A stretch of 64,000 bases of DNA from contig CAACVI010000005.1 in assembly GCA_900659855.1 (NCBI GenBank), forward strand, positions 1-64,000. The letters run 5' to 3'. The notes under the pieces are model-generated. The model worked only from the letters and a program-made list of their open reading frames with translations. It had not been told where the DNA came from and ran no database searches. A program made the position numbers and the translations under genes. Shown piece by piece: positions 1-64,000 of this stretch (position 1 is its first letter; every line of letters begins with the position of its first letter). The stretch is from Candidatus Desulfarcum epimagneticum. Lineage in GTDB: Bacteria; Desulfobacterota; Desulfobacteria; Desulfobacterales; CR-1.

Positions 1-115
1 AAAGTATCCCATTGTGTGCGCTTTATCAACTGTCAACAACATCATCTTGAAAGAGGCGAAAGCTTTACGGGATGGCGTGGAGCGATGACAACCGGTTCCT
101 GGAATAAAAAAACGT

Positions 116-340
116 TCACGCCTTTTTGGGCTTCAGCTTTTCCTTCGAGCGTTTCTTTCCCGAAACCAGCAAAACGATCAGCCCCAAAAGCGGGGAAAAA
201 ACCACCGAGAAAAACAGGTATCCCCAAAAGCCCATTTTTCGGTTCATGCCGCACAGCGCAAGCAACAGGCACAGACCGAAATAGATGATCTGGACATACG
301 GCGGGTACACAAAAACCATTGTCACTGGCAGACAGGACAT
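116..340 (-). CDS. Small two-helix membrane protein of unknown function
   Basis: A 74-residue protein with two hydrophobic segments (about residues 8-30 and 36-59) joined by a short basic loop, and a very Lys/Arg-rich tail (KKRSKEKLKPKK). This predicts a small inner-membrane hairpin with a cytoplasmic basic tail. The start at 340 is supported by a strong ribosome-binding site (AAAGGAGG) a few bases upstream. The arrangement NRKMGFWGYLFF followed by SPLLGLI resembles small uncharacterised membrane proteins known in several bacterial phyla, but no function can be given. It lies downstream of the decayed nspC on the same strand. Confidence 0.55.
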   Translation of the reverse strand: MSCLPVTMVFVYPPYVQIIYFGLCLLLALCGMNRKMGFWGYLFFSVVFSPLLGLIVLLVSGKKRSKEKLKPKKA

Positions 341-400
341 TTTAACATCCTCCTTTTATTCTTTGAAAACACATCATGGCCTTTTTCGGACGCTTGCCAA

Positions 401-466
401 ATATTATCATAGTATGCCGAACGAACAAAAAACACCGCGGCGCGCTTTTTTACGATGTCGTCAAGT
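401..466. repeat. Degenerate half of a palindromic intergenic repeat
   Basis: The motif TTTTTACGATGTCGTCAA at about 449-466 is the same end motif as in the complete palindromic element at 4441-4605. The sequence to its left contains GGCATACTA in the same orientation as in that element. The repeat begins exactly where similarity of the nspC remnant to its family ends, so it probably marks the break in that gene. Confidence 0.4.
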
Positions 467-469
467 TTG

Positions 470-910
470 CTTCCCGCATGAAGGGGCTGATCAAAGGAAT
501 ATTCCCCTATCACATCCCCAGCAAGACAGGAAACACCGCCTATACGATTAGGTGTGTGTTTTTTTCCCAGGTTTTCCGGATCCCGTTATGTGTGGCCGAC
601 AGGGCATTTCCATGTCGGCTTTCATAATGTCAAGCACGGTCGCGACAAGAAAACCGGCATGGAGCGCCACAGCCTCCCCCGGCTCCAGATAGACCGTCAC
701 CCCCCAGCGCGTCTGAAATGATCTTATAGTATCCATAAGAAGATCAAGAGCATATCCCGACCGGGTGATATGATGCCCGCCGCCAAAATTCACATATTTC
801 ATTTTTTCGATTACGCGTCCAAAACCTGATTCAACCGCCTTGACGGTTCGCGCCAAAGAGTCCGCATTCTGCTGACAAAGATTATGCCAGCAAAATTTTG
901 CGCCCGGTTT
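470..910 (-). pseudogene. nspC: Carboxy(nor)spermidine decarboxylase remnant
   Basis: The remnant encodes hallmarks of the PLP-dependent carboxynorspermidine decarboxylase family: HNLCQQNADSLARTV, VNFGGGHHITR, VYLEPGEAVALHAGFLVATV, then EMPCRPHITGSGKPGKK and, in another frame, GGVSCLAGDVIGEYSF. It is not functional. The N-terminal third with the PLP lysine is missing. About 15-20 residues are deleted between VLDI and EMPCRP. One extra A near 545 shifts the frame. The C-terminus is cut by a repeat at about 466. Intact NspC is about 370-400 residues. In the family it decarboxylates carboxy(nor)spermidine, the product of the enzyme encoded directly upstream, so this strain would need another copy elsewhere to finish spermidine synthesis. 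Confidence 0.85.
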
Positions 911-1038
911 TTTCCCGAACCCGTGACAGGATTGCAAGATTTTTCGCCAGAAGATTTTTATCCACCACGAAACAAGGAGTTGAGATTTCATGGGAGTTGA
1001 AGTTAAGTTTTAAAAAAGTGGGGGATAATGCCATAATT

Positions 1039-2232
1039 TCAATCCACTTTCACCGATTTCCAGGGAAATCCGAATTGAGCGAGAGCCTCCATAAAGGGAT
1101 CCGGATCAAACTGCTCCATATTCCAGACTCCGGGTTTGCGCCATTTGTTCCGCATCATCATCATGGCGCCGATCATGGCCGGAACCCCTGTGGTATAGGA
1201 AACGGCCTGGGAACCCACCTCCTCATAAGCCGCCTCATGGCTACATATATTATATACATATAGAGTTTTTTGTTTCCCATCCTTGATTCCCTTAAGCAGG
1301 CATCCTATGCAGGTATGCCCCTGGGTCAGCGGGCCAAGAGACGAGGGCTCGGGCAGCACTGACTTTAAAAATTTAAGAGGCGCGATCCTGTGACCTTCGT
1401 GTTCCACAGGCTCAATACCTGTCATGCCTATGTTTTCAAGCATTCTGAGGTAATGGAGATACTGATCGGAAAATGTCATCCAGAAACGGGCGCGTTTAAG
1501 CCCCTTGAGATGCGTCACTAAAGACTCCAACTCTTCATGGTATATCAGGTAGCATTTTTTGTTCCCAATCCCCCCGGGGAATTCATAATCCATCGACCAT
1601 GAAAGGGGGTCGGTCTCCACCCATTCTCCATGATCCCAGAATCTTCCCTTCTGGGTGATTTCCCGTATGTTTATTTCGGGATTAAAATTAGTGGCGAAAT
1701 GCTGACCATGGTCGCCGGCGTTGCAGTCTATAATATCCAGTTCATGGATTTCGTCAAAATGATGTTTCTGCGCCCAGGCGCAAAAAACATTGGTCACTCC
1801 GGGATCAAAACCGGAGCCAAGAAGCGCCATGATTCCCTTTTCCCTGAAACGGTCCTTATACTCCCACTGCCATTTATACTCAAATTTAGCTTCATCACGG
1901 GGCTCATAGTTTGCTGTGTCAAGATAATCAACACCTGTTTCCACACACGCGTCCATAAGAGGAATATCCTGATATGGCAGGGCAAGGTTCACCACAATAT
2001 TCGGTCTGTTCTTATTGATAAAAGCGACCGTTTCCCGAACATTGTCCGCGTCAAGCCGCGCGGTCGCGATAGCGCGGCCTGTTCTTCTCATGATGCTTTC
2101 CGCTATCGCGTCACATTTGGATATGCCGCGGCTGGCAAGGATAATATCAGAAAAAACCTCCGGCGCCTGGGCGCATTTATGCGCGGCCACGCTTCCGACA
2201 CCTCCCGCGCCGATTATTAGAATTTTGGACAT
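1039..2232 (-). CDS. Carboxy(nor)spermidine synthase (saccharopine dehydrogenase family)
   Basis: A 397-residue saccharopine-dehydrogenase-like protein. The N-terminus has a Rossmann NAD(P)H site (ILIIGAGGVGSVAAHKCAQ), followed by NLALPYQD and LDTANYE, and a C-terminal domain with VPAMIGAMMMM. In bacteria with the alternative polyamine route this family reductively condenses putrescine (or diaminopropane) with aspartate semialdehyde to give carboxyspermidine or carboxynorspermidine. Context supports this rather than lysine metabolism: speA lies upstream and an nspC remnant downstream, all on the minus strand. The ATG at 2232 has a GGAGGGG ribosome-binding site about 8 bases upstream. A short upstream reading frame overlaps this start by 16 bases, so translational coupling is possible. 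Cytoplasmic. Confidence 0.88.
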   Translation of the reverse strand: MSKILIIGAGGVGSVAAHKCAQAPEVFSDIILASRGISKCDAIAESIMRRTGRAIATARLDADNVRETVAFINKNRPNIVVNLALPYQDIPLMDACVETGVDYLDTANYEPRDEAKFEYKWQWEYKDRFREKGIMALLGSGFDPGVTNVFCAWAQKHHFDEIHELDIIDCNAGDHGQHFATNFNPEINIREITQKGRFWDHGEWVETDPLSWSMDYEFPGGIGNKKCYLIYHEELESLVTHLKGLKRARFWMTFSDQYLHYLRMLENIGMTGIEPVEHEGHRIAPLKFLKSVLPEPSSLGPLTQGHTCIGCLLKGIKDGKQKTLYVYNICSHEAAYEEVGSQAVSYTTGVPAMIGAMMMMRNKWRKPGVWNMEQFDPDPFMEALAQFGFPWKSVKVD

Positions 2233-2324
2233 ACAGTGGCCCCTCCTTTTTCAAGCTCGACAGGACACCAATGGTTAAACAGGGTTTCCTGAACAATTCG
2301 AAAATCAAAAAAATTGATATCCAT
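2217..2324 (-). CDS. Possible 35-residue leader ORF overlapping the carboxyspermidine synthase start
   Basis: A short open frame begins with ATG at 2324 behind a good ribosome-binding site (GGGGAGGA, about 6 bases upstream) and ends with TAA at 2217, inside the next gene. The synthase's own ribosome-binding site lies within this frame. Nothing identifies the peptide itself. It may be a leader that couples or regulates translation, as is known for some polyamine genes, or it may be fortuitous. It lies in the gap between speA and the synthase. Confidence 0.33.
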   Translation of the reverse strand: MDINFFDFRIVQETLFNHWCPVELEKGGATVCPKF

Positions 2325-2495
2325 AAATTATCCTCCCCGCTCCAACATTCAGCCTTCCAGCCGCCTCTTAATTTTTACAAATGGGGAAGTTCACAAACCG
2401 TTCCCTGATTTGTTCTTTTATCCCTCTTGTTTGAATCACTTTCATGACCTGTTTCCTGCTTGATAAATTTTATTTTCCGGACGGTAAATCGTTTC

Positions 2496-4418
2496 TCACA
2501 CATCGCGCTCATTGACATCAATATAGGAATGGCCATCCAGCGCCCCCGCCAGTTCTCTCATATACAATCGCCTTGTTTCCTCACTCAGCGACGCGGCCCG
2601 CAAGCGTTTCCTATAAGTTTTAAACAATCCCTCCGAATCAAAATCCACATGACTCAAAATCTCTTCCACGCTTTCTCCTTTCAGAATCTTATCCAGCTGA
2701 TAATCGCCTTTTTCGTCAATGCGCGCGTTAAAGGAATTGAAGTTTCCAAAAAGATTATGCATGTCCCCTAAAATTTCCTGATAGGCGCCCACGAGAAATA
2801 TGCCGATCAGATAGGGCTCATCCCGGGACAAAAAATGCGCCGGAAGACTGGTCTCAAATCCCCGGCTGTGGACATATTTTTTGAACCGCCCGTCGGAGTC
2901 GCAGGTCAAATCCTGGACGGTCGCCCGGTTTCCGGGATATTCGTCCAGCCTTTGCAGGGGAAGAATGGGAAACAACTGATCAATGGCCCAGACATCCGGG
3001 GTTGACCTGAACAGGGAAAAATTGGCGAAATATTTGTCCGCCAGTCTGTCTTCCAGCTCATAAAGGGTTTCATGATGGGCGCGCGCGTCCGGGACGCCTC
3101 GCAGCAATTCCCTTGCTTTAAAGCAAATGGAATAAAAAAGCCGCTCGGCGAGGGCACGCTGACTGAGATTGATCACGCCATAAGAAAACATGATCTGCAT
3201 GTCTTTGAGCCAATATACGGCATTATGATACGCTTCCAGGGCCGAAGACTCATCGACTGTATGAAGCTGACTCCATAAATCGCTTATAATATCAGGGGCG
3301 GATTCGGGAGGAGGCTGAAGGGGCGCCGGAGGGGAGACGGATTCAGCGGCGACGATATCCGTGATGAAAACCGCGTGGTGGGCGACGATGGCCCGTCCGT
3401 TTTCCGTGATGATATCAGGGCGCGGCAGATTCAAAGGATCACAAATTTCCTTAAAAGCGTAAATGACATTATTGGCATATTCTTCAATGGTATAATTGGC
3501 TGAAAAAAAACGGCTCGACATCATGCCCTCGTAATCCACTCCCAGTCCGCCCCCCACGTCCACGATTTCAATGGGCGCGCCCAACGCCCGCAGCTCGGCG
3601 TAAAAACGGGTGGACTCATTCAGGGCTTTCTGAATGTCGTGGACATTGGGAATCTGGGACCCGATATGAAAATGCATCAATCGCAGGGCCTGGATCAGCC
3701 CGGCCTCTTTAAGAATACTCACCGCTTCTATGATCCCGGAGGCCCCCAGGCCGAACTTGGATTTCGCTCCCCCGCTGTTTTCCCACCTGCCTTTTCCAAA
3801 AGAAGCCAGTTTGATCCGCACACCTAAGCGCGGCGTCACATTCAAACGATTTGCCTCCCGGAAAATCAAGCTTAATTCCGAGATCTTTTCAATCACGATA
3901 TAAGGCTTCAATCCTATCTCACCCGCGATCAGGGCCATGCGTATGTATGGGCGATCCTTGCAGCCATTGCAGATCAAAAGTCCGCCGGCGCGGGAGGCGG
4001 TCAGGGCCGCGATCAATTCCGGTTTAGACCCGACTTCCAGGCCCGCCGCCCCGGCGTTTAAAACCGCCTCCACAACCTGGCGGCGCTGATTCACTTTGAT
4101 GGGATACACCGGCATATAACGGGCGGGGTAGCGCTCTTTTTCCATGGCCGTTTCAAACGCGTTTCGCAATCTTTCCACACGCCGGCGCAAAATGCCAGGG
4201 AAGCGGACCAGGGCCGGAAGAGAAAATCCCCGGCTCATGAAATCCCGTGACAACCTGTAAAGACTCGCGGCGCTCCCGCCCGGCGTTGGGGAAACCGTCA
4301 ACTCGCCGTTTGGATCAATATCAAAAAAATTCTCGCCCCATCGATCCATATTATAGAGCGTTTTTGACTTGCCGATGTCCCATTCCGGCATATTTTTCTC
4401 CAATGCCATTAAATCCAT
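2496..4418 (-). CDS. speA: Biosynthetic arginine decarboxylase
   Basis: A 640-residue PLP-dependent fold-III decarboxylase converting arginine to agmatine, the first step to putrescine; the family is usually about 630-660 residues. Visible landmarks are the PLP-lysine motif YPIKVNQ (Lys at about 108), HFHIGSQI (about 265), VDVGGGLGVDYEG, ENGRAIVAHHAV and the C-terminal catalytic TCDSDG motif with its cysteine. The start was taken at 4418; an ATG three codons in is also possible. It lies upstream of the carboxyspermidine synthase and nspC remnant on the same strand, matching the arginine-agmatine-putrescine-carboxyspermidine route. No agmatine hydrolase is in the window. Cytoplasmic. Confidence 0.95.
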   Translation of the reverse strand: MDLMALEKNMPEWDIGKSKTLYNMDRWGENFFDIDPNGELTVSPTPGGSAASLYRLSRDFMSRGFSLPALVRFPGILRRRVERLRNAFETAMEKERYPARYMPVYPIKVNQRRQVVEAVLNAGAAGLEVGSKPELIAALTASRAGGLLICNGCKDRPYIRMALIAGEIGLKPYIVIEKISELSLIFREANRLNVTPRLGVRIKLASFGKGRWENSGGAKSKFGLGASGIIEAVSILKEAGLIQALRLMHFHIGSQIPNVHDIQKALNESTRFYAELRALGAPIEIVDVGGGLGVDYEGMMSSRFFSANYTIEEYANNVIYAFKEICDPLNLPRPDIITENGRAIVAHHAVFITDIVAAESVSPPAPLQPPPESAPDIISDLWSQLHTVDESSALEAYHNAVYWLKDMQIMFSYGVINLSQRALAERLFYSICFKARELLRGVPDARAHHETLYELEDRLADKYFANFSLFRSTPDVWAIDQLFPILPLQRLDEYPGNRATVQDLTCDSDGRFKKYVHSRGFETSLPAHFLSRDEPYLIGIFLVGAYQEILGDMHNLFGNFNSFNARIDEKGDYQLDKILKGESVEEILSHVDFDSEGLFKTYRKRLRAASLSEETRRLYMRELAGALDGHSYIDVNERDV

Positions 4419-4440
4419 CCATTCGAATCGATCCGATCTA

Positions 4441-4605
4441 AAGATTGATAAACTCGTAAAAAATGGATCAGACGGGATCGTAAAAATTCGATATACAAGG
4501 CGTAGTGGTTATTTTTAATTGAGGCAATACATGTAGTATGCCTCAATTAAAAATAAGCGCTGCAACACAGTAGATCGGATTTTTTACGATGTCGTCAAAG
4601 ATTGA
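4441..4605. repeat. Palindromic intergenic repeat element
   Basis: The core is a near-perfect inverted repeat: TTATTTTTAATTGAGGCA at 4509-4526 pairs with TGCCTCAATTAAAAATAA at 4538-4555 across a short loop. The flanks form a weaker outer palindrome, with CGTAAAAAAT..GATC near 4456 facing GATC..ATTTTTTACG near 4572. It fills the gap between speA and the ABC genes. It could act as a terminator or be a non-autonomous palindromic element. A degraded relative is at 401-466. Confidence 0.7.
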
Positions 4606-4640
4606 AGCGTCCGACGCTTAAGACGCTTAAAGAGTGAGAC

Positions 4641-6257
4641 TCACGTCTCCGCCAGCCGGCCATCATCCAGTTTCAAAATCCGGTCGGCGGCCCCGAAATA
4701 CATATCGTCATGGGTGACCGCCACCACGGTTTTGCCCATTTCTTTGAACATGGGCAGAAGGGACTCATAAAAATATTTCCGAAAACGCGGCGACTGCTCG
4801 GCGGCCCACTCATCCAGGAGACAGACGGGCCGATCCTCCATGACGGCGACGGCCAGGGCCAGACGCTTTTTTTGCCCGGTGGACAGATCCAGGGGGGTGA
4901 AGCGTCCGTCTTCAAATCGGACCTTGTCGTCAATCTCCATGATCTCCAGCCATTTCCGGACTTTCCCGGGGTCCGGGTCCGGCAGGCCGTAAAGCCGGTC
5001 AAACAGGTGAAAATCGCTGAAGACCGGCGAGAAAAAAGACCGGACGGCCGCCGCGCTACTGATTTCCGCGCCGTTGATCTCCACTTTCCCCGACCGGGGA
5101 ATGTACAGGCCGGCGAGCATTTTCAGCAGGGTGGATTTGCCGCTGCCGTTTCCGCCGGTGATGAACACGATCTCGCCGGGATATAAGTTCAGATCAATGC
5201 CGAATACGGAAAAAAGAATCCCGCCCCCGGAATCGGTGTGGGAAAATCCCAGGCCCCTGTATTGAATCTCGCGGAACTCTTTCACCGGCGGCGCCCCGGC
5301 GGGGTCATCCTGCTCAACGGACATTTTCTCCATATCCTTTCCCAGCGCGACAATCCTTTCCACGGACACCCATGCCCGGACAATATAGGGAACCGTGTCC
5401 TTCAGCGCGTAAAAAGGAATAAACAAAAGCACGGCCACAGTGATCATGACGGCGGAATGGGGAACGTCTTTAAAGGCCGGGAGAACGAACAGGATGGGAA
5501 CAAACACAATGAACTCAAAAAAACCGGAGGCCACATTGCTTTTGACCAGCGCCTTTTCCGCCCTTTCCCGGTACAGGCGGGCTAAAAAAGTCTTTTCCCT
5601 GAAATCCCGGGAAAAGAAATCGGCGCTTTTTTCCCGGTTGAGCCTCAGTTCCTTGAATCCGTCCAGCAGGTCGCCGGCGGAGTCGAACATCTCCTGTTCT
5701 TTTTCCCTCGCCTTGTGGATCAGGGTTTTAAACCGGATGATCTGGACGGCGTAGATGGCCGATCCCAGGACAAAAACGCCGGCCACAAGAAAAAATGACA
5801 GCGCTTGCACAGCCCCGAGATAAACGACCACGCATACGGAAAGCAGGGCCGACTCAACGCATGAGGCCAGCATGTCCACCATGTCGGAGATGGCCCGGGC
5901 GTCCAGGGCGATGGCGTTGTAAAACCTGGAGGTCCCGGTTTTCTCAAAGGATTCCAGATTCAGGCGCCTGACTTTTTCAAGCGTCCGGCCCCGGATGTCG
6001 CTGAGCACGCTCTCCAGAAGGGAAACCATTTTTTTTCGGGAAATGATGTAGAACCGGGTCATCAGCGCCAGCAGAAGGACAAACAGGAGCAGATGCCGGA
6101 AATCCCTGTCTTCGGGCAGAAGATTCGTCATCAGGGTGTTGACCATGATCAGGCAGGCGGTGTCAAAAAACACATAGGCGCCCATGGCGGCCAGATAGCC
6201 TTTGAGGTCCCCTTTCTTTTCAAGAATGATATCCTGAATCATGACGGGCGCTCCCAT
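4641..6257 (-). CDS. Cyclic-peptide/siderophore-type ABC exporter (TM-ATPase half-transporter)
   Basis: A 538-residue half-transporter of the SyrD/PvdE/YojI type. Residues 1-320 hold about six membrane segments. The ATPase domain has Walker A GGNGSGKST (about 366), a variant ABC signature LSTGQKKR (about 457), Walker B VCLLDEWAAEQ (about 477) and switch histidine THDD (about 514). LSTGQ and DEWAA are typical of exporters of cyclic or non-ribosomal peptides and of siderophore intermediates. It overlaps the upstream exporter gene by 19 bases, so the pair is translationally coupled and probably forms a heterodimer. The fused protein at 20670-24071 looks like the same pair in one chain. It lies next to a cysC remnant in a region with PKS, condensation and sulfotransferase genes. 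Confidence 0.88.
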   Translation of the reverse strand: MGAPVMIQDIILEKKGDLKGYLAAMGAYVFFDTACLIMVNTLMTNLLPEDRDFRHLLLFVLLLALMTRFYIISRKKMVSLLESVLSDIRGRTLEKVRRLNLESFEKTGTSRFYNAIALDARAISDMVDMLASCVESALLSVCVVVYLGAVQALSFFLVAGVFVLGSAIYAVQIIRFKTLIHKAREKEQEMFDSAGDLLDGFKELRLNREKSADFFSRDFREKTFLARLYRERAEKALVKSNVASGFFEFIVFVPILFVLPAFKDVPHSAVMITVAVLLFIPFYALKDTVPYIVRAWVSVERIVALGKDMEKMSVEQDDPAGAPPVKEFREIQYRGLGFSHTDSGGGILFSVFGIDLNLYPGEIVFITGGNGSGKSTLLKMLAGLYIPRSGKVEINGAEISSAAAVRSFFSPVFSDFHLFDRLYGLPDPDPGKVRKWLEIMEIDDKVRFEDGRFTPLDLSTGQKKRLALAVAVMEDRPVCLLDEWAAEQSPRFRKYFYESLLPMFKEMGKTVVAVTHDDMYFGAADRILKLDDGRLAET

Positions 6258-7870
6258 GTCTTTTCAATTTTTCCGAAATCCATCTTCACCACACGGTCCG
6301 CCACATGAAAATACCGATCGTCATGGGTGGCCGCCACAATGGTTTTGCCCTCTGATTTTAAAGAGGGCAGAATTCGCTCATAAAAGGTTTTTCTGAACCG
6401 CGGGTCCTGCTCGGCGGCCCACTCGTCAAACAGGCACACGGGCCTGTCCTCCAGAAGAGCCACCACCAGGGCCAGCCGTTTGGTCTGGCCCGCCGACAGT
6501 CCGGAGTGAAGAATCCGGGTGTTTTCAATCGACGCTTTGCCTTCAAGGCCCATCATGGCGATCAGGTCCCGGGCTTTTTTTTCAGAGACTTTCTCCAGGC
6601 CGTAAAGTTCATCGAACAGGTGGCAGTCCGCGAACACCGCTGAGAAAAGCCGTCTTTGGTCCCGGAGGGGGACCCTTGAGCCGTCAATGAAAAAAGCGCC
6701 CCCGGACGGCTCGTAAAGCCCGGCCAGAAGTTTCAGAAAGGTGGATTTTCCGCTTCCGTTTCCGCCTGTGAGAAAAACCATTTCCCCCCGGTTGACGGCC
6801 AGATCAATGGGCCCCACGGAAAAAGCCTCCCTCCCCTCTTTTCCGGGGTAATGAAAGGAAAGTGTTTCACAGGAGAGGGTTTTGAATTCAAGCGCTCTTC
6901 CGGGCGGAATGTCGTCTGAAGGGGCCGAATCCTCCAGTTTGGCTTTCATATCCATCACCCGCTCGGCGGACACATTTCCCCGGACGATTTCAGGGACGGC
7001 GGCATTGATGACGTTTACGGGCTCCCATATGAACGCAAAGACGGCGATGATCTTAAAATTAAGGGTCAACGGCATGTCCTTTGAAAGAATGAACAGCGCG
7101 CAGCCTAAGGAAAGATAAAAAAGAACCACAAACACCACCGCGTTAATCCCGGCGAATTCATTGCCCACGGAAATCCTTAACTCCTTTGTCTTTTCCAGCA
7201 GGGGCGCCAGATGATTTTTGTAAAAATCCTCACTTTTCCCCCGGTTGAGTTTAAGTTCCTTGAAACCCTCCAGAGCGTGGCCGAAATCCTCAAAAAGCGA
7301 CTCCTCCGAACGAAAGGCGGCGTGATACGCCTCATCCAGCTTTTTCCTTTTGAGCCGAAAATAGAACCAGCCGAAGGCCATGACTGCGGCCAGAAAAAAA
7401 CCGGTTTTAAAAGACAGGAAAAAAATATAAAAAAAGACCGCCGCGATGGTGACCAGCGCCTGGAAAAATTTGATCCCGAAGGAAAAGGAGCGGGATATCT
7501 GCTTGGCGTCCAGGGTCAGCCGGGCGTATATATCGCCCTTGTCCAGCTCCTCAATCCGCGCCAGCCCGGATCGCCGGATCAGGTCCCCGACCCGGTTGCG
7601 ATATTTCTCCAGAACCTCTTCCGCCAGGACAACGCCTGAGGAAAGAGACACCCGCTTGGAAACCAGGAAAAAAGCCAGCATAAACAAAAAAAGGGGGATT
7701 TCCCAGGCCGCTGATTCGTTAAGCAAAACCTCTTCAGCCGCCTCATTGACCAGCGCCGCCAAAGCCGCGTAGGCCAGCCCGGCGACCAGGGAGGCGATCA
7801 GGACGAACAAAGCCCGGCGGTTGACCTCGCCTGTTTCCGAAAAAAAAATCAGTTGAATCAGTTTGGGCAT
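6239..7870 (-). CDS. Cyclic-peptide-type ABC exporter, partner half-transporter
   Basis: A 543-residue paralogue of the downstream gene with the same order: a hydrophobic membrane domain (residues 1-320), then an ATPase with Walker A GGNGSGKST (about 367), signature LSAGQTKR, Walker B VCLFDEWAAEQDP and THDD. The shared motif GFKELKLNRGKS in the membrane domain marks it as a close relative of the other exporters here. The ATG at 7870 follows a 277-base gap that separates it from a divergently oriented cysC remnant. It probably pairs with the downstream product to pump a peptide- or polyketide-derived compound from the cytoplasm. Confidence 0.87.
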   Translation of the reverse strand: MPKLIQLIFFSETGEVNRRALFVLIASLVAGLAYAALAALVNEAAEEVLLNESAAWEIPLFLFMLAFFLVSKRVSLSSGVVLAEEVLEKYRNRVGDLIRRSGLARIEELDKGDIYARLTLDAKQISRSFSFGIKFFQALVTIAAVFFYIFFLSFKTGFFLAAVMAFGWFYFRLKRKKLDEAYHAAFRSEESLFEDFGHALEGFKELKLNRGKSEDFYKNHLAPLLEKTKELRISVGNEFAGINAVVFVVLFYLSLGCALFILSKDMPLTLNFKIIAVFAFIWEPVNVINAAVPEIVRGNVSAERVMDMKAKLEDSAPSDDIPPGRALEFKTLSCETLSFHYPGKEGREAFSVGPIDLAVNRGEMVFLTGGNGSGKSTFLKLLAGLYEPSGGAFFIDGSRVPLRDQRRLFSAVFADCHLFDELYGLEKVSEKKARDLIAMMGLEGKASIENTRILHSGLSAGQTKRLALVVALLEDRPVCLFDEWAAEQDPRFRKTFYERILPSLKSEGKTIVAATHDDRYFHVADRVVKMDFGKIEKTWERPS

Positions 7871-8147
7871 ATTTAAAAACCGCCGGCGGTGTCCGGCGGA
7901 CTTTCAGAGCCGGGTCTGCGCGCGGGAAAAAATAAATTGAAATGACTTTCAGAAAATGATTAACAAAAAATTCGGACTTTGTCAAAAAAAAAAACACAGA
8001 GCGCCCCGCCCGAACGCTTTTTGTCCCCGGCGTTCTGATCACATGCTCTGAAAAATTCTCATCTCCGAAAAAAAATGTCCGAAACAAAGCGCCGGCAAAA
8101 ACTCTTATCACTTCAATCCCTTCAACTCACTCCCTTTTAACTTTTTC

Positions 8148-8176
8148 TTGACAAAACGCCCCGCTTTCATTATTAG
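8148..8176 (+). promoter_or_regulatory. Sigma70-like promoter of the first cysC copy
   Basis: TTGACA at 8148-8153 and TATTAG at 8171-8176 are separated by exactly 17 bases. The same -35 box, spacer length and almost the same spacer recur before the second cysC (24252-24280). This conservation, against more diverged surroundings, supports a working promoter about 45 bases upstream of the start codon. Confidence 0.75.
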
Positions 8177-8220
8177 AGAAAAATGATTTATAAAATAAAT
8201 TTGAATTCGGAAGCTTCCTG

Positions 8221-8920
8221 ATGGCCGAGTTCCATAAACGCGACATCTCCCGTTTCAACGGATACGTAAAAAAGGCCGATCGCGAAAAGCTTCACGGCCA
8301 CAAAGGCGTCGCGGTCTGGCTCACCGGTTTTTCCGCCTCGGGAAAATCCACCATCGCCCACCATCTTGACGTTTCGGAAAAACAAAGTTTCCGAAAAATT
8401 GCCCGAAGGGCATTATGTTCAAAAGCGCCTTTATGAAATGGGGCGCTCGACCTATGTGCTGGACGGGGACAACGTCCGGCATGGACTGTGCGCCGATCTG
8501 GGCTTTTCCCCATGCGACCGCTCCGAAAATATCCGCCGAATCGGGGAAATGGCCCGTCTTTTTGTGGACTCGGGAATTATCCTGCTCGCCGCCTTTATCT
8601 CGCCGGACAGAGCCGACAGACGAAAGATTCGGGAGATCATCGGGGAAAAAAATTTTATCGAGGTGTTTGTGGACTGCCCCATCCGCGTCTGCCGCCTCCG
8701 CGACCCCAAGGGAATCTACCGGAAAGCCCTGTCCGGGGAGATCAAAAATTTCACAGGAATCTCAGCGAAATATGACCCGCCCGAGCGACCCGACATCACC
8801 ATTCGGTCCGATAAGGAGACCGTGGATTCCGCCGTGAGCCGGCTGATCGCCCATATGAGAAAACGCCGGTTTATCCCGGGATCGGGAGCCCGGAGCCAAG
8901 GCGCGCGGCAACGCGCGTGA
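8221..8920 (+). pseudogene. cysC: Adenylylsulfate kinase, disrupted copy
   Basis: A near copy of the intact APS kinase at 24324-24971. It encodes the same N-terminus, P-loop (GFSASGKST), [31 protein letters not shown] and [10 protein letters not shown]. After codon 49 a 52-base insertion (8369-8420) interrupts it. Because 52 is not a multiple of three, the N-terminal part runs out of frame and stops at 8436, while the rest continues in another frame to 8920. Without rescue, no full kinase is made. A start in the insertion (8366) could give a C-terminal product lacking the P-loop, which should not be a kinase. The promoter is intact, so genes downstream may still be transcribed from it. Confidence 0.9.
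8369..8420. repeat. 52-bp hairpin-rich insertion in cysC
   Basis: Alignment with the intact cysC (24473 region) shows 52 extra bases between CATCTTG and AAAAGCG. They contain two perfect inverted repeats: TTTCGGAAA/TTTCCGAAA and TGCCCGAAGGGCA. No target duplication is obvious, and no second copy was noticed in the window. Size and structure resemble small palindromic elements that insert into genes, such as those of Rickettsia. Confidence 0.8.
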
Positions 8921-8951
8921 AGACAAACCCAATCGAATCAAGGAGGATTCA

Positions 8952-10892
8952 ATGCCGATGGGAGAAAATCAAAAAATAAGACTCTTATTTTTAACCATTT
9001 TTATTACAATCCTCTTTTTCGTCGGATGCTTATCAACGGGCGCTTCGCAAGCCATGAAATCGGAGTCCGTCGCGTTGGAGTCCGTCACTTCGAATATTCC
9101 GGCCCGCCACAAGACAGGGAAATGGCCCGTATATCCGAATAAACCAACTGCTCCCAAAGTCACTATGATTCTCAAGGGTGAGCCGGTGGTAACCATGATA
9201 GACGACTGGAAGGTGAGGATCACATTCGAGACGGCGGTTCCGACACAGGCGGCCACCGTTTTTTACGGCGTCTATGATCCGGACGCATTGTTTGTATGGC
9301 CTCGGTTTCCGGCATTTGTCAAAGAAAAAGAATCCGGTAAAACCTCACATAGCGTGGAACTGGATCTGGGCGCATTGAAAAAAGCGAAGTCGGATATAGC
9401 CGATCTTGCCGCCAGAGGCGGGGGGGTGATCGCTTACAGGCTTGAGCTTTACAATATCGGCGCTCCTCGTTTGATGGAGACTGTGGCGGCTCGTCTTTAC
9501 GACAGGCGTTTCGAGTTTTACAACGGCAAACTCTTCCCGACTGTGACGGAAGGTCCTTTTGTGGACGTTATTACGAAGAATAGCGTTATTATTTCCTGGG
9601 ATACCGACAGACCGGCTAAGGGTGTCGTAAAAATCGAGGGAATGGGAAATTTTCCGACTTCAGGCGGCAAAAAAGATCATTTCGAAATGAAATTGGAGAA
9701 TTTGAAGCCCGGAGCCACTTACAATTATTCGGTGGAAGTTTCGGACCGCGGAGATTCCACAAGAACGCGACAATATTATTTCAAGACTCCGGAAGAGAAT
9801 CTTACGAAATTCAATTTTTCGGCTTTGGGCGATAGCAGAGAGGGTTACGGCGGCGGAGAGTACGGGTATAACGGAGTCAATTGCACGGTTATGCGCGCTC
9901 TTGCCACGGACGCTTTCAACAGAGACGCCGAATTCATCATTCACACGGGAGATATGGTAAACGGTTACTCGTCCGACCCGCTCGATTTCCAAATGCAGTT
10001 GGAATCTTATAAAGACTCCGTCGAAAACGTGAAACATTTTATTCCGACCTACGAGATGATGGGAAACCATGAAATTGTGGTGCGAGCATATATGGGAATA
10101 AAGGGGGCTCCCTACGGAATTTTGATGATGGATAAAGAAGGAGACGAAAGCGGCGAGGCCATATTCAGACAAGAAATGGTCAATCCTGAAAACGGACCCG
10201 ACCCTGATAACGAAGCGGCTAACGTTCCGCCCGGCAAGTCCCTGCCTCCGTATAAGGAGAGTGTGTATTATTTTGATTACGGCAATTGCCGTTTCGTGAT
10301 GATGAACAATAATTATTGGTACTCCGGCATGCCTGAAGAATATGGCGGGAACGTCGAAGGTTATATTTTAGATGATCAAATGAAATGGATACTGGATGTG
10401 TTTGCAAAAACCAAAAGCGATCATTCAATTAAGCATCTGTTCATTTACGCCCAGGAGCCTTTCTTTCCGGTAGGCGGGCAGCATACCACCGGGATGTGGC
10501 ACCAGGGAGGCGATCCCGCCAAAAATAATGGGCATGACCGCAGGTATATTCCGGAACGCCGAGATCAAATTTGGAATGCTTTCATAGATACGGGCAAGGC
10601 TCTGCTGGCTCAATTCGGAGACGAACACAATTACAGCAGATCTCTTATAACAAAAGACAGAAACGGCGCGCCTTACAAGCAAAAGATATGGCAGATTGTT
10701 TCGGGTGGAGCCGGAGCTCCTTTTGCCAAGAGGCATACGGGGATGCCCTGGGATGACGATGTCAAAAAGACTACCGCCCAGTATCATCATTGTCTTTATA
10801 AAGTTCGAGGCGACAAAGTATATCTCGAAGTTTACAATATCGATAATATGCTGATAGATAGCCTTGAGTTGACAAAAGACGCGCGCAAGTAA
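8952..10892 (+). CDS. Purple-acid-phosphatase-like metallophosphoesterase, lipoprotein
   Basis: A 646-residue exported phosphoesterase. A hydrophobic signal segment ends in a lipobox-like FVGC (Cys about 26), suggesting lipidation and an envelope location. A fibronectin-like N-terminal domain resembles purple acid phosphatases (VIISWDTDRPAKGVVKIEG, NLKPGATYNYSVEV). The catalytic domain shows the metal-ligand motifs ALGDSRE, HTGDMVNG and MGNHE, and a later FGDEHNYSR where GHxHxY is usual. A good AAGGAGG site precedes the ATG at 8952. It follows the broken cysC by 31 bases and precedes two radical SAM genes, probably in one transcript. The substrate is unknown; a phosphate or sulfate ester of the local product is only a guess. 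Confidence 0.8.
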   Translation: MPMGENQKIRLLFLTIFITILFFVGCLSTGASQAMKSESVALESVTSNIPARHKTGKWPVYPNKPTAPKVTMILKGEPVVTMIDDWKVRITFETAVPTQAATVFYGVYDPDALFVWPRFPAFVKEKESGKTSHSVELDLGALKKAKSDIADLAARGGGVIAYRLELYNIGAPRLMETVAARLYDRRFEFYNGKLFPTVTEGPFVDVITKNSVIISWDTDRPAKGVVKIEGMGNFPTSGGKKDHFEMKLENLKPGATYNYSVEVSDRGDSTRTRQYYFKTPEENLTKFNFSALGDSREGYGGGEYGYNGVNCTVMRALATDAFNRDAEFIIHTGDMVNGYSSDPLDFQMQLESYKDSVENVKHFIPTYEMMGNHEIVVRAYMGIKGAPYGILMMDKEGDESGEAIFRQEMVNPENGPDPDNEAANVPPGKSLPPYKESVYYFDYGNCRFVMMNNNYWYSGMPEEYGGNVEGYILDDQMKWILDVFAKTKSDHSIKHLFIYAQEPFFPVGGQHTTGMWHQGGDPAKNNGHDRRYIPERRDQIWNAFIDTGKALLAQFGDEHNYSRSLITKDRNGAPYKQKIWQIVSGGAGAPFAKRHTGMPWDDDVKKTTAQYHHCLYKVRGDKVYLEVYNIDNMLIDSLELTKDARK

Positions 10893-10921
10893 ATTCCTGA
10901 TCGATTCCTAATGGAGAAAAT

Positions 10922-12337
10922 ATGGAAAAACAGACAGATATCTTATTGATACAACCGCCTTACCCGAATTTGGCTTTCGAAACCACGAATGTTCCGCTAG
11001 GTTTGGCATGGCTCAGCGCGGTTTTGAAAAGAGAAGGTTTTAAAACTTCGGCTTACGATCTTCAGATTGAAGGAACCGATTTAAAAAAAATGGGAAAGTA
11101 TATCGAAGATATTCAGCCTGAAATTATCGGCGTTCAGTTTCACGGCCAGGTAAGTTTCAATTATTCCATGGATGTCTTGAAATATATAAAGAAAACTTTT
11201 CCGAAAATTAAGGTGGTTGTCGGAGGACAGCAGGCCACATTCAGACCCGACCCGATACTCGACGAAGGCGGAGCCGATTATATCGGACTGGGAGAGGGCG
11301 AATTGACACTCCCCGAACTAATGAAACATATGCTCGGATATCCCGGGGCGTCCAAGCCGGATTCCATACCGGGATTAATGTATAAAAAGAACGGCAAAAC
11401 AGTCGTTACGGAGCGGGGGGGGAGAATAGATGATCTCGACTCTCTTCCTCTTCCGGACAGAGACGTTTTCCAGTGGCAAAAATATCCGCAATGGGTGATA
11501 TTGACATCCCGCGGATGCCCTTACGAATGCGCGTTTTGCAGTTCAAGCAGTTTTTGGGGAAGAACCGTCAGGTTCCGGTCCGCCGAAAATGTTGTGTCCG
11601 AAATGGAGCAGCTGGTCGAAAAATATGGCGTCACATCCTTTCTCATACTTGACGACACCTTTACCCTCAAGAAAAATCGAGTCGCCAAAATAGCCGATTT
11701 GATTGTCGAAAAAAAACTTCCTGTCAAATGGGGCTGCGGCACGCGCATGGATCAGATTGATGAGTCAACGCTGAAAGATTTAAAAAGAGCCGGATGCGTC
11801 GAAATAAGTTTCGGCCTTGAAACCGCTAACCAGGCCACGCTTGACAGAATAAAGAAAGATATAAAAGTCAAACAGCAGAAGCATGCCATCAAAATCGCAA
11901 AAGCGGCGGGTTTTCAGACCCGGGTCAGCACAATGCTCGGGCTTCCGGGTGAAACTGAAAAAGAGGTGCGAAACACTCTTAATTTTCTTCTCGAAGCGCA
12001 ACCCAACGAAATACAGATTTATCCAATTCTGCCTTTTGACGGAACCACATTTTCATCAAAAACTGAAGATATGGGAGTTTCAGTTTGCGACGAAAATTAT
12101 GACAATTGGGTAAAAGACAGTTTTAAACCCATTGCGGAAAGCAGGTGGCTTTCCCGTGACAGCATCGTGAAAATGGCAAAAGAGATGGTGGCCACCCTTT
12201 CCGAAAACGGCTATACCCATATGACCGGACAGGAAGAGCTTACCAAAAAAAAGCTTGATAAAGTGGTGAGCACAGGACTTACCGCTTTTCAGCTGGTGGA
12301 AAGTTATAAAACAAAAAAAACGGAAGCCAAGATATGA
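10922..12337 (+). CDS. B12-binding-domain radical SAM protein
   Basis: A 471-residue protein with an N-terminal cobalamin-binding-like domain (PPYPNLAFE..VPLGLAWL, then VVGGQQATF and GLGEGE). The radical SAM core follows, with the 4Fe-4S/SAM motif CPYECAFC at about 199-206 and later FGLETANQATL and GLPGETEKEV. Such proteins generate a 5'-deoxyadenosyl radical for methylation, rearrangement or C-C bond chemistry. Its stop overlaps the next start (ATGA), so the two are coupled. The substrate cannot be read from sequence; location among biosynthetic genes suggests a tailoring role. Confidence 0.87.
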   Translation: MEKQTDILLIQPPYPNLAFETTNVPLGLAWLSAVLKREGFKTSAYDLQIEGTDLKKMGKYIEDIQPEIIGVQFHGQVSFNYSMDVLKYIKKTFPKIKVVVGGQQATFRPDPILDEGGADYIGLGEGELTLPELMKHMLGYPGASKPDSIPGLMYKKNGKTVVTERGGRIDDLDSLPLPDRDVFQWQKYPQWVILTSRGCPYECAFCSSSSFWGRTVRFRSAENVVSEMEQLVEKYGVTSFLILDDTFTLKKNRVAKIADLIVEKKLPVKWGCGTRMDQIDESTLKDLKRAGCVEISFGLETANQATLDRIKKDIKVKQQKHAIKIAKAAGFQTRVSTMLGLPGETEKEVRNTLNFLLEAQPNEIQIYPILPFDGTTFSSKTEDMGVSVCDENYDNWVKDSFKPIAESRWLSRDSIVKMAKEMVATLSENGYTHMTGQEELTKKKLDKVVSTGLTAFQLVESYKTKKTEAKI

Positions 12338-13818
12338 ACGAGTTGCTGCTCATCAATCCGAATATGGTATTCCCGGGCGATTCCGGAATTTCAGGCAGAT
12401 CGGCAAATATCCGGGATGTTGAAAAAGTGATAAACCTCGGGCTTCTCACCATAGCCACATGTCTGGATGACGCGGGCGTTTCCCTGAAAATTATAGATCT
12501 GGTGGGAATTCAAAATGATGCCGAAATGCTTTTAAAGGCTTTGGAAAGAGAAAAACCTCGTTATGTCGGAATAGCCTGCATCTCATGCTTTGCTTACCCC
12601 AAAGTGGCCGAATATGCAAAGCTGATTAAAAAAACGGATAAAAATATTTTTATCATGGCGGGCGGACAACATATTTCCGGCATACCTCAGATTGCAATGC
12701 GGGAAATGCCGGATGTGGATTGCGTTGTCAAAGGCGAAGGGGAATATGTCGCCAGACAGGTGATCCTGAATATGAAAAACAGACTCCCTATAGATCAAAC
12801 GCCTTCAATCATTTACCGCAGCGAGGGCGAGGTGATCGATCATACTCACATTGAGGGAGAAAAAGTCGATTTAAATAAAATTCCTTTTTTACGTTACGAC
12901 CTTTATCCTGATTTTAAAAAATTTTCTCCTCATGTGGAAGAGAGTCGGTGGTGTCCTTTTAAATGTCACTTCTGCACTTCCACTCCCATGGCAAATGGGG
13001 TCAGCAGCAAAGATATGCCCCGGTTTGTGGATGAACTCGAATATGTGCGATCTCTTTACGGGCAACTCAAAGAAAAACTGAAATTCTTTCTGGCATGTTC
13101 GACTTTCGGACTTAAAAAAAAGAGAATAGAAGAGTTTATCAGAATTATGAGGGAAAAAGAGTTGAATATCGAATGGCGGACAGAGACCCGGGTCGATCTG
13201 CCGATTGTTGACTATCTCGAAGAATTGGTTGAAGTGGGATTGTCTGTGATTGATCTCGGACTCGAATCCGGAAGCCCTCGTATGCTCCGTTTGATGAACA
13301 AATGTCCGAATCCTGAAAAATATTTGGAAGACGCTGAAATTTTCATATCAAAAGTCAGCAAAATAAAAAACCTGGCCCTCAAAGTCAACCTGGTTTTTTA
13401 TGCCGGAGAAACGCCCGATACGGTCATGGAAAGCACGAATTTTTTATTTAAACACAGGGCGCATATAGACAGCATGTCGGCGGGGCCGGTTGTGCTTTAT
13501 CCCGGTGTGCCCATGGAAGAGCTGTTTCCCCAATATGAGGCTGACTACGGCTCTTCGTTTGTCAAAGGAGAGTTCTGGGAAAAAGTCCACGCCAAACCTG
13601 TTAACTCATCCATTCATTTCAGTTTCAATCAACTCAACGAAATGGCTTTGACGCTGTCAAAAATGCTTTGCCGGGGCAAGGAATACTTCGAAGTTAAAAA
13701 GTACGGGCAATTTCCCCTTGGCCTGGAATTTAAAGATTTTCAAAATATGGTTAGTGAGCTGGAGCCACATAAATTGCCATTTGATTTTAGCATGCAAAAA
13801 TCAGCCCTGTCCGGTTAA
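12334..13818 (+). CDS. B12-binding-domain radical SAM protein, second of a pair
   Basis: A 494-residue relative of the preceding gene, started by an ATG that overlaps its stop by four bases. The N-terminal cobalamin-type domain shows MAGGQHISG and VKGEGEYVARQV. The radical SAM cluster motif is CPFKCHFC at about 207-214, followed by WRTETRVDLPIVDYLEE and IDLGLESGSPRML. The pairing with a second radical SAM enzyme suggests that they act in sequence or together on one substrate. The region after its stop holds transposase debris, so the operon seems to end here. Confidence 0.87.
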   Translation: MNELLLINPNMVFPGDSGISGRSANIRDVEKVINLGLLTIATCLDDAGVSLKIIDLVGIQNDAEMLLKALEREKPRYVGIACISCFAYPKVAEYAKLIKKTDKNIFIMAGGQHISGIPQIAMREMPDVDCVVKGEGEYVARQVILNMKNRLPIDQTPSIIYRSEGEVIDHTHIEGEKVDLNKIPFLRYDLYPDFKKFSPHVEESRWCPFKCHFCTSTPMANGVSSKDMPRFVDELEYVRSLYGQLKEKLKFFLACSTFGLKKKRIEEFIRIMREKELNIEWRTETRVDLPIVDYLEELVEVGLSVIDLGLESGSPRMLRLMNKCPNPEKYLEDAEIFISKVSKIKNLALKVNLVFYAGETPDTVMESTNFLFKHRAHIDSMSAGPVVLYPGVPMEELFPQYEADYGSSFVKGEFWEKVHAKPVNSSIHFSFNQLNEMALTLSKMLCRGKEYFEVKKYGQFPLGLEFKDFQNMVSELEPHKLPFDFSMQKSALSG

Positions 13819-13942
13819 GATTTTTGCATGTGATAAAAAGTCAGATACCTCCGGCAAAGCCGAAGGCTTGATTTGTGAACCGTTCAAAGTGGTTATATTA
13901 ATCCGGCGGAATAATTCTTTACCAATGCGCTATAAGCTGCGC

Positions 13943-14240
13943 ATGGAAAAAATTCATCCCCGCAAGCTCAGCCCTGATGTTCGACAACAGCTTCGCCACC
14001 AAATCATAAGACTGCGCAAACAAGTCGGAAGCACAGCGAAATCAGCGAGATCGCTGGTGTCAAGACACTGTTCCTGCAGCACATGGTGGGCGCAGAAGGA
14101 GGCGTTCATTCCTGTCCTCCTGCCAGAACCAGAGAGCAACTCAGGGAAAAAGCCCTGTCGCATTTGAGAAAACTTCAAAAGATGCCCAAGCAAGTAATGA
14201 AATACTTCAGACATCCGAAAATTCCACATGCCGCATGATT
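13943..14240 (+). pseudogene. Transposase remnant (IS630-like N-terminal helix-turn-helix region)
   Basis: The frame starting at 13943 reads MEKIHPRKLSPDVRQQL and IIRLRKQ, resembling the N-terminus of IS630-family transposases. After about 30 codons the similarity continues only in another frame (HSEISEIAGV), so the gene is frameshifted. The remainder (REQLREKALSHLRKLQ) is short and ends before 14240. No catalytic residues remain. Confidence 0.45.
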
Positions 14241-14252
14241 GAATATTTTAAA

Positions 14253-16121
14253 TAGTGCCTGAACGGAAAGTAAGATTTTGAATAATTTCAATGCGTCATA
14301 GCTTTTTTTTATTTTGAAGATTTTCCGGGTTTATGCATTTATCACTTGCATAAACGACCCATATCCATTATATAAGTTATTGTATTAAATAAAAAATAGT
14401 GGATTCGGCATGATTTCTCACAATCGCGCCTTATGAGTAAAACCCGAAAAATCTTCAGGAAAAATGTTATGCGAAAAATCACAGAAATGCAACTGAAAAT
14501 TGGTCAGGTTCCCATTTCAGACATTAAAATTGATCTTCTTTCCCGCGATGAAATTCCCCAATTATTGATGGGATTGCAGGCAATAGACTCAAATCGAAAA
14601 CTGCGAGATGAGGTTTTTAAGATTTTAAGAGGCATTGTTCCCAAAAAAATTGATCCGGATAACGGCAGGCCCGGCATGGATTTATGGAAAATTCTGGTCC
14701 TGGGGGTTTTGAGGTTAAACTCCAATTGGGATTATGACAAACTGCATCATATTGCCAATGAGCACAAGACGGTTCGTGAATTTTTAGGGCACACGATTTA
14801 TGAGTTTGACCGGAAATACGCCTTGCAGACCATCAAAGATAACCTGCGTCTGCTGAGCCCGGAAATTCTGGACAAAATAAGCCGGCTGGCGGTCAGGGCC
14901 GGTCACAAACTGAAAGGCGCCTCGGATCTTTCCGGGCGGTGCGATTCATTTGTAGTGGAAACGGATGTGCATTTTCCCACCGATATCAATCTGCTCTTAG
15001 ACGCTGTCCGGAAGATTCTGGCTCACATCAGCCGCGCATGCTCTGAAGCGGGAGTTGCCGGCTGGAGGCAGCATCGGCACAATTATCGAAAAATAAAGAA
15101 GAAGTTCAATCGGATCAACAAAATGAAGCGTTCCACATCAAAGAGTTCTGAGAAAAAAGCGATCCGGGACGCCTTGATCATGGAGGCCCATCAGGAGTAT
15201 ATTGATCTTGCGGGGTCATATGTGGAGCGGGCCGGTGAAAGCCTGAAAGCTTTAAAACACGATTTCGAAAACACGGCCCGGGCCATGGTGGTTGAGCATT
15301 TTGTCTCCCACGCCAATCGGCAGATCAATCAGATTCGCAGACGGGTGATCCAAAAGGAGACAATCCCGCATCATGAAAAGGTTTTTTCCATATTTGAAGA
15401 GCACACGGAATGGATTTCAAAGGGAAAAGCCGGCGTCCGGCAGGAACTGGGTTTAAGAGTATGTGTGCTTGAAGACCAGTATGGATTTATCCTCCATCAT
15501 CATGTCATGGAAAAACAAACGGATGAAAAAGTGACGGTTTCGATGGTAGAACAGACGAAAAGCAAATTTCCCGGTCTCAGGGCGTGCAGTTTTGACAAAG
15601 GATTTTACAGTCCCGACACCGCGCGAAAGCTTAAAAAATATCTTGACCTTGTGATTCTTCCCAAAAAAGGCGCGCTGTCCAAAAAGGACAAAGAAGTGGA
15701 GCATTCGCCGGATTTTATAGCCGGGAGACGTCGCCATTCCGCTGTTGAGTCAGGGATAAACGCCCTTGAGAATCATGGGCTGGACATCTGCCGGGATCAC
15801 GGGATTTTCGGGTTCAAACGGTATGTCGCTCTATCGGTCACGGCTCGGAATATTCAGATATTAGGGGCCATGATTCAAAAAAAGAGACTGAAACGAATCA
15901 AGCGGAGAAAAGGGCAGACGCCGTTGCGGCAGGCCGCATAGAGTCGGCTGGAAAATCCATATCTCCGGGTCATACAGGAGAGGTTCGCCCGGAGACCTGT
16001 AAAGTGAATAAAAATGGACGAAATTTCGGACGAGACGGCAAATTGAGGCAAAAACAGAACTGGAAAATTTCCCGGGGGAAATAAAATCAACCTCGCGCAG
16101 GGGGTTTTCGTTCAGGCACTA
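14253..16121. mobile_element. ISNCY-like insertion sequence with terminal inverted repeats
   Basis: The left end TAGTGCCTGAACGGAAA at 14253 is matched in reverse complement at the right end (TTTTCGTTCAGGCACTA, ending 16121). The 1869-bp element contains one transposase gene (14433-15941). No convincing target duplication is visible beyond AA. It lies in former transposase debris between the radical SAM pair and the sulfotransferase. Confidence 0.75.
14433..15941 (+). CDS. ISNCY-family transposase
   Basis: A 502-residue transposase. The N-terminal region has GRPGMDLWKILVLGVLRLNSNWDYDKLHHIANEH cut here only by description: GRPGMDLWKILVLG followed by LNSNWDYDKLHHIANEH. The central region has VVETDVHFPTDINLL, and the C-terminus has CSFDKGFYSPD and RRRHSAVESGINALENHGLD, consistent with a DDE-type catalytic core. 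It appears full length and lies between matching inverted repeats, so the element may be active. Confidence 0.85.
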   Translation: MSKTRKIFRKNVMRKITEMQLKIGQVPISDIKIDLLSRDEIPQLLMGLQAIDSNRKLRDEVFKILRGIVPKKIDPDNGRPGMDLWKILVLGVLRLNSNWDYDKLHHIANEHKTVREFLGHTIYEFDRKYALQTIKDNLRLLSPEILDKISRLAVRAGHKLKGASDLSGRCDSFVVETDVHFPTDINLLLDAVRKILAHISRACSEAGVAGWRQHRHNYRKIKKKFNRINKMKRSTSKSSEKKAIRDALIMEAHQEYIDLAGSYVERAGESLKALKHDFENTARAMVVEHFVSHANRQINQIRRRVIQKETIPHHEKVFSIFEEHTEWISKGKAGVRQELGLRVCVLEDQYGFILHHHVMEKQTDEKVTVSMVEQTKSKFPGLRACSFDKGFYSPDTARKLKKYLDLVILPKKGALSKKDKEVEHSPDFIAGRRRHSAVESGINALENHGLDICRDHGIFGFKRYVALSVTARNIQILGAMIQKKRLKRIKRRKGQTPLRQAA

Positions 16122-16132
16122 AATAAGACCGT

Positions 16133-16182
16133 GAGCCGCCTGAAGGTGGCTGTCAATCAAACAGACTGAGCGGCTCTTTTTT
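16133..16182 (+). terminator. Rho-independent terminator-like hairpin
   Basis: GAGCCGC at 16133-16139 pairs with GCGGCTC at 16170-16176, followed directly by six T. The loop is long (30 bases). It lies between the IS element and the sulfotransferase gene and would stop read-through from the transposase. Confidence 0.55.
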
Positions 16183-16262
16183 ATTTTATCCGGGGTTCTC
16201 TGTTTTTTTGTATAGGCTCAAATGTTATCCTAACCGAACACTGCTGTATCCGATTACGATAA

Positions 16263-17159
16263 ATGAAAAACAATATTCAGAGCAAAAATATGACAGAAAA
16301 TGATTTTCAACATATACCGTTTTCGCGCGAACAAAGGAACATAGACAGTTGTGTTTTAACCAACGCTATACCCAAAAGTGGCACTTATTTGATAAATAGA
16401 ATTGTAGAATGCCTGGAGAATTGGGAGAATACCGAAGTTCAAATCAATCATAATTTCTATTATACCTTTCCAACTCATGGCGAGGCCGGAATATTTAAAT
16501 GCCTCCCGCCCTCTTCTCTGAAAAAACTGATCAATGGCCAATTTGCAGCCGCGCATTTGCCGCACAGCAAAGATTTAGAAAAAGTTATTGCAGACGTAAG
16601 CTCGTCAAGACGAATCAAACATGTTTTTCTCTATCGTGATCCAAGAGACATACTTGTGAGTTATACAAGATATGTCACATATTCTCCAAGCTACAATAGA
16701 ACTCCGGAAGCCAGGGCTAAACAAAAATTTATGCGCCACAATTTTTCAAACGACGAGGATCGTCTGACATATATCATCCAAGAAAAAAAGGATAATTATT
16801 CTGTTGACAAGGAGGACGCTTACAATATCAAATATGATTTTTTAAAATATGAGCCATGGTTGCATAGCCGATGCGCTTATGCGATTAAATTTGAGGAACT
16901 ATATTCAGAATTGCTTGAAGTAAAGAGAAAAAGGTTGTTTGGAAAAATTTTTAAAAAACTGTTTGATTATTTGGAGATTGATATAAATACTATTGATCCG
17001 ATCAAATTTTACAACAGTGTTTATGAAAAAAGTTTTACAGCGTCTGGTGAAAAAAACAAAATTGCTCAGTATAAACATTACTTCAAAAAGCGCCATTACG
17101 AAATGCTCGACAATGCTGATTTCAAGAAAATACTTGATGTGTTTGGATATGAACAGTAA
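16263..17159 (+). CDS. Sulfotransferase-domain protein
   Basis: A 298-residue protein with the two PAPS-binding signatures of cytosolic-type sulfotransferases: the 5'-phosphosulfate loop NAIPKSGTYLINRI (about 33-46) and the 3'-phosphate motif FLYRDPRDILVSYTRY (about 122-137). The family transfers a sulfuryl group from PAPS to a hydroxyl or amine. A PAPS-forming kinase gene lies 8 kb downstream. The gene is clearly more AT-rich than the exporter and HemW-like genes, suggesting separate acquisition. It is followed by transposase debris and then a free condensation domain. Confidence 0.82.
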   Translation: MKNNIQSKNMTENDFQHIPFSREQRNIDSCVLTNAIPKSGTYLINRIVECLENWENTEVQINHNFYYTFPTHGEAGIFKCLPPSSLKKLINGQFAAAHLPHSKDLEKVIADVSSSRRIKHVFLYRDPRDILVSYTRYVTYSPSYNRTPEARAKQKFMRHNFSNDEDRLTYIIQEKKDNYSVDKEDAYNIKYDFLKYEPWLHSRCAYAIKFEELYSELLEVKRKRLFGKIFKKLFDYLEIDINTIDPIKFYNSVYEKSFTASGEKNKIAQYKHYFKKRHYEMLDNADFKKILDVFGYEQ

Positions 17160-17445
17160 ACGTTTCTCGGCCTTGATCATCGTGGAAAAGGCGCTGTCCG
17201 AATCCCGAAAAGCATCAGATGAATTGGATCGAATACCCATTGAAGGTAAGTTTGGTGAAGGCAAACGCCGTTTCAGTCTGTCAAAGATCATGAGCAAGCC
17301 GCCGGGAACCTCGAAGGCCGCCATCGCCATGGCGTTTCTGGTCATGAACATCGAAAAGTGGCTCAAATCCGCTCTTTTTTGTTTCTTTTTTTCATCAAAA
17401 AAATTGGCGTCAATACGCGATCAGACTTCAAAATTCAAGTCATAA
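17160..17445 (+). pseudogene. IS5-like transposase C-terminal fragment
   Basis: The frame encodes RIPIEGKFGEGKRRFSLSKIM and then FLVMNIEKWLKSALFCFFF. This matches the C-terminal end of IS5-type transposases (glutamate-containing EGKFGQGK block, then FLVMNLxxxL). Everything upstream is missing and the frame merges with the end of the sulfotransferase gene. The 229 bases after it, up to 17674, show no gene. Confidence 0.65.
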
Positions 17446-17674
17446 AAGGACGATGTCGCTATATGGACGGATTTTTCAGCAACCCGATCCCTTTAGAAAG
17501 TCATTGTTTATTGTTAGAGAAACGCTTCATTTTTTACAGAAAAAAATCAAAGCCCTTCAATTTGCACAGGGCATGACATACCGATTTCAGCCGTCTTTTT
17601 CGGGTCGGATTCGTCTAACCTTATAAGATAACAGCAGTTTTTTTCAGTATCTGGTTCAATAAAGGGCGTCCACA

Positions 17675-19021
17675 ATGGAAACAAACAATTTGTCTTCGCG
17701 CCAGCGGTTAATGGTGAACCATAACAAAGAGTATAAGCGATATCACATATCGACCTTTTTTTACAAAACAGCCTCGCAAATTCCATTAAACTTGTTGCAG
17801 AACTTGATATCACAGTTGCAAAATAAGCATCTTTTGTTAAGAAGTATATATACAATGGATGGTTGCCGTGAAATAGAACGGCCTGCTGAAGGATGGAATC
17901 TCATAAATGAATATGACCTGCGAAAGGATTCCGCAAAACAAAAAGCAGAGAAATTGGCTCTTATTCAGAAGCCGGAGATTGATTTGTCAAGGGAGTTGCC
18001 ATGGAAAATAGCGGTGATCCGATGGAATGAAGAGGAGACAATAATAGGTTTTACTTTCCATCACGTCGTTTTTGACGCCTATTCCCTCACAAAGTTGCTT
18101 TCAACAATTTTTGCGATATTGCAAGGCAAGTATGTGGAAATTTTAGGGGATGATTACAGTATATTTGTCGATTTGGAAAAAAGATTATGCGCAAGCGCGG
18201 AAGGCGAGAAGGCAAAAATTTTTTGGGGCAAAGAGCTTGAGAAAAGCCGGCTTCAAATTACTTATAAGGATAAATACATATGCAAACGGGATTCTCATAA
18301 AATTCTTTCAGGCAATTCCAGTGAATATGGAAAAGTTATAAGTCAATACGAAGACATCGCTTCCAGAGGGCACTCGTTTGCTTATCCGATATCTCTGTCC
18401 GGGAAGATCCGCGCCTTTTGCTCAAGGAATCAAATCAGGAGAAACATCTTGCTGCAATATATCTATATGATGAGCATAGCGCGACTAAATAATCAGAAAG
18501 ATATTGTCATGGGAAACATAGTCACTCATCCGAGAAATAAAAAACTGAAAAATATTCTGGGGCCCTGTGTCAACACCATATTCTCCCGCTTAGTCATTGA
18601 AAAGAACATGAATCGCCTGGAGCATCTCAAAGAGTTTAATCACACTCTGATCCGGCAATTGCGCTACTACTGGTATCCTCAGATTAAAATATTAGAAATG
18701 AAGCGTGAGGAATGGAATATTTCCCCCCGAAACTTTGATATTGCCATGCCTGTTATATTCAATTATATTCGTTCTAAACTGATAGCAGAAGGAGACATGC
18801 TGAACAAACTTTCGCATACCGTAAAAGGAGGCATAGCGCTGACAGGGATTGCGCCGGAAAAAAGTTTTGTATGGTCTAATACGGATATAGTTTTAATAAT
18901 AGTTGTCAGAGACAATGAGATTAAGGGCAATTTGCGAATAAAGAAACGCAAATTTAAAGAGGCGTTTGGCCGGGAACTGATTGAGGAGATGAAAAAATTG
19001 CTGCGGGAAATACTGGAATAA
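17675..19021 (+). CDS. Stand-alone condensation-domain acyltransferase
   Basis: A 448-residue protein of the NRPS condensation/acyltransferase superfamily with the catalytic motif HHVVFDA (His pair at about 129). This is the HHxxxDG motif with Ala for Gly. There is no carrier, adenylation or thioesterase domain, so it must act in trans. Such proteins form amides or esters between a carrier-bound acyl group and an amine or alcohol. The following genes (Fe-S protein, unknown protein, fused exporter) run in the same direction with short gaps. AT-rich like its neighbours. It could join moieties in the product made by the 30-40 kb genes; this is inference. Confidence 0.75.
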   Translation: METNNLSSRQRLMVNHNKEYKRYHISTFFYKTASQIPLNLLQNLISQLQNKHLLLRSIYTMDGCREIERPAEGWNLINEYDLRKDSAKQKAEKLALIQKPEIDLSRELPWKIAVIRWNEEETIIGFTFHHVVFDAYSLTKLLSTIFAILQGKYVEILGDDYSIFVDLEKRLCASAEGEKAKIFWGKELEKSRLQITYKDKYICKRDSHKILSGNSSEYGKVISQYEDIASRGHSFAYPISLSGKIRAFCSRNQIRRNILLQYIYMMSIARLNNQKDIVMGNIVTHPRNKKLKNILGPCVNTIFSRLVIEKNMNRLEHLKEFNHTLIRQLRYYWYPQIKILEMKREEWNISPRNFDIAMPVIFNYIRSKLIAEGDMLNKLSHTVKGGIALTGIAPEKSFVWSNTDIVLIIVVRDNEIKGNLRIKKRKFKEAFGRELIEEMKKLLREILE

Positions 19022-19039
19022 ATAAATTTTGGAGAAGAA

Positions 19040-20014
19040 ATGATGTCGGATGATATGTCGAGCAGATGCGAAAAAAATCATTTAAACCAGATAAACAAAC
19101 AAATTCAAATATTTATAGAAAATTTATTTGCTTCCAGCGATGAAAACCGACTGCCGGATAACTACGGCGGCGGGCAGATATTTGCCAAACCATTGATTGG
19201 CGTCTCTAAAGGCGACGACTATATCTTTGAAAAATTCAAAGAAGTTGTGAGGCCGGATCACCTGACCCCGGCAGAGATGTGGACGCAAAGCGGCTTTCCA
19301 TGGGAGGCGGGGCTTGCGGCGCGACTTCGCGCTTTGTCAGTCGCATTCCCTTTTTCAAATCAGATTCGTGAAGCAGGGAATAATAATGACGGACAAACAC
19401 CGGCGGAAATATTCAGCATAGGCTACAACTTTTCCAAATTTTTTTTAAAATTTTTTATGAATGAGACAGTGACATTTTTAAACCAAAGAGGTTTTCGCGC
19501 GATGTCAGGAGTACTGAGCGAAGCTTTCAACATATTAAAGCCATATCCATTTCGCTCCAACTGGTCCGAAAAACATATTGCTTTCGCCGCAGGATTAGGC
19601 TCATTTAACCTGCAGCAAGTTCTGATTACGGATATGGGATGCAATGTTGTTTTGGCGTCAGTAATCACTGACGCCCCGCTGGAATCGACAACCAGGGAAA
19701 GCGACGATCCATACGCCAACTGCCTGCATTTTGCAAAAAAAAAATGTGGAAAATGCATTGACAAATGCCCTGCGGACGCAATAACAGAAAAAGGGCTCGA
19801 TAGGGAAAAGTGCTTTGCTCACATCAGATTGCTCACACATAAAGCGGAAAAAAGGTCGTTAAAAAAAGTTTTGAAGCCGCGCAAGCATAAAATCATCGGA
19901 GGAAAGGTTGAGACAAACTATCCTGTGGGATGCACATTTTGCCAATTTGGAGTCCCGTGCTCAGATAAAAATCCGACCACACGCCTTAGCGATGATCGCG
20001 CTCTGAATCTTTAG
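19040..20014 (+). CDS. Fe-S oxidoreductase related to epoxyqueuosine reductase (QueG-like)
   Basis: A 324-residue protein. Its C-terminal half has a two-cluster ferredoxin arrangement: CGKCIDKCPADAI (about 238-250) and CTFCQFGVPC (about 298-307). Upstream, SEKHIAFAAGLGSFNLQQVL resembles the AGLGxxG segment of QueG. QueG and related reductive dehalogenases use cobalamin and 4Fe-4S clusters for reductions. The sequence is too diverged to call it QueG itself; as a member of a biosynthetic region it may reduce a pathway intermediate. ATG at 19040, with a second ATG directly after it, behind GGAGAAG. Confidence 0.65.
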   Translation: MMSDDMSSRCEKNHLNQINKQIQIFIENLFASSDENRLPDNYGGGQIFAKPLIGVSKGDDYIFEKFKEVVRPDHLTPAEMWTQSGFPWEAGLAARLRALSVAFPFSNQIREAGNNNDGQTPAEIFSIGYNFSKFFLKFFMNETVTFLNQRGFRAMSGVLSEAFNILKPYPFRSNWSEKHIAFAAGLGSFNLQQVLITDMGCNVVLASVITDAPLESTTRESDDPYANCLHFAKKKCGKCIDKCPADAITEKGLDREKCFAHIRLLTHKAEKRSLKKVLKPRKHKIIGGKVETNYPVGCTFCQFGVPCSDKNPTTRLSDDRALNL

Positions 20015-20038
20015 CAAGACACAAAGGCCGATAAAAAG

Positions 20039-20611
20039 ATGTTGTCACAAATTTGGAAAAACAGATATGAAGTCCGACCTTCACTTAACAGAAGGATAGA
20101 GCTTTCAAATGAGGATATTTTTTTTGTAAACTTTTCTCTAAGATCCACATTTGATATTTGCGGAAACGCGCTCGCAAAAAAACTAAAGGAAAACCCTCAA
20201 TTAAAAGTCAGAATGTTAATGGCGCATCCTGATTCATTTCATGTTAAAGCCAATGAAAAAAAATTTTCCAATCGCAAAGTCAGACAGGAAATGACAAAAA
20301 CGTTATATCAGCTTAAATCTTTCCATGATGACCTTGACCCGCTCGCCCAAAAAAAAATTGATGTAAGGCTGACTTATCACCTCCCAATGTTTGCCGCAAA
20401 AGTATTTGATCATAATGTTATGCTGCTGAATTTTTACCTTTACAATGGCAACGCGCGGGAATACCCACTCATTGAAGTCACTAAAACCAACCACTGCGAA
20501 GTGTTTGACAATATTTTAAAAAGCCTTGAAAAATTATTTCATTTTAAATCCGGCGACAATGAAACAAATAATCACAAACTGGTAATTAACGGCGAATGGA
20601 ATCAATTTTAA
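20039..20611 (+). CDS. Protein of unknown function
   Basis: A 190-residue, soluble, AT-rich protein, not recognised. The succession IFFVNFSLRSTFDICGNALAKKL, VRMLMAHPDSF, LTYHLPMFAAKVFD and VMLLNFYLYN looks like alternating strands and helices of an alpha/beta fold and faintly recalls phospholipase-D-like domains without their HKD motifs. It starts 24 bases after the Fe-S gene and precedes the fused exporter, so it probably belongs to one operon with the condensation domain. Confidence 0.6.
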   Translation: MLSQIWKNRYEVRPSLNRRIELSNEDIFFVNFSLRSTFDICGNALAKKLKENPQLKVRMLMAHPDSFHVKANEKKFSNRKVRQEMTKTLYQLKSFHDDLDPLAQKKIDVRLTYHLPMFAAKVFDHNVMLLNFYLYNGNAREYPLIEVTKTNHCEVFDNILKSLEKLFHFKSGDNETNNHKLVINGEWNQF

Positions 20612-20669
20612 TCAGTATGATGGAGCCATAGTTTTGTCCTGACAACACGCGCAAACGGAGTTCATATCA

Positions 20670-23600
20670 ATGCCAAAAGGTGGCAAAATATTGAATTTAT
20701 TTGATTTTCTCTGGTCTACATCCAGACGCGCAACTCTGAATATCATCATTCTGTCCGTAATGAATGGAATATCAGGCGGCATATTGCTGATTCTGCTCCC
20801 CGGAGCCGCATTGAATATTGATTCAAATGAACAGCTCGTGTTCTATTCATTGGCCCTGCCAGTAATGACCATTCTATTTCTCGTTTCCAGACACCTGTCT
20901 CAACAAAAAACCGAGGCTTTGGCTGGAAGAGGTGTTGAGGATATGGTCATGAGGATCAGCAACACCGTCCGTCATGCGGAATTTCAGGAATTTGAGAAGT
21001 TCAAACGTTCGGATATTCTTCTGGGTATTGCAGACGCCCAGGTCATCAGCGACGCGGCTGATAAAAACATGCAATTTTTACAGTCATACATCATTCTTTT
21101 TATCGGCTGGTTATATATTTTTGTTTTTTTATCCCCTTTCTTCGGCATTTTCATTTTGTTGGCGCGCCTTTTACTGATCCTTCTTCAGGAAATGTTCAGG
21201 AAGATCATCGCCTCTCTTGCCCGTGAGCAATTAGAGGAAGAAACGGATATGTTCACCGCGTTTCAAAATCATCTTTACGGATTTAAAGAACTGAAATTCA
21301 ACCTGGGAAAAAATAAAGATATCTTTAATAATCACCTGCTTCCCAGGATAGAGGCCGTTAAAGAGAAAAGGGTGTTAAGCAGACGTTACGGAACCGAGCT
21401 TTCACTCACCAGCATGTTGTTTCACATGCTGATAATGGTCTGTTGCGCATCTTTTCCCATGTCTCTTGCCCCGGACGATATAACCAGAATTATTATTATA
21501 ATATTTTTTGTTCTTCAAAATGATATGCTCATCAATGCTTCTACGCATAGTATTGCGGAAGGGACAGCGGCGCTGGAAAAATTGTCTCGCCTGTTCGATC
21601 TTGATGCTCTCAAAAAATCGTGTGAGAATATCAGCTCTCCCTCCCGGAAGACGGTCGGAGGTTTTAAATCAATTGTAGTGGAGGACGTCTGCTTTGCCTA
21701 TCCCGACCCCCTCAACGGACAGGGATTTTCAGTCCGTATTGAAAATCTGACCGTGAGATCCGGGGAAATTACTTTCATCGTAGGAGGCAACGGCAGCGGC
21801 AAGTCCACCTTCATTAATGTTCTGACCGGACTGTGCGAGCCGGATGAGGGAGTGATAAAAATGAATGATCGTCCGACAGTTATGTCGGAGCGACGTCATA
21901 TGTTTTCCGCTGTATTTTCCGATTTTCACCTGTTCGATCAGTTTTACGGGTTAGATGTGGTGGATGAAGAAAGTGTGCGAGAAATGTTGAGACTGACGGA
22001 ACTGGAGGGAAAAACCCGCTATGATCAGGGCAGTTTCACCACGCTTGATCTTTCAACCGGACAGCGTAAAAGGCTGGCTCTTATCGTTGCAATGATGGAA
22101 GATCGCCCGATATTTGTGTTTGATGAATGGGCTGCGGATCAGGACCCGCATTTCCGCAATTATTTCTATGAAAATATTCTCCCGTCTCTGAAAAAAAAAG
22201 GTAAGACGGTTGTAGCCATTACCCATGACGACCGGTATTTTCACATTGCCGATCAGGTTATCAGAATGGATTCCGGCCTGATAGTTGAAAAGTGGCGCCC
22301 GGAGCAAAAAAAGCCGGTTCATCCGCTCTTTCTCCATACACCTGGGGCGTTTTCCACAGAAGAAGAACCGCGCCTGTCTAGTGAGGATGTTTTTCATGAA
22401 GATCAAAGCGCTGAGGAAAAACAGGAAAGGGAGTTCAAAAGGGAAGGGACGCTGAAGCAACTCCGGAAAATATTCCGGAAAGAGCGTGACGCGGCGAAAA
22501 AGATACTCTTCCTGCTGCCTTTGTTCACTTTTAGCCTTGTCAGTCTGGCAGTGATCCTTATTCAAATGCAAGGTCAGGGTCAGATTGCGTCCGCATCGTA
22601 TCTCAAGTTTGCCTTGTTTATTATTCTCCTGGTGATGGCATTCCGCCAGCTTCAGAAGACTTTTCATCAGGCGGTTGAGAACCGGATTTCCGCTCTCCGT
22701 GTCAATGTGATGGAACATGTCCGAAAAACTGATTTGCTGACCTTGAAAAAGGTTGGCGCAGGCAGAATTTATACGGCCCTGACCTCGGATATCCGGGCGG
22801 TGTCCACGACATCAGACATCATACTGTTCTGTCTCCAGGGAGGGGTAAGAACGACTATGATATATGCTTATATCGGTCTTCTTTACCCGCCCGCATGCGT
22901 CATGATGATTTTGCTGACCGTTATCGGAGCGTTTGTATACTTTTTCAATCACACAAAGATGATAGGGCTTTTTGATAAGACGCGGGATCAGGAGAAAAAA
23001 TTGTTTGAAGCTGTCAGCCACCTGCTTGAAGGGTTCAGGGAACTAAAACTCAACGACAAAAAGAGCGATGATTTTTATAACAGAAGCATCAGACGTCACG
23101 CATCCCGCTTGCGGCAATTGAAACTCCGTTCCGTCCATTATTATGCCAACAACGCCACCGTCACCTATGGATTCTGGAAAGCCATATTGCTTATTATGAT
23201 CCTTGTGATGCCGCTTTTCGGATTTCCGCGGGAGATTCTGCCGGTTTCCGTGGCGCTTGTGCTTACCATGCCATTGCGCCAGATCATTGACAGGTATTCC
23301 CAGTTTCACATGGCATACCTGTCAATCCTGCGCCTCTTTAGATTTGAAAACTCAATGAAGGGTCTGGGGGAGGAACCCTCCGAAGCTGTCAGCCCCGTGG
23401 AGTCAGATGCTTATAAAGAAATTCGGTATAAAAACATCTCTTTTACCTACAGCACAAAAGACAACCGCCCTTTTTCCGTAGGCCCGATCAGCATCTCATT
23501 CAAGGCGGGTGAAATCATTTTTATCACCGGCGGCAACGGCAGCGGAAAATCCACATTGCTGAATGTCATCACAGGACTTTATAATAGTGATTCGGGCCGG

Positions 23601-24071
23601 GTCTTTATAGATAACAGAGAGGTTGATATTCGTCTGCACAGGGAATTGTTCGGACCCATCTTCACCGATTTTCACCTGTTTGACCGATTCTATGGCATGG
23701 AAAAGATTGATGAAGCGAAACTCAACGGGCTTTTAAGGCGTTTCCGGCTGGAAAATCTGGTAAAATGTGTTGATGGAAAATTTAGCTCCCTTCATCTTTC
23801 CACCGGTCAGAAAAAACGGCTGGCCCTGATCATCGCCATAATGGAAGACAAGCCGGTTTATATCTTTGATGAATGGGCGGCGGATCAGGACCCGCATTTT
23901 CGAAAATTTTTTTACAAGACCCTGCTGCCGGAATTCAAAGCGCAGGGCAAAACCGTTATCGCCGTCAGCCATGATGACAGATATTTTCATGCGGCGGACC
24001 GGGCGTTGCATCTGGAGTGCGGAAGACTGGTTGATTCGAAAATATTCTTCAAAAAAGGAGATGTGACATGA
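20670..24071 (+). CDS. Fused tandem cyclic-peptide-type ABC exporter (TM-ATPase-TM-ATPase)
   Basis: 1133 residues, equal to two SyrD/PvdE-type half-transporters in one chain. The first half has a membrane domain (about 10-300), Walker A GGNGSGKST (about 371), LSTGQRKR, FVFDEWAADQDP and THDD. A charged linker follows (about 545-610, rich in Glu/Lys/Arg). The second half has a membrane domain (about 615-870), Walker A GGNGSGKST (about 953), LSTGQKKR, YIFDEWAADQDP and SHDD. Both ATP sites look competent. Most relatives are single half-transporters of about 540-560 residues, as in the split pair at 4641-7870. It follows a condensation domain, a Fe-S protein and an unknown gene and precedes cysC and sulfotransferases, pointing to export of a sulfated condensation product. 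Confidence 0.9.
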   Translation: MPKGGKILNLFDFLWSTSRRATLNIIILSVMNGISGGILLILLPGAALNIDSNEQLVFYSLALPVMTILFLVSRHLSQQKTEALAGRGVEDMVMRISNTVRHAEFQEFEKFKRSDILLGIADAQVISDAADKNMQFLQSYIILFIGWLYIFVFLSPFFGIFILLARLLLILLQEMFRKIIASLAREQLEEETDMFTAFQNHLYGFKELKFNLGKNKDIFNNHLLPRIEAVKEKRVLSRRYGTELSLTSMLFHMLIMVCCASFPMSLAPDDITRIIIIIFFVLQNDMLINASTHSIAEGTAALEKLSRLFDLDALKKSCENISSPSRKTVGGFKSIVVEDVCFAYPDPLNGQGFSVRIENLTVRSGEITFIVGGNGSGKSTFINVLTGLCEPDEGVIKMNDRPTVMSERRHMFSAVFSDFHLFDQFYGLDVVDEESVREMLRLTELEGKTRYDQGSFTTLDLSTGQRKRLALIVAMMEDRPIFVFDEWAADQDPHFRNYFYENILPSLKKKGKTVVAITHDDRYFHIADQVIRMDSGLIVEKWRPEQKKPVHPLFLHTPGAFSTEEEPRLSSEDVFHEDQSAEEKQEREFKREGTLKQLRKIFRKERDAAKKILFLLPLFTFSLVSLAVILIQMQGQGQIASASYLKFALFIILLVMAFRQLQKTFHQAVENRISALRVNVMEHVRKTDLLTLKKVGAGRIYTALTSDIRAVSTTSDIILFCLQGGVRTTMIYAYIGLLYPPACVMMILLTVIGAFVYFFNHTKMIGLFDKTRDQEKKLFEAVSHLLEGFRELKLNDKKSDDFYNRSIRRHASRLRQLKLRSVHYYANNATVTYGFWKAILLIMILVMPLFGFPREILPVSVALVLTMPLRQIIDRYSQFHMAYLSILRLFRFENSMKGLGEEPSEAVSPVESDAYKEIRYKNISFTYSTKDNRPFSVGPISISFKAGEIIFITGGNGSGKSTLLNVITGLYNSDSGRVFIDNREVDIRLHRELFGPIFTDFHLFDRFYGMEKIDEAKLNGLLRRFRLENLVKCVDGKFSSLHLSTGQKKRLALIIAIMEDKPVYIFDEWAADQDPHFRKFFYKTLLPEFKAQGKTVIAVSHDDRYFHAADRALHLECGRLVDSKIFFKKGDVT

Positions 24072-24251
24072 ACATTCGCTTTTTTTGATATGCGGCGCAT
24101 GCCCAGGGTCCGACGGAGGCTTTTGTCCCCGGTGTCCAGATCGCATGCTCTGGAAATTTTTCCTCTCCGAACGAAAAAAGCTCTTAAACAAAAAGCCGGC
24201 AAAAACTCTTATAACTTCAAGCCCTTTAAGTCACGCATTTCTAACTTTGCC

Positions 24252-24280
24252 TTGACAAAACGCCCCGCTTTGATTATAAA
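24252..24280 (+). promoter_or_regulatory. Sigma70-like promoter of the intact cysC
   Basis: TTGACA (24252-24257), a 17-base spacer and TATAAA (24275-24280) form a near-consensus promoter. The 24-base block is almost identical to the one before the broken cysC at 8148, including most of the spacer. It lies 43 bases upstream of the ATG. Confidence 0.78.
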
Positions 24281-24323
24281 CAATAATGATTTATAAAATA
24301 AATTTCAATCTGGAAACCTACTG

Positions 24324-24971
24324 ATGGCCGAATTCCCAAAACGCGATATCTCCCGGTTCAGCGGATACGTAAAAAAAGCCGATCGTGAAAAGCTTCACGG
24401 CCACAAAGGCGTCGCGGTCTGGCTCACCGGTTTTTCCGCCTCGGGCAAATCCACCATCGCCCACCATCTTGAAAAGCGTCTTTATCAAATGGGGCGCTCA
24501 ACCTATGTGCTGGACGGGGACAACGTCCGATATGGACTGTGCGCCGATCTGGGCTTTTCCCCATGCGACCGCTCCGAAAACATCCGCCGAATCGGGGAAA
24601 TGGCCCGCCTTTTTGTGGACTCGGGAATCATCCTGCTCGCCGCCTTTATCTCACCGGACAGAATCGACAGACAAAAAATTCGAGAGACCATCGGGGAAGA
24701 GAATTTTATCGAGGTGTTTGTGGACTGCCCCATCAGCGTCTGCCGCCTCCGCGACCCCAAAGGGATCTACCAGAAGGCCCTGTCCGGGGAGATTAAAAAT
24801 TTCACAGGAATCTCAGCGAAATACGACCCGCCCGAACGACCCGACATCACCATCCGGTCCCATGAGGAGACCGTGGATTCCGCCGTGACCCGGCTGATCG
24901 CCCATATGAAAAAACGCCGGTTTATCCCGGGATCGGAAGTCCGGACCCAAAGCGTGCGGCAACACGCCTGA
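24324..24971 (+). CDS. cysC: Adenylylsulfate (APS) kinase
   Basis: A 215-residue kinase that phosphorylates APS to PAPS, the sulfuryl donor for sulfotransferases. It shows the P-loop GFSASGKST (about 35-43), [24 protein letters not shown], the effector-loop DRxxxR-type region ([12 protein letters not shown]), [11 protein letters not shown] and [15 protein letters not shown]. Length is usual for CysC. Sulfate reducers normally reduce APS directly, so a dedicated PAPS-forming kinase here points to sulfation, not assimilation. That fits the four sulfotransferase-like genes within 10 kb. It is the undamaged counterpart of 8221-8920 and carries the same promoter. Confidence 0.95.
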
Positions 24972-25002
24972 ATGCAAATTAATCAAACAAAAGGAGGCAG
25001 AA

Positions 25003-25902
25003 ATGAAGAAAACGGCAAAACGCGTCATTTTTTCACTCATCCTTGTCTTAAGCGTCGCCTCGTTTTCATTTGCGGGAAACAGCGGAGATCTGGGAAAATG
25101 GTGGCTGAAAAATCCCCTGGAGTATGACCCCATGCCCGATCGGCTGCTCCATCATTTCGAAGGCTCGTATTCCTATGGCGGAACAAGCGGCAATGTGGAA
25201 GTGACCTCCCACACGGGAAAAGCCAACCTGACTTTAAGAAAAAATATACTGACCAGCGTCACCGTGTATTCGGTCAAATACAACGACACGGAAAACGCGC
25301 TCCGGGGGTCCGAGTCCCATTTAAACGACCAGTTCTTCAGGCAGGGTTTCCGCTTTGCCCTAACGGATAAATTAGAGGCCGTTGTCGGGGGCGAATGGAA
25401 AAAAAACGCGTCCATGTATCTTGAAAATCGCCTGGTTTACTATGGCGGATTTCGTTTTTCAGCCATTCGTTCGGAAAATGTGAAAATTTTCCTGGCGGGC
25501 TTTTATTCCAATACCAACACTGAATATATGAACAGCAAAATACAGAACATACGGACTTACGCCAGTTTTCCCTCGGTGGACGAATACGAGTCCGGAGGTT
25601 TGTTTCTGCGTCAGACATTGAACTGGAAAATAACCGACGCCATCACATTAAATGAAGCGTGCTCATATTTAAATTTCCTGGACAATTCCGATTATTACAC
25701 CCTGGATCTAAATCTGAGCCTGAACTTTATGATCACCAAGTCCGTGTCTTTTCTGGTGTCCTACGATATGACCTACGAACAAAACTCGTTTATCAAATCC
25801 TTGGGGGATTATCTTGATGAGCGCAGGGCTGCGGGACGTTTCGCCGGGGAAATAGAGAACAGAGACTCAAAGATTGGCGTGGGCATCCAGATCTCTTTTT
25901 AG
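25003..25902 (+). CDS. Predicted outer-membrane beta-barrel protein
   Basis: 299 residues, with a clear signal peptide (VIFSLILVLSVASFSFAG, cleavage near residue 24) followed by many alternating polar/aromatic beta strands. It ends in IGVGIQISF, a C-terminal Phe typical of outer-membrane barrels. The pattern resembles DUF481-type proteins. Good ribosome-binding site (AAAGGAGG). It starts 31 bases after cysC and is followed by a terminator. It could be an outer-membrane channel for the local product; this is inference from position only. Confidence 0.68.
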   Translation: MKKTAKRVIFSLILVLSVASFSFAGNSGDLGKWWLKNPLEYDPMPDRLLHHFEGSYSYGGTSGNVEVTSHTGKANLTLRKNILTSVTVYSVKYNDTENALRGSESHLNDQFFRQGFRFALTDKLEAVVGGEWKKNASMYLENRLVYYGGFRFSAIRSENVKIFLAGFYSNTNTEYMNSKIQNIRTYASFPSVDEYESGGLFLRQTLNWKITDAITLNEACSYLNFLDNSDYYTLDLNLSLNFMITKSVSFLVSYDMTYEQNSFIKSLGDYLDERRAAGRFAGEIENRDSKIGVGIQISF

Positions 25903-25947
25903 GACCTGGAACCCGAAGAGCTTTAATCGCGTCACACACAATTTAGA

Positions 25948-25981
25948 AAAACAGGCGGGGCTCAAACGCCCAGCCTGTTTT
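25948..25981 (+). terminator. Rho-independent terminator after the beta-barrel gene
   Basis: AAAACAGGC at 25948-25956 pairs perfectly with GCCTGTTTT at 25973-25981, with an inner GGGC/GCCC pairing. The symmetric A/T tracts could serve either direction. It closes the cysC-barrel transcription unit. Confidence 0.75.
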
Positions 25982-26001
25982 CTCCGGAAACGAAGGTGGC
26001 C

Positions 26002-26973
26002 ATGCGGAATTTTCACGCCGTGAAAAACCCTGATGCAATATCCCGCATTGACCCAGCCCTTCTGGCGACCCTCAGGCGGCGGGCAAAAGTCAACCGGAGA
26101 AAAAGGGATTTCGCTCCTCCTTCATTTGAAAAGCCGGTTTTTATCGTCTCGGCCCCCCGGTCGGGCAGCGCTCTTCTGTTTGAGCGCCTGTCCGCCCTGC
26201 CGGGGGTCTGGACCACCGGCGCCGAAAGCCACGAGCTGATTGAGGGAATCCGGCCGCTTCATCCCCGGGCGAAAAATTACGCCTCCAATGTCCTGACCGA
26301 AAAGGACTGCGCGCCTGAAATCGCCGAAACCCTCCGGCGGCGTTTCGCCATGGACATGGCGGACCGGGACCGCCGAAGATACACGGATATGCCTGGGGAT
26401 CAAAGGCCCTCAAAAGTCCGACTGGTGGAAAAAACCCCGAAAAACGCCCTGCGTGTCTCTTTTTTAAAAGCGGTGTTTCCCGACGCGCTCTTTGTGTTTC
26501 TTTACCGGAACCCGCGGCAGAGCGTGGCCAGTCTGATGGAAGGCTGGATATCCGGCCGTTTTGTGGCCTATCGGAATTTGCCCGGAAGAGCCGCCCCCTG
26601 GAGCTTTCTTTTAATCCCCGGCTGGCGGCGCCTTGAAAACGCCTCTTTGGCCGAAATCGCCACGCGCCAGTGGGAAACGGCGAACCGTTTTATTGTGGAC
26701 AGCCTGAAAACGCTTCCGAAATCCGAACGGCTCTTCATCCGTTACCGGGACCTGGGCCGGAAAACGGAAAAAACCATCCGGAAAATCAGCGCCTTCGCGG
26801 GCCTTGAAACAGACGCCCGGGCGGAGAAAATCCTCAAGCCCCCCCCTCCCCTGTCGTCTTCGACCCTGTCTCCCCCGGCGCCCGGAAAATGGAAAAAACA
26901 CGAAAAGGAGATCATGGCCCTGGCGCCGAAATGGTCCCCGGTGGATGAGATGATCCGGAGAGGAGTCTTTTGA
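26002..26973 (+). CDS. Sulfotransferase-family protein
   Basis: A protein of about 323 residues with FIVSAPRSGSALLFERL (5'-phosphosulfate loop, about residue 48-64) and FVFLYRNPRQSVASLMEGW (3'-phosphate motif). This is the PAPS-dependent sulfotransferase type with a PRSG loop. The ATG at 26002 is preferred over the in-frame GTG at 25996 because AAGG lies at better spacing. It overlaps the next gene by four bases. GC-rich, unlike the sulfotransferase genes at 16263 and 28985, so the family members probably have different histories. Confidence 0.83.
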   Translation: MRNFHAVKNPDAISRIDPALLATLRRRAKVNRRKRDFAPPSFEKPVFIVSAPRSGSALLFERLSALPGVWTTGAESHELIEGIRPLHPRAKNYASNVLTEKDCAPEIAETLRRRFAMDMADRDRRRYTDMPGDQRPSKVRLVEKTPKNALRVSFLKAVFPDALFVFLYRNPRQSVASLMEGWISGRFVAYRNLPGRAAPWSFLLIPGWRRLENASLAEIATRQWETANRFIVDSLKTLPKSERLFIRYRDLGRKTEKTIRKISAFAGLETDARAEKILKPPPPLSSSTLSPPAPGKWKKHEKEIMALAPKWSPVDEMIRRGVF

Positions 26974-28262
26974 AAAAAGAAAAAACCCGCCCCTGGCCCT
27001 CGCGAAAGGGCTTTGTCACCAACTATCCCCATTTTCGGAAATGGAAAAAAGCGCCGCCCCCGGAAATGAGCGGAACCGGGCCCGTCCATATCTACCTGCA
27101 CATCCCTTTCTGCATTCAAAGATGCGCCTACTGCTATTACAGCGCCGTCCCCCTGAAAGAGGCCGGGGGAGCCAAAGAGCTGGGCGAATATGTCGACGCC
27201 CTGCGCCGTGAGATCAAGACCGCGTCGCGCCGCTTTCATCTGCGGGAACGGCCCGTCGCCTCCATTTACTTCGGGGGCGGCACCCCCACCGTCATGAACG
27301 AGGGCCATTTCTCCAGGATCATCGACGCCCTTCATGAAAATCTCGACATCCAGGACCCCGAGTTCACTGTGGAGGCCGAGCCTGTGACGCTTGCCCGAAA
27401 AAAGGCCGATTTCCTGAAAAGCGTCGGGGTCAACCGAATCAGCCTGGGCGTTCAATCCTTTTGCGACGACATCATTCAACTGTGCGGCCGCCTGGACACG
27501 GCTGAAAAAGCCTTGAGGGCTGTGGAGATCGCCTCACAAACCGGCGCCGTGGTGAACATCGATCTTTTGAGCGGCCTTGCGGGCGAGACCATGAATTCCT
27601 GGTCCCACACCCTGGAGCAGGCGCTTTTGACCGGCGCTGAAAGCGTCACGGTCTATAAAATGGAGTTGCACGCCAACACGGCGTATTACCGCAAAATCCG
27701 CGCCGGCGCCATTCAAATCCCGTCGGACGACGAGGAGCTTGAATTCATGCGCCACGCCCTGGGGCGGTTTGAGGAAAAAAATTACCTGCCCTGGAGCTTT
27801 TTCACGTTCACCCAAAACGGCCGGCATGAAAACATATACGCCTCAGGCATCTGGAGGGGCGAGGACTGCCACGCCTTCGGCGTCTCGGGATTCGGGGGCA
27901 TGGGGGAGTGGCTTTTCCAAAACACCAGCGACAGGAAGAAATACCTCGCCCTTGCCGGGGCCGGGGAGATTCCCATTCAGCGGGGACATCGCATGACCGG
28001 AAAGGACCGAATGATCCGGGACGTTCTTCTATGCATGAAGCTGACCCGGCTGGATATGCGAAACTTTGAAGACCGGCATGGACTGAGCCTTGAGTCCCTG
28101 TGCCCAAAGGCGCTGGAAGAGCTGGAAGACGAGGGATTTATTCGTCTGGAAAACAGCCATATCGAAATGACCCGAAAGGGCATTCTTTACGGAGATCACA
28201 CCGGGAAAAGACTGGCCGCGCCCCTGATGGAATTGGATTCCAACTCTCCGCAAACACAATAA
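26970..28262 (+). CDS. HemW/coproporphyrinogen-oxidase-like radical SAM protein
   Basis: 430 residues with the radical SAM cluster motif CIQRCAYC (about 48-55) after the typical YLHIPF, then IYFGGGTPTVM, VNRISLGVQSF and NIDLLSGLAGET. This is the HemN/HemW-like family. HemW itself is a heme chaperone, but many relatives in gene clusters act in tailoring reactions such as methylation or cyclopropanation. The start is TTG at 26970, overlapping the upstream stop by four bases. Clustering between sulfotransferase genes argues against a housekeeping hemW. Confidence 0.8.
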   Translation: MKKEKTRPWPSRKGFVTNYPHFRKWKKAPPPEMSGTGPVHIYLHIPFCIQRCAYCYYSAVPLKEAGGAKELGEYVDALRREIKTASRRFHLRERPVASIYFGGGTPTVMNEGHFSRIIDALHENLDIQDPEFTVEAEPVTLARKKADFLKSVGVNRISLGVQSFCDDIIQLCGRLDTAEKALRAVEIASQTGAVVNIDLLSGLAGETMNSWSHTLEQALLTGAESVTVYKMELHANTAYYRKIRAGAIQIPSDDEELEFMRHALGRFEEKNYLPWSFFTFTQNGRHENIYASGIWRGEDCHAFGVSGFGGMGEWLFQNTSDRKKYLALAGAGEIPIQRGHRMTGKDRMIRDVLLCMKLTRLDMRNFEDRHGLSLESLCPKALEELEDEGFIRLENSHIEMTRKGILYGDHTGKRLAAPLMELDSNSPQTQ

Positions 28263-28302
28263 ACTCAAAGAACTCTATAAACCCGACAAACTCTGTAAAC
28301 CC

Positions 28303-29001
28303 ATGCTCATATCCCACACCCACCAATTTATCTTTTTCCACGTCCCCAAGGCGGGCGGGATCAGTGTCCGGGAAGCGCTGGGTCCATACGCGCAAGAGCC
28401 TGAAAGATTTAAAATAAACCGCCCCCCCAAACGGATCGGCGGGGCCCCCAACCCCGTGTATGAAATGTGGGATGCCGCGCTTCTGCACGCCAAAGCCCGG
28501 GACGCCAAAAAAGAGCTTCCGAAGCATGTTTACGACGGTTTTTACAAATTCGCCTTTGTGAGAAACCCGTGGGACTGGCATGTGTCCATGTATCACTTTA
28601 TACGAAAAGAAAAAAACCACATCCGGCATGATCGGGTCAAATCCATGACTTTTGAAAAATACCTTGAATGGGCGATCCAAACCCCAAACCCCTTTCCAAA
28701 GGGCGCGTCAAAATTTCAGAAGGATATGGTGACGGATGAAAACGGAAAAATCATCGTGGATTTTATCGGAAAATATGAAAACCTGGAAAGCGATTTCCAG
28801 CATGTGTGTCCCATTTTGAATATTAAAGCCGAGCTTCCCCATTTAAATAAAAGCGCGCATAAAGACTATCGGACATATTATAATGCGAAAACGATCAAAA
28901 TGGTGAAAGATGGCTTTAAAGAGGATATCGAACTGTTCGATTATTCGTTTAATTCGCAAAAAAATCCAGGGGAAACGCTCGACAATGTTTATTTCTCATA
29001 A
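28303..29001 (+). CDS. Sulfotransferase-family 2 protein
   Basis: 232 residues. The N-terminus FFHVPKAGGISVREAL (about 9-24) is the PAPS 5'-loop of the carbohydrate-type sulfotransferase family (HIPKTGGTS pattern). FAFVRNPWDWHVSMYHF (about 84-100) is the 3'-phosphate motif. No signal peptide or membrane anchor, so it is cytoplasmic, where CysC would supply PAPS. Its end overlaps the next sulfotransferase start by 17 bases. Confidence 0.82.
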   Translation: MLISHTHQFIFFHVPKAGGISVREALGPYAQEPERFKINRPPKRIGGAPNPVYEMWDAALLHAKARDAKKELPKHVYDGFYKFAFVRNPWDWHVSMYHFIRKEKNHIRHDRVKSMTFEKYLEWAIQTPNPFPKGASKFQKDMVTDENGKIIVDFIGKYENLESDFQHVCPILNIKAELPHLNKSAHKDYRTYYNAKTIKMVKDGFKEDIELFDYSFNSQKNPGETLDNVYFS

Positions 29002-29785
29002 ATACAAAGTGATATTTGTTCATATACAAAGAACCGGCGGCAGTTCTATCCACAGGGCCTTTCAGAAATGCGATCCTGACTTGGTTGAAACCCTGCCCGT
29101 TCATTCCGCCGCGAAAAGGACAAAACACTCTTTTATCACGGATATAAAACACACAGTGGAGCATGACATTTTTCAAAATTATTTAAAATTTTGTGTGGTG
29201 CGAAATCCGTTTGACAGAATGGTTTCATGGTATCATATGGTGATCGGCAAAAAAGGGGACGATCAGGCCATGTTTAAAATACGTGATAAAAACAAACGCC
29301 TTAATATTTTTTTTAAAGGGATTAAGTTTTTGAACAATGCAAATTTACCCCTGAAAAAAAATTTATTAAATTATTGGACCCAACTTTTTCTTTTAATTGA
29401 AAAAAGTGACAACAAATTTGCCATACAGGCCGCTAAATCCGGAACGGACACAGCGCTTGAGCTAAAAAAAAAATCTAAAAATTTTAAGGAATTCATTTTT
29501 TCAACTCAAAATCCTGAAGATGTCTTTTTTAAAAAATTTCGCCTGAATCAGTTGGACTATATTTCAGACAAAACGCATATTTTAGTGGATAAAATATTGA
29601 GATTTGAAAATCTAAACGCTGAATTTAATAATTTAGGAAAAAAAATAGCTTTTGAAGGAGCGCTGTCACAAATCAATAAATCGGCTGACAGGAAAAGCTA
29701 TGAGAGTTACTACGACGACAGGACAAAAAAAATGATCCTGAAAAGATTCAAGAAAGATTTTGAACACTTCGGGTACCACTTTTGA
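28985..29785 (+). CDS. Sulfotransferase-family 2 protein
   Basis: 266 residues if started at the ATG at 28985, which places the PAPS loop VIFVHIQRTGGSSIHRAF at about residue 9-26 as in the previous gene. FCVVRNPFDRMVSWYHMV carries the 3'-phosphate motif. The start overlaps the preceding gene, so the two are coupled. It is AT-rich and rich in Lys/Asn/Phe compared with the GC-rich neighbour upstream, a sign of separate origin. The substrate is unknown. Confidence 0.82.
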   Translation: MFISHKYKVIFVHIQRTGGSSIHRAFQKCDPDLVETLPVHSAAKRTKHSFITDIKHTVEHDIFQNYLKFCVVRNPFDRMVSWYHMVIGKKGDDQAMFKIRDKNKRLNIFFKGIKFLNNANLPLKKNLLNYWTQLFLLIEKSDNKFAIQAAKSGTDTALELKKKSKNFKEFIFSTQNPEDVFFKKFRLNQLDYISDKTHILVDKILRFENLNAEFNNLGKKIAFEGALSQINKSADRKSYESYYDDRTKKMILKRFKKDFEHFGYHF

Positions 29786-29797
29786 AAACGGTTTTGT

Positions 29798-30265
29798 TTG
29801 CCAATACGAACTTTTGAAGGAGGCATTCACACGCCCGCCATTGTGCATTACCCCGGATCTAAAGTCTCGGGCGTCACCTGGTCGCGCCTGACTTCGGTGA
29901 TGGATATAGGCCCCACAATACTTGAAATGGCCGGAATTCAGCAAGCGGCTGAATCTTCTTCTTCGAGTCCGCAGCAAGGCGTTTCCATGGCGGCTGTGTT
30001 CAAAGGCGACATAACCGAAGACCCAGAAAGAATAATCGGTTGGGAATTTGACGGCAAGAAAGGGCTGCTCAAAGGCAACTGGACTCTTTCCCAGCAGGGC
30101 AATGACGAGCATGTCTATCTTTTTAATCTTAAAGAAGATCCTTTTGAAGCCCATGATCTTTCATCAGCCAACCCTCAAAAATTTGCCGAACTCTGGAAAG
30201 CTTATGAGGAGTATGAGAAAAATAACGGCGTCATCCGGGTTCCAACTGTAAAGCCCAAAAAGTAA
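29798..30265 (+). pseudogene. Arylsulfatase C-terminal fragment
   Basis: A frame of 155 codons encodes the C-terminal third of a type I sulfatase: TFEGGIHTPAIVHYPG, DIGPTILEMAGI, GWEFDGKKGLLKGNWTL and YLFNLKEDPFEAHDLS. The N-terminal part with the C/SxPxR formylglycine site and metal ligands is absent. The frame begins immediately after the sulfotransferase stop. It therefore cannot be an active sulfatase. It may record replacement of a sulfatase gene by the sulfotransferase genes. Confidence 0.8.
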
Positions 30266-30280
30266 CGGGCAATCATTTTT

Positions 30281-30335
30281 ATCACCCCATTATATGAGGT
30301 CGCGCTGCGAATTACGAGCCATATAATGGGGTGAT
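30281..30335. repeat. Perfect 16-bp inverted repeat between the sulfatase remnant and the condensation gene
   Basis: ATCACCCCATTATATG (30281-30296) and its exact reverse complement (30320-30335) flank a 23-base spacer. This could be a hairpin or a tiny inserted element. No T-run follows on either side, so a standard terminator is unlikely. Confidence 0.7.
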
Positions 30336-30468
30336 TCAGATATTCGGCCTTGAGACGGGAACGCGCCGCCGTAACTTTTTTTAACGCGGCCCCCCTGTTT
30401 TTGCCATTTATTCTGCAGTTTCAGTATATCGCCCACTTTAAATTGATTTAAACCGGACGCCAAACAAA

Positions 30469-32307
30469 ATGACTGAACCCGAAAAATCCGCCGACGCCGC
30501 TTTTGAAAATTCAGGCCAACAGAAAAAAACGCCTTCATCTTTTTGGAAAAGCGTAAGAAGCAATATAAAACTGCGGCGCAGGACTCTTCCCGCGGAAACT
30601 TCAAAGCGTCCGGAAAGAATCCCGCTGTCCTTTGGACAGGAAAGGCTCTGGCTTGTTGAACAGCTGGGGCTGGAAATTCCTGTTCATAACCTGCGCGCGG
30701 TTTTTCACCTCAAAGGCGCCCTTGATGTGGCCGCATTTCAAAAAAGCATAATGAAAATCACACGGCGCCATGAAGCCCTTCGAACCTCATTCCCGAATTT
30801 TGAAGGGAAACCTTTTCAGTCTGTCTCGGAAAAGATTGATTTGGAATGCCGGGTTGAAAAATTATCCGAGCTTTCCGATAAAAATCGAGAAGATAAAATC
30901 TCCGAAACAGTCTCCGGAGAAGCCTTAAAATTTTTTGATCTTAAACAAGCGCCATTGTTGCGAATAAAACTCCTTCAGATAGCGCGGGATGAATATATTT
31001 TTATCAAAACAACCCACCATATCATAAATGACAAATGGTCAGACAGTATCTTTATGAGAGAGCTGGCGTTGCTTTACACTTCTTTTTCCCAAAACAGGCC
31101 GGCTCCGTCCCTGCCCGAGCTTCCCGCGCAGCACGCCGACTTTGCCTGCTTTGAGCGCAAACAATTCGAAAACAATGGATTTAAATCGCATCTTGAATAC
31201 TGGCAAAAATTGCTGAAGGGGGGTTTTTCTCCATTGTGCCTGCCGGTTGATGATCCATCGGCAAAGAGCGCCGATTACCGGGGAAAATCTCACACTATCG
31301 GCATTCCCGAAACTTTTTGCGCCGCGCTTGAAGTTTTAAGCCGCCGGGAAGAAATCTCCATGTTTGTCATTTTTGTCTCGGCGTTCAGCCTATTGCTTTA
31401 TCAATATTCCGGACAAAATGATTTTATAGTATGTTATCCTGTCGCCTCCCGAAATCGCGCGGAGCTAAGAAATCTCATCGGTTATTTTAACAACCTGCTC
31501 CCCCTGCGCGTCAATTTTAAAAAAAACACGAGTTTCCTGGATTTTTTTAAACAGCTTGGCGGCATAACATCAAATTCCACCGAACATCAGGAAATTTCTT
31601 TGAAACATTTGGCGGAATCCATGAATATTCCCGGAATCATTCTGTCCCGCGTGATGTTTGCCATGCAAAATATTCCAAGTCAACCGTTAAAAATGGGGGA
31701 TATAAACATCACCCCGATGGAACGGGAGGAAAACATATCCAATTTCGATCTGTCTCTCTCTATAAAAAAAAAGGGGGGGGAATTTGTCGGCATATTGCGT
31801 TATAAAACCGAACTTTTCAAAAAATCCACCATTGAAAAATTTTCGAAAAATTTTATAGAGATGCTCGGCAAAATCACATCCGACCCGGATCAGCCGCTCT
31901 CAGATTTGCCCCTGTTCAAAAAAAAATCCCCGGAAACCTGGAGGGAGTCGGATAATGACGCGCCCGTGACAAACGAAAGCGAGGGAGAAGAGATTCGTCA
32001 TATCTGGGAAGAGGTTCTCGGCATTGAGCAAATCGGCATTCATACCGATCTCTTTCGGCTTGGCGCGCGTTCCCTCGCAATCGTGTCTATCTGCGCCAAA
32101 ATGAGTGAAATATTCAATCGGAACATTTCAGTCGCGGAATTATTGAAATATCCGACCATAAGTGAAATGAAAAAATTTCTGGACGCAGAGCAAAATCACA
32201 AAAAGGAATCTTCATATTCATCGCCGAAAAGAATCAATCTGCAAAGAAAAGCCATGAGCCGCCGGAAAAAACTACTGAAAAACATTAGAAGGCTGAACAA
32301 TGACTGA
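30469..32307 (+). CDS. NRPS-like condensation domain fused to a carrier domain
   Basis: 612 residues. A condensation domain (about 45-480) begins with IPLSFGQERLWLVEQL and contains HHIINDKW (about 183-190), the HHxxxDG motif with Lys for Gly. A carrier domain (about 500-575) follows, with the phosphopantetheine serine in LGARSL (Ser about 535). There is no adenylation domain, so its monomer must be loaded in trans, possibly by the ligase at 38755. It overlaps the PKS start by eight bases. Together they form a C-PCP / KS-AT-ACP-TE line. Confidence 0.87.
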   Translation: MTEPEKSADAAFENSGQQKKTPSSFWKSVRSNIKLRRRTLPAETSKRPERIPLSFGQERLWLVEQLGLEIPVHNLRAVFHLKGALDVAAFQKSIMKITRRHEALRTSFPNFEGKPFQSVSEKIDLECRVEKLSELSDKNREDKISETVSGEALKFFDLKQAPLLRIKLLQIARDEYIFIKTTHHIINDKWSDSIFMRELALLYTSFSQNRPAPSLPELPAQHADFACFERKQFENNGFKSHLEYWQKLLKGGFSPLCLPVDDPSAKSADYRGKSHTIGIPETFCAALEVLSRREEISMFVIFVSAFSLLLYQYSGQNDFIVCYPVASRNRAELRNLIGYFNNLLPLRVNFKKNTSFLDFFKQLGGITSNSTEHQEISLKHLAESMNIPGIILSRVMFAMQNIPSQPLKMGDINITPMEREENISNFDLSLSIKKKGGEFVGILRYKTELFKKSTIEKFSKNFIEMLGKITSDPDQPLSDLPLFKKKSPETWRESDNDAPVTNESEGEEIRHIWEEVLGIEQIGIHTDLFRLGARSLAIVSICAKMSEIFNRNISVAELLKYPTISEMKKFLDAEQNHKKESSYSSPKRINLQRKAMSRRKKLLKNIRRLNND

Positions 32308-35300
32308 AGAAGAAAGAGGAGACTCCCAGGAAGCAATCGCTATTGTAGGCATGTCCGGGCGCTTTCCCGGGGCGGAAAATCTGGATGAATTCTGGCAAAA
32401 TTTAAAAAACGGGGTGGAATCCATCACTTTTTTTAATGACGAGGACGCGTTGGCCGCAGGCACGGATCCGAAGTTATTAAAAAACCCGAAGTTTGTCAAA
32501 GCCCATGGCGTGTTGGAAAACATCGAGATGTTCGACGCCGATTTTTTTGATATGACGCCCAGGGACGCCACGTTTCTTGATCCCCAGCACAGACTTTTTC
32601 TGGAATGCGCGTGGGAAGCCTTGGAAAACGCGGGTTACAACTCGGAAACTTACCCGGGACGCATTGGGGTTTTCGCGGGAACCTCCTTCAGCACATACCT
32701 TCTCAGGAACATACTGCCCAATAAATTAGTGGATTTTCCCACCAGCGACCGCCTTGATATGGCTTTGACCAATCATAAAGACACCATGCCTATGCGAGTC
32801 TCCTTCCATATGAACCTGACAGGGCCGAGCATAAGCCTGGGAACCACATGCTCCACATCCCTTGTGGCGGTTCACCTCGCGGCCCAAAGTCTGCTGACTT
32901 ATCAATCCGATATGGCCATCACCGGCTCAAGCTTCCTGAGAGTCCCTCCCAAAGAAGGGTATCTTTACCAGGAAGGAATGATTTATTCCCCGGATGGTCA
33001 TATCAGAACATTTGACGCCGATTCCAAAGGAATCGTCACAGGCGCCGGCGTCGGCGCGGTCGTTATGAAAAGGGTTGACGACGCGATCTCGGACAGGGAT
33101 TATATCCATGCCGTTATTAAGGGAACAGCGGTGAACAATGACGGGTCCACAAAAATCGGCTACACCGCGCCAAGTATAAGCGGACAGGCTGAGGCGATCT
33201 CTGAAGCGATCTTAATGGCGGGGATAGACTCCAGCGCCATCACCTACATCGAAGCGCATGGAACAGGCACTGAACTGGGCGACCCGGTGGAAGTCCGGGC
33301 TCTTGTCAAAGCGTTCAGCCGCGCGTCTGTTAATGGCGAAAAGAAAAAACATTTTTGCGGCATAGGTTCCGTTAAAAGCAATATCGGACATCTGAATCAC
33401 GCGGCGGGAATGGCGGGCCTGCTGAAAACTGTTTTGGCGTTAAAACATCAATCATTGCCGCCCACCCTGAATTTTCGAAAACCCAATCCTGACATCGACT
33501 TTGACAACAGTCCGTTTTACGTCAATACCACTCATAAAAAATGGGACACCCAAGGCTCCCCCAGGCGCGCGGGTGTCAATGCGTTCGGAATCGGGGGAAC
33601 AAACGCGCATGTCGTTCTGGAAGAGGCGCCGACGCAAAAACCATCAAAAGAAACAAGACCTTATAAATTGATAACGCTTTCGGCCAAAACGGACGCGGCC
33701 CTCAGCGCTTTGACGGACAACCTGGCGGGTCACCTGGAAAAACATCCGGATGCAAATTTTGCGGACGTGGCCTATACCCTTCAGGTGGGAAGACGGACTT
33801 TTAAGCATCGTCAATTTTTAGTCTGCAAAGACTCCGCTGACGCGACAGCCAAAATCAGATCGCAAAATTTCGGACAAACCCGCGCGGAGTTAAACAAATC
33901 CGCAAATCAGGGTGTGGCGCTTATGTTTCCCGGGCAGGGAGCCCAGCACATCAACATGGGATCAGAACTTTATGAGACCGAACCTGTGTTTCGTGAACAA
34001 ATTGATATTTGCGCAAAAATCCTTGCGCCTCAAATGGACCTTGATTTACGCGACATTCTTTATCCGCGCAAAAAAGAAGCGAGGGAAGCCGCACGCCGGC
34101 TGGAACAGACAGCCATTACCCAGCCCGCTCTTTTTGTCATAGAGCACGCCCTGGCGCGCCTGCTGATGTCATGGGGCATACATCCCGAAGCGATGATCGG
34201 GCATAGCATAGGCGAATATGTCGCCGCATGCCTGGCGGAAGTTCTTTCACTCGAAGACGCTCTCATGCTTGTGGCCGAGCGCGGGCGGATGATACAAAAA
34301 CTGCCCGGCGGCGCAATGCTTGCGGTCGCTCTTTCGCCGGAGGAATCGGCTCCCTTTATCAATGAAAAACTTTCCATGGCCGTGATAAACGGGCAGTCTC
34401 AATGTGTGATCAGCGGAAGAGCCGAAGATGTGAAAAATTTAAGGGACAGCCTTAAGAAAAAACGCATTGTCTGCCATCTTCTGAGCGTTTCCCATGCGTT
34501 TCATTCTGATATGATGGACCCGATCATCAATCCTTTTGCCGAACGGGTCGAAAAAACAACCCTGAATCCTCCCCGTATTCCGTATCTGTCCAATGTCACC
34601 GGCGCTTGGATCACAGCGGAGGAAGCCACTGATCCACGATACTGGTCGACCCACCTGCGCTCGACGGTTTGCTTTGACAAAGGTCTGGGCCTCCTGCTTC
34701 GGGATGACAAACGAATTTTGCTTGAAGCGGGTCCCGGTCGAACATTGTCCGTCCTGGCCAGGCGGCATCCTGATAAACAGCCGGATCAAATTGTGATGGC
34801 CTCGATGCGCCATCCGAGTGAAAAGACTCAACCTGATTCCGCATTCCTGCTGACTTCCCTCGGAAAACTCTGGAGCGCCGGGGTTGATATAGACTGGCCG
34901 AAATTCCACGCCCATGAGGAACGTTATCGTCTCCCTCTGCCGACCTATCCTTTTCAAAAAAGACGGTATTGGATTGATCAGCCAAAACCCGGACATGCTG
35001 AAAAAAAGCGGACGTCTTTAACGCCGTTTGCCGTCCCCGGTGATACGGAACAGAAAGAAAAGACAAATATTTTATCCGCCAAACCGCCGAGAAACGCAAA
35101 CGAACAAAAAATCGCTGAAATATGGGAAAATGTGCTGGGAGTCCGGCAGCCGGGAATACATGACGAGTTTTTTGAACTGGGCGGAGACTCTTTAAGCGCG
35201 AGCAAACTGGTCGCAAAACTCTGCCAATCCTTTAAAATAAATTTATCCGTCAAAACATTTCTCAGCGCGCCGACAATCGCCGAGTCGGCCAAATGGATCA

Positions 35301-36154
35301 CAAAATCTCTGGAAAACATTCCTGATGAAAAGCAGGAGTCCCTGCCCTCCCTCGTCAGACTTAAAAAAGGCTCCTGCCCGGAAAAAAATGTCTTCCTTGT
35401 TCACCCCATAGACGGATATGTTTACTTATACAAGGACCTGGCCCGCCATCTTCACTCCGAACATGATGTGTATGGTTTCCAGTCTCCATATTTGGAAAAA
35501 GAGACAAACGCGTTTGTGACCATTGAAGATATGGCGGCGTATTACATCGAAATCATGAAAACCCATCAACCGGAAGGCCCATATATTTTAGGCGGCTTCT
35601 CTTTTGGAGGCGTCATTGCTTTTGAAATGGCGCGGCGACTTCGCCGATCCGGTCAAATGCCAAAACTTCTTTTTATGATCGACACGCCCGCCCCGGGCGA
35701 GATTGTATTCGATCTGCGGGATGATCTTCGAATCCTTATATTTATTATGAAATATCTGTTTGGGCTGGACATCATAAAAGAGGCCCTGGCTTTGGATAAG
35801 CTGCAAAAACTTGATTTTGAAGAACAAATATCCCACATTTTAAAACATGCGAAAAACAGCGAAAGACTTGACGGCGCTTTTGGAACGCCGGAGCTTCGCC
35901 GAATTTTGTCCGTCATAAAGTTTAATATGAAGGCGATGCGAAAATATTCGCCCGCTGTTTATCCCGGGAGCTTCATTTACTTCAGGGCGAAAGAGCCGTG
36001 GGAAAAAGGCGCTTTGCTTCATCCGGAATCTTTCTGGGTTCAACATGCGGATAAAGACGTTGAGATCATAACGGTTCCGGGAAATCATATCACCATGAAC
36101 CAAGCGCCGAATATGACAAAAATGGTTAATAAAATCAATAAGGCTTTGAATTAA
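32300..36154 (+). CDS. Type I polyketide synthase module, KS-AT-ACP-TE
   Basis: 1284 residues. The ketosynthase (about 10-440) has its active cysteine in GTTCSTSL (Cys 184) and histidines in EAHGTGTE (320) and NIGHLNHA (364). The acyltransferase (about 538-830) has GQGAQ, GHSIGE (Ser 636) and HAFH (732-735), the signature for malonyl-CoA. The carrier has GGDSL (Ser 964). The type I thioesterase (about 1025-1284) has GFSFGG (Ser 1101) and a late GNHITM histidine. There is no reducing domain, so a beta-keto unit would be kept unless modified in trans. The TE makes this the releasing module. It directly follows the C-PCP gene. Confidence 0.95.
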   Translation: MTEEERGDSQEAIAIVGMSGRFPGAENLDEFWQNLKNGVESITFFNDEDALAAGTDPKLLKNPKFVKAHGVLENIEMFDADFFDMTPRDATFLDPQHRLFLECAWEALENAGYNSETYPGRIGVFAGTSFSTYLLRNILPNKLVDFPTSDRLDMALTNHKDTMPMRVSFHMNLTGPSISLGTTCSTSLVAVHLAAQSLLTYQSDMAITGSSFLRVPPKEGYLYQEGMIYSPDGHIRTFDADSKGIVTGAGVGAVVMKRVDDAISDRDYIHAVIKGTAVNNDGSTKIGYTAPSISGQAEAISEAILMAGIDSSAITYIEAHGTGTELGDPVEVRALVKAFSRASVNGEKKKHFCGIGSVKSNIGHLNHAAGMAGLLKTVLALKHQSLPPTLNFRKPNPDIDFDNSPFYVNTTHKKWDTQGSPRRAGVNAFGIGGTNAHVVLEEAPTQKPSKETRPYKLITLSAKTDAALSALTDNLAGHLEKHPDANFADVAYTLQVGRRTFKHRQFLVCKDSADATAKIRSQNFGQTRAELNKSANQGVALMFPGQGAQHINMGSELYETEPVFREQIDICAKILAPQMDLDLRDILYPRKKEAREAARRLEQTAITQPALFVIEHALARLLMSWGIHPEAMIGHSIGEYVAACLAEVLSLEDALMLVAERGRMIQKLPGGAMLAVALSPEESAPFINEKLSMAVINGQSQCVISGRAEDVKNLRDSLKKKRIVCHLLSVSHAFHSDMMDPIINPFAERVEKTTLNPPRIPYLSNVTGAWITAEEATDPRYWSTHLRSTVCFDKGLGLLLRDDKRILLEAGPGRTLSVLARRHPDKQPDQIVMASMRHPSEKTQPDSAFLLTSLGKLWSAGVDIDWPKFHAHEERYRLPLPTYPFQKRRYWIDQPKPGHAEKKRTSLTPFAVPGDTEQKEKTNILSAKPPRNANEQKIAEIWENVLGVRQPGIHDEFFELGGDSLSASKLVAKLCQSFKINLSVKTFLSAPTIAESAKWITKSLENIPDEKQESLPSLVRLKKGSCPEKNVFLVHPIDGYVYLYKDLARHLHSEHDVYGFQSPYLEKETNAFVTIEDMAAYYIEIMKTHQPEGPYILGGFSFGGVIAFEMARRLRRSGQMPKLLFMIDTPAPGEIVFDLRDDLRILIFIMKYLFGLDIIKEALALDKLQKLDFEEQISHILKHAKNSERLDGAFGTPELRRILSVIKFNMKAMRKYSPAVYPGSFIYFRAKEPWEKGALLHPESFWVQHADKDVEIITVPGNHITMNQAPNMTKMVNKINKALN

Positions 36155-36167
36155 ATGAGTAACATTT

Positions 36168-38738
36168 ATGAAATATGACAAAACCATACATTTAACTTTA
36201 AATGGCCAGAAAATTGAATACTCGGGAAGCGGAAAAGTAAACCTTCTTAATTGGTTACGGACGTCGCAAAAAATAAAAAGTGTAAAAAACGGCTGTTCAA
36301 AAGAGGGCGTCTGCGGCGCCTGTTTAGTTGAAATAAATAAAAAACCAAAATTATCCTGTTCAGTCCTGATGGAAAATATAGATGAAGCGAATATTATGAC
36401 TATAGAAGGAATTCCCGATCAAATTAGAACCGTTTTAGGTCGGGCATTTGTGGCGTCCGGCGCTGTTCAATGCGGATTCTGCAGTCCGGGCATGCTTATG
36501 AGAACGAATATATTGCTTCAAAAAAACCCCGCCCCTTCGAGGGAAGAAGTGACAAACGCTATAAAACCGCATTTGTGCAGATGCACCGGATATGTAAAAA
36601 TAGTTGACGCTATTTTACTTGCTTCGGAAAAAATGAGAAAGAAAGAAAAAATAAACTTTGAAAAAACAAGTTTAGGAAAATCCGCCCCCAAATACCAGGC
36701 ATTGGACAGAGCGCTTGGAGTTCCTCTATTTATTGATGATCTGGAGATGGATCACATGGTGTTCGGAGCATTATGCTTCAGTGAATATCCGCGCGCCAAA
36801 ATATTGAAGATAGATACCTCAAAAGCCGAAGCCATGGCGGGAGTTATAAAAGCGCTGACGGCTAAAGATATACCCGGAAAACGACATTCAGGCCTGAATG
36901 TAAAAGATTGGCCCGTATATATTGCCGAGGAAGAAACCACCGCATACATCGGCGACGTGCTGGCTTCTGTTATTGCGGAATCTGAAGAAACAGCCAGAAA
37001 AGGAGTCGATGCGATAAAGGTTGAATATGAAGTTTACGAACCTTTTACTGATCCTGAATCCGCGCTGGAAAGTGATATAAAATTACATGAAAAAGGGAAT
37101 GTTCTCAAAGAGATCAATATCCGCCGCGGAGATAATATAGAAAAAATTTTTAATTCCTCGGCGCATGTTGTCTCGGACACATTCAAAACACAAATGGTCG
37201 AACATGCTTTTTTGGAGACTGAATCCTGTGTGGCATCATATGAAAACAATAAACTCACCGTATATTCGCAATCCCAAAGTATATATCGAGAAAGAGAACA
37301 GATAGCTGAAATACTCGACATTAAAAAAGAAGATGTCAATATTAAATTCATTCCAACGGGCGGAGCTTTTGGCGGCAAACTAAATATTACGGTTCAGGCT
37401 CATGGCGCATTGGCCGCATACTATTTGAAGCAACCTGTTAAAATAAAACTAAATCGATCCGAATCTTTAAGAATGCACCCTAAAAAGCACCCCATGTATA
37501 TGGAGTATAAATTAGCCTGCGACGAAGAAGGTAAATTCACAGGTCTTCATGCAAGGATATTGGGAGATACAGGCGCGTATGCTTCTCAAGGAATCCCTGT
37601 GGCGATTAAGGCGGCGACGCATGCGGGGGGAGCCTATTTCATTCCCAATGTGGATATCGTGTCCAAGGTCGTTTACACAAACAACCCTGTCGCGGGCGCT
37701 ATGCGCGGTTTTGGGGTAAGCCAGGTCACTTTTGCCATCGAAAGCTTGATTGATGAATTATGTGAAACAGCAAAATTTGACAAATGGGAAATAAGGTATA
37801 AGAATGCCTTGGAACAGAACCTGACAACCGCAGGCGGAGACAGGTTAAGGAAAAAAACAGGATTAAAAAAAGCTCTTGACATACTTAAAAAACAATACAA
37901 AAATTCAAAATTCTCCGGTATCGCATGCGCCATTAAAAACTGTGGAATAGGCAGCGGCCATCCTGAAATAAGCAGGGTAAAGCTTGAAGTTTTAGAAAAC
38001 GGCAAATTAAAACTATATCATGGCTGGAATGAAATGGGACAGGGCATTGACACCATTTTGCGACAGCTACTGCGCGAACAGATCAAATCCGACGAAATAT
38101 CCGAAATAGAAGTGGTCGTAGCCACTGAACATGAAACATTAGGCGGGGGCACAGTGGCGAACCGTGGAACTTTTTTGGCAGGCAATTCACTTCTGGACGC
38201 CGCAAAATATCTAAAAAAAGATATGAAGAAACATGGCGGATTAAAAAAGCTTGTCGGAAAGACATACGATGGGGAATATATTTGCGCTAAAACAATTCCC
38301 ATTAATTCAAAAAAAGCGGGAATTCAACATTTTGCCTATAGTTTTGCGGCGCAGCTCGTCATATTATCCGATAAGGGGAAAATTCAAAAAATTGTCGCGA
38401 TCCATGACAGCGGCAGAGTAATTAATAAAAATCTTTTCGAAGGACAAGTTCAGGGAGGGGTAATCATGGGGCTGGGTTATGCGATGAGTGAAAACCTTCT
38501 CCTTGACAAAGGACAAATAGTCAATGCCAAACTCGGCAAACTGGGTTTGCTTCGTTCTGTTGATGTGCCTGAAATTGAAGTTATTCCCATAGAAATTGAT
38601 GACATCGACGGTCCTTTCGGGGCCAAAGGAGTCGGTGAGATAACGGCGATTCCGGTCGCGCCCGCTGTCGCTTCGGCATATAGGGCATTTGATGGACAAA
38701 AAAGAACAGAGTTGCCTCTAAAACCGCCTGAACAATAA
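36168..38738 (+). CDS. Molybdenum aldehyde oxidoreductase (Mop/xanthine oxidase family)
   Basis: 856 residues. The N-terminal plant-type [2Fe-2S] domain has Cys 43, 48, 51 and about 63 (CSKEGVCGAC..SC). A second helical [2Fe-2S] domain has QCGFC and CRCTGY. Two molybdopterin-binding domains follow, with AFGGK, AMRGFG and the catalytic glutamate in GAKGVGE near the end. This is the single-chain architecture of Desulfovibrio aldehyde oxidoreductase (about 907 residues), which oxidises aldehydes to acids with no FAD domain. It starts 14 bases after the PKS and precedes the acyl ligase, so it may make the acid that is activated. AT-rich. Confidence 0.9.
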   Translation: MKYDKTIHLTLNGQKIEYSGSGKVNLLNWLRTSQKIKSVKNGCSKEGVCGACLVEINKKPKLSCSVLMENIDEANIMTIEGIPDQIRTVLGRAFVASGAVQCGFCSPGMLMRTNILLQKNPAPSREEVTNAIKPHLCRCTGYVKIVDAILLASEKMRKKEKINFEKTSLGKSAPKYQALDRALGVPLFIDDLEMDHMVFGALCFSEYPRAKILKIDTSKAEAMAGVIKALTAKDIPGKRHSGLNVKDWPVYIAEEETTAYIGDVLASVIAESEETARKGVDAIKVEYEVYEPFTDPESALESDIKLHEKGNVLKEINIRRGDNIEKIFNSSAHVVSDTFKTQMVEHAFLETESCVASYENNKLTVYSQSQSIYREREQIAEILDIKKEDVNIKFIPTGGAFGGKLNITVQAHGALAAYYLKQPVKIKLNRSESLRMHPKKHPMYMEYKLACDEEGKFTGLHARILGDTGAYASQGIPVAIKAATHAGGAYFIPNVDIVSKVVYTNNPVAGAMRGFGVSQVTFAIESLIDELCETAKFDKWEIRYKNALEQNLTTAGGDRLRKKTGLKKALDILKKQYKNSKFSGIACAIKNCGIGSGHPEISRVKLEVLENGKLKLYHGWNEMGQGIDTILRQLLREQIKSDEISEIEVVVATEHETLGGGTVANRGTFLAGNSLLDAAKYLKKDMKKHGGLKKLVGKTYDGEYICAKTIPINSKKAGIQHFAYSFAAQLVILSDKGKIQKIVAIHDSGRVINKNLFEGQVQGGVIMGLGYAMSENLLLDKGQIVNAKLGKLGLLRSVDVPEIEVIPIEIDDIDGPFGAKGVGEITAIPVAPAVASAYRAFDGQKRTELPLKPPEQ

Positions 38739-38754
38739 AATTTGGTGAAACTTT

Positions 38755-40173
38755 ATGGACAGTATTTGGCAAAAAACAAAAATCGCGACTATCGCGTCTA
38801 ATATAATCACCGATGGCAATATCACATGCCCTTACCAGGATATCCCCAGAATCTTCGCCAAAATCCAAACTTTTTTAGAAAATAAAAATATTGATTTTAA
38901 ATGTCCAGTGATGTTGGAATCTCGAAACTCCGCGTCTTGCGCGCTTCTCATCCTGTATTTTCTGGAACTCGGGCATTCTTTTTTGCTGGTTCCCGAAAGC
39001 CGGGAAAAACCGTCCGCCCCCGCTTTTTGCAAATATATTTTTTCTGTTAATGAGAAAAGTTTGGATAATAACTTAAATCCCGAACAATTCCTGCGTATAT
39101 TGGAAAATAAAAAATATGCCGGCGCAACCCTGAATGATTCAGCAAAACTCTACCTGCGAACTTCAGGCAGCACGGGAAAGCCTAAAATGGCGATCCACTC
39201 CCACGAAAAACTAATCAAAAACGCTTTAAACTGTTTGAATCGTTTGAATATCAAAAGCGATGACAGAGTGGCGATCCCGGTTCCGATTAATCATATGTTC
39301 GGGCTGGGAGCCGCCTTTCTCCCGGCGATAGCCGCGGGCGCCTCCATTGATTTGCAAAAAAGGGCGAATCTGATCAGGTACCTGGACAGAGAAAAAAAAT
39401 TCAACCCGAATATGGCGTTTATGACCCCGGTTTTCTGCGAATCCCTGCTGAAAGGCAGAAGAGAAAAGAGGCCCTACAGGCTGACCGTGTCGGCCGGAGA
39501 CCGGTTAAGGGAAAAAACATTTGAAGGATACCAAGCCATGTTCGGCCCACTGGTCCAGCTCTACGGCAGCACGGAAATGGGGGCCATATCTTCGACAAAA
39601 CCCGACGATCCCTTTGTCGTTCGGAGAGCGAGTGTGGGAAAACCCATGCCGGGCGCGCGAATACGCATTGAGAATTCCCCGGCAAACTCGTCTGACCGAA
39701 CAAAAAAAGAGGGAGATATCTTCTGTTTTCATGAATACGGTTTCGATGGTTATGCCGACGAGCGCGGAAATGTGGCAAGTTTGCCTCCACCAAACGGCTG
39801 GTTTCCGGCAAAAGACCTCGGGAGAATCCGCAGGGACGGACGCCTGGAAGTTCTCGGGAGAGCGGATCAAAGCGTCAACAGACACGGTCTTCTCGTATTC
39901 CTGGCGGACGTTGAAAAAAAGTCTGAATTGATCCAAGGACTCAGCGCCGCCGTCGCGGTTCCGGGGAAAGAGAGCGCGCGGGGCAGGGAACTCATTCTCT
40001 ATTGCGTCGCGGTCCCGGATTCCGGAATCACTGAAAAAAGTGTCCGAAACGTCTGTTTTGACCTGCTTCCCAAAAACGCGGTTCCCGATAAGATAATATT
40101 TTTGGATGACCTGCCTTTTCTGCCAAACGGCAAAGTGGACAGGCAGAAGTTAAATCGTATGGCGACAAAATAG
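38755..40173 (+). CDS. AMP-dependent acyl ligase (ANL superfamily)
   Basis: 472 residues. It has the adenylate-forming motifs LRTSGSTGKPK (about 132-142), QLYGSTEMGA and the C-terminal hinge LEVLGRADQSVNRHG, then LPFLPNGKVDRQKL with the catalytic lysine. Such enzymes activate a carboxylic acid as an acyl-AMP and pass it to CoA or a carrier protein. An acyl carrier protein gene follows 28 bases after its stop, and upstream carriers lack an adenylation domain. This suggests it loads the free ACP or the C-PCP protein. A little shorter than typical ligases (500-560). Confidence 0.87.
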   Translation: MDSIWQKTKIATIASNIITDGNITCPYQDIPRIFAKIQTFLENKNIDFKCPVMLESRNSASCALLILYFLELGHSFLLVPESREKPSAPAFCKYIFSVNEKSLDNNLNPEQFLRILENKKYAGATLNDSAKLYLRTSGSTGKPKMAIHSHEKLIKNALNCLNRLNIKSDDRVAIPVPINHMFGLGAAFLPAIAAGASIDLQKRANLIRYLDREKKFNPNMAFMTPVFCESLLKGRREKRPYRLTVSAGDRLREKTFEGYQAMFGPLVQLYGSTEMGAISSTKPDDPFVVRRASVGKPMPGARIRIENSPANSSDRTKKEGDIFCFHEYGFDGYADERGNVASLPPPNGWFPAKDLGRIRRDGRLEVLGRADQSVNRHGLLVFLADVEKKSELIQGLSAAVAVPGKESARGRELILYCVAVPDSGITEKSVRNVCFDLLPKNAVPDKIIFLDDLPFLPNGKVDRQKLNRMATK

Positions 40174-40200
40174 ATACAATTGATTGGAGGGGTTCAAAAT

Positions 40201-40482
40201 ATGAGCGAGGCTGTCATTAAAAAACTGAAAAAAATAATAGCGGAAGAGTTGGATGTAAATCTTACGGCGGATGAGATAGATGAAAACGCCTCCCTGTTCG
40301 AGGACGGACTGGGGCTGGACTCCATTGTCATCGTGGAGCTGATCGCCCTGGCCGAGGAGCGCTTCGGTTTTTTGCTCTCGGAGGATGAGCTGAATCCCGA
40401 ATCCTTTACCAGCCTCAGGGTTTTCGCGGACGTGATCGCCTCCAAAAGTTCGGACGGCAGGGATTTAACAATCACCTGCTAA
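40201..40482 (+). CDS. Acyl carrier protein
   Basis: A 93-residue acidic protein with the phosphopantetheine attachment motif GLGLDSIVIVEL (Ser 41), followed by the helix LAEERFGFLLSEDEL and a Cys end. The ATG at 40201 is chosen because TTGGAGG lies at good spacing. It ends the run PKS, oxidoreductase, ligase, ACP and is probably charged by the ligase before it. Confidence 0.93.
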   Translation: MSEAVIKKLKKIIAEELDVNLTADEIDENASLFEDGLGLDSIVIVELIALAEERFGFLLSEDELNPESFTSLRVFADVIASKSSDGRDLTITC

Positions 40483-40517
40483 AGAAGGTGGATTGTGTTA
40501 CGACTGAAGCCGGGTGG

Positions 40518-40680
40518 TTAATCCTCAGCAACCTTAAAATTCTTCATAGGAGGTTTTTGTTCCTGACTTTCGATATATGCAGATATCATTTTCTCAGTCA
40601 TTTTACCAATCCATGCGCAAAAATACCCGCGTGCCCAAAAATGCTGACCCCAATATCTTTTGTGTATATGTGAAAATTCC
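40518..40680 (-). pseudogene. IS200-type transposase C-terminal remnant
   Basis: Reading the minus strand from 40680 to the stop at 40518 gives HKRYWGQHFWARGYFC and MTEKMISAYIESQEQ. These match the end of the Y1 (tyrosine) transposases of IS200/IS605 elements (KRYWGQHFWxRGYF, then helix with YIExQ). A stop codon lies just upstream and the N-terminal half is missing. Confidence 0.75.
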
Positions 40681-40719
40681 TGCTAAAAAAATAATGCTAA
40701 AGCTTTTCGCCTAAAGGTG

Positions 40720-41057
40720 AAGGTTTTAAACCTGGCGCATGGAAAAATAAAACCCTCCGGAATCAGGATATGGCCTACTCCTACCAAACGGCGGGAAATT
40801 TTCCACCTTGGAGTTTTCCACCGGCCAGAAAAAAAAGGCCGGCCCTTCTCACGGCCATCGTGGCGGACAGGCCTGTCTATATTTTCGACGAGTGGGCGGC
40901 GGACCAGGACCCGGAGTTCAGGAAACGTTTTTATATGGGCCTGTTGCCGGGGTTTAAAAAACAGGGGAAAACCGTCGTCGCCGTGACCCACGACGACCAT
41001 TACTTCCACGCGGCCGACCGGGTCATCCATCTGGATTACGGAAAATTGTCTCTATAA
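40720..41057 (+). pseudogene. Cyclic-peptide-type ABC exporter C-terminal fragment
   Basis: The region encodes the end of an ATPase domain like those at 4641-7870 and 20670-24071. One frame gives GKFSTLEFSTGQKK (signature). After a frameshift in the A-tract near 40830 another frame gives ADRPVYIFDEWAADQDPEFRKRF and TVVAVTHDDHYFHAADRVI. The membrane domain and Walker A are gone. It is the fifth exporter-type ATPase of the window and marks the right edge of the biosynthetic region. Confidence 0.85.
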
Positions 41058-41157
41058 CCCAGAGCCGGGTTATGAAAAATGGGCTATTGCAAATATTGAA
41101 TCCATATTTTATAATTCCGCTGTTTTCATAATTCCAAAATCCATCAGGGAAAGTGCG

Positions 41158-42102
41158 ATGCGAATTTATTTAAAAGAAAAAATAGGCAGCCCGGCCCTTT
41201 TCACGGGAAGAAAAAGAGAGCTGGACTCTTTGCTGAAATGGGTGGAGGGGATTAAAACGGAAATATCCAAAAGCAAAGCCATTATTTCGCGGAGGAAAAC
41301 CGGAAAATCAGCCTTGATGCAGCGGCTTTTCAATATCATGTTTCACCAGAACGGCCAGGTGGTTCCTTTATTATGGCGGATATGACCGAAGGAAACCTTT
41401 TTATATTTCTTCTCTTTTTCAGTCTGTTTACAGGGAAAAAAATTTTCCACTGAAAAAGGGATGCTTGATGTCCTGGACTTTGAGACCCTGGACAAACGCG
41501 GATCCATACGGGGAACATGGATGGAATATATTCACTCCGCCACGGACCGAATCAACGACGCCAATGGAAAAAGAATTATATTGTACATCTGCCAAAATAA
41601 AGAAAGAAAAGTGACCCGGGATGAAATACGAAACGCGCTTGATCTTTCCATGACGGACCGGGAGCTGGAAAAACGTTTAAAAGCCTTTGTGAAAGCCGAT
41701 ATCATCGAACAGGGAACCAGCTATTTCAGTTATCACGCAGTCCAGGACCACATATTCGACAAAGTGTTTCGAGGGGTTTACCAGGAGGAGATCGACGGCT
41801 TTACTCCGGATAAAATAAAAGACGAATACAGAATCCTGTATAAAAAACTCCGGGTGGATGTGTTCGCCAAAGCGGGCGGCGATGCGTATTCTCTTATCGG
41901 GGAAGTGAAAAACAGGAAGAAAAAATTCTCCCTCACAGAGGCCAGAGCTTTTTTCGCAAAAGCCTCGGAGGTCCAAAAGCTGGAAGATATTTCCAAAACC
42001 CTTCTTTTTGTCTTTTCCGCCGCCGGCTTTTACAAAACCGCCATTGATTTTTTTAAAAAAAATGGGATAGCGTTCAGCAATGACAAAAGGTTTTTGGAGT
42101 AA
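41158..42102 (+). pseudogene. DUF234-type ATPase-nuclease, decayed first copy
   Basis: It begins like its intact neighbours (GSPALFTGRKRELDSLLKW, ISRRKTGKSALMQRL). The sequence jumps near 41371 from VVPF to the later MADLTEGNPF region, a deletion of about 580 bases, and then goes out of frame until about 41460. From 41461 the reading frame resumes. A second, in-frame loss of 189 bases (63 residues) joins YKKLR to VDVFAKAGG, compared with 45123-45311 of the copy at 43842. The nuclease-like tail with EVKNRKKKFS is kept. Not functional as an ATPase. Confidence 0.88.
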
Positions 42103-42111
42103 AAAAACACC

Positions 42112-43821
42112 ATGCGAATTTATCTGGAAGAAAAAATAGGCAATCCGGCTTTGTTTACGGGAAGAAAAAGAGAATTGGATTCCCTGCTTAAATGGGTAAA
42201 AGAAATCAAAGCGAAACTGTCCAAAAGCAAAGCCATTATTTCCAGGAGAAAAACCGGGAAATCGGCTTTGATGCAGAGGCTTTTCAATATCGTGTTTCAC
42301 CAAAACGATCAAGTGGTTCCCTTTTATTTTGAAATCCCGGAAACTCCTCAATGGATAGGCGATTTTGCCAGGGAGTTTTTTTTTACATTTGTGAGGCAAT
42401 ATCTCGCATTTCAATCAAGGAACGCCAACTATTTGAAAAGCACAGACAATTATGCCGCGTTAATCAAAGCGGCAAAAAAAGAGAAGCTTGATTTTTTAAT
42501 TGAACATATCGAAAATTTTGAATATTCCGAAAACAGGGGATATTTTGACAAACTATGGCATATAGCGCGAGAAGCCCCGAGAACAATAGCCCAATACAAG
42601 GATGAGCGCGTTCTTCAGATGATTGACGAATTCCAGTTCATCAACAGGTATATTTTCAGGGACAAATCATGCAAGGATCGCTTATCGGAGCTTGCCGGAA
42701 GCTACCTGCATACTTGCGAATACAAAAATGCTCCCATGCTCGTATCCGGGAGCTGGGTGGGATGGCTGATGGAGGATCTGCAAAAAATGCTGCCCGGAAG
42801 ATTCATTATTGACGATTTCGGCAATATGCCTAAAAATGAAGCCATTGAGATGGCGCTCAATTATTCCGAAATTATGCAGGTTCCCACAAATTATGACAAT
42901 GCATGCGTCATCGCGGAACTGACAGAGGGAAACCCTTTTTATATCAGTTCCCTTTTTCAGTCTGTTCACAGAGATAAAGATTTTACCACCGAGCAGGGAA
43001 TAATCGATGTTCTCGATTTCGAAACCCGCCACAAAAGCGGCGCCATACGCGGGACATGGATGGAATATATACTTTCCGTTACTGACAGGATAAACGATAT
43101 AAACGGAAAGAAAATGATTTTATATATTTGCCAAAAGAAAGAAGTCACCCGGGATGAAATAGCGGAAGCGCTCAAGCTCGATATGAAAATCGGAGAATTG
43201 GAAAAACGACTCAAAGCTTTTGTCAAAGCCGATATAATCAGCCAGAGCAGCAGTATCAAGTATCATGCTGTCGGGGATAATATATTCGACAAAGTATTCA
43301 GGGGTTTTTATCAGGAAGAGATAGACAATTTTAATCCGGAAAAAATAAAAGACGAATACAAAGCCTTGTATAAAGAAGTATTGGGGAGATTCAACAAATA
43401 CAAAGGCGAGTTCTCCGAATATGTCATCATAAATCATTTGAAACACCGGGCATACAAACAAAACGATTTTTATCTGTCCATGATGAAAAACCTGCCCGAT
43501 GATTTCGCATTTGTTGAATATTCGACCCTATGGTCTTACAGCGCTTCTCCGGTCCATAAAAAAGACATCCAGGTGGATGTGTTTGCCAAGGCGGAAAATG
43601 ACGAATATTCTCTGATTGGAGAAGTAAAAAACAGGAAAAAAAAGTTTTCTCTTACAGAGGCGAAAGCTTTTTGGACAAAAGCGTTGGAAGTCAAAGAACT
43701 GGAGAATCTTGACAAAGTTCTTTTTTTTGTTTTTTCAGCCGGCGGTTTTTATAAAATCGCCATTGATTTTTTCAAGGATAACGGAATTGCCTGGAGCGCG
43801 GACAAAAGATTTTTGGAATAA
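42112..43821 (+). CDS. DUF234-type AAA ATPase with C-terminal PD-(D/E)XK nuclease domain
   Basis: 569 residues. It has an AAA/STAND-like ATPase with a P-loop-like ISRRKTGKSAL (about 43-53) and Walker B-type LQMIDEFQF (about 170). A middle region with winged-helix character follows (KKEVTRDEIAEAL). The C-terminal nuclease-like core has IQVDVFAKA (Asp about 488) and IGEVKNRKKK (Glu about 504, Lys 506). The PF03008 family is placed in the PD-(D/E)XK superfamily; its function is unknown. It starts nine bases after the decayed copy and is followed 20 bases later by another intact copy, so the genes form a tandem array. No membrane segments. Confidence 0.82.
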   Translation: MRIYLEEKIGNPALFTGRKRELDSLLKWVKEIKAKLSKSKAIISRRKTGKSALMQRLFNIVFHQNDQVVPFYFEIPETPQWIGDFAREFFFTFVRQYLAFQSRNANYLKSTDNYAALIKAAKKEKLDFLIEHIENFEYSENRGYFDKLWHIAREAPRTIAQYKDERVLQMIDEFQFINRYIFRDKSCKDRLSELAGSYLHTCEYKNAPMLVSGSWVGWLMEDLQKMLPGRFIIDDFGNMPKNEAIEMALNYSEIMQVPTNYDNACVIAELTEGNPFYISSLFQSVHRDKDFTTEQGIIDVLDFETRHKSGAIRGTWMEYILSVTDRINDINGKKMILYICQKKEVTRDEIAEALKLDMKIGELEKRLKAFVKADIISQSSSIKYHAVGDNIFDKVFRGFYQEEIDNFNPEKIKDEYKALYKEVLGRFNKYKGEFSEYVIINHLKHRAYKQNDFYLSMMKNLPDDFAFVEYSTLWSYSASPVHKKDIQVDVFAKAENDEYSLIGEVKNRKKKFSLTEAKAFWTKALEVKELENLDKVLFFVFSAGGFYKIAIDFFKDNGIAWSADKRFLE

Positions 43822-43841
43822 ATGTCCCAAAGGAAAATACC

Positions 43842-45560
43842 ATGCAAATTTATCTGGAAGAAAAAATAGGCAATCCCGCTCTTTTCACGGGAAGAAAAAG
43901 AGAGCTGGATTCTTTGCTTACATGGACGGATAAAATCAAACTGAAAACATCCAAAAGCAAGGCCATTATTTCCCGAAGGAAAACCGGAAAATCGGCTTTG
44001 ATGCAGCGGCTTTTCAATATTGTGTTTCACCAGAACGACCAGGTGGTTCCTTTTTATTTTGAAATAGCGGAAAGCCCTCAATGGATAGGCGATTTAAGTA
44101 AAAAATTTTTTATACACTTTATGAGCCAATATCTTGCATTCCAATCGAGAAGGCCTCGATATTTAAAATATATGCATAGTTATACCCATCTGATTGACGC
44201 GGCCGAACAAGAGGGGCTTCATTTTCTCATTCCACATATTAAAGATTTCAAGCAATGCGAAAAAAACGGAGATATCGATATATTGTGGGATATAGCGAGA
44301 GACGCCCCCCGAACCGTCGCCGAATACAAAGACGAGCGCGTCCTCCAGATTATTGATGAATTCCAGTTCATCAACAAGTATATTTTCAGGGATAAATCCT
44401 GCAAGGATCGTTTATCGGAACTTGCCGGAAGCTATCTTCACACAGCGGAATACAAAAACGCGCCCCTGCTGGTGTCCGGAAGCTGGGTGGGGTGGCTGAT
44501 GGATGATCTGCAAAAAATGCTCCCCGGCAGATTCATCATTAACGATTTTGGGAATATGCCCCGAAATGAAGCCATTGAGATGGCGCTGAATTATTCCGAA
44601 ATCATGCAAATCCCCATAAATTATGAAACCGCCTGCATTATGGCCGACCTGACGGAAGGAAACCCTTTTTATATCTCTTCCCTTTTTCAGTCCGACTATG
44701 CCGAAAAAGATTTTTCCACGGAAAAGGGTCTGCTTGAAGTTCTTGACTTTGAGACAATGGATAAAAGAGGCGGGGTCCGTGGCACATGGATGGAATATAT
44801 TCATTCCGCCACGGACCGAATCAACGACGCAAACGGAAAAAGAATTATATTGTACATCTGCAAACACAAAGAAAGAAAAGTCACCCGGGATGAAATACGA
44901 AACGCGCTTGAGCTTTCCATGACGGACCGGGAGCTGGAAAAACGTTTAAAAGCCTTTGTGAAAGCCGATATCATCGAACAGGGAACCAGCTATTTCAGTT
45001 ATCACGCAGTCCAGGACCACATATTCGACAAAGTGTTTCGAGGGGTTTACCAGGAGGAGATCGACGGCTTTACTCCGGATAAAATTAAAAACGAATACCG
45101 AACCCTGTATAAAAAACTCCGGGGCGAATACAACAAATACAAGGGCGAATTTTCCGAATATGTCATCATGAATCATCTGAAACACCGCGCTTACAAACAA
45201 AACGATCTGTATATATCCATGATGAAAAATCTGCCTGATGATTTCAGGTTTGTCGAATATTCGACCCTGTGGTCCTACACCGCGTCCCCGGCTCATAAAA
45301 AAGACATCCAGGTGGATGTGTTCGCCAAAGCGGGCGGCGATGCGTATTCTCTTATCGGGGAAGTGAAAAACAGGAAGAAAAAATTCTCCCTCACAGAGGC
45401 CAGAGCTTTTTTCGCAAAAGCCTCGGAGGTCCAAAAACTGGAGAATCTTGACAAAACCCTTGTTTTTGTCTTTTCCGCCTCAGGTTTTTACAAAACCGCC
45501 ATTGATTTTTTTGTCGCAAACGGGATGGCCTGGAGCGCGGACAAACGGTTCCTGGAGTAA
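43842..45560 (+). CDS. DUF234-type AAA ATPase with C-terminal PD-(D/E)XK nuclease domain
   Basis: 572 residues, same architecture as the preceding gene: ISRRKTGKSALMQRL at the P-loop, LQIIDEFQF, LVSGSWVGWLMDDLQKML, then VDVFAKAGG and EVKNRKKKFS of the nuclease-like core. Its C-terminal third is nearly identical at DNA level to the copies at 41461-42102 and 59874-61586, while N-terminal parts are more diverged; this suggests gene conversion or recent recombination. It converges on a minus-strand AAA nuclease gene across a 134-base gap that is also duplicated at 61587-61720. Confidence 0.82.
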   Translation: MQIYLEEKIGNPALFTGRKRELDSLLTWTDKIKLKTSKSKAIISRRKTGKSALMQRLFNIVFHQNDQVVPFYFEIAESPQWIGDLSKKFFIHFMSQYLAFQSRRPRYLKYMHSYTHLIDAAEQEGLHFLIPHIKDFKQCEKNGDIDILWDIARDAPRTVAEYKDERVLQIIDEFQFINKYIFRDKSCKDRLSELAGSYLHTAEYKNAPLLVSGSWVGWLMDDLQKMLPGRFIINDFGNMPRNEAIEMALNYSEIMQIPINYETACIMADLTEGNPFYISSLFQSDYAEKDFSTEKGLLEVLDFETMDKRGGVRGTWMEYIHSATDRINDANGKRIILYICKHKERKVTRDEIRNALELSMTDRELEKRLKAFVKADIIEQGTSYFSYHAVQDHIFDKVFRGVYQEEIDGFTPDKIKNEYRTLYKKLRGEYNKYKGEFSEYVIMNHLKHRAYKQNDLYISMMKNLPDDFRFVEYSTLWSYTASPAHKKDIQVDVFAKAGGDAYSLIGEVKNRKKKFSLTEARAFFAKASEVQKLENLDKTLVFVFSASGFYKTAIDFFVANGMAWSADKRFLE

Positions 45561-46114
45561 AAATCCGGATCGGGAAGGGTCATTTGGGTTTTGGGCCCCG
45601 GGCGTCTTTCTTTTATTCCAAGATCCGGTTTGCTGATGATATATGTGTCGGGGGTGACCCTGTTTTAAATATGCATGGGATTATAAAAAATCCGTCATCC
45701 AGTTTCAACAAAAACCGGCGTGACATTCACTCCCGTCTCGTCATCAAAAAAATCGGCCTCGTATTTTGCCCTGTTTTCGTCGTTTATCGATTCCACAAAA
45801 AAGACCAGGGTTATTTCCTTTAATTTTAGCTGATCTCCGTATCGGGCCGCCTGAGTCAGCGCCTCGGAGTACCCCCGCCTGTCGGTGTAGGATTTCACCT
45901 CTATTCCATATGTTTTGCCCGCGTATTTTACAATCAGGTCTATCTTTCCGTTTCCCGTTGGGAATTCGGGATATACTTCTCCGCCGAATCTTCTGATAAA
46001 GCCGGACAGATACATATACAGGTTAAAATGAAACACGGCTTCATACACCCTTAAATCCGAACGCCTCGGGGCGTCTGAAAATATCCAGTCCCTGTTTTTG
46101 ACCAGGTATTTCCT
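45561..46114. repeat. Segmental duplication, first copy (second at 61587-62141)
   Basis: From the stop of the DUF234-type gene through the convergent gap and about 420 bases of the facing nuclease gene, this stretch is almost identical to 61587-62141, with only a handful of single-base differences. A long, weak inverted repeat in the gap (AATCCGGATC near 45563, GATCCGGTTT near 45620) could act as a two-way terminator. The second copy continues intact; this one is cut by a MITE at 46115. Confidence 0.85.
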
Positions 46115-46517
46115 CATTAGTGTCCGGTTAAGCTTGAAAAAAAGAATTTCGTGCCTCTAACCGGCTGATTTTATTAGAGACGAATTTTAATCCGATTTCA
46201 AGTCGTTATCACACAAAATAAATTTTAAATATTTGTTATTGTTGAAAATAATAGAATTGAGGTCGATTTAAACCGGACACTACTGGTATTTCCTATAAAG
46301 TTTTATTATATTCCTTATGTTGAGGCTGTCTTCGGTTATGGCGTCGTCAAGGGGCTCGAAGGGGTCATGAAATTCATCCGTATATTCGAATATCTCATCG
46401 GCAAAATAATTAAAAAGTCTTTTTTGGACAAATGGAGACGAAAACTTCACATAACTTTCCGTTTCACTCTCATGTTCTCCGGATATAATGCCGTTCATAT
46501 ATAAAAAGTTGATATCT
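45695..46517 (-). pseudogene. AAA ATPase/PD-(D/E)XK nuclease, C-terminal remnant interrupted by a MITE
   Basis: The remnant matches the C-terminal 220 or so residues of the intact gene at 61721-63352: DINFLYMNGIISGEHESE at the start, then ending with GKIDLIVKYAGKTYGIEVKSY (nuclease-like core) and VTPVFVETG. It is split by a 170-bp insertion at 46115-46284. The N-terminal half with the P-loop is missing upstream of about 46517. The sequence from there to about 46704 is not recognised and carries no clear gene. Confidence 0.87.
46115..46284. mobile_element. MITE-like element with TAGTGTCCGGTT ends
   Basis: About 170 bp, absent from the intact paralogue at 62141. The ends are inverted: TAGTGTCCGGTTAA at 46118 and its near complement ending at 46282. 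The target GGTATTTCCT is duplicated at 46105-46114 and 46285-46294 (10 bp). It has no coding capacity and is AT-rich inside. It is presumably mobilised by a transposase with matching ends, which is not in this window. Confidence 0.85.
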
Positions 46518-46916
46518 GTCAGCGGCGGCCTGAAAATGTCTGAAAAATAGCGGTTTGAAAATGTCAGCTTAGACCGTTTTTTTATTTTCTTCAACCCAAT
46601 TATTTTAAAAAATCTTCTTCCCTTTTCTTCTGTGTTTTCTTCCTTTCTTCTTTCCACATTATTCCACAAATATGCCATTATATTGTGCCATATCTTTCAG
46701 GAGCTTTGACGCTCACGAAAATTGACCCGCCCATACTCATAGAAACGGACCCGTTTTAGAATTTATGGAGAGGGCATCCGTATTTTCCATTGTCCCGTCA
46801 GACCCCGTTTTATCCTGAGAAGATATTATTTTTTCCTGCCTGACTCATTTCGCATCATTTTCTTTTCATTAAAAACAGACACCCATAAAATCTTTCCATA
46901 ACTCGGAGGTGAGGTT

Positions 46917-47432
46917 ATGGAAAAGTTGTTTAAATGCCAATGCTGCCATCGCGCGCGGCCTGTTAATCCCCGGATTTCCAATCAGCAATTTTGAAATCGG
47001 CCAAAATGTCAGCGCAAACGTCGAAACCAATGGCGGCGGTCCAAATTAAAAGTCGATGCGGATTATCGGGAAAATAAAGCGGCGGCTCAGCGTCGATGGC
47101 GGCTTAAAAACCCTGATTATCAAAGCCAATACCGCGCCGGGCATCCTGAATATGTCATGGAGAATCGTCTGAAGCAGAAACAGCGCGACTTAAAAAGACG
47201 CGCATCCGGCAAGCTTGTAAAGAGAGACGCGTTAAAATCTCCCGGCAGGCGCATAAGCGGCGTTTACAGGCTGATCCCGGAAAGCGTCGGGGGGCTTGTA
47301 AAGAGAGACGCGCTGACCGTCAGAATTGATTATATTTCAGGCGATTATAGGCCACGGCTTTTAAATTTTGATGATTGTAAAGATACCACTCAATGGCTAT
47401 TCATGTCAGGAACTGATACAGATGGGGCATGA
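46917..47432 (+). pseudogene. Small Cys-rich zinc-finger-like ORF of the IS21-like element, with in-frame UGA
   Basis: The ATG at 46917 follows an excellent GGAGGTGAGG site. The frame encodes LFKCQCCHRARPVNPRISNQ, then a UGA at 46992-46994, then RPKCQRKRR and a long basic stretch (DADYRENKAAAQRRWRLKNPDYQ), to a stop at 47430-47432 that overlaps the next start (ATGA). Relatives encode a Cys at the UGA position, giving a CxxC...C...C zinc-finger pattern. So the UGA is either a simple nonsense mutation of a Cys codon or, less likely, read through or read as selenocysteine. A 17-18 base direct repeat (CTTGTAAAGAGAGACGCG) occurs at about 47213 and 47295. Confidence 0.6.
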
Positions 47433-48484
47433 AAACAAATCATCAAAAAATTGAGATATCCCGACTTGAGCTTCGATACATTCACACCCGTATACGCGAT
47501 GCCCGGGCAGAATTGAAAATGTGCGAATCTTTGGATCGGCATGGACAGATACTGCCGGTTTTGGTCGTTTCTTCGGCTCAGTCCACATACATATTGATTG
47601 ACGGATATTTGCGGATCGCGGCATTGAAGCGATGCGGCAGGGACAGGGTATGGGCGAAATTTTTTAAAGGCGGCCCAAAAGAGGCCCTGATCTATATTTT
47701 GGCAAGGGGAAACCAGCGGCGCCGGGACATCCTTGAAGAGGCTTGTCTGATTCGGGAACTGATCGTGGCCCATAAATTGTCACAGGTCAGGATTTCTAAA
47801 CTTCTGGGCCGGGATCAAAGCTGGGTGTCGCGCCGTCTTCTGTTTTTAAATGCCCTTCCGGACACGATCATACGCCGGGTTCAAGCCGGGGGCATCTCAA
47901 GCTGGGCGGCTCAGCGTGTTCTGGCGCCTATGGCGCGCGCCAATTCCGCCCATGCGGACATATTGGCGGATCATTTGGCCAAAGAGAAGATCGGCACACG
48001 GGACCTGGCTCAATTTTTCGAGCATTACAAAAAATCCGTCAGAAAAAAACGCCAGGATATGATTGAGAATCCAGGTTTGTTTTTAAAAGCGCTCCATGCG
48101 AAGAGAGAGGACGGGGCCGCCAAAGAATTGAGCGCGGGGCCGGAAGGCCGATGGAGATCCGACATGAACGCCACTTGTCATATATTGGAAAGGGCCATCC
48201 GCCAGGCGCCGAATGTGATCTGCCGCAGGCAAAGCAATCTGGACAGGCGGACCCTTCTGACACCTTTTGAGCAGGCCCGGCAATCCATGTCAAAGCTCAA
48301 CGAAACCATCATGAGGCTCACAGATGATATCCAACGAATTAAGACAAACAGCTCTGGCCATGCGGGAAAAAGGCTGCGGCATACGGGAAATCGCGCGGAT
48401 ATTGAAGATATCCAGGAATACGGTTCGCCGGGTGATCCAAAAAAAGAGGCCCGCCGCGCAAAAGCCGGACAGGTCGTTTCCTGA
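47429..48484 (+). CDS. ParB-like domain protein of the IS21-like element
   Basis: 351 residues. The N-terminal domain is ParB/Srx-like (CESLDRHGQILPVLVV, then YILIDGYLRIAALKR). A helix-turn-helix follows (LSQVRISKLLGRDQSWVSRRL). A long basic, helical C-terminus completes it. ParB proteins bind DNA through the HTH and CTP through the N-terminal domain; here it probably assists the transposon, for example in target choice or regulation. It starts by a four-base overlap with the Cys-rich ORF and overlaps istA by 161 bases in another frame. Confidence 0.75.
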   Translation: MKTNHQKIEISRLELRYIHTRIRDARAELKMCESLDRHGQILPVLVVSSAQSTYILIDGYLRIAALKRCGRDRVWAKFFKGGPKEALIYILARGNQRRRDILEEACLIRELIVAHKLSQVRISKLLGRDQSWVSRRLLFLNALPDTIIRRVQAGGISSWAAQRVLAPMARANSAHADILADHLAKEKIGTRDLAQFFEHYKKSVRKKRQDMIENPGLFLKALHAKREDGAAKELSAGPEGRWRSDMNATCHILERAIRQAPNVICRRQSNLDRRTLLTPFEQARQSMSKLNETIMRLTDDIQRIKTNSSGHAGKRLRHTGNRADIEDIQEYGSPGDPKKEARRAKAGQVVS

Positions 48485-49703
48485 ACAAGAGATTCGCAAT
48501 CTTTTTAAACCCTGCAAAGGGAATATGGTTCGCATACGGGAAGTTTTAAAGACTCGCGGGCACGACATCCCATACAGCACACTGACCCGAATCACCCGTA
48601 AGATGGGCCTTCGGGAAGAGTCGAAAAAGAAAAGAGCCGGGGCGTATGTGTTTGAGCCGGGCCAGGAATTTCAGCATGACACCTCGCCGCATCATGTGAC
48701 GATCGGGGGAAAAAGAATCAAAGCCCAATGCGCCGGCCTGGCCGCGGCGTACAGCAGGCGTTTGTATATTCAGTATTATCCCGCCTTCACCCGGTTTGAG
48801 GCCAAAGACTTTCTAACCCGCGCCATTGAATACATGGGCGGCGGCTGCGGGGTCTGCGTCATCGACAATACCAGCGTTATCGTGGCCCGGGGCTCCGGAC
48901 CGGACGCTGAAATCGCCCCCGAGATGGAAGCGTTTGGGAAAATGTTCAACATGGCGTTTGTTCCCCATCGCATTTTAGACCCCAACCGAAAAGCCATTAT
49001 TGAACGAAATTTCTCCTATGTGGAAAATAATTTTCTGGCTGGACGGACATTTGGAAATTGGCGTGATCTGAATCAGCGGGCCCAAAAATGGTGTGATACG
49101 GTGGCGAATAAAAAATACAAACGATCCCTGGGCATGAGCCCGGATGAAGCCTCTGTGATGGAGCGCCCCCATCTTCAGCCGCTTCCCCGGCATGTGCCGC
49201 CGGCCTGTAAAATCTTTCAGCGCATTGTGGATATGTCCGGTTTTGTCTCAGTGGATGTCAATCGCTACTCGGTTCCGGAACGCCTTTGCGGAAAACGGGT
49301 GGAAGTCCACAAAACCGGAGAGCGCATATCGGTTTTTCACAAAAACCGCAAGGTGGCCGATCATCAGCGGGTGATAGGCAAAAGAGACGCAAAGGTGGTT
49401 CACGCCGGTCATCATCTGATCATTCGCGGAAAAAAAAGCGCGACGCTCAAAGAAGAAAAAAAACTCGCAGGCTCCTTTGAGGCGCTGGATCAATATGTGG
49501 CGGCGCTGAAAAAACGCTGTCATGGATCGGGCAAAATGAAATTGCAAAGACTGTTGAATCTTAAGCGAACCTATCCTGAATCCGCATATAAAAAGGCCGT
49601 GGAAGAAGCCCTGCATTATGGAATGTTCGATCTTTCCCGCCTTGAAAATATGATTCTTTCGTATGTCGCCGGCGATTTCTTCAATATGGACATGGAGGAC
49701 TGA
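48324..49703 (+). CDS. istA: IS21-family transposase IstA
   Basis: 459 residues. An N-terminal helix-turn-helix (GCGIREIARILKISRNTVRR) is followed by an integrase-type catalytic core with acidic residues in QEFQHDTSPHHV, VIDNTSVIV and NRKAIIERNFSYVENNF (DDE). A C-terminal beta-rich region follows (VSVDVNRYSVPERLCGKRV). IstA cuts and joins DNA ends. Its start lies within the preceding ParB-like gene; its stop overlaps the istB start (TGATG). Confidence 0.93.
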   Translation: MISNELRQTALAMREKGCGIREIARILKISRNTVRRVIQKKRPAAQKPDRSFPEQEIRNLFKPCKGNMVRIREVLKTRGHDIPYSTLTRITRKMGLREESKKKRAGAYVFEPGQEFQHDTSPHHVTIGGKRIKAQCAGLAAAYSRRLYIQYYPAFTRFEAKDFLTRAIEYMGGGCGVCVIDNTSVIVARGSGPDAEIAPEMEAFGKMFNMAFVPHRILDPNRKAIIERNFSYVENNFLAGRTFGNWRDLNQRAQKWCDTVANKKYKRSLGMSPDEASVMERPHLQPLPRHVPPACKIFQRIVDMSGFVSVDVNRYSVPERLCGKRVEVHKTGERISVFHKNRKVADHQRVIGKRDAKVVHAGHHLIIRGKKSATLKEEKKLAGSFEALDQYVAALKKRCHGSGKMKLQRLLNLKRTYPESAYKKAVEEALHYGMFDLSRLENMILSYVAGDFFNMDMED

Positions 49704-50452
49704 TGCGAAAAAAAACAGACCAGCTTCTGACTGATTTAAGATTTTTTGGAATGGCCGAAAAACTGGACGAGGAACTTGCGCTGGCGGAAAAAACCGGCGC
49801 CCCGGTTCTTGAAACCCTTTATCGACTCCTTGCGGAAGAATTCGCATATCGTCAGCAGCGAAGCATGCAGTATCGCTTGAAACATGCGAAAATGCCCTGG
49901 GACTGGACCCTGAAAACCTTCCCTTTTGAAAAACAGCCCAGCGTCAATAAATCTCAAATCATGTCCATTGCCGGTCTTTCGTTCATCGAACGGGCGGAAA
50001 ATATAGTTTTTATAGGAGAGCCCGGCGTTGGAAAAACAGGCCTTGCCATCGGCCTTTTATACCACGCCCTGATTGATGGATATCGGGGCCGCTTTTACAA
50101 CGCTCAAAACCTTCTGGATGAACTCTACGCCTCCCTGGCCGACAGAACCACCTCCAGGCTGATTAAACGGCTTTCCAATTACCCGCTTCTGGTCATTGAC
50201 GAATTGGGATATCTCACGCTTAAACCGGAACAGGTCAACGCTTTTTTTAAATTGATGTCGGAACGCTACGGCAAACGCTCAACCATCATTACGACGAACC
50301 TTGAATATGAACAGTGGTATGGATTGTTTCAAAGAAAGCCTTTGGTCAAAGCCCTTCTGGACCGTATGCGGCATCACTGCACAACCATTCGCATTGACGG
50401 CCCGTCATTAAGAACGCCGCCGAAAAAAAACAACCCCCAAAATCCGGCCTGA
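49703..50452 (+). CDS. istB: IS21-family helper ATPase IstB
   Basis: 249 residues. An AAA+ ATPase with Walker A GEPGVGKTGLA (about 109-119), Walker B LLVIDELGYL and sensor IITTNLEYEQW. It helps IstA with target selection and transposition. The start overlaps the istA stop, as is common in IS21 elements. The 167 bases after its stop form the right end of the element and hold no gene. Confidence 0.94.
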   Translation: MRKKTDQLLTDLRFFGMAEKLDEELALAEKTGAPVLETLYRLLAEEFAYRQQRSMQYRLKHAKMPWDWTLKTFPFEKQPSVNKSQIMSIAGLSFIERAENIVFIGEPGVGKTGLAIGLLYHALIDGYRGRFYNAQNLLDELYASLADRTTSRLIKRLSNYPLLVIDELGYLTLKPEQVNAFFKLMSERYGKRSTIITTNLEYEQWYGLFQRKPLVKALLDRMRHHCTTIRIDGPSLRTPPKKNNPQNPA

Positions 50453-52200
50453 CCTTTAATCGACTTCCGGAAATCGTCCCCGGCTTCACATCCAAACACT
50501 CACTCGCTCACCCTTTTCCTGATTTGTCTGTTTCCATCCGCTTAATCCCGCAAACACCCGCGCATCTCCCGGGTCAGTTATTTTGAGCGCTCGTGGGTCC
50601 ATTTTTTTTAGCGTTCAAGTGGTCACATCATATTCGTTCGATAAATTCACAAGCATTCCGAGAATAAACGCCTGATATACTTTTTCCACATTCCTGCCGG
50701 CAGTGTCGAAATATGAGAGTGTTTCAAGAACAAACATGCTCAAAATATATTCGAAAGTTTCCACATCCCCTGTGACAAGAGCGTGAAGCATCATTTGCAA
50801 TTTATCGTTTTCAAAGCTGGATTGTTTTATCCATTTTAAAATTATGGTTTCGAAATTCTGTTTGACTTCAAAATTCGGAATCAAAAGTTTGAAATAATCC
50901 TTATGATTTTTTCGCTCTTTATCAAAAGCTTTTAAATATCCGCAAAAAAGTAAAAACGAATAAACGCTGATTTCGTCATATTCTATACTCTCAAAGGATA
51001 TGTTTTCATTGATTTCCATTATAACCGGATTGTCTTTCAATAAATCGTTTAATTGGCTTTTAACGCTTTGGGATGAATTTTTTATCAAATCTTTTATAAG
51101 CTCGTTTGATGACGTGTTTATCCAATATGGCTTGAATCCCTCTTCGACTCTTGAAACAAAATTGACTATGGACCATGGATTGTAAATTTTAGTCTCTCCG
51201 AAAATATAGCCGTCATACCATTTTTCCACATCTTTGATTCTGTTTTTTAAATCATAGCCATCTAATATCTTTTCCACCTCTTTTTGTGTCAAACCGAATT
51301 GTCCGGAAAATCGCTGCGACACAATTGAAAAAACGGAAAGGTTGTTCAACTCGCTGAAAATAGATTCTCTGGCAATCCTCAGTATTCCTGTTATCACGCT
51401 CTTGAATATGTCGGTGTTGTCTTTCAGCCCCGCTCCCAAAAACCCTTTGAAAAAGTTTACACAGTCGTCATAATATCCATAATGGAAAGCCGAATGTATC
51501 GGCGTGTCATATTCATCTATCAAAACAAGAGGTTTTTGTCCGTGATATTCATGGAGGCGCTTTGTTAATTTTTTCAACGAGTCTTCGTAAATCGCCAGTT
51601 CCGCTTCTTCGGATATTATATTTGCAAACTTTTTCTTTTCAGATTCACTTAAAGCGTCCGATTCAAGCAGATAATCATGTCTTGCGAACTCCTCGGCTAT
51701 CAAACTTTTTATTTTTATGGAAGCCGCTTCAAAACTTTTGTTGCTTATATTTTTAAAAGTCAGATAGATAACCGGGTATTTTGCAAAATGTTCTTCGAAT
51801 GCGGATTCCTGTTCTATTGCAAGTCCTGAAAACAACTTTCTTCTGGCGTTTTGCTCCTGTCTGTTTTCAGCTATTTCAAAAAACCAGCGCAGCATTGTAA
51901 GATTGATCGTTTTTCCGAATCTTCTGGGACGAGGCAATAAAAACGCGTCTATTTTTTTATCCAATATTTCTTTGATAAACAGCGATTTATCCACAAAATA
52001 TAAACCCTCTTCCATTATTTTTTTAAAATCGCTTATGCCTACTGTCATGTCAAGCTTGTAAAGTCGTATAAAATATGCTATGGTTTTCATAATTGCCAAA
52101 GGAGGGCGTATTATGAAAAAATATATCGTAACTTTGACACAAGCTGAACGAAAAAATCTTATGGCGCTCACATCAAAGGGAAAGCATAAGTCTCAAAAGA

Positions 52201-54116
52201 GTAACTTCTCAAAAAGTCAGGGGTAAAGGCGCAATTATGCGCTGGAACAAGTCATTCTGAATTTTACAATTTCAGCCAGGGGCGGATATTTATTCCGAGA
52301 CTCAAGTCGATCTTTTAGAAAGTCCCAAAATGAAATGTCCAATTTGCGGCAAGTTTTTTTAAGACTGGTAAAAGTGTCTCGGCATCGCCGTCCGGATGCG
52401 CTCCGGGTGGATCCGCTTATTTTTCGTTTTTTGACATATTCCCTGATGTCTCGTTCGCTCAAATTGTTGTGCAGGGGGATATCAGGCCGTTTTAAAACCA
52501 GCAGCAGTTCGGATTTATTCCGCCACAGGCGTTTTAATGCCAGGTCCAATGAAGCAAATCCGGTTTTACGGGTGAAAATCTCGTCAAATCGTTTTTCTAA
52601 AGACCGCTTTTGCGATTTCTCCGGATTTAAGCGATATTTTTTAAGGTCGTTGTAATAATTCCAAATGTCCGATTTGGTTTTTTTAAGCAGGTTTTTTTGG
52701 GGCTCGTTAAAACCGATGAGTTTTGTGATGGAACGTTCGGCATGAACCCAGCACAGCCCGTGGAGAAACACTTTAAACTGGCCGGCGTCATCACTGATAA
52801 TGGCCAATCCGGGGTTAAGCCCATGATAAGTGACGCTGCCGATCAATGCGCCCTCCGAGGCGATTCGCTGATGCCGGTCACTGGTGATTTTCATGCGCTT
52901 TAAAAAATCAAGCCATTGCTTTTCATCTTTAAAAATTTTGTCCGCATGGCGGGTCAGCTTAGAAAGTTGATACCCGGGAAGTTTTTGCTTTTTCATATAC
53001 ACGAGGGCCTGCTCGTTTAAAACAAAGTCCTTGTGCCGGTGGCGCAGCAGGGACAAAAAGTTGATCCGGCTTTTGCTGTCAGTACTCTTAAACCATGCAA
53101 AATATTCATTGCCGATATGGGTGCAGTATCCGTTTCTGCCGTTATGACGGGCGCCGGTATCGTCCACATTAATGTGGCCCGATATTTTTAAACCTGTGGA
53201 AAGAACCTGATCCTTTTCATCATGGAAACGGCTCTTTCCGCCAATAATGATGTTGTTAATTTGACCGGTTGATATATCCACACCCAGTTCATTTAATTGT
53301 TCTTTGATAAGCGGCTGAGTGACATGGCAGCCATAATACTGATGGAGAATAAAAGCCATCAGTGTCGACCCAAAATGGCTTCCGGCGACATGCTCAGGCA
53401 ATTGGCCGACCACATACTTACCCGAAGGGGTTTGCCATCGCTGACGCCGGTAGCATGTATTCCAGCTGCCGATAATCAGGTCCTGGACAATGTATTCCTG
53501 ACAGTCCTTTAACTTGCTGCCGCCAGGAAGATTGTCGGGTTTCAGGCAGACTGTCTCATGGATTTCCATCTTTTTGGTTTTGGATTTCTGTCGACGCTTT
53601 TTTTTCTTTCTTGTCACGCCTTTATTTGATGGCTTTTCCAGAGATGACGGTTTGATTTTGGGCCTGGGTTTTTGATTTTTCAACCTTGCGATTTCATCTC
53701 TTAAAAGCCGAATTTCCTCCATCTGGAGTTGAATGAGTTCAAGCAGCTCAGCTGCCAGAGGAGTGATTTGATCTTCAGGTATTTTGGGGATGCGTTTTAT
53801 GTTCATGCCTGCATTATAACACGGCTTTTTTCGACCTCCATAGCGGGCGCTCAAGCCGATTTTAAGACTGTTGCCATCAATTTTGATTGACCATCGGCTT
53901 TGATAAAGACAGCGGCGGCTTAGCAATCTTTATTCGCCGCTTTTTTAGGCGCTCCGAGATATCAAAAATACGGCCCTTAAAAACTTGTCAAGCTTTTTTT
54001 TAGTTTTTTACATTTTTTTTGGATGGGCTGAGTAGTCACCATTAAAACATAAGCTGTCACAATGAATCATAAAAAGTCTATGTTTTTTCATTTGCCCGGA
54101 CTTTTTGAGAAGTTAC
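52201..54116. mobile_element. IS66-family element (single-gene type), first insertion
   Basis: 1916 bp with inverted ends GTAACTTCTCAAAAAGTC (52201) and GACTTTTTGAGAAGTTAC (ending 54116). The 8-bp target TCAAAAGA is duplicated at 52193-52200 and 54117-54124. The GTAA tip and 8-bp duplication are diagnostic of IS66. Only one gene is present, as in the ISBst12-like subgroup. It interrupts the IS630 transposase after codon 29. Confidence 0.95.
52235..53926 (-). CDS. IS66-family transposase
   Basis: 563 residues. N-terminal coiled-coil region (EEIRLLRDEIARLKNQ) and a basic stretch (RKKKKRRQKSKTKK) are followed by the IS66 core: GHINVDDTGARHNG (first acidic residues), WVHAERSITKL and the C-terminal NNLSERDIREYVKKRKISGS with the catalytic Glu. 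A start at the internal Met near residue 42 (NIKRIPKIPEDQ) is also plausible and would give 522 residues. Appears intact. Confidence 0.92.
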   Translation of the reverse strand: MLSRRCLYQSRWSIKIDGNSLKIGLSARYGGRKKPCYNAGMNIKRIPKIPEDQITPLAAELLELIQLQMEEIRLLRDEIARLKNQKPRPKIKPSSLEKPSNKGVTRKKKKRRQKSKTKKMEIHETVCLKPDNLPGGSKLKDCQEYIVQDLIIGSWNTCYRRQRWQTPSGKYVVGQLPEHVAGSHFGSTLMAFILHQYYGCHVTQPLIKEQLNELGVDISTGQINNIIIGGKSRFHDEKDQVLSTGLKISGHINVDDTGARHNGRNGYCTHIGNEYFAWFKSTDSKSRINFLSLLRHRHKDFVLNEQALVYMKKQKLPGYQLSKLTRHADKIFKDEKQWLDFLKRMKITSDRHQRIASEGALIGSVTYHGLNPGLAIISDDAGQFKVFLHGLCWVHAERSITKLIGFNEPQKNLLKKTKSDIWNYYNDLKKYRLNPEKSQKRSLEKRFDEIFTRKTGFASLDLALKRLWRNKSELLLVLKRPDIPLHNNLSERDIREYVKKRKISGSTRSASGRRCRDTFTSLKKTCRKLDISFWDFLKDRLESRNKYPPLAEIVKFRMTCSSA

Positions 54117-55094
54117 TCAAAAGATTCTTAACGCATTAATTTTGCTTGGATGTGATGATGGTGAATTTCAGAAAAATCGCTCTAAAAACAAAGAGCTTTC
54201 AAAAATTCTGAATGTCAGCATGAAGAAAATTGATCGCGTGAAAAAACGTTTTGTCGAAGATGGTATCGATATTACACTGAACGGAAAAAAAGGAAGTCGT
54301 ATATACAAAAAGAAAACTGACGGAGATTTTGAGGCACGCTTGGTTGCGCTGAGCTGCAGCAAGGCTCCAGAGGGTTTTTCCAGATGGACTTTGCGTTTGT
54401 TGGCAGAAAAGGTTGTCAAGCTTGATTATATTGAAAGTATATCCCATGAAACTATTCGTGGCATTTTAAAAAAAACGAAATCAAACCATGGTTGCGTAAA
54501 GGATGGGTAATACCGCCGGAACAAAATTGCCACTTTGTCGCTCATATGGAAAAAGTTTTGGATGTTTACAAACGTCCATTTGATACAAAGTTTCCAGTGA
54601 TATGCATGGATGAATCGCCAAAACAATTGATTGGAGAAACAAAAATTCCTATTTCAGCGTCACCCGGCAAACCGGCGAGGCATGATTATGAATACAAGCG
54701 TTGCGGGGTGTGTAATATTTTCATGGCATGTGAGCCTCTGGCGGGAAACCGAATGGTAAAAATTACTGAGAGAAAGACAAAAAAAGACTGGGCATTTTTT
54801 ATAAAAGAAATTGCCCTGGCTTATGAAAAAGCCCAAAAGATAACGCTGGTTATGGATAATCTGAACACACATACTCCTGGCGCTCTATATGAAACTTTTC
54901 GACCGCATACGGCAAAAAAAATATGGGACAGATTTGATTTTGTGTATACTCCAAAGCACGGAAGTTGGCTAAACATGGCTGAAATAGAATTAAATGTTCT
55001 CATTGGGCAGTGTTTAAACAGAAGAATTGACGATATTGGAACCGTGAAAAAGGAAGTGTGCGCATGGCAAAAAGCCAGAAACAATAAAAACGCC

Positions 55095-56851
55095 GTAACT
55101 ATTCAGCAAAACCATCAGGGTTTTACTTGTTTTTTAAAACAGGCTTTGCCTGTTCCAGTTATTACTCATTGAGAAAGTCCGGCAGTTTTCCTTCAAATAA
55201 CAGGCGAAGCGCATTGCTTGGCATCACACCGTTTTTTTTGCACGTTGAAAGATAACCACGAACACGGCAAAAAATCTCGGCCCCTTTCATGGAACGAAAG
55301 CATCCAGATATCTTCTGCTGAACTTTCGTCATCCGGATATCCCGCTCGCCCTGATTGTTCGTGAACGGAACTTTCGGATCGTCCATGAAAAGCAGGGTCT
55401 CATTCTCAAAATCCGTCAGCCGCTCAAGCAAATTTCTTGCCTTGGATCTCTTCAGCGGCCCCCGTTTTCCTTTTCGTTGACTTTCGTCCGGGGCGGGGCA
55501 TTCTTTTTCGGCTTTTTGCAGCAGATTCCGATACTTTTTTCGGTATTTCATGGAATCCGCCGCTTTCAGACAGCCCCCGGCGTCATCCACCGCCATATTG
55601 ATTTCAAAAAGCAGGTCTCGGACATCCCTCGCCCATGTCTGATTGTCCTGCTCCCAGGCCCTTTCAAGCTCTCTTAAATGGTGGGCGTTGCACAATGCGT
55701 GCCGGCAGTCGATTTTAAAATACGGTTTCCAGTGATCGTGGCACAGAATTCCCTTAAAACGGGGCAAAACCCCCATCGCTTCCATGGCCTTCAAGCCTCT
55801 TTTTTTATGAGGCAGAAAACAGGTCCAGCGATCCTTGGAGACACAATGCAGCCAATGGCCTTTCCCGCCAATGTTAACGCCGGTTTCATCCGCATGGCAA
55901 AGATAAGACTCAATCAGCTTCGTCTTAGCGATTCTCTCAAAGGCTTCAAGACTGTCATACGCCTCTTTGTTGAAATTGTAAATCGACCCCCGGCTTATGG
56001 GAATGTCGGCCTGATCCCGAAGCTCTTCCTCAACCCTGCCGTATGGGATTAGCTGATATTGGGACTGATACACGCAAAAAGCTTTGACGCTGGCTCCATA
56101 CTGAACGGGACGGGTCACGCTTTCGGGAAACGGCGCGGTGTGACGCCTGCCATCCGTATCTTCAATAATCTGAGCCCGATACTCCGTCACAACACGCGAA
56201 ATATCGATGTCGATCACCTGCCGGCAGTCATACCCGATCTCCCGGTAATCCCCTTCGGGAAGCGCGGCCTGGTCCACATATATCTTTTCGACCTTGTCCG
56301 GGTCCGAAAACTTTTCAAGCGTCGTTCCCTTGCGGCCTTTCTGACCGCCGGGTTTCCTTGATCCCGGCTTTTTTTTCTTTTTCTTTCGGTTGGGGTCCGA
56401 AGACGGCGGTTTGCTGCTATTGCCGCTGTTAAGACCCAGACGGTTGACCAGCAAAATGACCAGGGCCAGCAAAAGTTCGATGGAACTTTTTAAAGCATCG
56501 GACACCTGCGGGTCTTCGTCCAGCTGTTTTTTCGTCTTTTCGACGATTTGTTCAATATTGGTTTTTTTCAGCTTCATTCTTTTTCCCGGTGACGGTTCAT
56601 AACGAATGAAGCCATTATAGCACAGGTTTTTAAAACGGATTTTTTTGCTTCACAATGCCCTGTGCCGCATTTGTTTTTTCCCCGCACGCGCGGGCGTTTT
56701 AAAACGCGATAAAAACCTCTCAATGGGCTGTCAGGACCGATCAATGAGAGTTATAACCCTCTCGGAAAACTCAGGCCCAAAACAAATTTTTCACAAAAAA
56801 CCCTGTCAAGTAAAAAATTCAGGAAATCGCTTTTTTTTGCTGAATAGTTAC
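55095..56851. mobile_element. IS66-family element (single-gene type), second insertion
   Basis: 1757 bp with inverted ends GTAACTATTCAGCAAAA (55095) and the complement TTTTTTGCTGAATAGTTAC (ending 56851). The target AAAACGCC is duplicated at 55087-55094 and 56852-56859. It interrupts the 3' part of the same IS630 transposase. Its ends and transposase differ from those of the first IS66 element, so the two insertions are independent. Confidence 0.95.
55162..56577 (-). CDS. IS66-family transposase
   Basis: 471 residues. An N-terminal Leu/Lys helical segment and basic NRKKKKKKPGSRKPGGQKGRK are followed by CHADETGVNIGGKGHW, CHDHWKPYF, CNAHHLRELERAWE and FTNNQGERDIRMTKVQQK (catalytic Glu). A complete IS66 transposase by these landmarks. 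It shares little with the gene at 52235 outside the family motifs. Confidence 0.93.
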   Translation of the reverse strand: MKLKKTNIEQIVEKTKKQLDEDPQVSDALKSSIELLLALVILLVNRLGLNSGNSSKPPSSDPNRKKKKKKPGSRKPGGQKGRKGTTLEKFSDPDKVEKIYVDQAALPEGDYREIGYDCRQVIDIDISRVVTEYRAQIIEDTDGRRHTAPFPESVTRPVQYGASVKAFCVYQSQYQLIPYGRVEEELRDQADIPISRGSIYNFNKEAYDSLEAFERIAKTKLIESYLCHADETGVNIGGKGHWLHCVSKDRWTCFLPHKKRGLKAMEAMGVLPRFKGILCHDHWKPYFKIDCRHALCNAHHLRELERAWEQDNQTWARDVRDLLFEINMAVDDAGGCLKAADSMKYRKKYRNLLQKAEKECPAPDESQRKGKRGPLKRSKARNLLERLTDFENETLLFMDDPKVPFTNNQGERDIRMTKVQQKISGCFRSMKGAEIFCRVRGYLSTCKKNGVMPSNALRLLFEGKLPDFLNE

Positions 56852-57035
56852 AAAACGCCAAAGTAAATTGGCAATTCACATCTGAAAACGCACGAATAAA
56901 ACTGCGTCGGCTTTATCCGACCTTTGACGCTTGACATGACACTACAGGCAGTTCTTTCATTTTTTTGCCTCGTTCGTTTTTGCGCATTTCTTTGTTTTTG
57001 AACATTTTAATTCAGTTGAACGCGAAAGACAAGGG

Positions 57036-57275
57036 TTATGTGGCGACAGGTCTGCATTGAAACAGGAAAAGTTTTTCGCCTTTCCATCCACATTCGATAT
57101 CCACGGCAAAACCGCTTTCCTTTTCCAGTTTCAACGCGAGTTCGGCTGTCTTGACAGCCTGCTGATCGGTCATTGAGAGATGTTCGGCCATAACCCGGGG
57201 AACCCTCGCATCAATTGTTCCGCTTCCGTCCATGGCGGGAATCGTCATTTTTCTTTTTGTGAAGATGTTCCCCAT
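57036..57275 (-). pseudogene. PEP-synthase/PPDK-like ATP-binding domain, C-terminal fragment
   Basis: 79 codons encode LSMTDQQAVKTAELALKLEKESGFAVDIECG, shown here as LSMTDQQAVKTAELAL then LEKESGFAVDIECGWKG, and finally LFLFQCRPVAT before a stop. This matches the end of the PPDK N-terminal nucleotide-binding domain (helix, then DIEWA and LYLLQxRPVT). The rest of the ATP-grasp domain and the phosphohistidine and PEP domains are missing. Its stop codon lies at the start of a 45-base sequence also found upstream of the nuclease gene at 63352. Confidence 0.7.
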
Positions 57276-57388
57276 CCCAGAGTAGCCTTTGAGACCATTC
57301 CGTGAACCGTCAAAAGACTTAAAACGGACGCGCTCCCCCTTGATATTTCCTCCTTAAACGCCTTGCTTCCCAGGGACAGGGCCGTGAT

Positions 57389-59338
57389 TCATCCGTCTGG
57401 GCCAGCGGGTTTTCCGGCGTCGGATTCCGCGGATTTTTTCCGGGCTTTCTTCGCGGGCTTTTCGGCCCCCGGCCGGTCCCCGGTCGCGGGCGCCGCCGGG
57501 GCCTGGATTTTGGCGATGAGCCCCGTCAAAACCTTTCCCGGCCCGATCTCCTCAAATTCCATGTCCCCTTGCCCCTTTAAATACAGAACGCTTTCCCTCC
57601 AGCGAACCGGAGACACGATCTGCTCCGTCAAAAGCCCGGCGATTTGATCCGCCCCATAGGGTTCGGCCGAAACATTTGAGATAACAGGTATTTGAGGCGC
57701 CGCGAATGTGAATGACTCCAAAAAACGGGCGAACGCCTCCTTGGCCTTTTGCATGAAAGGGGTGTGAAAGGCCCCGCTCACCGGCAGGATCAGATACCTT
57801 GCCCCGGCCTTTTTGAAAGCGGGCCCCGCCTTTTTGATCTCATCCCGGTCCCCGGACACCACGATCTGCCGGTCGGAATTGTCGTTGGCCAGGTGGACGT
57901 CTGAAAAGCCGCCGTCTTTGAGAATTCCCTCAATCTTTTCAGCGGGCAGGCCCACCACCGCCGCCATGCCGCCGTCTTTGGCCCCGGCCATAAGCCGTCC
58001 CCTTTCTTTCACAAGTGAAATCCCGGTCTCGAAATCAAAGACCCCGGCGGCAAAAAGCGCGTTGTACTCGCCCAGGCTGTGCCCCGCCGTGAAATCCGGG
58101 GGAGGCTCCCCGTCTTCTTTTTTCCGCATCCAGGACAGGGCGTTGACCACGTACAGGGCCGGCTGGGTGTATTGGGTCTGCCCGAGGCGTTTTTCCGGGT
58201 TTTCCAGGCACAGTTCCTGAATGTCATATCCCAGTATGCCGCCGGCTTTTTCGGTCATATCCTTAAAATCCACAAACAAAGACTTTCCCATTCCTTTTTT
58301 CTGGGAACCCTGTCCCGGGAACACGCAGGTTTTCATTTTTCTGTCTCTCCTTTTGGGCCTTTTGGGTTGACGGGTTTTTTTCAAAAGCGTCTTTCTCGCC
58401 TCTTCCAGGCGCTTTGTCTCGCCGCCGAAGGGCGAGCAGAGGGCCATGCATGAAGATTCGGAGTCCGAAGCCAGATTGGCTTTCACAAAGTTGGCCAGAG
58501 TCCCGGAGGGCCCCAGGTCCAGGTAAAGATACGATCCTTTTTTTTCAAGTCCCTGGATGGTTTCCATGAACCGGACGGGACCTTCGGCGACTTCCCAGGG
58601 GTAATCCTCGGAAATGTCGTTCATCAGACCGGCCCTTAAGCATGAGATCATGGGAAGGGCGGGCCTTTGGAAGGGAAGGGTTTTCAAAAATCGGGTGAAT
58701 GACGCCCTGGCCGGACGGATTCCAGAGGAGTGAAAGGCGCGCTCCACAGGCAGGGACATGAAGACGACGCCTTTTTTCTTTAAAAACGCCGCCGCGCGCG
58801 CCAGTCCCCCGGGGGGGCCGGAAATCACAAAATGAGAATCGAAGTGGACCCCGGCCAAAGAAACGTTTTCATAAAGGGCCGGGGAGGCCTTGTAAAGCCG
58901 GGGATCATCCAGAACGGCGGTCATTCCCCCGGGAGGGGCGTTTTCCAGGGCGTCCCGGGCCTGACGAATGACCGCCCGAAGGGCGTTTTCGGCGGAAAGG
59001 GCGCCGGAGACGGCCAGGGAGACAAACTCCCCGAGACTGGCGCCCATGACGAAATCCGGCTCAATCCCCCATTCGGCCAAAACCCGGGACAGCGCGTATT
59101 GCTGCATGAAAAGGGAGGGATGGGAAAAGGTGAGACAGTCAAACGGATCGGTTTTTTTCTTCGCCCCGTCGTACAGGCAGGACAGGACGGAGCGCCCCGC
59201 GCCCTCAGCGGCCACTTCGTCCAGGCGCCTCATCTCGCGCCCAAAAGTCCGGTTCTTCTTGAAAAACGATTCAAGACAATGATAACGTTGAGAACCCTGG
59301 CCGGAAAACATAAATATGACGGGACGCATATCTCCCAC
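57389..59338 (-). CDS. Tandem acyltransferase (trans-AT polyketide synthase type)
   Basis: 649 residues with two malonyltransferase-like domains. The first (about 5-310) has MFSGQGSQ, GASLGE (Ser in GxSxGE with Ala for His) and RAFHSSG. The second (about 333-620) has CVFPGQGSQKKGMG, AGHSLGEY, SGAFHTPFM and EEIGPGKVL, all of a competent FabD-like malonyl transferase. A Pro/Ala/Lys tail follows. Tandem ATs like this serve trans-AT synthases, the first domain often acting as a proofreading acyl hydrolase. Start GTG at 59338 or ATG at 59329. An internal ATG at 58336 has a strong AAAGGAGAG site, so the second domain may also be made alone. No trans-AT synthase is visible in the window. Confidence 0.9.
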   Translation of the reverse strand: MGDMRPVIFMFSGQGSQRYHCLESFFKKNRTFGREMRRLDEVAAEGAGRSVLSCLYDGAKKKTDPFDCLTFSHPSLFMQQYALSRVLAEWGIEPDFVMGASLGEFVSLAVSGALSAENALRAVIRQARDALENAPPGGMTAVLDDPRLYKASPALYENVSLAGVHFDSHFVISGPPGGLARAAAFLKKKGVVFMSLPVERAFHSSGIRPARASFTRFLKTLPFQRPALPMISCLRAGLMNDISEDYPWEVAEGPVRFMETIQGLEKKGSYLYLDLGPSGTLANFVKANLASDSESSCMALCSPFGGETKRLEEARKTLLKKTRQPKRPKRRDRKMKTCVFPGQGSQKKGMGKSLFVDFKDMTEKAGGILGYDIQELCLENPEKRLGQTQYTQPALYVVNALSWMRKKEDGEPPPDFTAGHSLGEYNALFAAGVFDFETGISLVKERGRLMAGAKDGGMAAVVGLPAEKIEGILKDGGFSDVHLANDNSDRQIVVSGDRDEIKKAGPAFKKAGARYLILPVSGAFHTPFMQKAKEAFARFLESFTFAAPQIPVISNVSAEPYGADQIAGLLTEQIVSPVRWRESVLYLKGQGDMEFEEIGPGKVLTGLIAKIQAPAAPATGDRPGAEKPAKKARKKSAESDAGKPAGPDG

Positions 59339-59372
59339 GCGGAACTTTTATATCCGATGATAAAAGGGCCAA

Positions 59373-59405
<33 letters not shown>

Positions 59406-59543
59406 TTTTTTGGCCGGTTGAATGTCTTATTTAGCATAAAAAATATAAAATGGAAACAAAAAAAAATTGATATTCATTTTTTGTCCCGAATCAACCAGTG
59501 GGGGGGCATCTCCAAACCCCGGGAACGGGAAAGGACGCGCATC

Positions 59544-59723
59544 ATGAAAGAAAGCCGGGACAACGGCGAAAGCGCCCTGGCCTGCATGAAACACGGAATC
59601 CGCGTGGACGCGGACCGGGCGGACTGCCGGGATCCGGAGATTTACCGCAAGTTCAGGCCGTCGTGCCTGATCTGGTTCATAAGAAAAGAAAGAAGAAGGA
59701 AAGAAAAAAGGGAAAACCCATGA
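59544..59723 (+). CDS. Small Cys-containing protein of unknown function
   Basis: 59 residues from the ATG at 59544, preceded by GGAAAGGA. The sequence ACMKHGIRVDADRADCRDP then YRKFRPSCLIW has three cysteines spaced as in small metal-binding or zinc-ribbon-like proteins, and a very basic tail (RKERRRKEKRENP). The CxxHGI...C...KFRxSC pattern suggests a conserved small family, but none is named. It lies between the acyltransferase and the second ATPase-nuclease block. Confidence 0.45.
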   Translation: MKESRDNGESALACMKHGIRVDADRADCRDPEIYRKFRPSCLIWFIRKERRRKEKRENP

Positions 59724-59873
59724 GCCGGCCGGCTTTTGATCAAGTAGTCACAGGCGGACAGGGCCGCCACATATAAGCGCCCCCGCCATGAAAAATACTG
59801 TGTTGCAAATATCGGATAAATATTTTATAAATGGGCTGTTTTCATAATTCGGAAATCCATCGGGGAAAATACC

Positions 59874-61586
59874 ATGCGAATTTATTTAAAAGAGAAAATA
59901 GGCAGCCCGGCCCTTTTCACGGGAAGAAAAAGAGAGCTGGACTCTTTGCTGAAATGGGTGGAGGGGATTAAACCGGAGATATCCAAAAGCAAAGCCATTA
60001 TTTCCAGGAGAAAAACCGGGAAATCCGCTGTGATGCAGCGTCTTTTCAATATTGTGTTTGAGCAAAACGACCAGGTGGTTCCTTTTTATTTTGAAATACG
60101 GGAAACGCCTCAATGGATAGGCGATTTTGCCAGGGAGTTTTTTTTCACATTCATAAGCCAATATATCGCGTTTAAATCCAGAAGCCATGAATACCTCAAT
60201 TATACTAATGATTATGACACATTAATCGAGGCCGCAAAAAAAGAGGGCCTGGATTTTCTGGTTAAACGCATCGAGCATTTTGAAAGCCAGGAAAAAAGAG
60301 AATATTTTGACACATTATGGCATACAGCAAGAGAGGCCCCCCGAGCCATCGCCCAGCGCAAAGACGAGCGCGTTCTCCAGATGATTGATGAATTCCAGTT
60401 CATAAACCGTTATATTTACTGGGACAAAAAAAAAGAAAGGAGAGCCTCGGACCTTGCGGGGAGCTATCTTCACACCGCCGAATACAAAAACGCGCCCCTG
60501 CTGGTGTCCGGAAGCTGGGTGGGATGGCTGATGGATGATCTGCAAAAAATGCTGCCCGGGAGATTCACGATTTTCGATTTCGGCAATATGCCCAAAAACG
60601 AGGCCGTTGAGATGGCCCTGAATTATTCGGAAATTGAGCAAGTCCCCATCACCCATGAAACCGCGCGTATCATGGCCGATCTCACTGAGGGCAATCCCTT
60701 TTATATCAGCTCTCTTTTCCAGTCTGAATATCCGGACAAAGACTTTTCCACACAAAAAGGAATCCTGGAAGTCCTTGATTTTGAGACAATGGATAAAAGA
60801 GGCGGGGTCCGGGGAACATGGATGGAATATATTCATTCCGCCACGGACCGAATCAACGACGCCAATGGAAAAAGAATTATTTTATACATTTGCAAACGCA
60901 GAAAAGCGACCCGTGATGAAATACGAAACGATCTCGAGCTTTCCATGACGGACCGGGAGCTGGAAAAACGTTTAAAAGCCTTCGTCAGAAGCGATATCAT
61001 CGAACAGGGGACCAGCAATTTCGATTATCAGGCCGTGGCCGACAATATATTCGACAAAGTCTTCCGAGGCCGGTATCAGAAAGAGATAGACGGCTTCACT
61101 CCCGAGAAAATCAAAGACGAATACCGGGTATTGTATAAAAAACTCCAGGGAGAATACAACAAATACAAGGGCGAGTTTTCCGAGTATGTCATCATGAATC
61201 ATCTGAAACACCGCGCTTACAAACAAAACGATCTCTACATGTCCATGATGAGCAATCTGCCCGACGATTTCGAATTTGTCGAATATTCGACCCTGTGGTC
61301 TTACAGCGCGTCCCCGGCGCATAAAAAAGACATCCAGGTGGATGTGTTCGCCCAGGCGGGCGACGACGCGTATTCTCTTATCGGGGAAGTGAAAAACAGG
61401 AAGAAAAAATTTTCCCTCACAGAGGCCAGAGCTTTTTTTGCAAAAGCCTCGGAAGTCCAAACGCTGGAAGATATTTCCAAAACCCTTGTCTTTGTCTTTT
61501 CCGCCTCAGGTTTTTACAAAACCGCCATTGATTTTTTTGTCGCAAACGGGATGGCCTGGAGCGCGGACAAACGGTTCCTGGAGTAA
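59874..61586 (+). CDS. DUF234-type AAA ATPase with C-terminal PD-(D/E)XK nuclease domain
   Basis: 570 residues, the fourth family member in the window: ISRRKTGKSAVMQRL (P-loop), LQMIDEFQF, LVSGSWVGWLMDDLQ, then VDVFAQAGDDAY and IGEVKNRKKKFS in the nuclease-like core. The N-terminal 30 codons and about 60 bases upstream match the decayed copy at 41158, while the C-terminal third matches the copy at 43842. It stands alone here and faces the AAA nuclease gene across the same 134-base gap as in the first block. Confidence 0.83.
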   Translation: MRIYLKEKIGSPALFTGRKRELDSLLKWVEGIKPEISKSKAIISRRKTGKSAVMQRLFNIVFEQNDQVVPFYFEIRETPQWIGDFAREFFFTFISQYIAFKSRSHEYLNYTNDYDTLIEAAKKEGLDFLVKRIEHFESQEKREYFDTLWHTAREAPRAIAQRKDERVLQMIDEFQFINRYIYWDKKKERRASDLAGSYLHTAEYKNAPLLVSGSWVGWLMDDLQKMLPGRFTIFDFGNMPKNEAVEMALNYSEIEQVPITHETARIMADLTEGNPFYISSLFQSEYPDKDFSTQKGILEVLDFETMDKRGGVRGTWMEYIHSATDRINDANGKRIILYICKRRKATRDEIRNDLELSMTDRELEKRLKAFVRSDIIEQGTSNFDYQAVADNIFDKVFRGRYQKEIDGFTPEKIKDEYRVLYKKLQGEYNKYKGEFSEYVIMNHLKHRAYKQNDLYMSMMSNLPDDFEFVEYSTLWSYSASPAHKKDIQVDVFAQAGDDAYSLIGEVKNRKKKFSLTEARAFFAKASEVQTLEDISKTLVFVFSASGFYKTAIDFFVANGMAWSADKRFLE

Positions 61587-62141
61587 AAATCCGGATCGGG
61601 AAGGGTCATTTGGGTTTTGGGCCCCGGGCGTCTTTCTTTTATTCCAAGATCCGGTTTGCCGATGATATATGTGTCGGGGGTGACCCTGTTTTAAATATGC
61701 ATGGGATTATAAAAAATCCGTCATCCAGTTTCAACAAAAACCGGCGTGACATTCACTCCCGTCTCGTCATCAAAAAAATCGGCCTCGTATTTTGCCCTGT
61801 TCTCGTCGTTTATCGATTCCACAAAAAAGACCAGGGTTATTTCCTTTAATTTTAGCTGATCTCCGTATCGGGCCGCCTGAGTCAGCGCCTCGGAGTACCC
61901 CCGCCTGTCGGTGTAGGATTTTACCTCTATTCCATATGTTTTGCCCGCGTATTTTACAATCAGGTCTATCTTTCCGTTTCCCGTTGGGAATTCGGGATAT
62001 ACTTCTCCGCCGAATCTTCTGATAAAGCCGGACAGATACATATACAGGTTAAAATGAAACACGGCTTCATACACCCTTAAATCCGAACGCCTCGGGGCGT
62101 CTGAAAATATCCAGTCCCTGTTTTTGACCAGGTATTTCCTA
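61587..62141. repeat. Segmental duplication, second copy (first at 45561-46114)
   Basis: Nearly identical to 45561-46114. It covers the convergent gap and the 3' end of the nuclease gene. This copy lacks the MITE and shows the empty insertion site (GGTATTTCCT once, at about 62131). Confidence 0.85.
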
Positions 62142-63352
62142 TAAAGTTTTATTATATTCCTTATGTTGAGGCTGTCTTCGGTTATGGCGTCGTCAAGGGG
62201 CTCGAAGGGGTCATGAAATTCATCCGTATATTCGAATATCTCATCGGCAAAATAATTAAAAAGTCTTTTTTGGACAAATGGAGACGAAAACTTCACATAA
62301 CTTTCCGTTTCACTCTCATGTTCTCCGGATATAATGCCGTTCATATATAAAAAGTTGATATCCGGTTTGTCATATTTAAAGGGCATTTTTCTTTTCGTCC
62401 CGAAAAGTTCCAACACGGTCTTTTTGAAAGGCTCCTGCTTTGCCTTGCTTATGATGTTTAAAATATTGTTGTTGGGCAGAAGGGAGGTCGCCGCGTGATA
62501 GGCTCTTTTAAAAAGCCCCATGTCAACGGGCATCTCTTTTGCGACGCGAAACTGGTCCCAGCCTTCGGTCAGAAGCTCCCCGAACCAGCAGGTAAGCCCG
62601 GGCTGCCCTTTTGTCTCATAAAAAAGACGATCTATGACTTCCTGCTCCACTCTCTGTCCCGATTCCCGCTCATGCCATCTGAACATCTCCTCCACTTCAT
62701 CAAATGTTAAATTCGGAATGTGAAGGCTTCTTTGCACATTAAAGGGCGAGCCCTTCCGGTTTTCCACACCCAAAACCGCCCGCACTCCTATGAGAGCCGC
62801 CGAATGGAGAAGGTATTTCTTTTCCCCTGTTTTTCTGTCCGCCTGGTTCTGCCTTATGTTGTAAATATTTCTGAATACCCCGACTATCGCCGATATGGCC
62901 TCCTCTTCCAAAGCGTCGAACTCATCCAGGATCAAAACCAGGGGTTTGTCCAGCGCGCCTTTCAAAAAAATTTTTTGAAATTTATCCGGCGTGTCTGCCC
63001 CTGAAACATCCTTATTAAGATCGTAAGCGATATCATTTTCAATATACGACAATACCGTTCCGATATTTTTTTCGGTTTTAAGCGTTTCCAACTCCACCTT
63101 GACCACGTCGAATCTTTCATCAGAACGGATTTTGGCGAATATATTATTGAGAGTCCATGTCTTTCCTGTCTGTCTCGGCCCCCAGACCGTGATATAATGT
63201 CCGCCATCTTCCGGGTTCTCCCCGATCAATTGCCTGTGGGCAAGATCAAGAATTTCTTCTCTCGGGGCATAATAATGAAATCTCGTGTTTATCGGGCCAT
63301 ATGATGAGAATTTTCGCACTTTTTTCTTCCTTTCGGCTTTGTTTTTAACCAC
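61721..63352 (-). CDS. AAA ATPase with C-terminal PD-(D/E)XK nuclease domain
   Basis: 543 residues. The ATPase has Walker A VWGPRQTGKTWTL (about 57-69) and Walker B VLILDEFDALEE (about 135). A middle helical/winged-helix region follows (LTFDEVEEMFRWHERESGQ). The C-terminal nuclease-like core has GKIDLIVKYAGKTYGIEVKSY (Asp, Glu, Lys of PD-(D/E)XK). Start GTG at 63352; its first codons (MVKNKAERKKK) and upstream 45 bases resemble those before the DUF1703-type gene at 56960. It faces the DUF234-type gene and is followed upstream by a DUF1703-type gene on the same strand. Function unknown; this is the intact counterpart of 45695-46517. Confidence 0.83.
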   Translation of the reverse strand: MVKNKAERKKKVRKFSSYGPINTRFHYYAPREEILDLAHRQLIGENPEDGGHYITVWGPRQTGKTWTLNNIFAKIRSDERFDVVKVELETLKTEKNIGTVLSYIENDIAYDLNKDVSGADTPDKFQKIFLKGALDKPLVLILDEFDALEEEAISAIVGVFRNIYNIRQNQADRKTGEKKYLLHSAALIGVRAVLGVENRKGSPFNVQRSLHIPNLTFDEVEEMFRWHERESGQRVEQEVIDRLFYETKGQPGLTCWFGELLTEGWDQFRVAKEMPVDMGLFKRAYHAATSLLPNNNILNIISKAKQEPFKKTVLELFGTKRKMPFKYDKPDINFLYMNGIISGEHESETESYVKFSSPFVQKRLFNYFADEIFEYTDEFHDPFEPLDDAITEDSLNIRNIIKLYRKYLVKNRDWIFSDAPRRSDLRVYEAVFHFNLYMYLSGFIRRFGGEVYPEFPTGNGKIDLIVKYAGKTYGIEVKSYTDRRGYSEALTQAARYGDQLKLKEITLVFFVESINDENRAKYEADFFDDETGVNVTPVFVETG

Positions 63353-63463
63353 TTTAATTCAGTTGAGCGCGAAAGACAAGGGTTACTCGGGATGATAGTC
63401 ATTGACAAGGCGGGTGATGGGTCGGGATGGGCGATGGTTTTTTCATGGAAGAGGGGAAAACCG

Positions 63464-64000
63464 TCAACTCCCCTCTTTTGCCCAGCATCTTTTCCCATCA
63501 AAAACAACCGCAAGCTTTTTAAAATTCTTAACACCCTGTTTTAAAATAGCGGTTTCATATCGCCGTTCATTCAGTTGTTCCATAGCGCTGTTTAACGCCT
63601 GGTCTTTTGTTTCTTCCTTGAATTCGTTGATTGTTTTAAATTCCATAATAATCGCAAGTTTCGATTTGTCTTTCGGGACGACAGCCACATCATATCTGCC
63701 GAATCCGGATTCTTTCTCGCTGGTCACATCATATTCATTCGATAAATTCACAAGCATTCCGAGAATAAACGCCTGATATACTTTTTCCACATTCCTGCCG
63801 GCAGTGTCGAAATATGAGAGTGTTTCAAGAACAAACATGCTCAAAATATATTCGAAAGTTTCCACATCCCCTGTGACAAGAGCGTGAAGCATCATTTGCA
63901 ATTTATCGTTTTCAAAGCTGGATTGTTTTATCCATTTTAAAATTATGGTTTCGAAATTCTGTTTGACTTCAAAATTCGGAATCAAAAGTTTGAAATAATC
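63464..64000 (-). CDS. AAA-ATPase/DUF1703-type nuclease, C-terminal part (continues past window end)
   Basis: At least 173 residues visible. The stretch up to GMLVNLSNEYDVT is nearly identical to the split gene at 50620-52041. It continues into the nuclease core that copy has lost: GFGRYDVAVVPKDKS and LAIIMEFK (Asp, then ExK), then QALNSAMEQLNERRYE. The N-terminal ATPase part lies beyond the window. It is the third gene of the second ATPase-nuclease block, 112 bases upstream of the AAA nuclease gene. Confidence 0.88.
   Translation of the reverse strand, partial: DYFKLLIPNFEVKQNFETIILKWIKQSSFENDKLQMMLHALVTGDVETFEYILSMFVLETLSYFDTAGRNVEKVYQAFILGMLVNLSNEYDVTSEKESGFGRYDVAVVPKDKSKLAIIMEFKTINEFKEETKDQALNSAMEQLNERRYETAILKQGVKNFKKLAVVFDGKRCWAKEGS

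Follow-up and report, generated by a model that had tools for sequence, protein, structure and literature searches.

A gene cluster spanning ~20.7-40.5 kb of a Candidatus Desulfarcum epimagneticum contig appears to encode the biosynthesis of a sulfated aryl polyketide or aryl peptide-polyketide, a reading in which we place rather more confidence than doubt. The product would probably be built from an activated hydroxybenzoic acid and one malonate unit, and sulfated. No described cluster with this gene set was found in the literature searched.

Gene organization of the cluster

The window (the whole stretch of 64,000 nucleotides analysed here) contains five ORFs arranged head to tail within 10 kb, all on the + strand, which encode a C-PCP protein, a KS-AT-ACP-TE polyketide synthase (PKS), a molybdenum hydroxylase (MoOR), a ligase and a stand-alone ACP (Table 1). 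The C-PCP and PKS genes overlap by 8 bases; the gaps are 13 bases between the PKS and MoOR genes, 16 bases between the MoOR and ligase genes, and 27 bases between the ligase and ACP genes, counted from the ATG of the ACP at 40201 (its listed ORF begins at a TTG, at 40180). Pfam shows Condensation (2.6e-88) and PP-binding domains in the C-PCP protein, and ketoacyl-synt, Acyl_transf_1, PP-binding and Thioesterase domains in the PKS; no A, KR, DH or ER domain was found by Pfam in the five core proteins. The tight packing, with overlaps or gaps under 30 bases, the domain content and the lack of adenylation and ketoreductase domains are as described in an earlier sequence-only reading of this DNA. 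The core motifs are intact: KS Cys/His/His, AT GHSIG and HAFH, the ACP Ser, TE GFSFG and A3-A10 of the ligase. Thus, the catalytic residues expected of a hybrid NRPS-PKS (C HHxxxD, carrier Ser, KS Cys-His-His, AT GHSxG, TE GxSxG) are all present. Since the C-PCP and PKS pair recurs, with both genes adjacent or overlapping, in four other genomes, two belonging to Desulfobacterales and two to Methylococcaceae (G075, G402, G398 and G399), the arrangement is not a chance one.

Table 1. Location and supporting evidence of the genes and gene remnants of the cluster (positions in the window)
Feature	Coordinates	Strand	Evidence
Double (two TM-NBD units) cyclic-peptide-type ABC exporter	20670..24071	+	TIGR01194, 533.7 bits (cut-off 286.2)
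APS kinase (PAPS supply)	24324..24971	+	TIGR00455, 249 bits (cut-off 138.7)
DUF481 outer-membrane-type protein	25003..25902	+	PF04338
Sulfotransferase ST325 (Sulfotransfer_3)	25996..26973	+	PF13469; orthologs 43-52% in cassettes of most relatives
HemN-type radical SAM enzyme, probable class C ring methyltransferase	26970..28262	+	PF04055 and HemN_C
Sulfotransferase ST232 (Sulfotransfer_2)	28303..29001	+	PF03567; orthologs 48-66% in relatives, often adjoining chorismate lyase
Sulfotransferase ST291	28985..29785 (ORF opens 28910)	+	PF03567; ortholog 40% in G075, 32-35% in Methylococcales
Sulfatase C-terminal remnant, catalytic part gone	29798..30265	+	53% to residues 419-570 of the 582-aa sulfatase of G075
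C-PCP protein (HHIINDK)	30469..32307	+	Pfam; full-length orthologs 39-44% in four sister clusters; also cyanobacterial R-C-PCP fusions
KS-AT-ACP-TE polyketide synthase, AT motifs malonyl-type	32300..36154	+	Pfam; motifs; full-length orthologs 53-61% in four genomes
2x[2Fe-2S]-Moco hydroxylase (MoOR), xanthine-dehydrogenase-derived	36168..38738	+	TIGR03311, 859.6 bits; 70% ortholog in G402 cluster
AMP-forming aryl-ACP ligase	38755..40173	+	PF00501; orthologs 42-53%; tree
Stand-alone aryl carrier protein (GLGLDS)	40201..40482	+	PF00550; orthologs 38-67% adjoining ligase
Remnant of the C-terminal NBD of a second exporter	40770..41057	+	74% nucleotide match to 23811-24029

The sequence-only reading was right about the five genes, but the cluster starts further upstream than it proposed, and an ABC exporter, an APS kinase, an outer-membrane protein, sulfotransferases and a HemN-type radical SAM enzyme also belong to it; of these, the HemN-type enzyme, the sulfotransferases and the exporter had been overlooked, as had the link to aeruginoguanidine-like clusters. 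The exporter is 61% identical to the one adjoining the ligase in G075 and 59% to that of G402, and APS kinases are likewise found beside the relatives L054, L076, L103, L109 and L132. A 44% homolog of the DUF481 protein is located immediately 5' of the C-PCP gene in G075, and G399 shows a BBP2 porin in its place. The HemN-type enzyme shows a CxxxCxxC motif conserved in 19 relatives, a HemN_C domain and similarity to a proven member (PDB match NocN 9p2u, E 4.9e-24), the sequence features of class C (HemN-like) methyltransferases, to which it is predicted to belong.

In G075 and G402 an exporter gene follows the ligase gene, in the region where the window has the NBD remnant. This remnant and the truncated sulfatase show that the region has been rearranged, and the copy in the window may therefore have suffered partial degradation. 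Transposases flank the cluster on both sides. It is nevertheless unlikely that the cluster has decayed and makes nothing any more in this organism: transposases, a sulfatase reduced to its C-terminal quarter, the exporter remnant and a genome without chorismate lyase would fit such a loss, but the core enzymes are all full length with intact motifs and the exporter upstream is complete.

The C-PCP and polyketide synthase pair

No amino-acid adenylation domain was found in any of the five C-PCP/PKS clusters (window and four sisters), nor in the Aphanizomenon-type R-C-PCP clusters. The aryl ligase alone is found where an A domain for the PCP, in cis or elsewhere in the cluster, would be expected, in the window as in the sister clusters, and the earlier claim that the carriers have no cognate A domain therefore holds in cis and extends to all five. 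This absence counts against our main explanation. Among the 20 AMP-binding matches in the window's own genome there may be enzymes that act in trans.

The Lys of HHIINDK had been suggested as a change that may alter the substrate or activity of this C domain. All 10 members of the clade, in a C-domain tree built without reference subtypes (LCL, DCL, starter), have K, R, M, I, V or F where HHxxxDG has its Gly, and HHxxxD is kept. A residue other than Gly is thus an ordinary trait of this clade and, since HHxxxD is conserved and the loss of Gly is clade-wide, the interpretation of HHIINDK as an inactive C domain was rejected. Plasmid records contain only distant C domains and no relative of the ligase.

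The loss of Gly throughout the clade and the lack of amino-acid A domains, in the C-PCP/PKS and Aphanizomenon-type clusters alike, would also suit a pathway without any amino acid. In it, the ligase would charge both carriers, ACP and PCP, with one and the same aryl acid, and the C domain would either couple two aryl units or merely hand the acyl group on from the ACP to the PCP. We consider this somewhat unlikely, because the domain retains HHxxxD and is otherwise a normal condensation domain, a sign that an amide or ester is really formed, and because some of the AMP-binding proteins of the genome could act in trans.

The ligase, the free ACP and the aromatic-starter cassette

The cassette containing ligase, ACP, HemN-type enzyme and sulfotransferase genes is more widespread than the C-PCP/PKS pair and is also present in cyanobacteria. 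Ligase, ACP and HemN are found together in most relatives, and an orthologous ACP gene follows or neighbours the ligase gene in Cyanobacteria, Gammaproteobacteria, Desulfobacterota, Myxococcota and Bacteroidota. This neighbourhood, conserved across several phyla, supports the earlier proposal: the ligase very probably loads a carrier in trans, most likely the free ACP. That the ligase instead makes aryl-CoA for catabolism, like benzoate-CoA ligase, next to an unrelated ACP, is very improbable: CoA ligases are its best general matches, but every CoA-ligase model scores far below its own cut-off, and the ACP adjoins the ligase in all five groups.

The acid activated is most likely 4-hydroxybenzoate, as a chorismate lyase gene lies beside the ligase gene or within the cassette in many relatives, among them cyanobacteria, Methylococcaceae, G075 and G402; the lyase is present in all four sisters (G075, G402, G398 and G399). 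Neither chorismate lyase family was found in the window's own genome, which counts against a 4-hydroxybenzoate-based explanation there.

The relatives L126-L129 contain orthologs of the whole set, ligase, ACP, HemN, ST325 and ST232 (45-64%). In Microcystis-like genomes the cassette is located beside NRPS modules and genes encoding a TPP enzyme, a reductase, a class-III aminotransferase and a cis-prenyl diphosphate synthase, which we take to be the gene content expected of an aeruginoguanidine (agd) cluster; judged by this content, these clusters are aeruginoguanidine-like. Four ORFs of ~270 aa are also found in the Microcystis-like cluster. The aeruginoguanidine/microguanidine clusters of Microcystis share with the window orthologous ligase, aryl carrier, HemN and ST325- and ST232-type sulfotransferase genes. 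However, they have NRPS modules, whereas the window has C-PCP and KS-AT-ACP-TE instead; their reductase, TPP enzyme, aminotransferase and prenyl genes, present in L126 and L127, were not found among the annotated window genes, and agd-like clusters contain the chorismate lyase that the window lacks.

NosI, NosJ and NosN of nosiheptide provide a precedent for the sequence of ligase, carrier and ring methylation (PMC5585349). As predicted for the window, in nosiheptide and in nocathiacin (NocN) a ligase loads a free carrier and a HemN-type enzyme methylates the carrier-bound aromatic acid; unlike the window cluster, both concern RiPP side-ring chemistry on indole, with no sulfation or PKS.

MoOR and the proposed pathway

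MoOR shows MoCoBD_1/2 and two [2Fe-2S] domains in Pfam and no FAD domain. This composition in one chain is shared with the Mop aldehyde oxidoreductase of Desulfovibrio (1dgj, 1sij), and to that extent the earlier Mop-like label was apt, but a plain Mop assignment was rejected on score (NF045668 gives 452 bits; its cut-off is 1100). MoOR is nearer to the Se-dependent xanthine dehydrogenases of TIGR03311 (Haft and Self, PMC2276186), whose domain order it shares and whose cut-off (830.45 bits) it exceeds. It differs from them in its location, a biosynthetic cluster and not purine genes, and in L405 and K481, which stand where bovine xanthine dehydrogenase has the purine-binding E802 and R880. Both equivalents are replaced in the two cluster copies (window and G402), whereas they are kept as E and R in G1019 and G926; the nearest homolog (51% identity), which is located among purine-catabolism-type genes, keeps them. 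Human xanthine oxidase acquires aldehyde-oxidase activity when the corresponding two residues are mutated (PMC3509653). We read MoOR as a former purine hydroxylase adapted to act in the pathway, probably on an aldehyde or an aromatic ring.

MoOR was seen in no more than two of the five C-PCP/PKS clusters, which counts against our main explanation, and this patchy distribution, like the TIGR03311 score, would agree with an ordinary xanthine dehydrogenase placed in the operon by chance and outside the pathway. We regard this as improbable, given the 70% ortholog at a different position in the G402 cluster, the loss, in both cluster copies, of the two purine-binding residues that the homolog among purine-catabolism-type genes keeps, and the short distances to the neighbouring genes. 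Conversion of an aldehyde into the loaded acid, as the sequence-only reading proposed, is possible with both purine-recognition residues lost; that it feeds the ligase is less certain, since G402 carries both MoOR and chorismate lyase. For the same reason, MoOR as a plain substitute for chorismate lyase was rejected.

In the pathway that we favour, the ligase would adenylate the aromatic acid, most likely 4-hydroxybenzoate, and transfer it to the stand-alone ACP; the HemN-type enzyme would then C-methylate or hydroxymethylate the carrier-bound ring, and the sulfotransferases would sulfate ring hydroxyls with PAPS from the APS kinase. At the next step, the C domain would bring the aroyl group over from the ACP to the PCP site. 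The most likely recipient there is an amino-type acceptor that was loaded in trans; a plain aroyl transfer is less likely. The KS would take over the aroyl chain, the AT would add one malonyl unit, left unreduced, and the TE would release the product, to be exported by the ABC exporter and the outer-membrane protein.

Sulfate reducers are the source of few known natural products. This Desulfobacterales operon is tied to the aromatic-starter cassette of bloom-forming cyanobacteria, which use it for other products, and the cassette pairs with NRPS and PKS back ends alike across phyla. Two problems become concrete and testable: how a C-PCP protein without an A domain functions, and how a xanthine-dehydrogenase-type enzyme, with a two-residue signature, turned biosynthetic. 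Tentatively, and with more doubt than the reading of the window itself, these clusters may constitute an undescribed family in anaerobic sulfate reducers and methanotrophs, making sulfated aryl polyketides by means of an A-less C-PCP and a KS-AT-ACP-TE; some would have recruited a purine hydroxylase for tailoring, and some encode a sulfatase, exported as a lipoprotein and paired with a maturase of its own, which might allow the sulfated form to leave the cell and be uncaged extracellularly.

Core genes and extent of the cluster

ORF calls and Pfam place all five core genes on the + strand, full length and tightly packed, with spacings of -8, 13, 16 and 27 bases (taking the ATG at 40201 as the ACP start), which bears out the sequence-only reading of a set with overlaps or gaps under 30 bases. 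Motif checks show an intact KS (Cys184, HGTGT, KSNIGH), a malonyl-type AT (GHSIG, HAFH), the ACP GGDS and TE GFSFG motifs of the PKS, and ligase motifs A3 to A10, including the NGK lysine. The domain search found no A, KR, DH or ER domain in these genes, as had been claimed for adenylation and ketoreductase domains. The cluster extends beyond this core and has further members upstream. Nearly all of them have counterparts in one neighbourhood of the sister genome G075 (Desulfobacteraceae bacterium S08.Bin136), containing HemN, ST325, ACP, DUF481, C-PCP, PKS, O-methyltransferase, SPASM radical SAM, sulfatase, ST291, ST232, chorismate lyase, ligase and ABC genes. C-PCP and PKS abut or overlap in all five C-PCP/PKS clusters (window and four sisters). 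No counterpart of the stand-alone condensation-domain protein and its accompanying genes was found in related loci. Radical SAM genes resembling those at 8366-13818 adjoin the ligase in the related genome G127, and one tested copy of the ATPase-like protein shows no Pfam match.

Features of the cluster and its flanks in the window
Feature	Coordinates	Remarks
Second APS kinase, metallophosphatase-like protein, two B12-binding radical SAM enzymes	8366-13818
Transposase genes (ISNCY-type and IS21-type)	14433-15941 and 48324-50452	flank cluster
Sulfotransferase	16263-17159	with two small proteins; between transposase and exporter
Stand-alone condensation-domain protein	17675-19021	same interval
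Double ABC exporter (TIGR01194)		upstream of core
APS kinase		upstream of core
DUF481 outer-membrane-type protein		upstream of core
Sulfotransferase ST325		upstream of core
HemN-type radical SAM enzyme		upstream of core
Sulfotransferases ST232, ST291		upstream of core
Sulfatase, last quarter alone	29798-30265	directly 3' of ST291
C-PCP	30469-32307	core
PKS (KS-AT-ACP-TE)	32300-36154	core
Mo hydroxylase (MoOR)	36168-38738	core
Aryl-ACP ligase	38755-40173	core
ACP	40201-40482	core
ATPase-like protein, ~570 aa	41166-45560	tandem; two full copies, one broken

Condensation domain and Mo enzyme

A good C-PCP match is present in 12 of the 21 genomes searched, window counted; it is a separate protein in Methylococcaceae and Desulfobacterales, and follows a thioester reductase domain within one ORF in several cyanobacteria. 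Ten C domains form one clade (99% SH-aLRT). None of the ten keeps the Gly of HHxxxDG, which is replaced by K, R, R, M, M, I, I, V, V and F; the C domains of the two large NRPS elsewhere in the window genome retain it. This clade-wide loss indicates that the Lys of HHIINDK, previously flagged as unusual, represents a relaxed position. Within the stretches examined, the five C-PCP/PKS clusters show no amino-acid A domain, and any assignment of the PCP substrate is tentative.

MoOR passes the score cut-off of the xanthine dehydrogenase family TIGR03311. It was not found in G075 and other relatives; the sister cluster of G402 contains an ortholog at 70%, upstream of its HemN gene. The nearest homolog outside the clusters (G1019, 51%) neighbours amidohydrolases, a carbamoyltransferase, an amino acid kinase, an M20 peptidase, a PALP enzyme and a large YgfK-like flavin/Fe-S protein, the kind listed for selenium-dependent hydroxylases by Haft and Self (PMC2276186). 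At positions 405 and 481, aligned with bovine 802 and 880, the G1019 and G926 homologs retain the purine-binding Glu and Arg, and both cluster copies (window and G402) show Leu and Lys. Changing the equivalent residues of human xanthine oxidase to Val and Met lowered purine activity and conferred aldehyde-oxidase activity (PMC3509653). In view of these replacements, recruitment of a purine hydroxylase to another substrate is the most likely origin of MoOR. The earlier proposal of aldehyde oxidation to an acid stands as plausible, given the lost purine residues, and so does ring hydroxylation; confidence in either reaction is low.

Ligase cassette and predicted acid

A ligase profile scan of named genomes found relatives in cyanobacteria (Aphanizomenon, Dolichospermum, Xenococcus, Trichodesmium, Spirulina), in Methylococcales, Thiomargarita, Halobeggiatoa, Desulfobacterota and Sorangium, and, more distantly, in Chitinophaga and Pseudoalteromonas. 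Most complete ligase loci also contain the ACP, HemN-type enzyme and sulfotransferases, and many an Rv2949c-type chorismate lyase; there is good confidence that the window cluster belongs to this cassette family. The ligase tree tracks species lines only loosely, which suggests horizontal spread and falls short of proof; the window lies near Xenococcus, Halobeggiatoa and two Desulfobacterales, at weakly supported forks.

The chorismate lyase adjoining the ligase in relatives points to 4-hydroxybenzoate as substrate. Neither chorismate lyase family was found in the window genome, so 4-hydroxybenzoate must come from elsewhere or the acid must be a different one. Aryl loading onto the ACP is assigned with good confidence. 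Microcystis-like genomes (so labelled because their short repeats match Microcystis plasmids at 92% identity) show the same ligase-ACP-HemN-ST325 cassette and ST232 alongside NRPS modules, a TPP enzyme, a reductase, a class-III aminotransferase and a cis-prenyl diphosphate synthase. In aeruginoguanidines, prenylated arginines occur together with a 4-hydroxyphenyl unit that is sulfated and 3-(hydroxy)methylated. The agd cluster behind these compounds is an NRPS cluster of 34 kb in Microcystis (PMC10304443), and the gene content above is as would be expected for it. By this analogy, the HemN-type enzyme would be a ring methylase and the sulfotransferases would act on ring hydroxyls; confidence in sulfation and ring methylation is moderate. 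Four ORFs of ~270 aa in the Microcystis-like locus L127 (3484-6929), without Pfam or NCBIfam match, are candidate prenyltransferases of the aeruginoguanidine pathway.

Sulfatase and export

The G075 sulfatase shows a lipoprotein-like signal at its start and a Ser-type formylglycine motif (STPSR), and the adjoining SPASM radical SAM enzyme would be consistent with a maturase for anaerobic sulfatases. If sulfotransferases act within the cell and the sulfatase outside it, these clusters could, speculatively, export a sulfated form that is then uncaged. G075 and other relatives encode the sulfatase at full length; the window copy is broken, and the window's product would, on the same speculation, remain sulfated unless another sulfatase acts. 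The product itself is predicted with low confidence; the locus is a real, conserved biosynthetic cluster of the hybrid kind, a variant and not a separate category.
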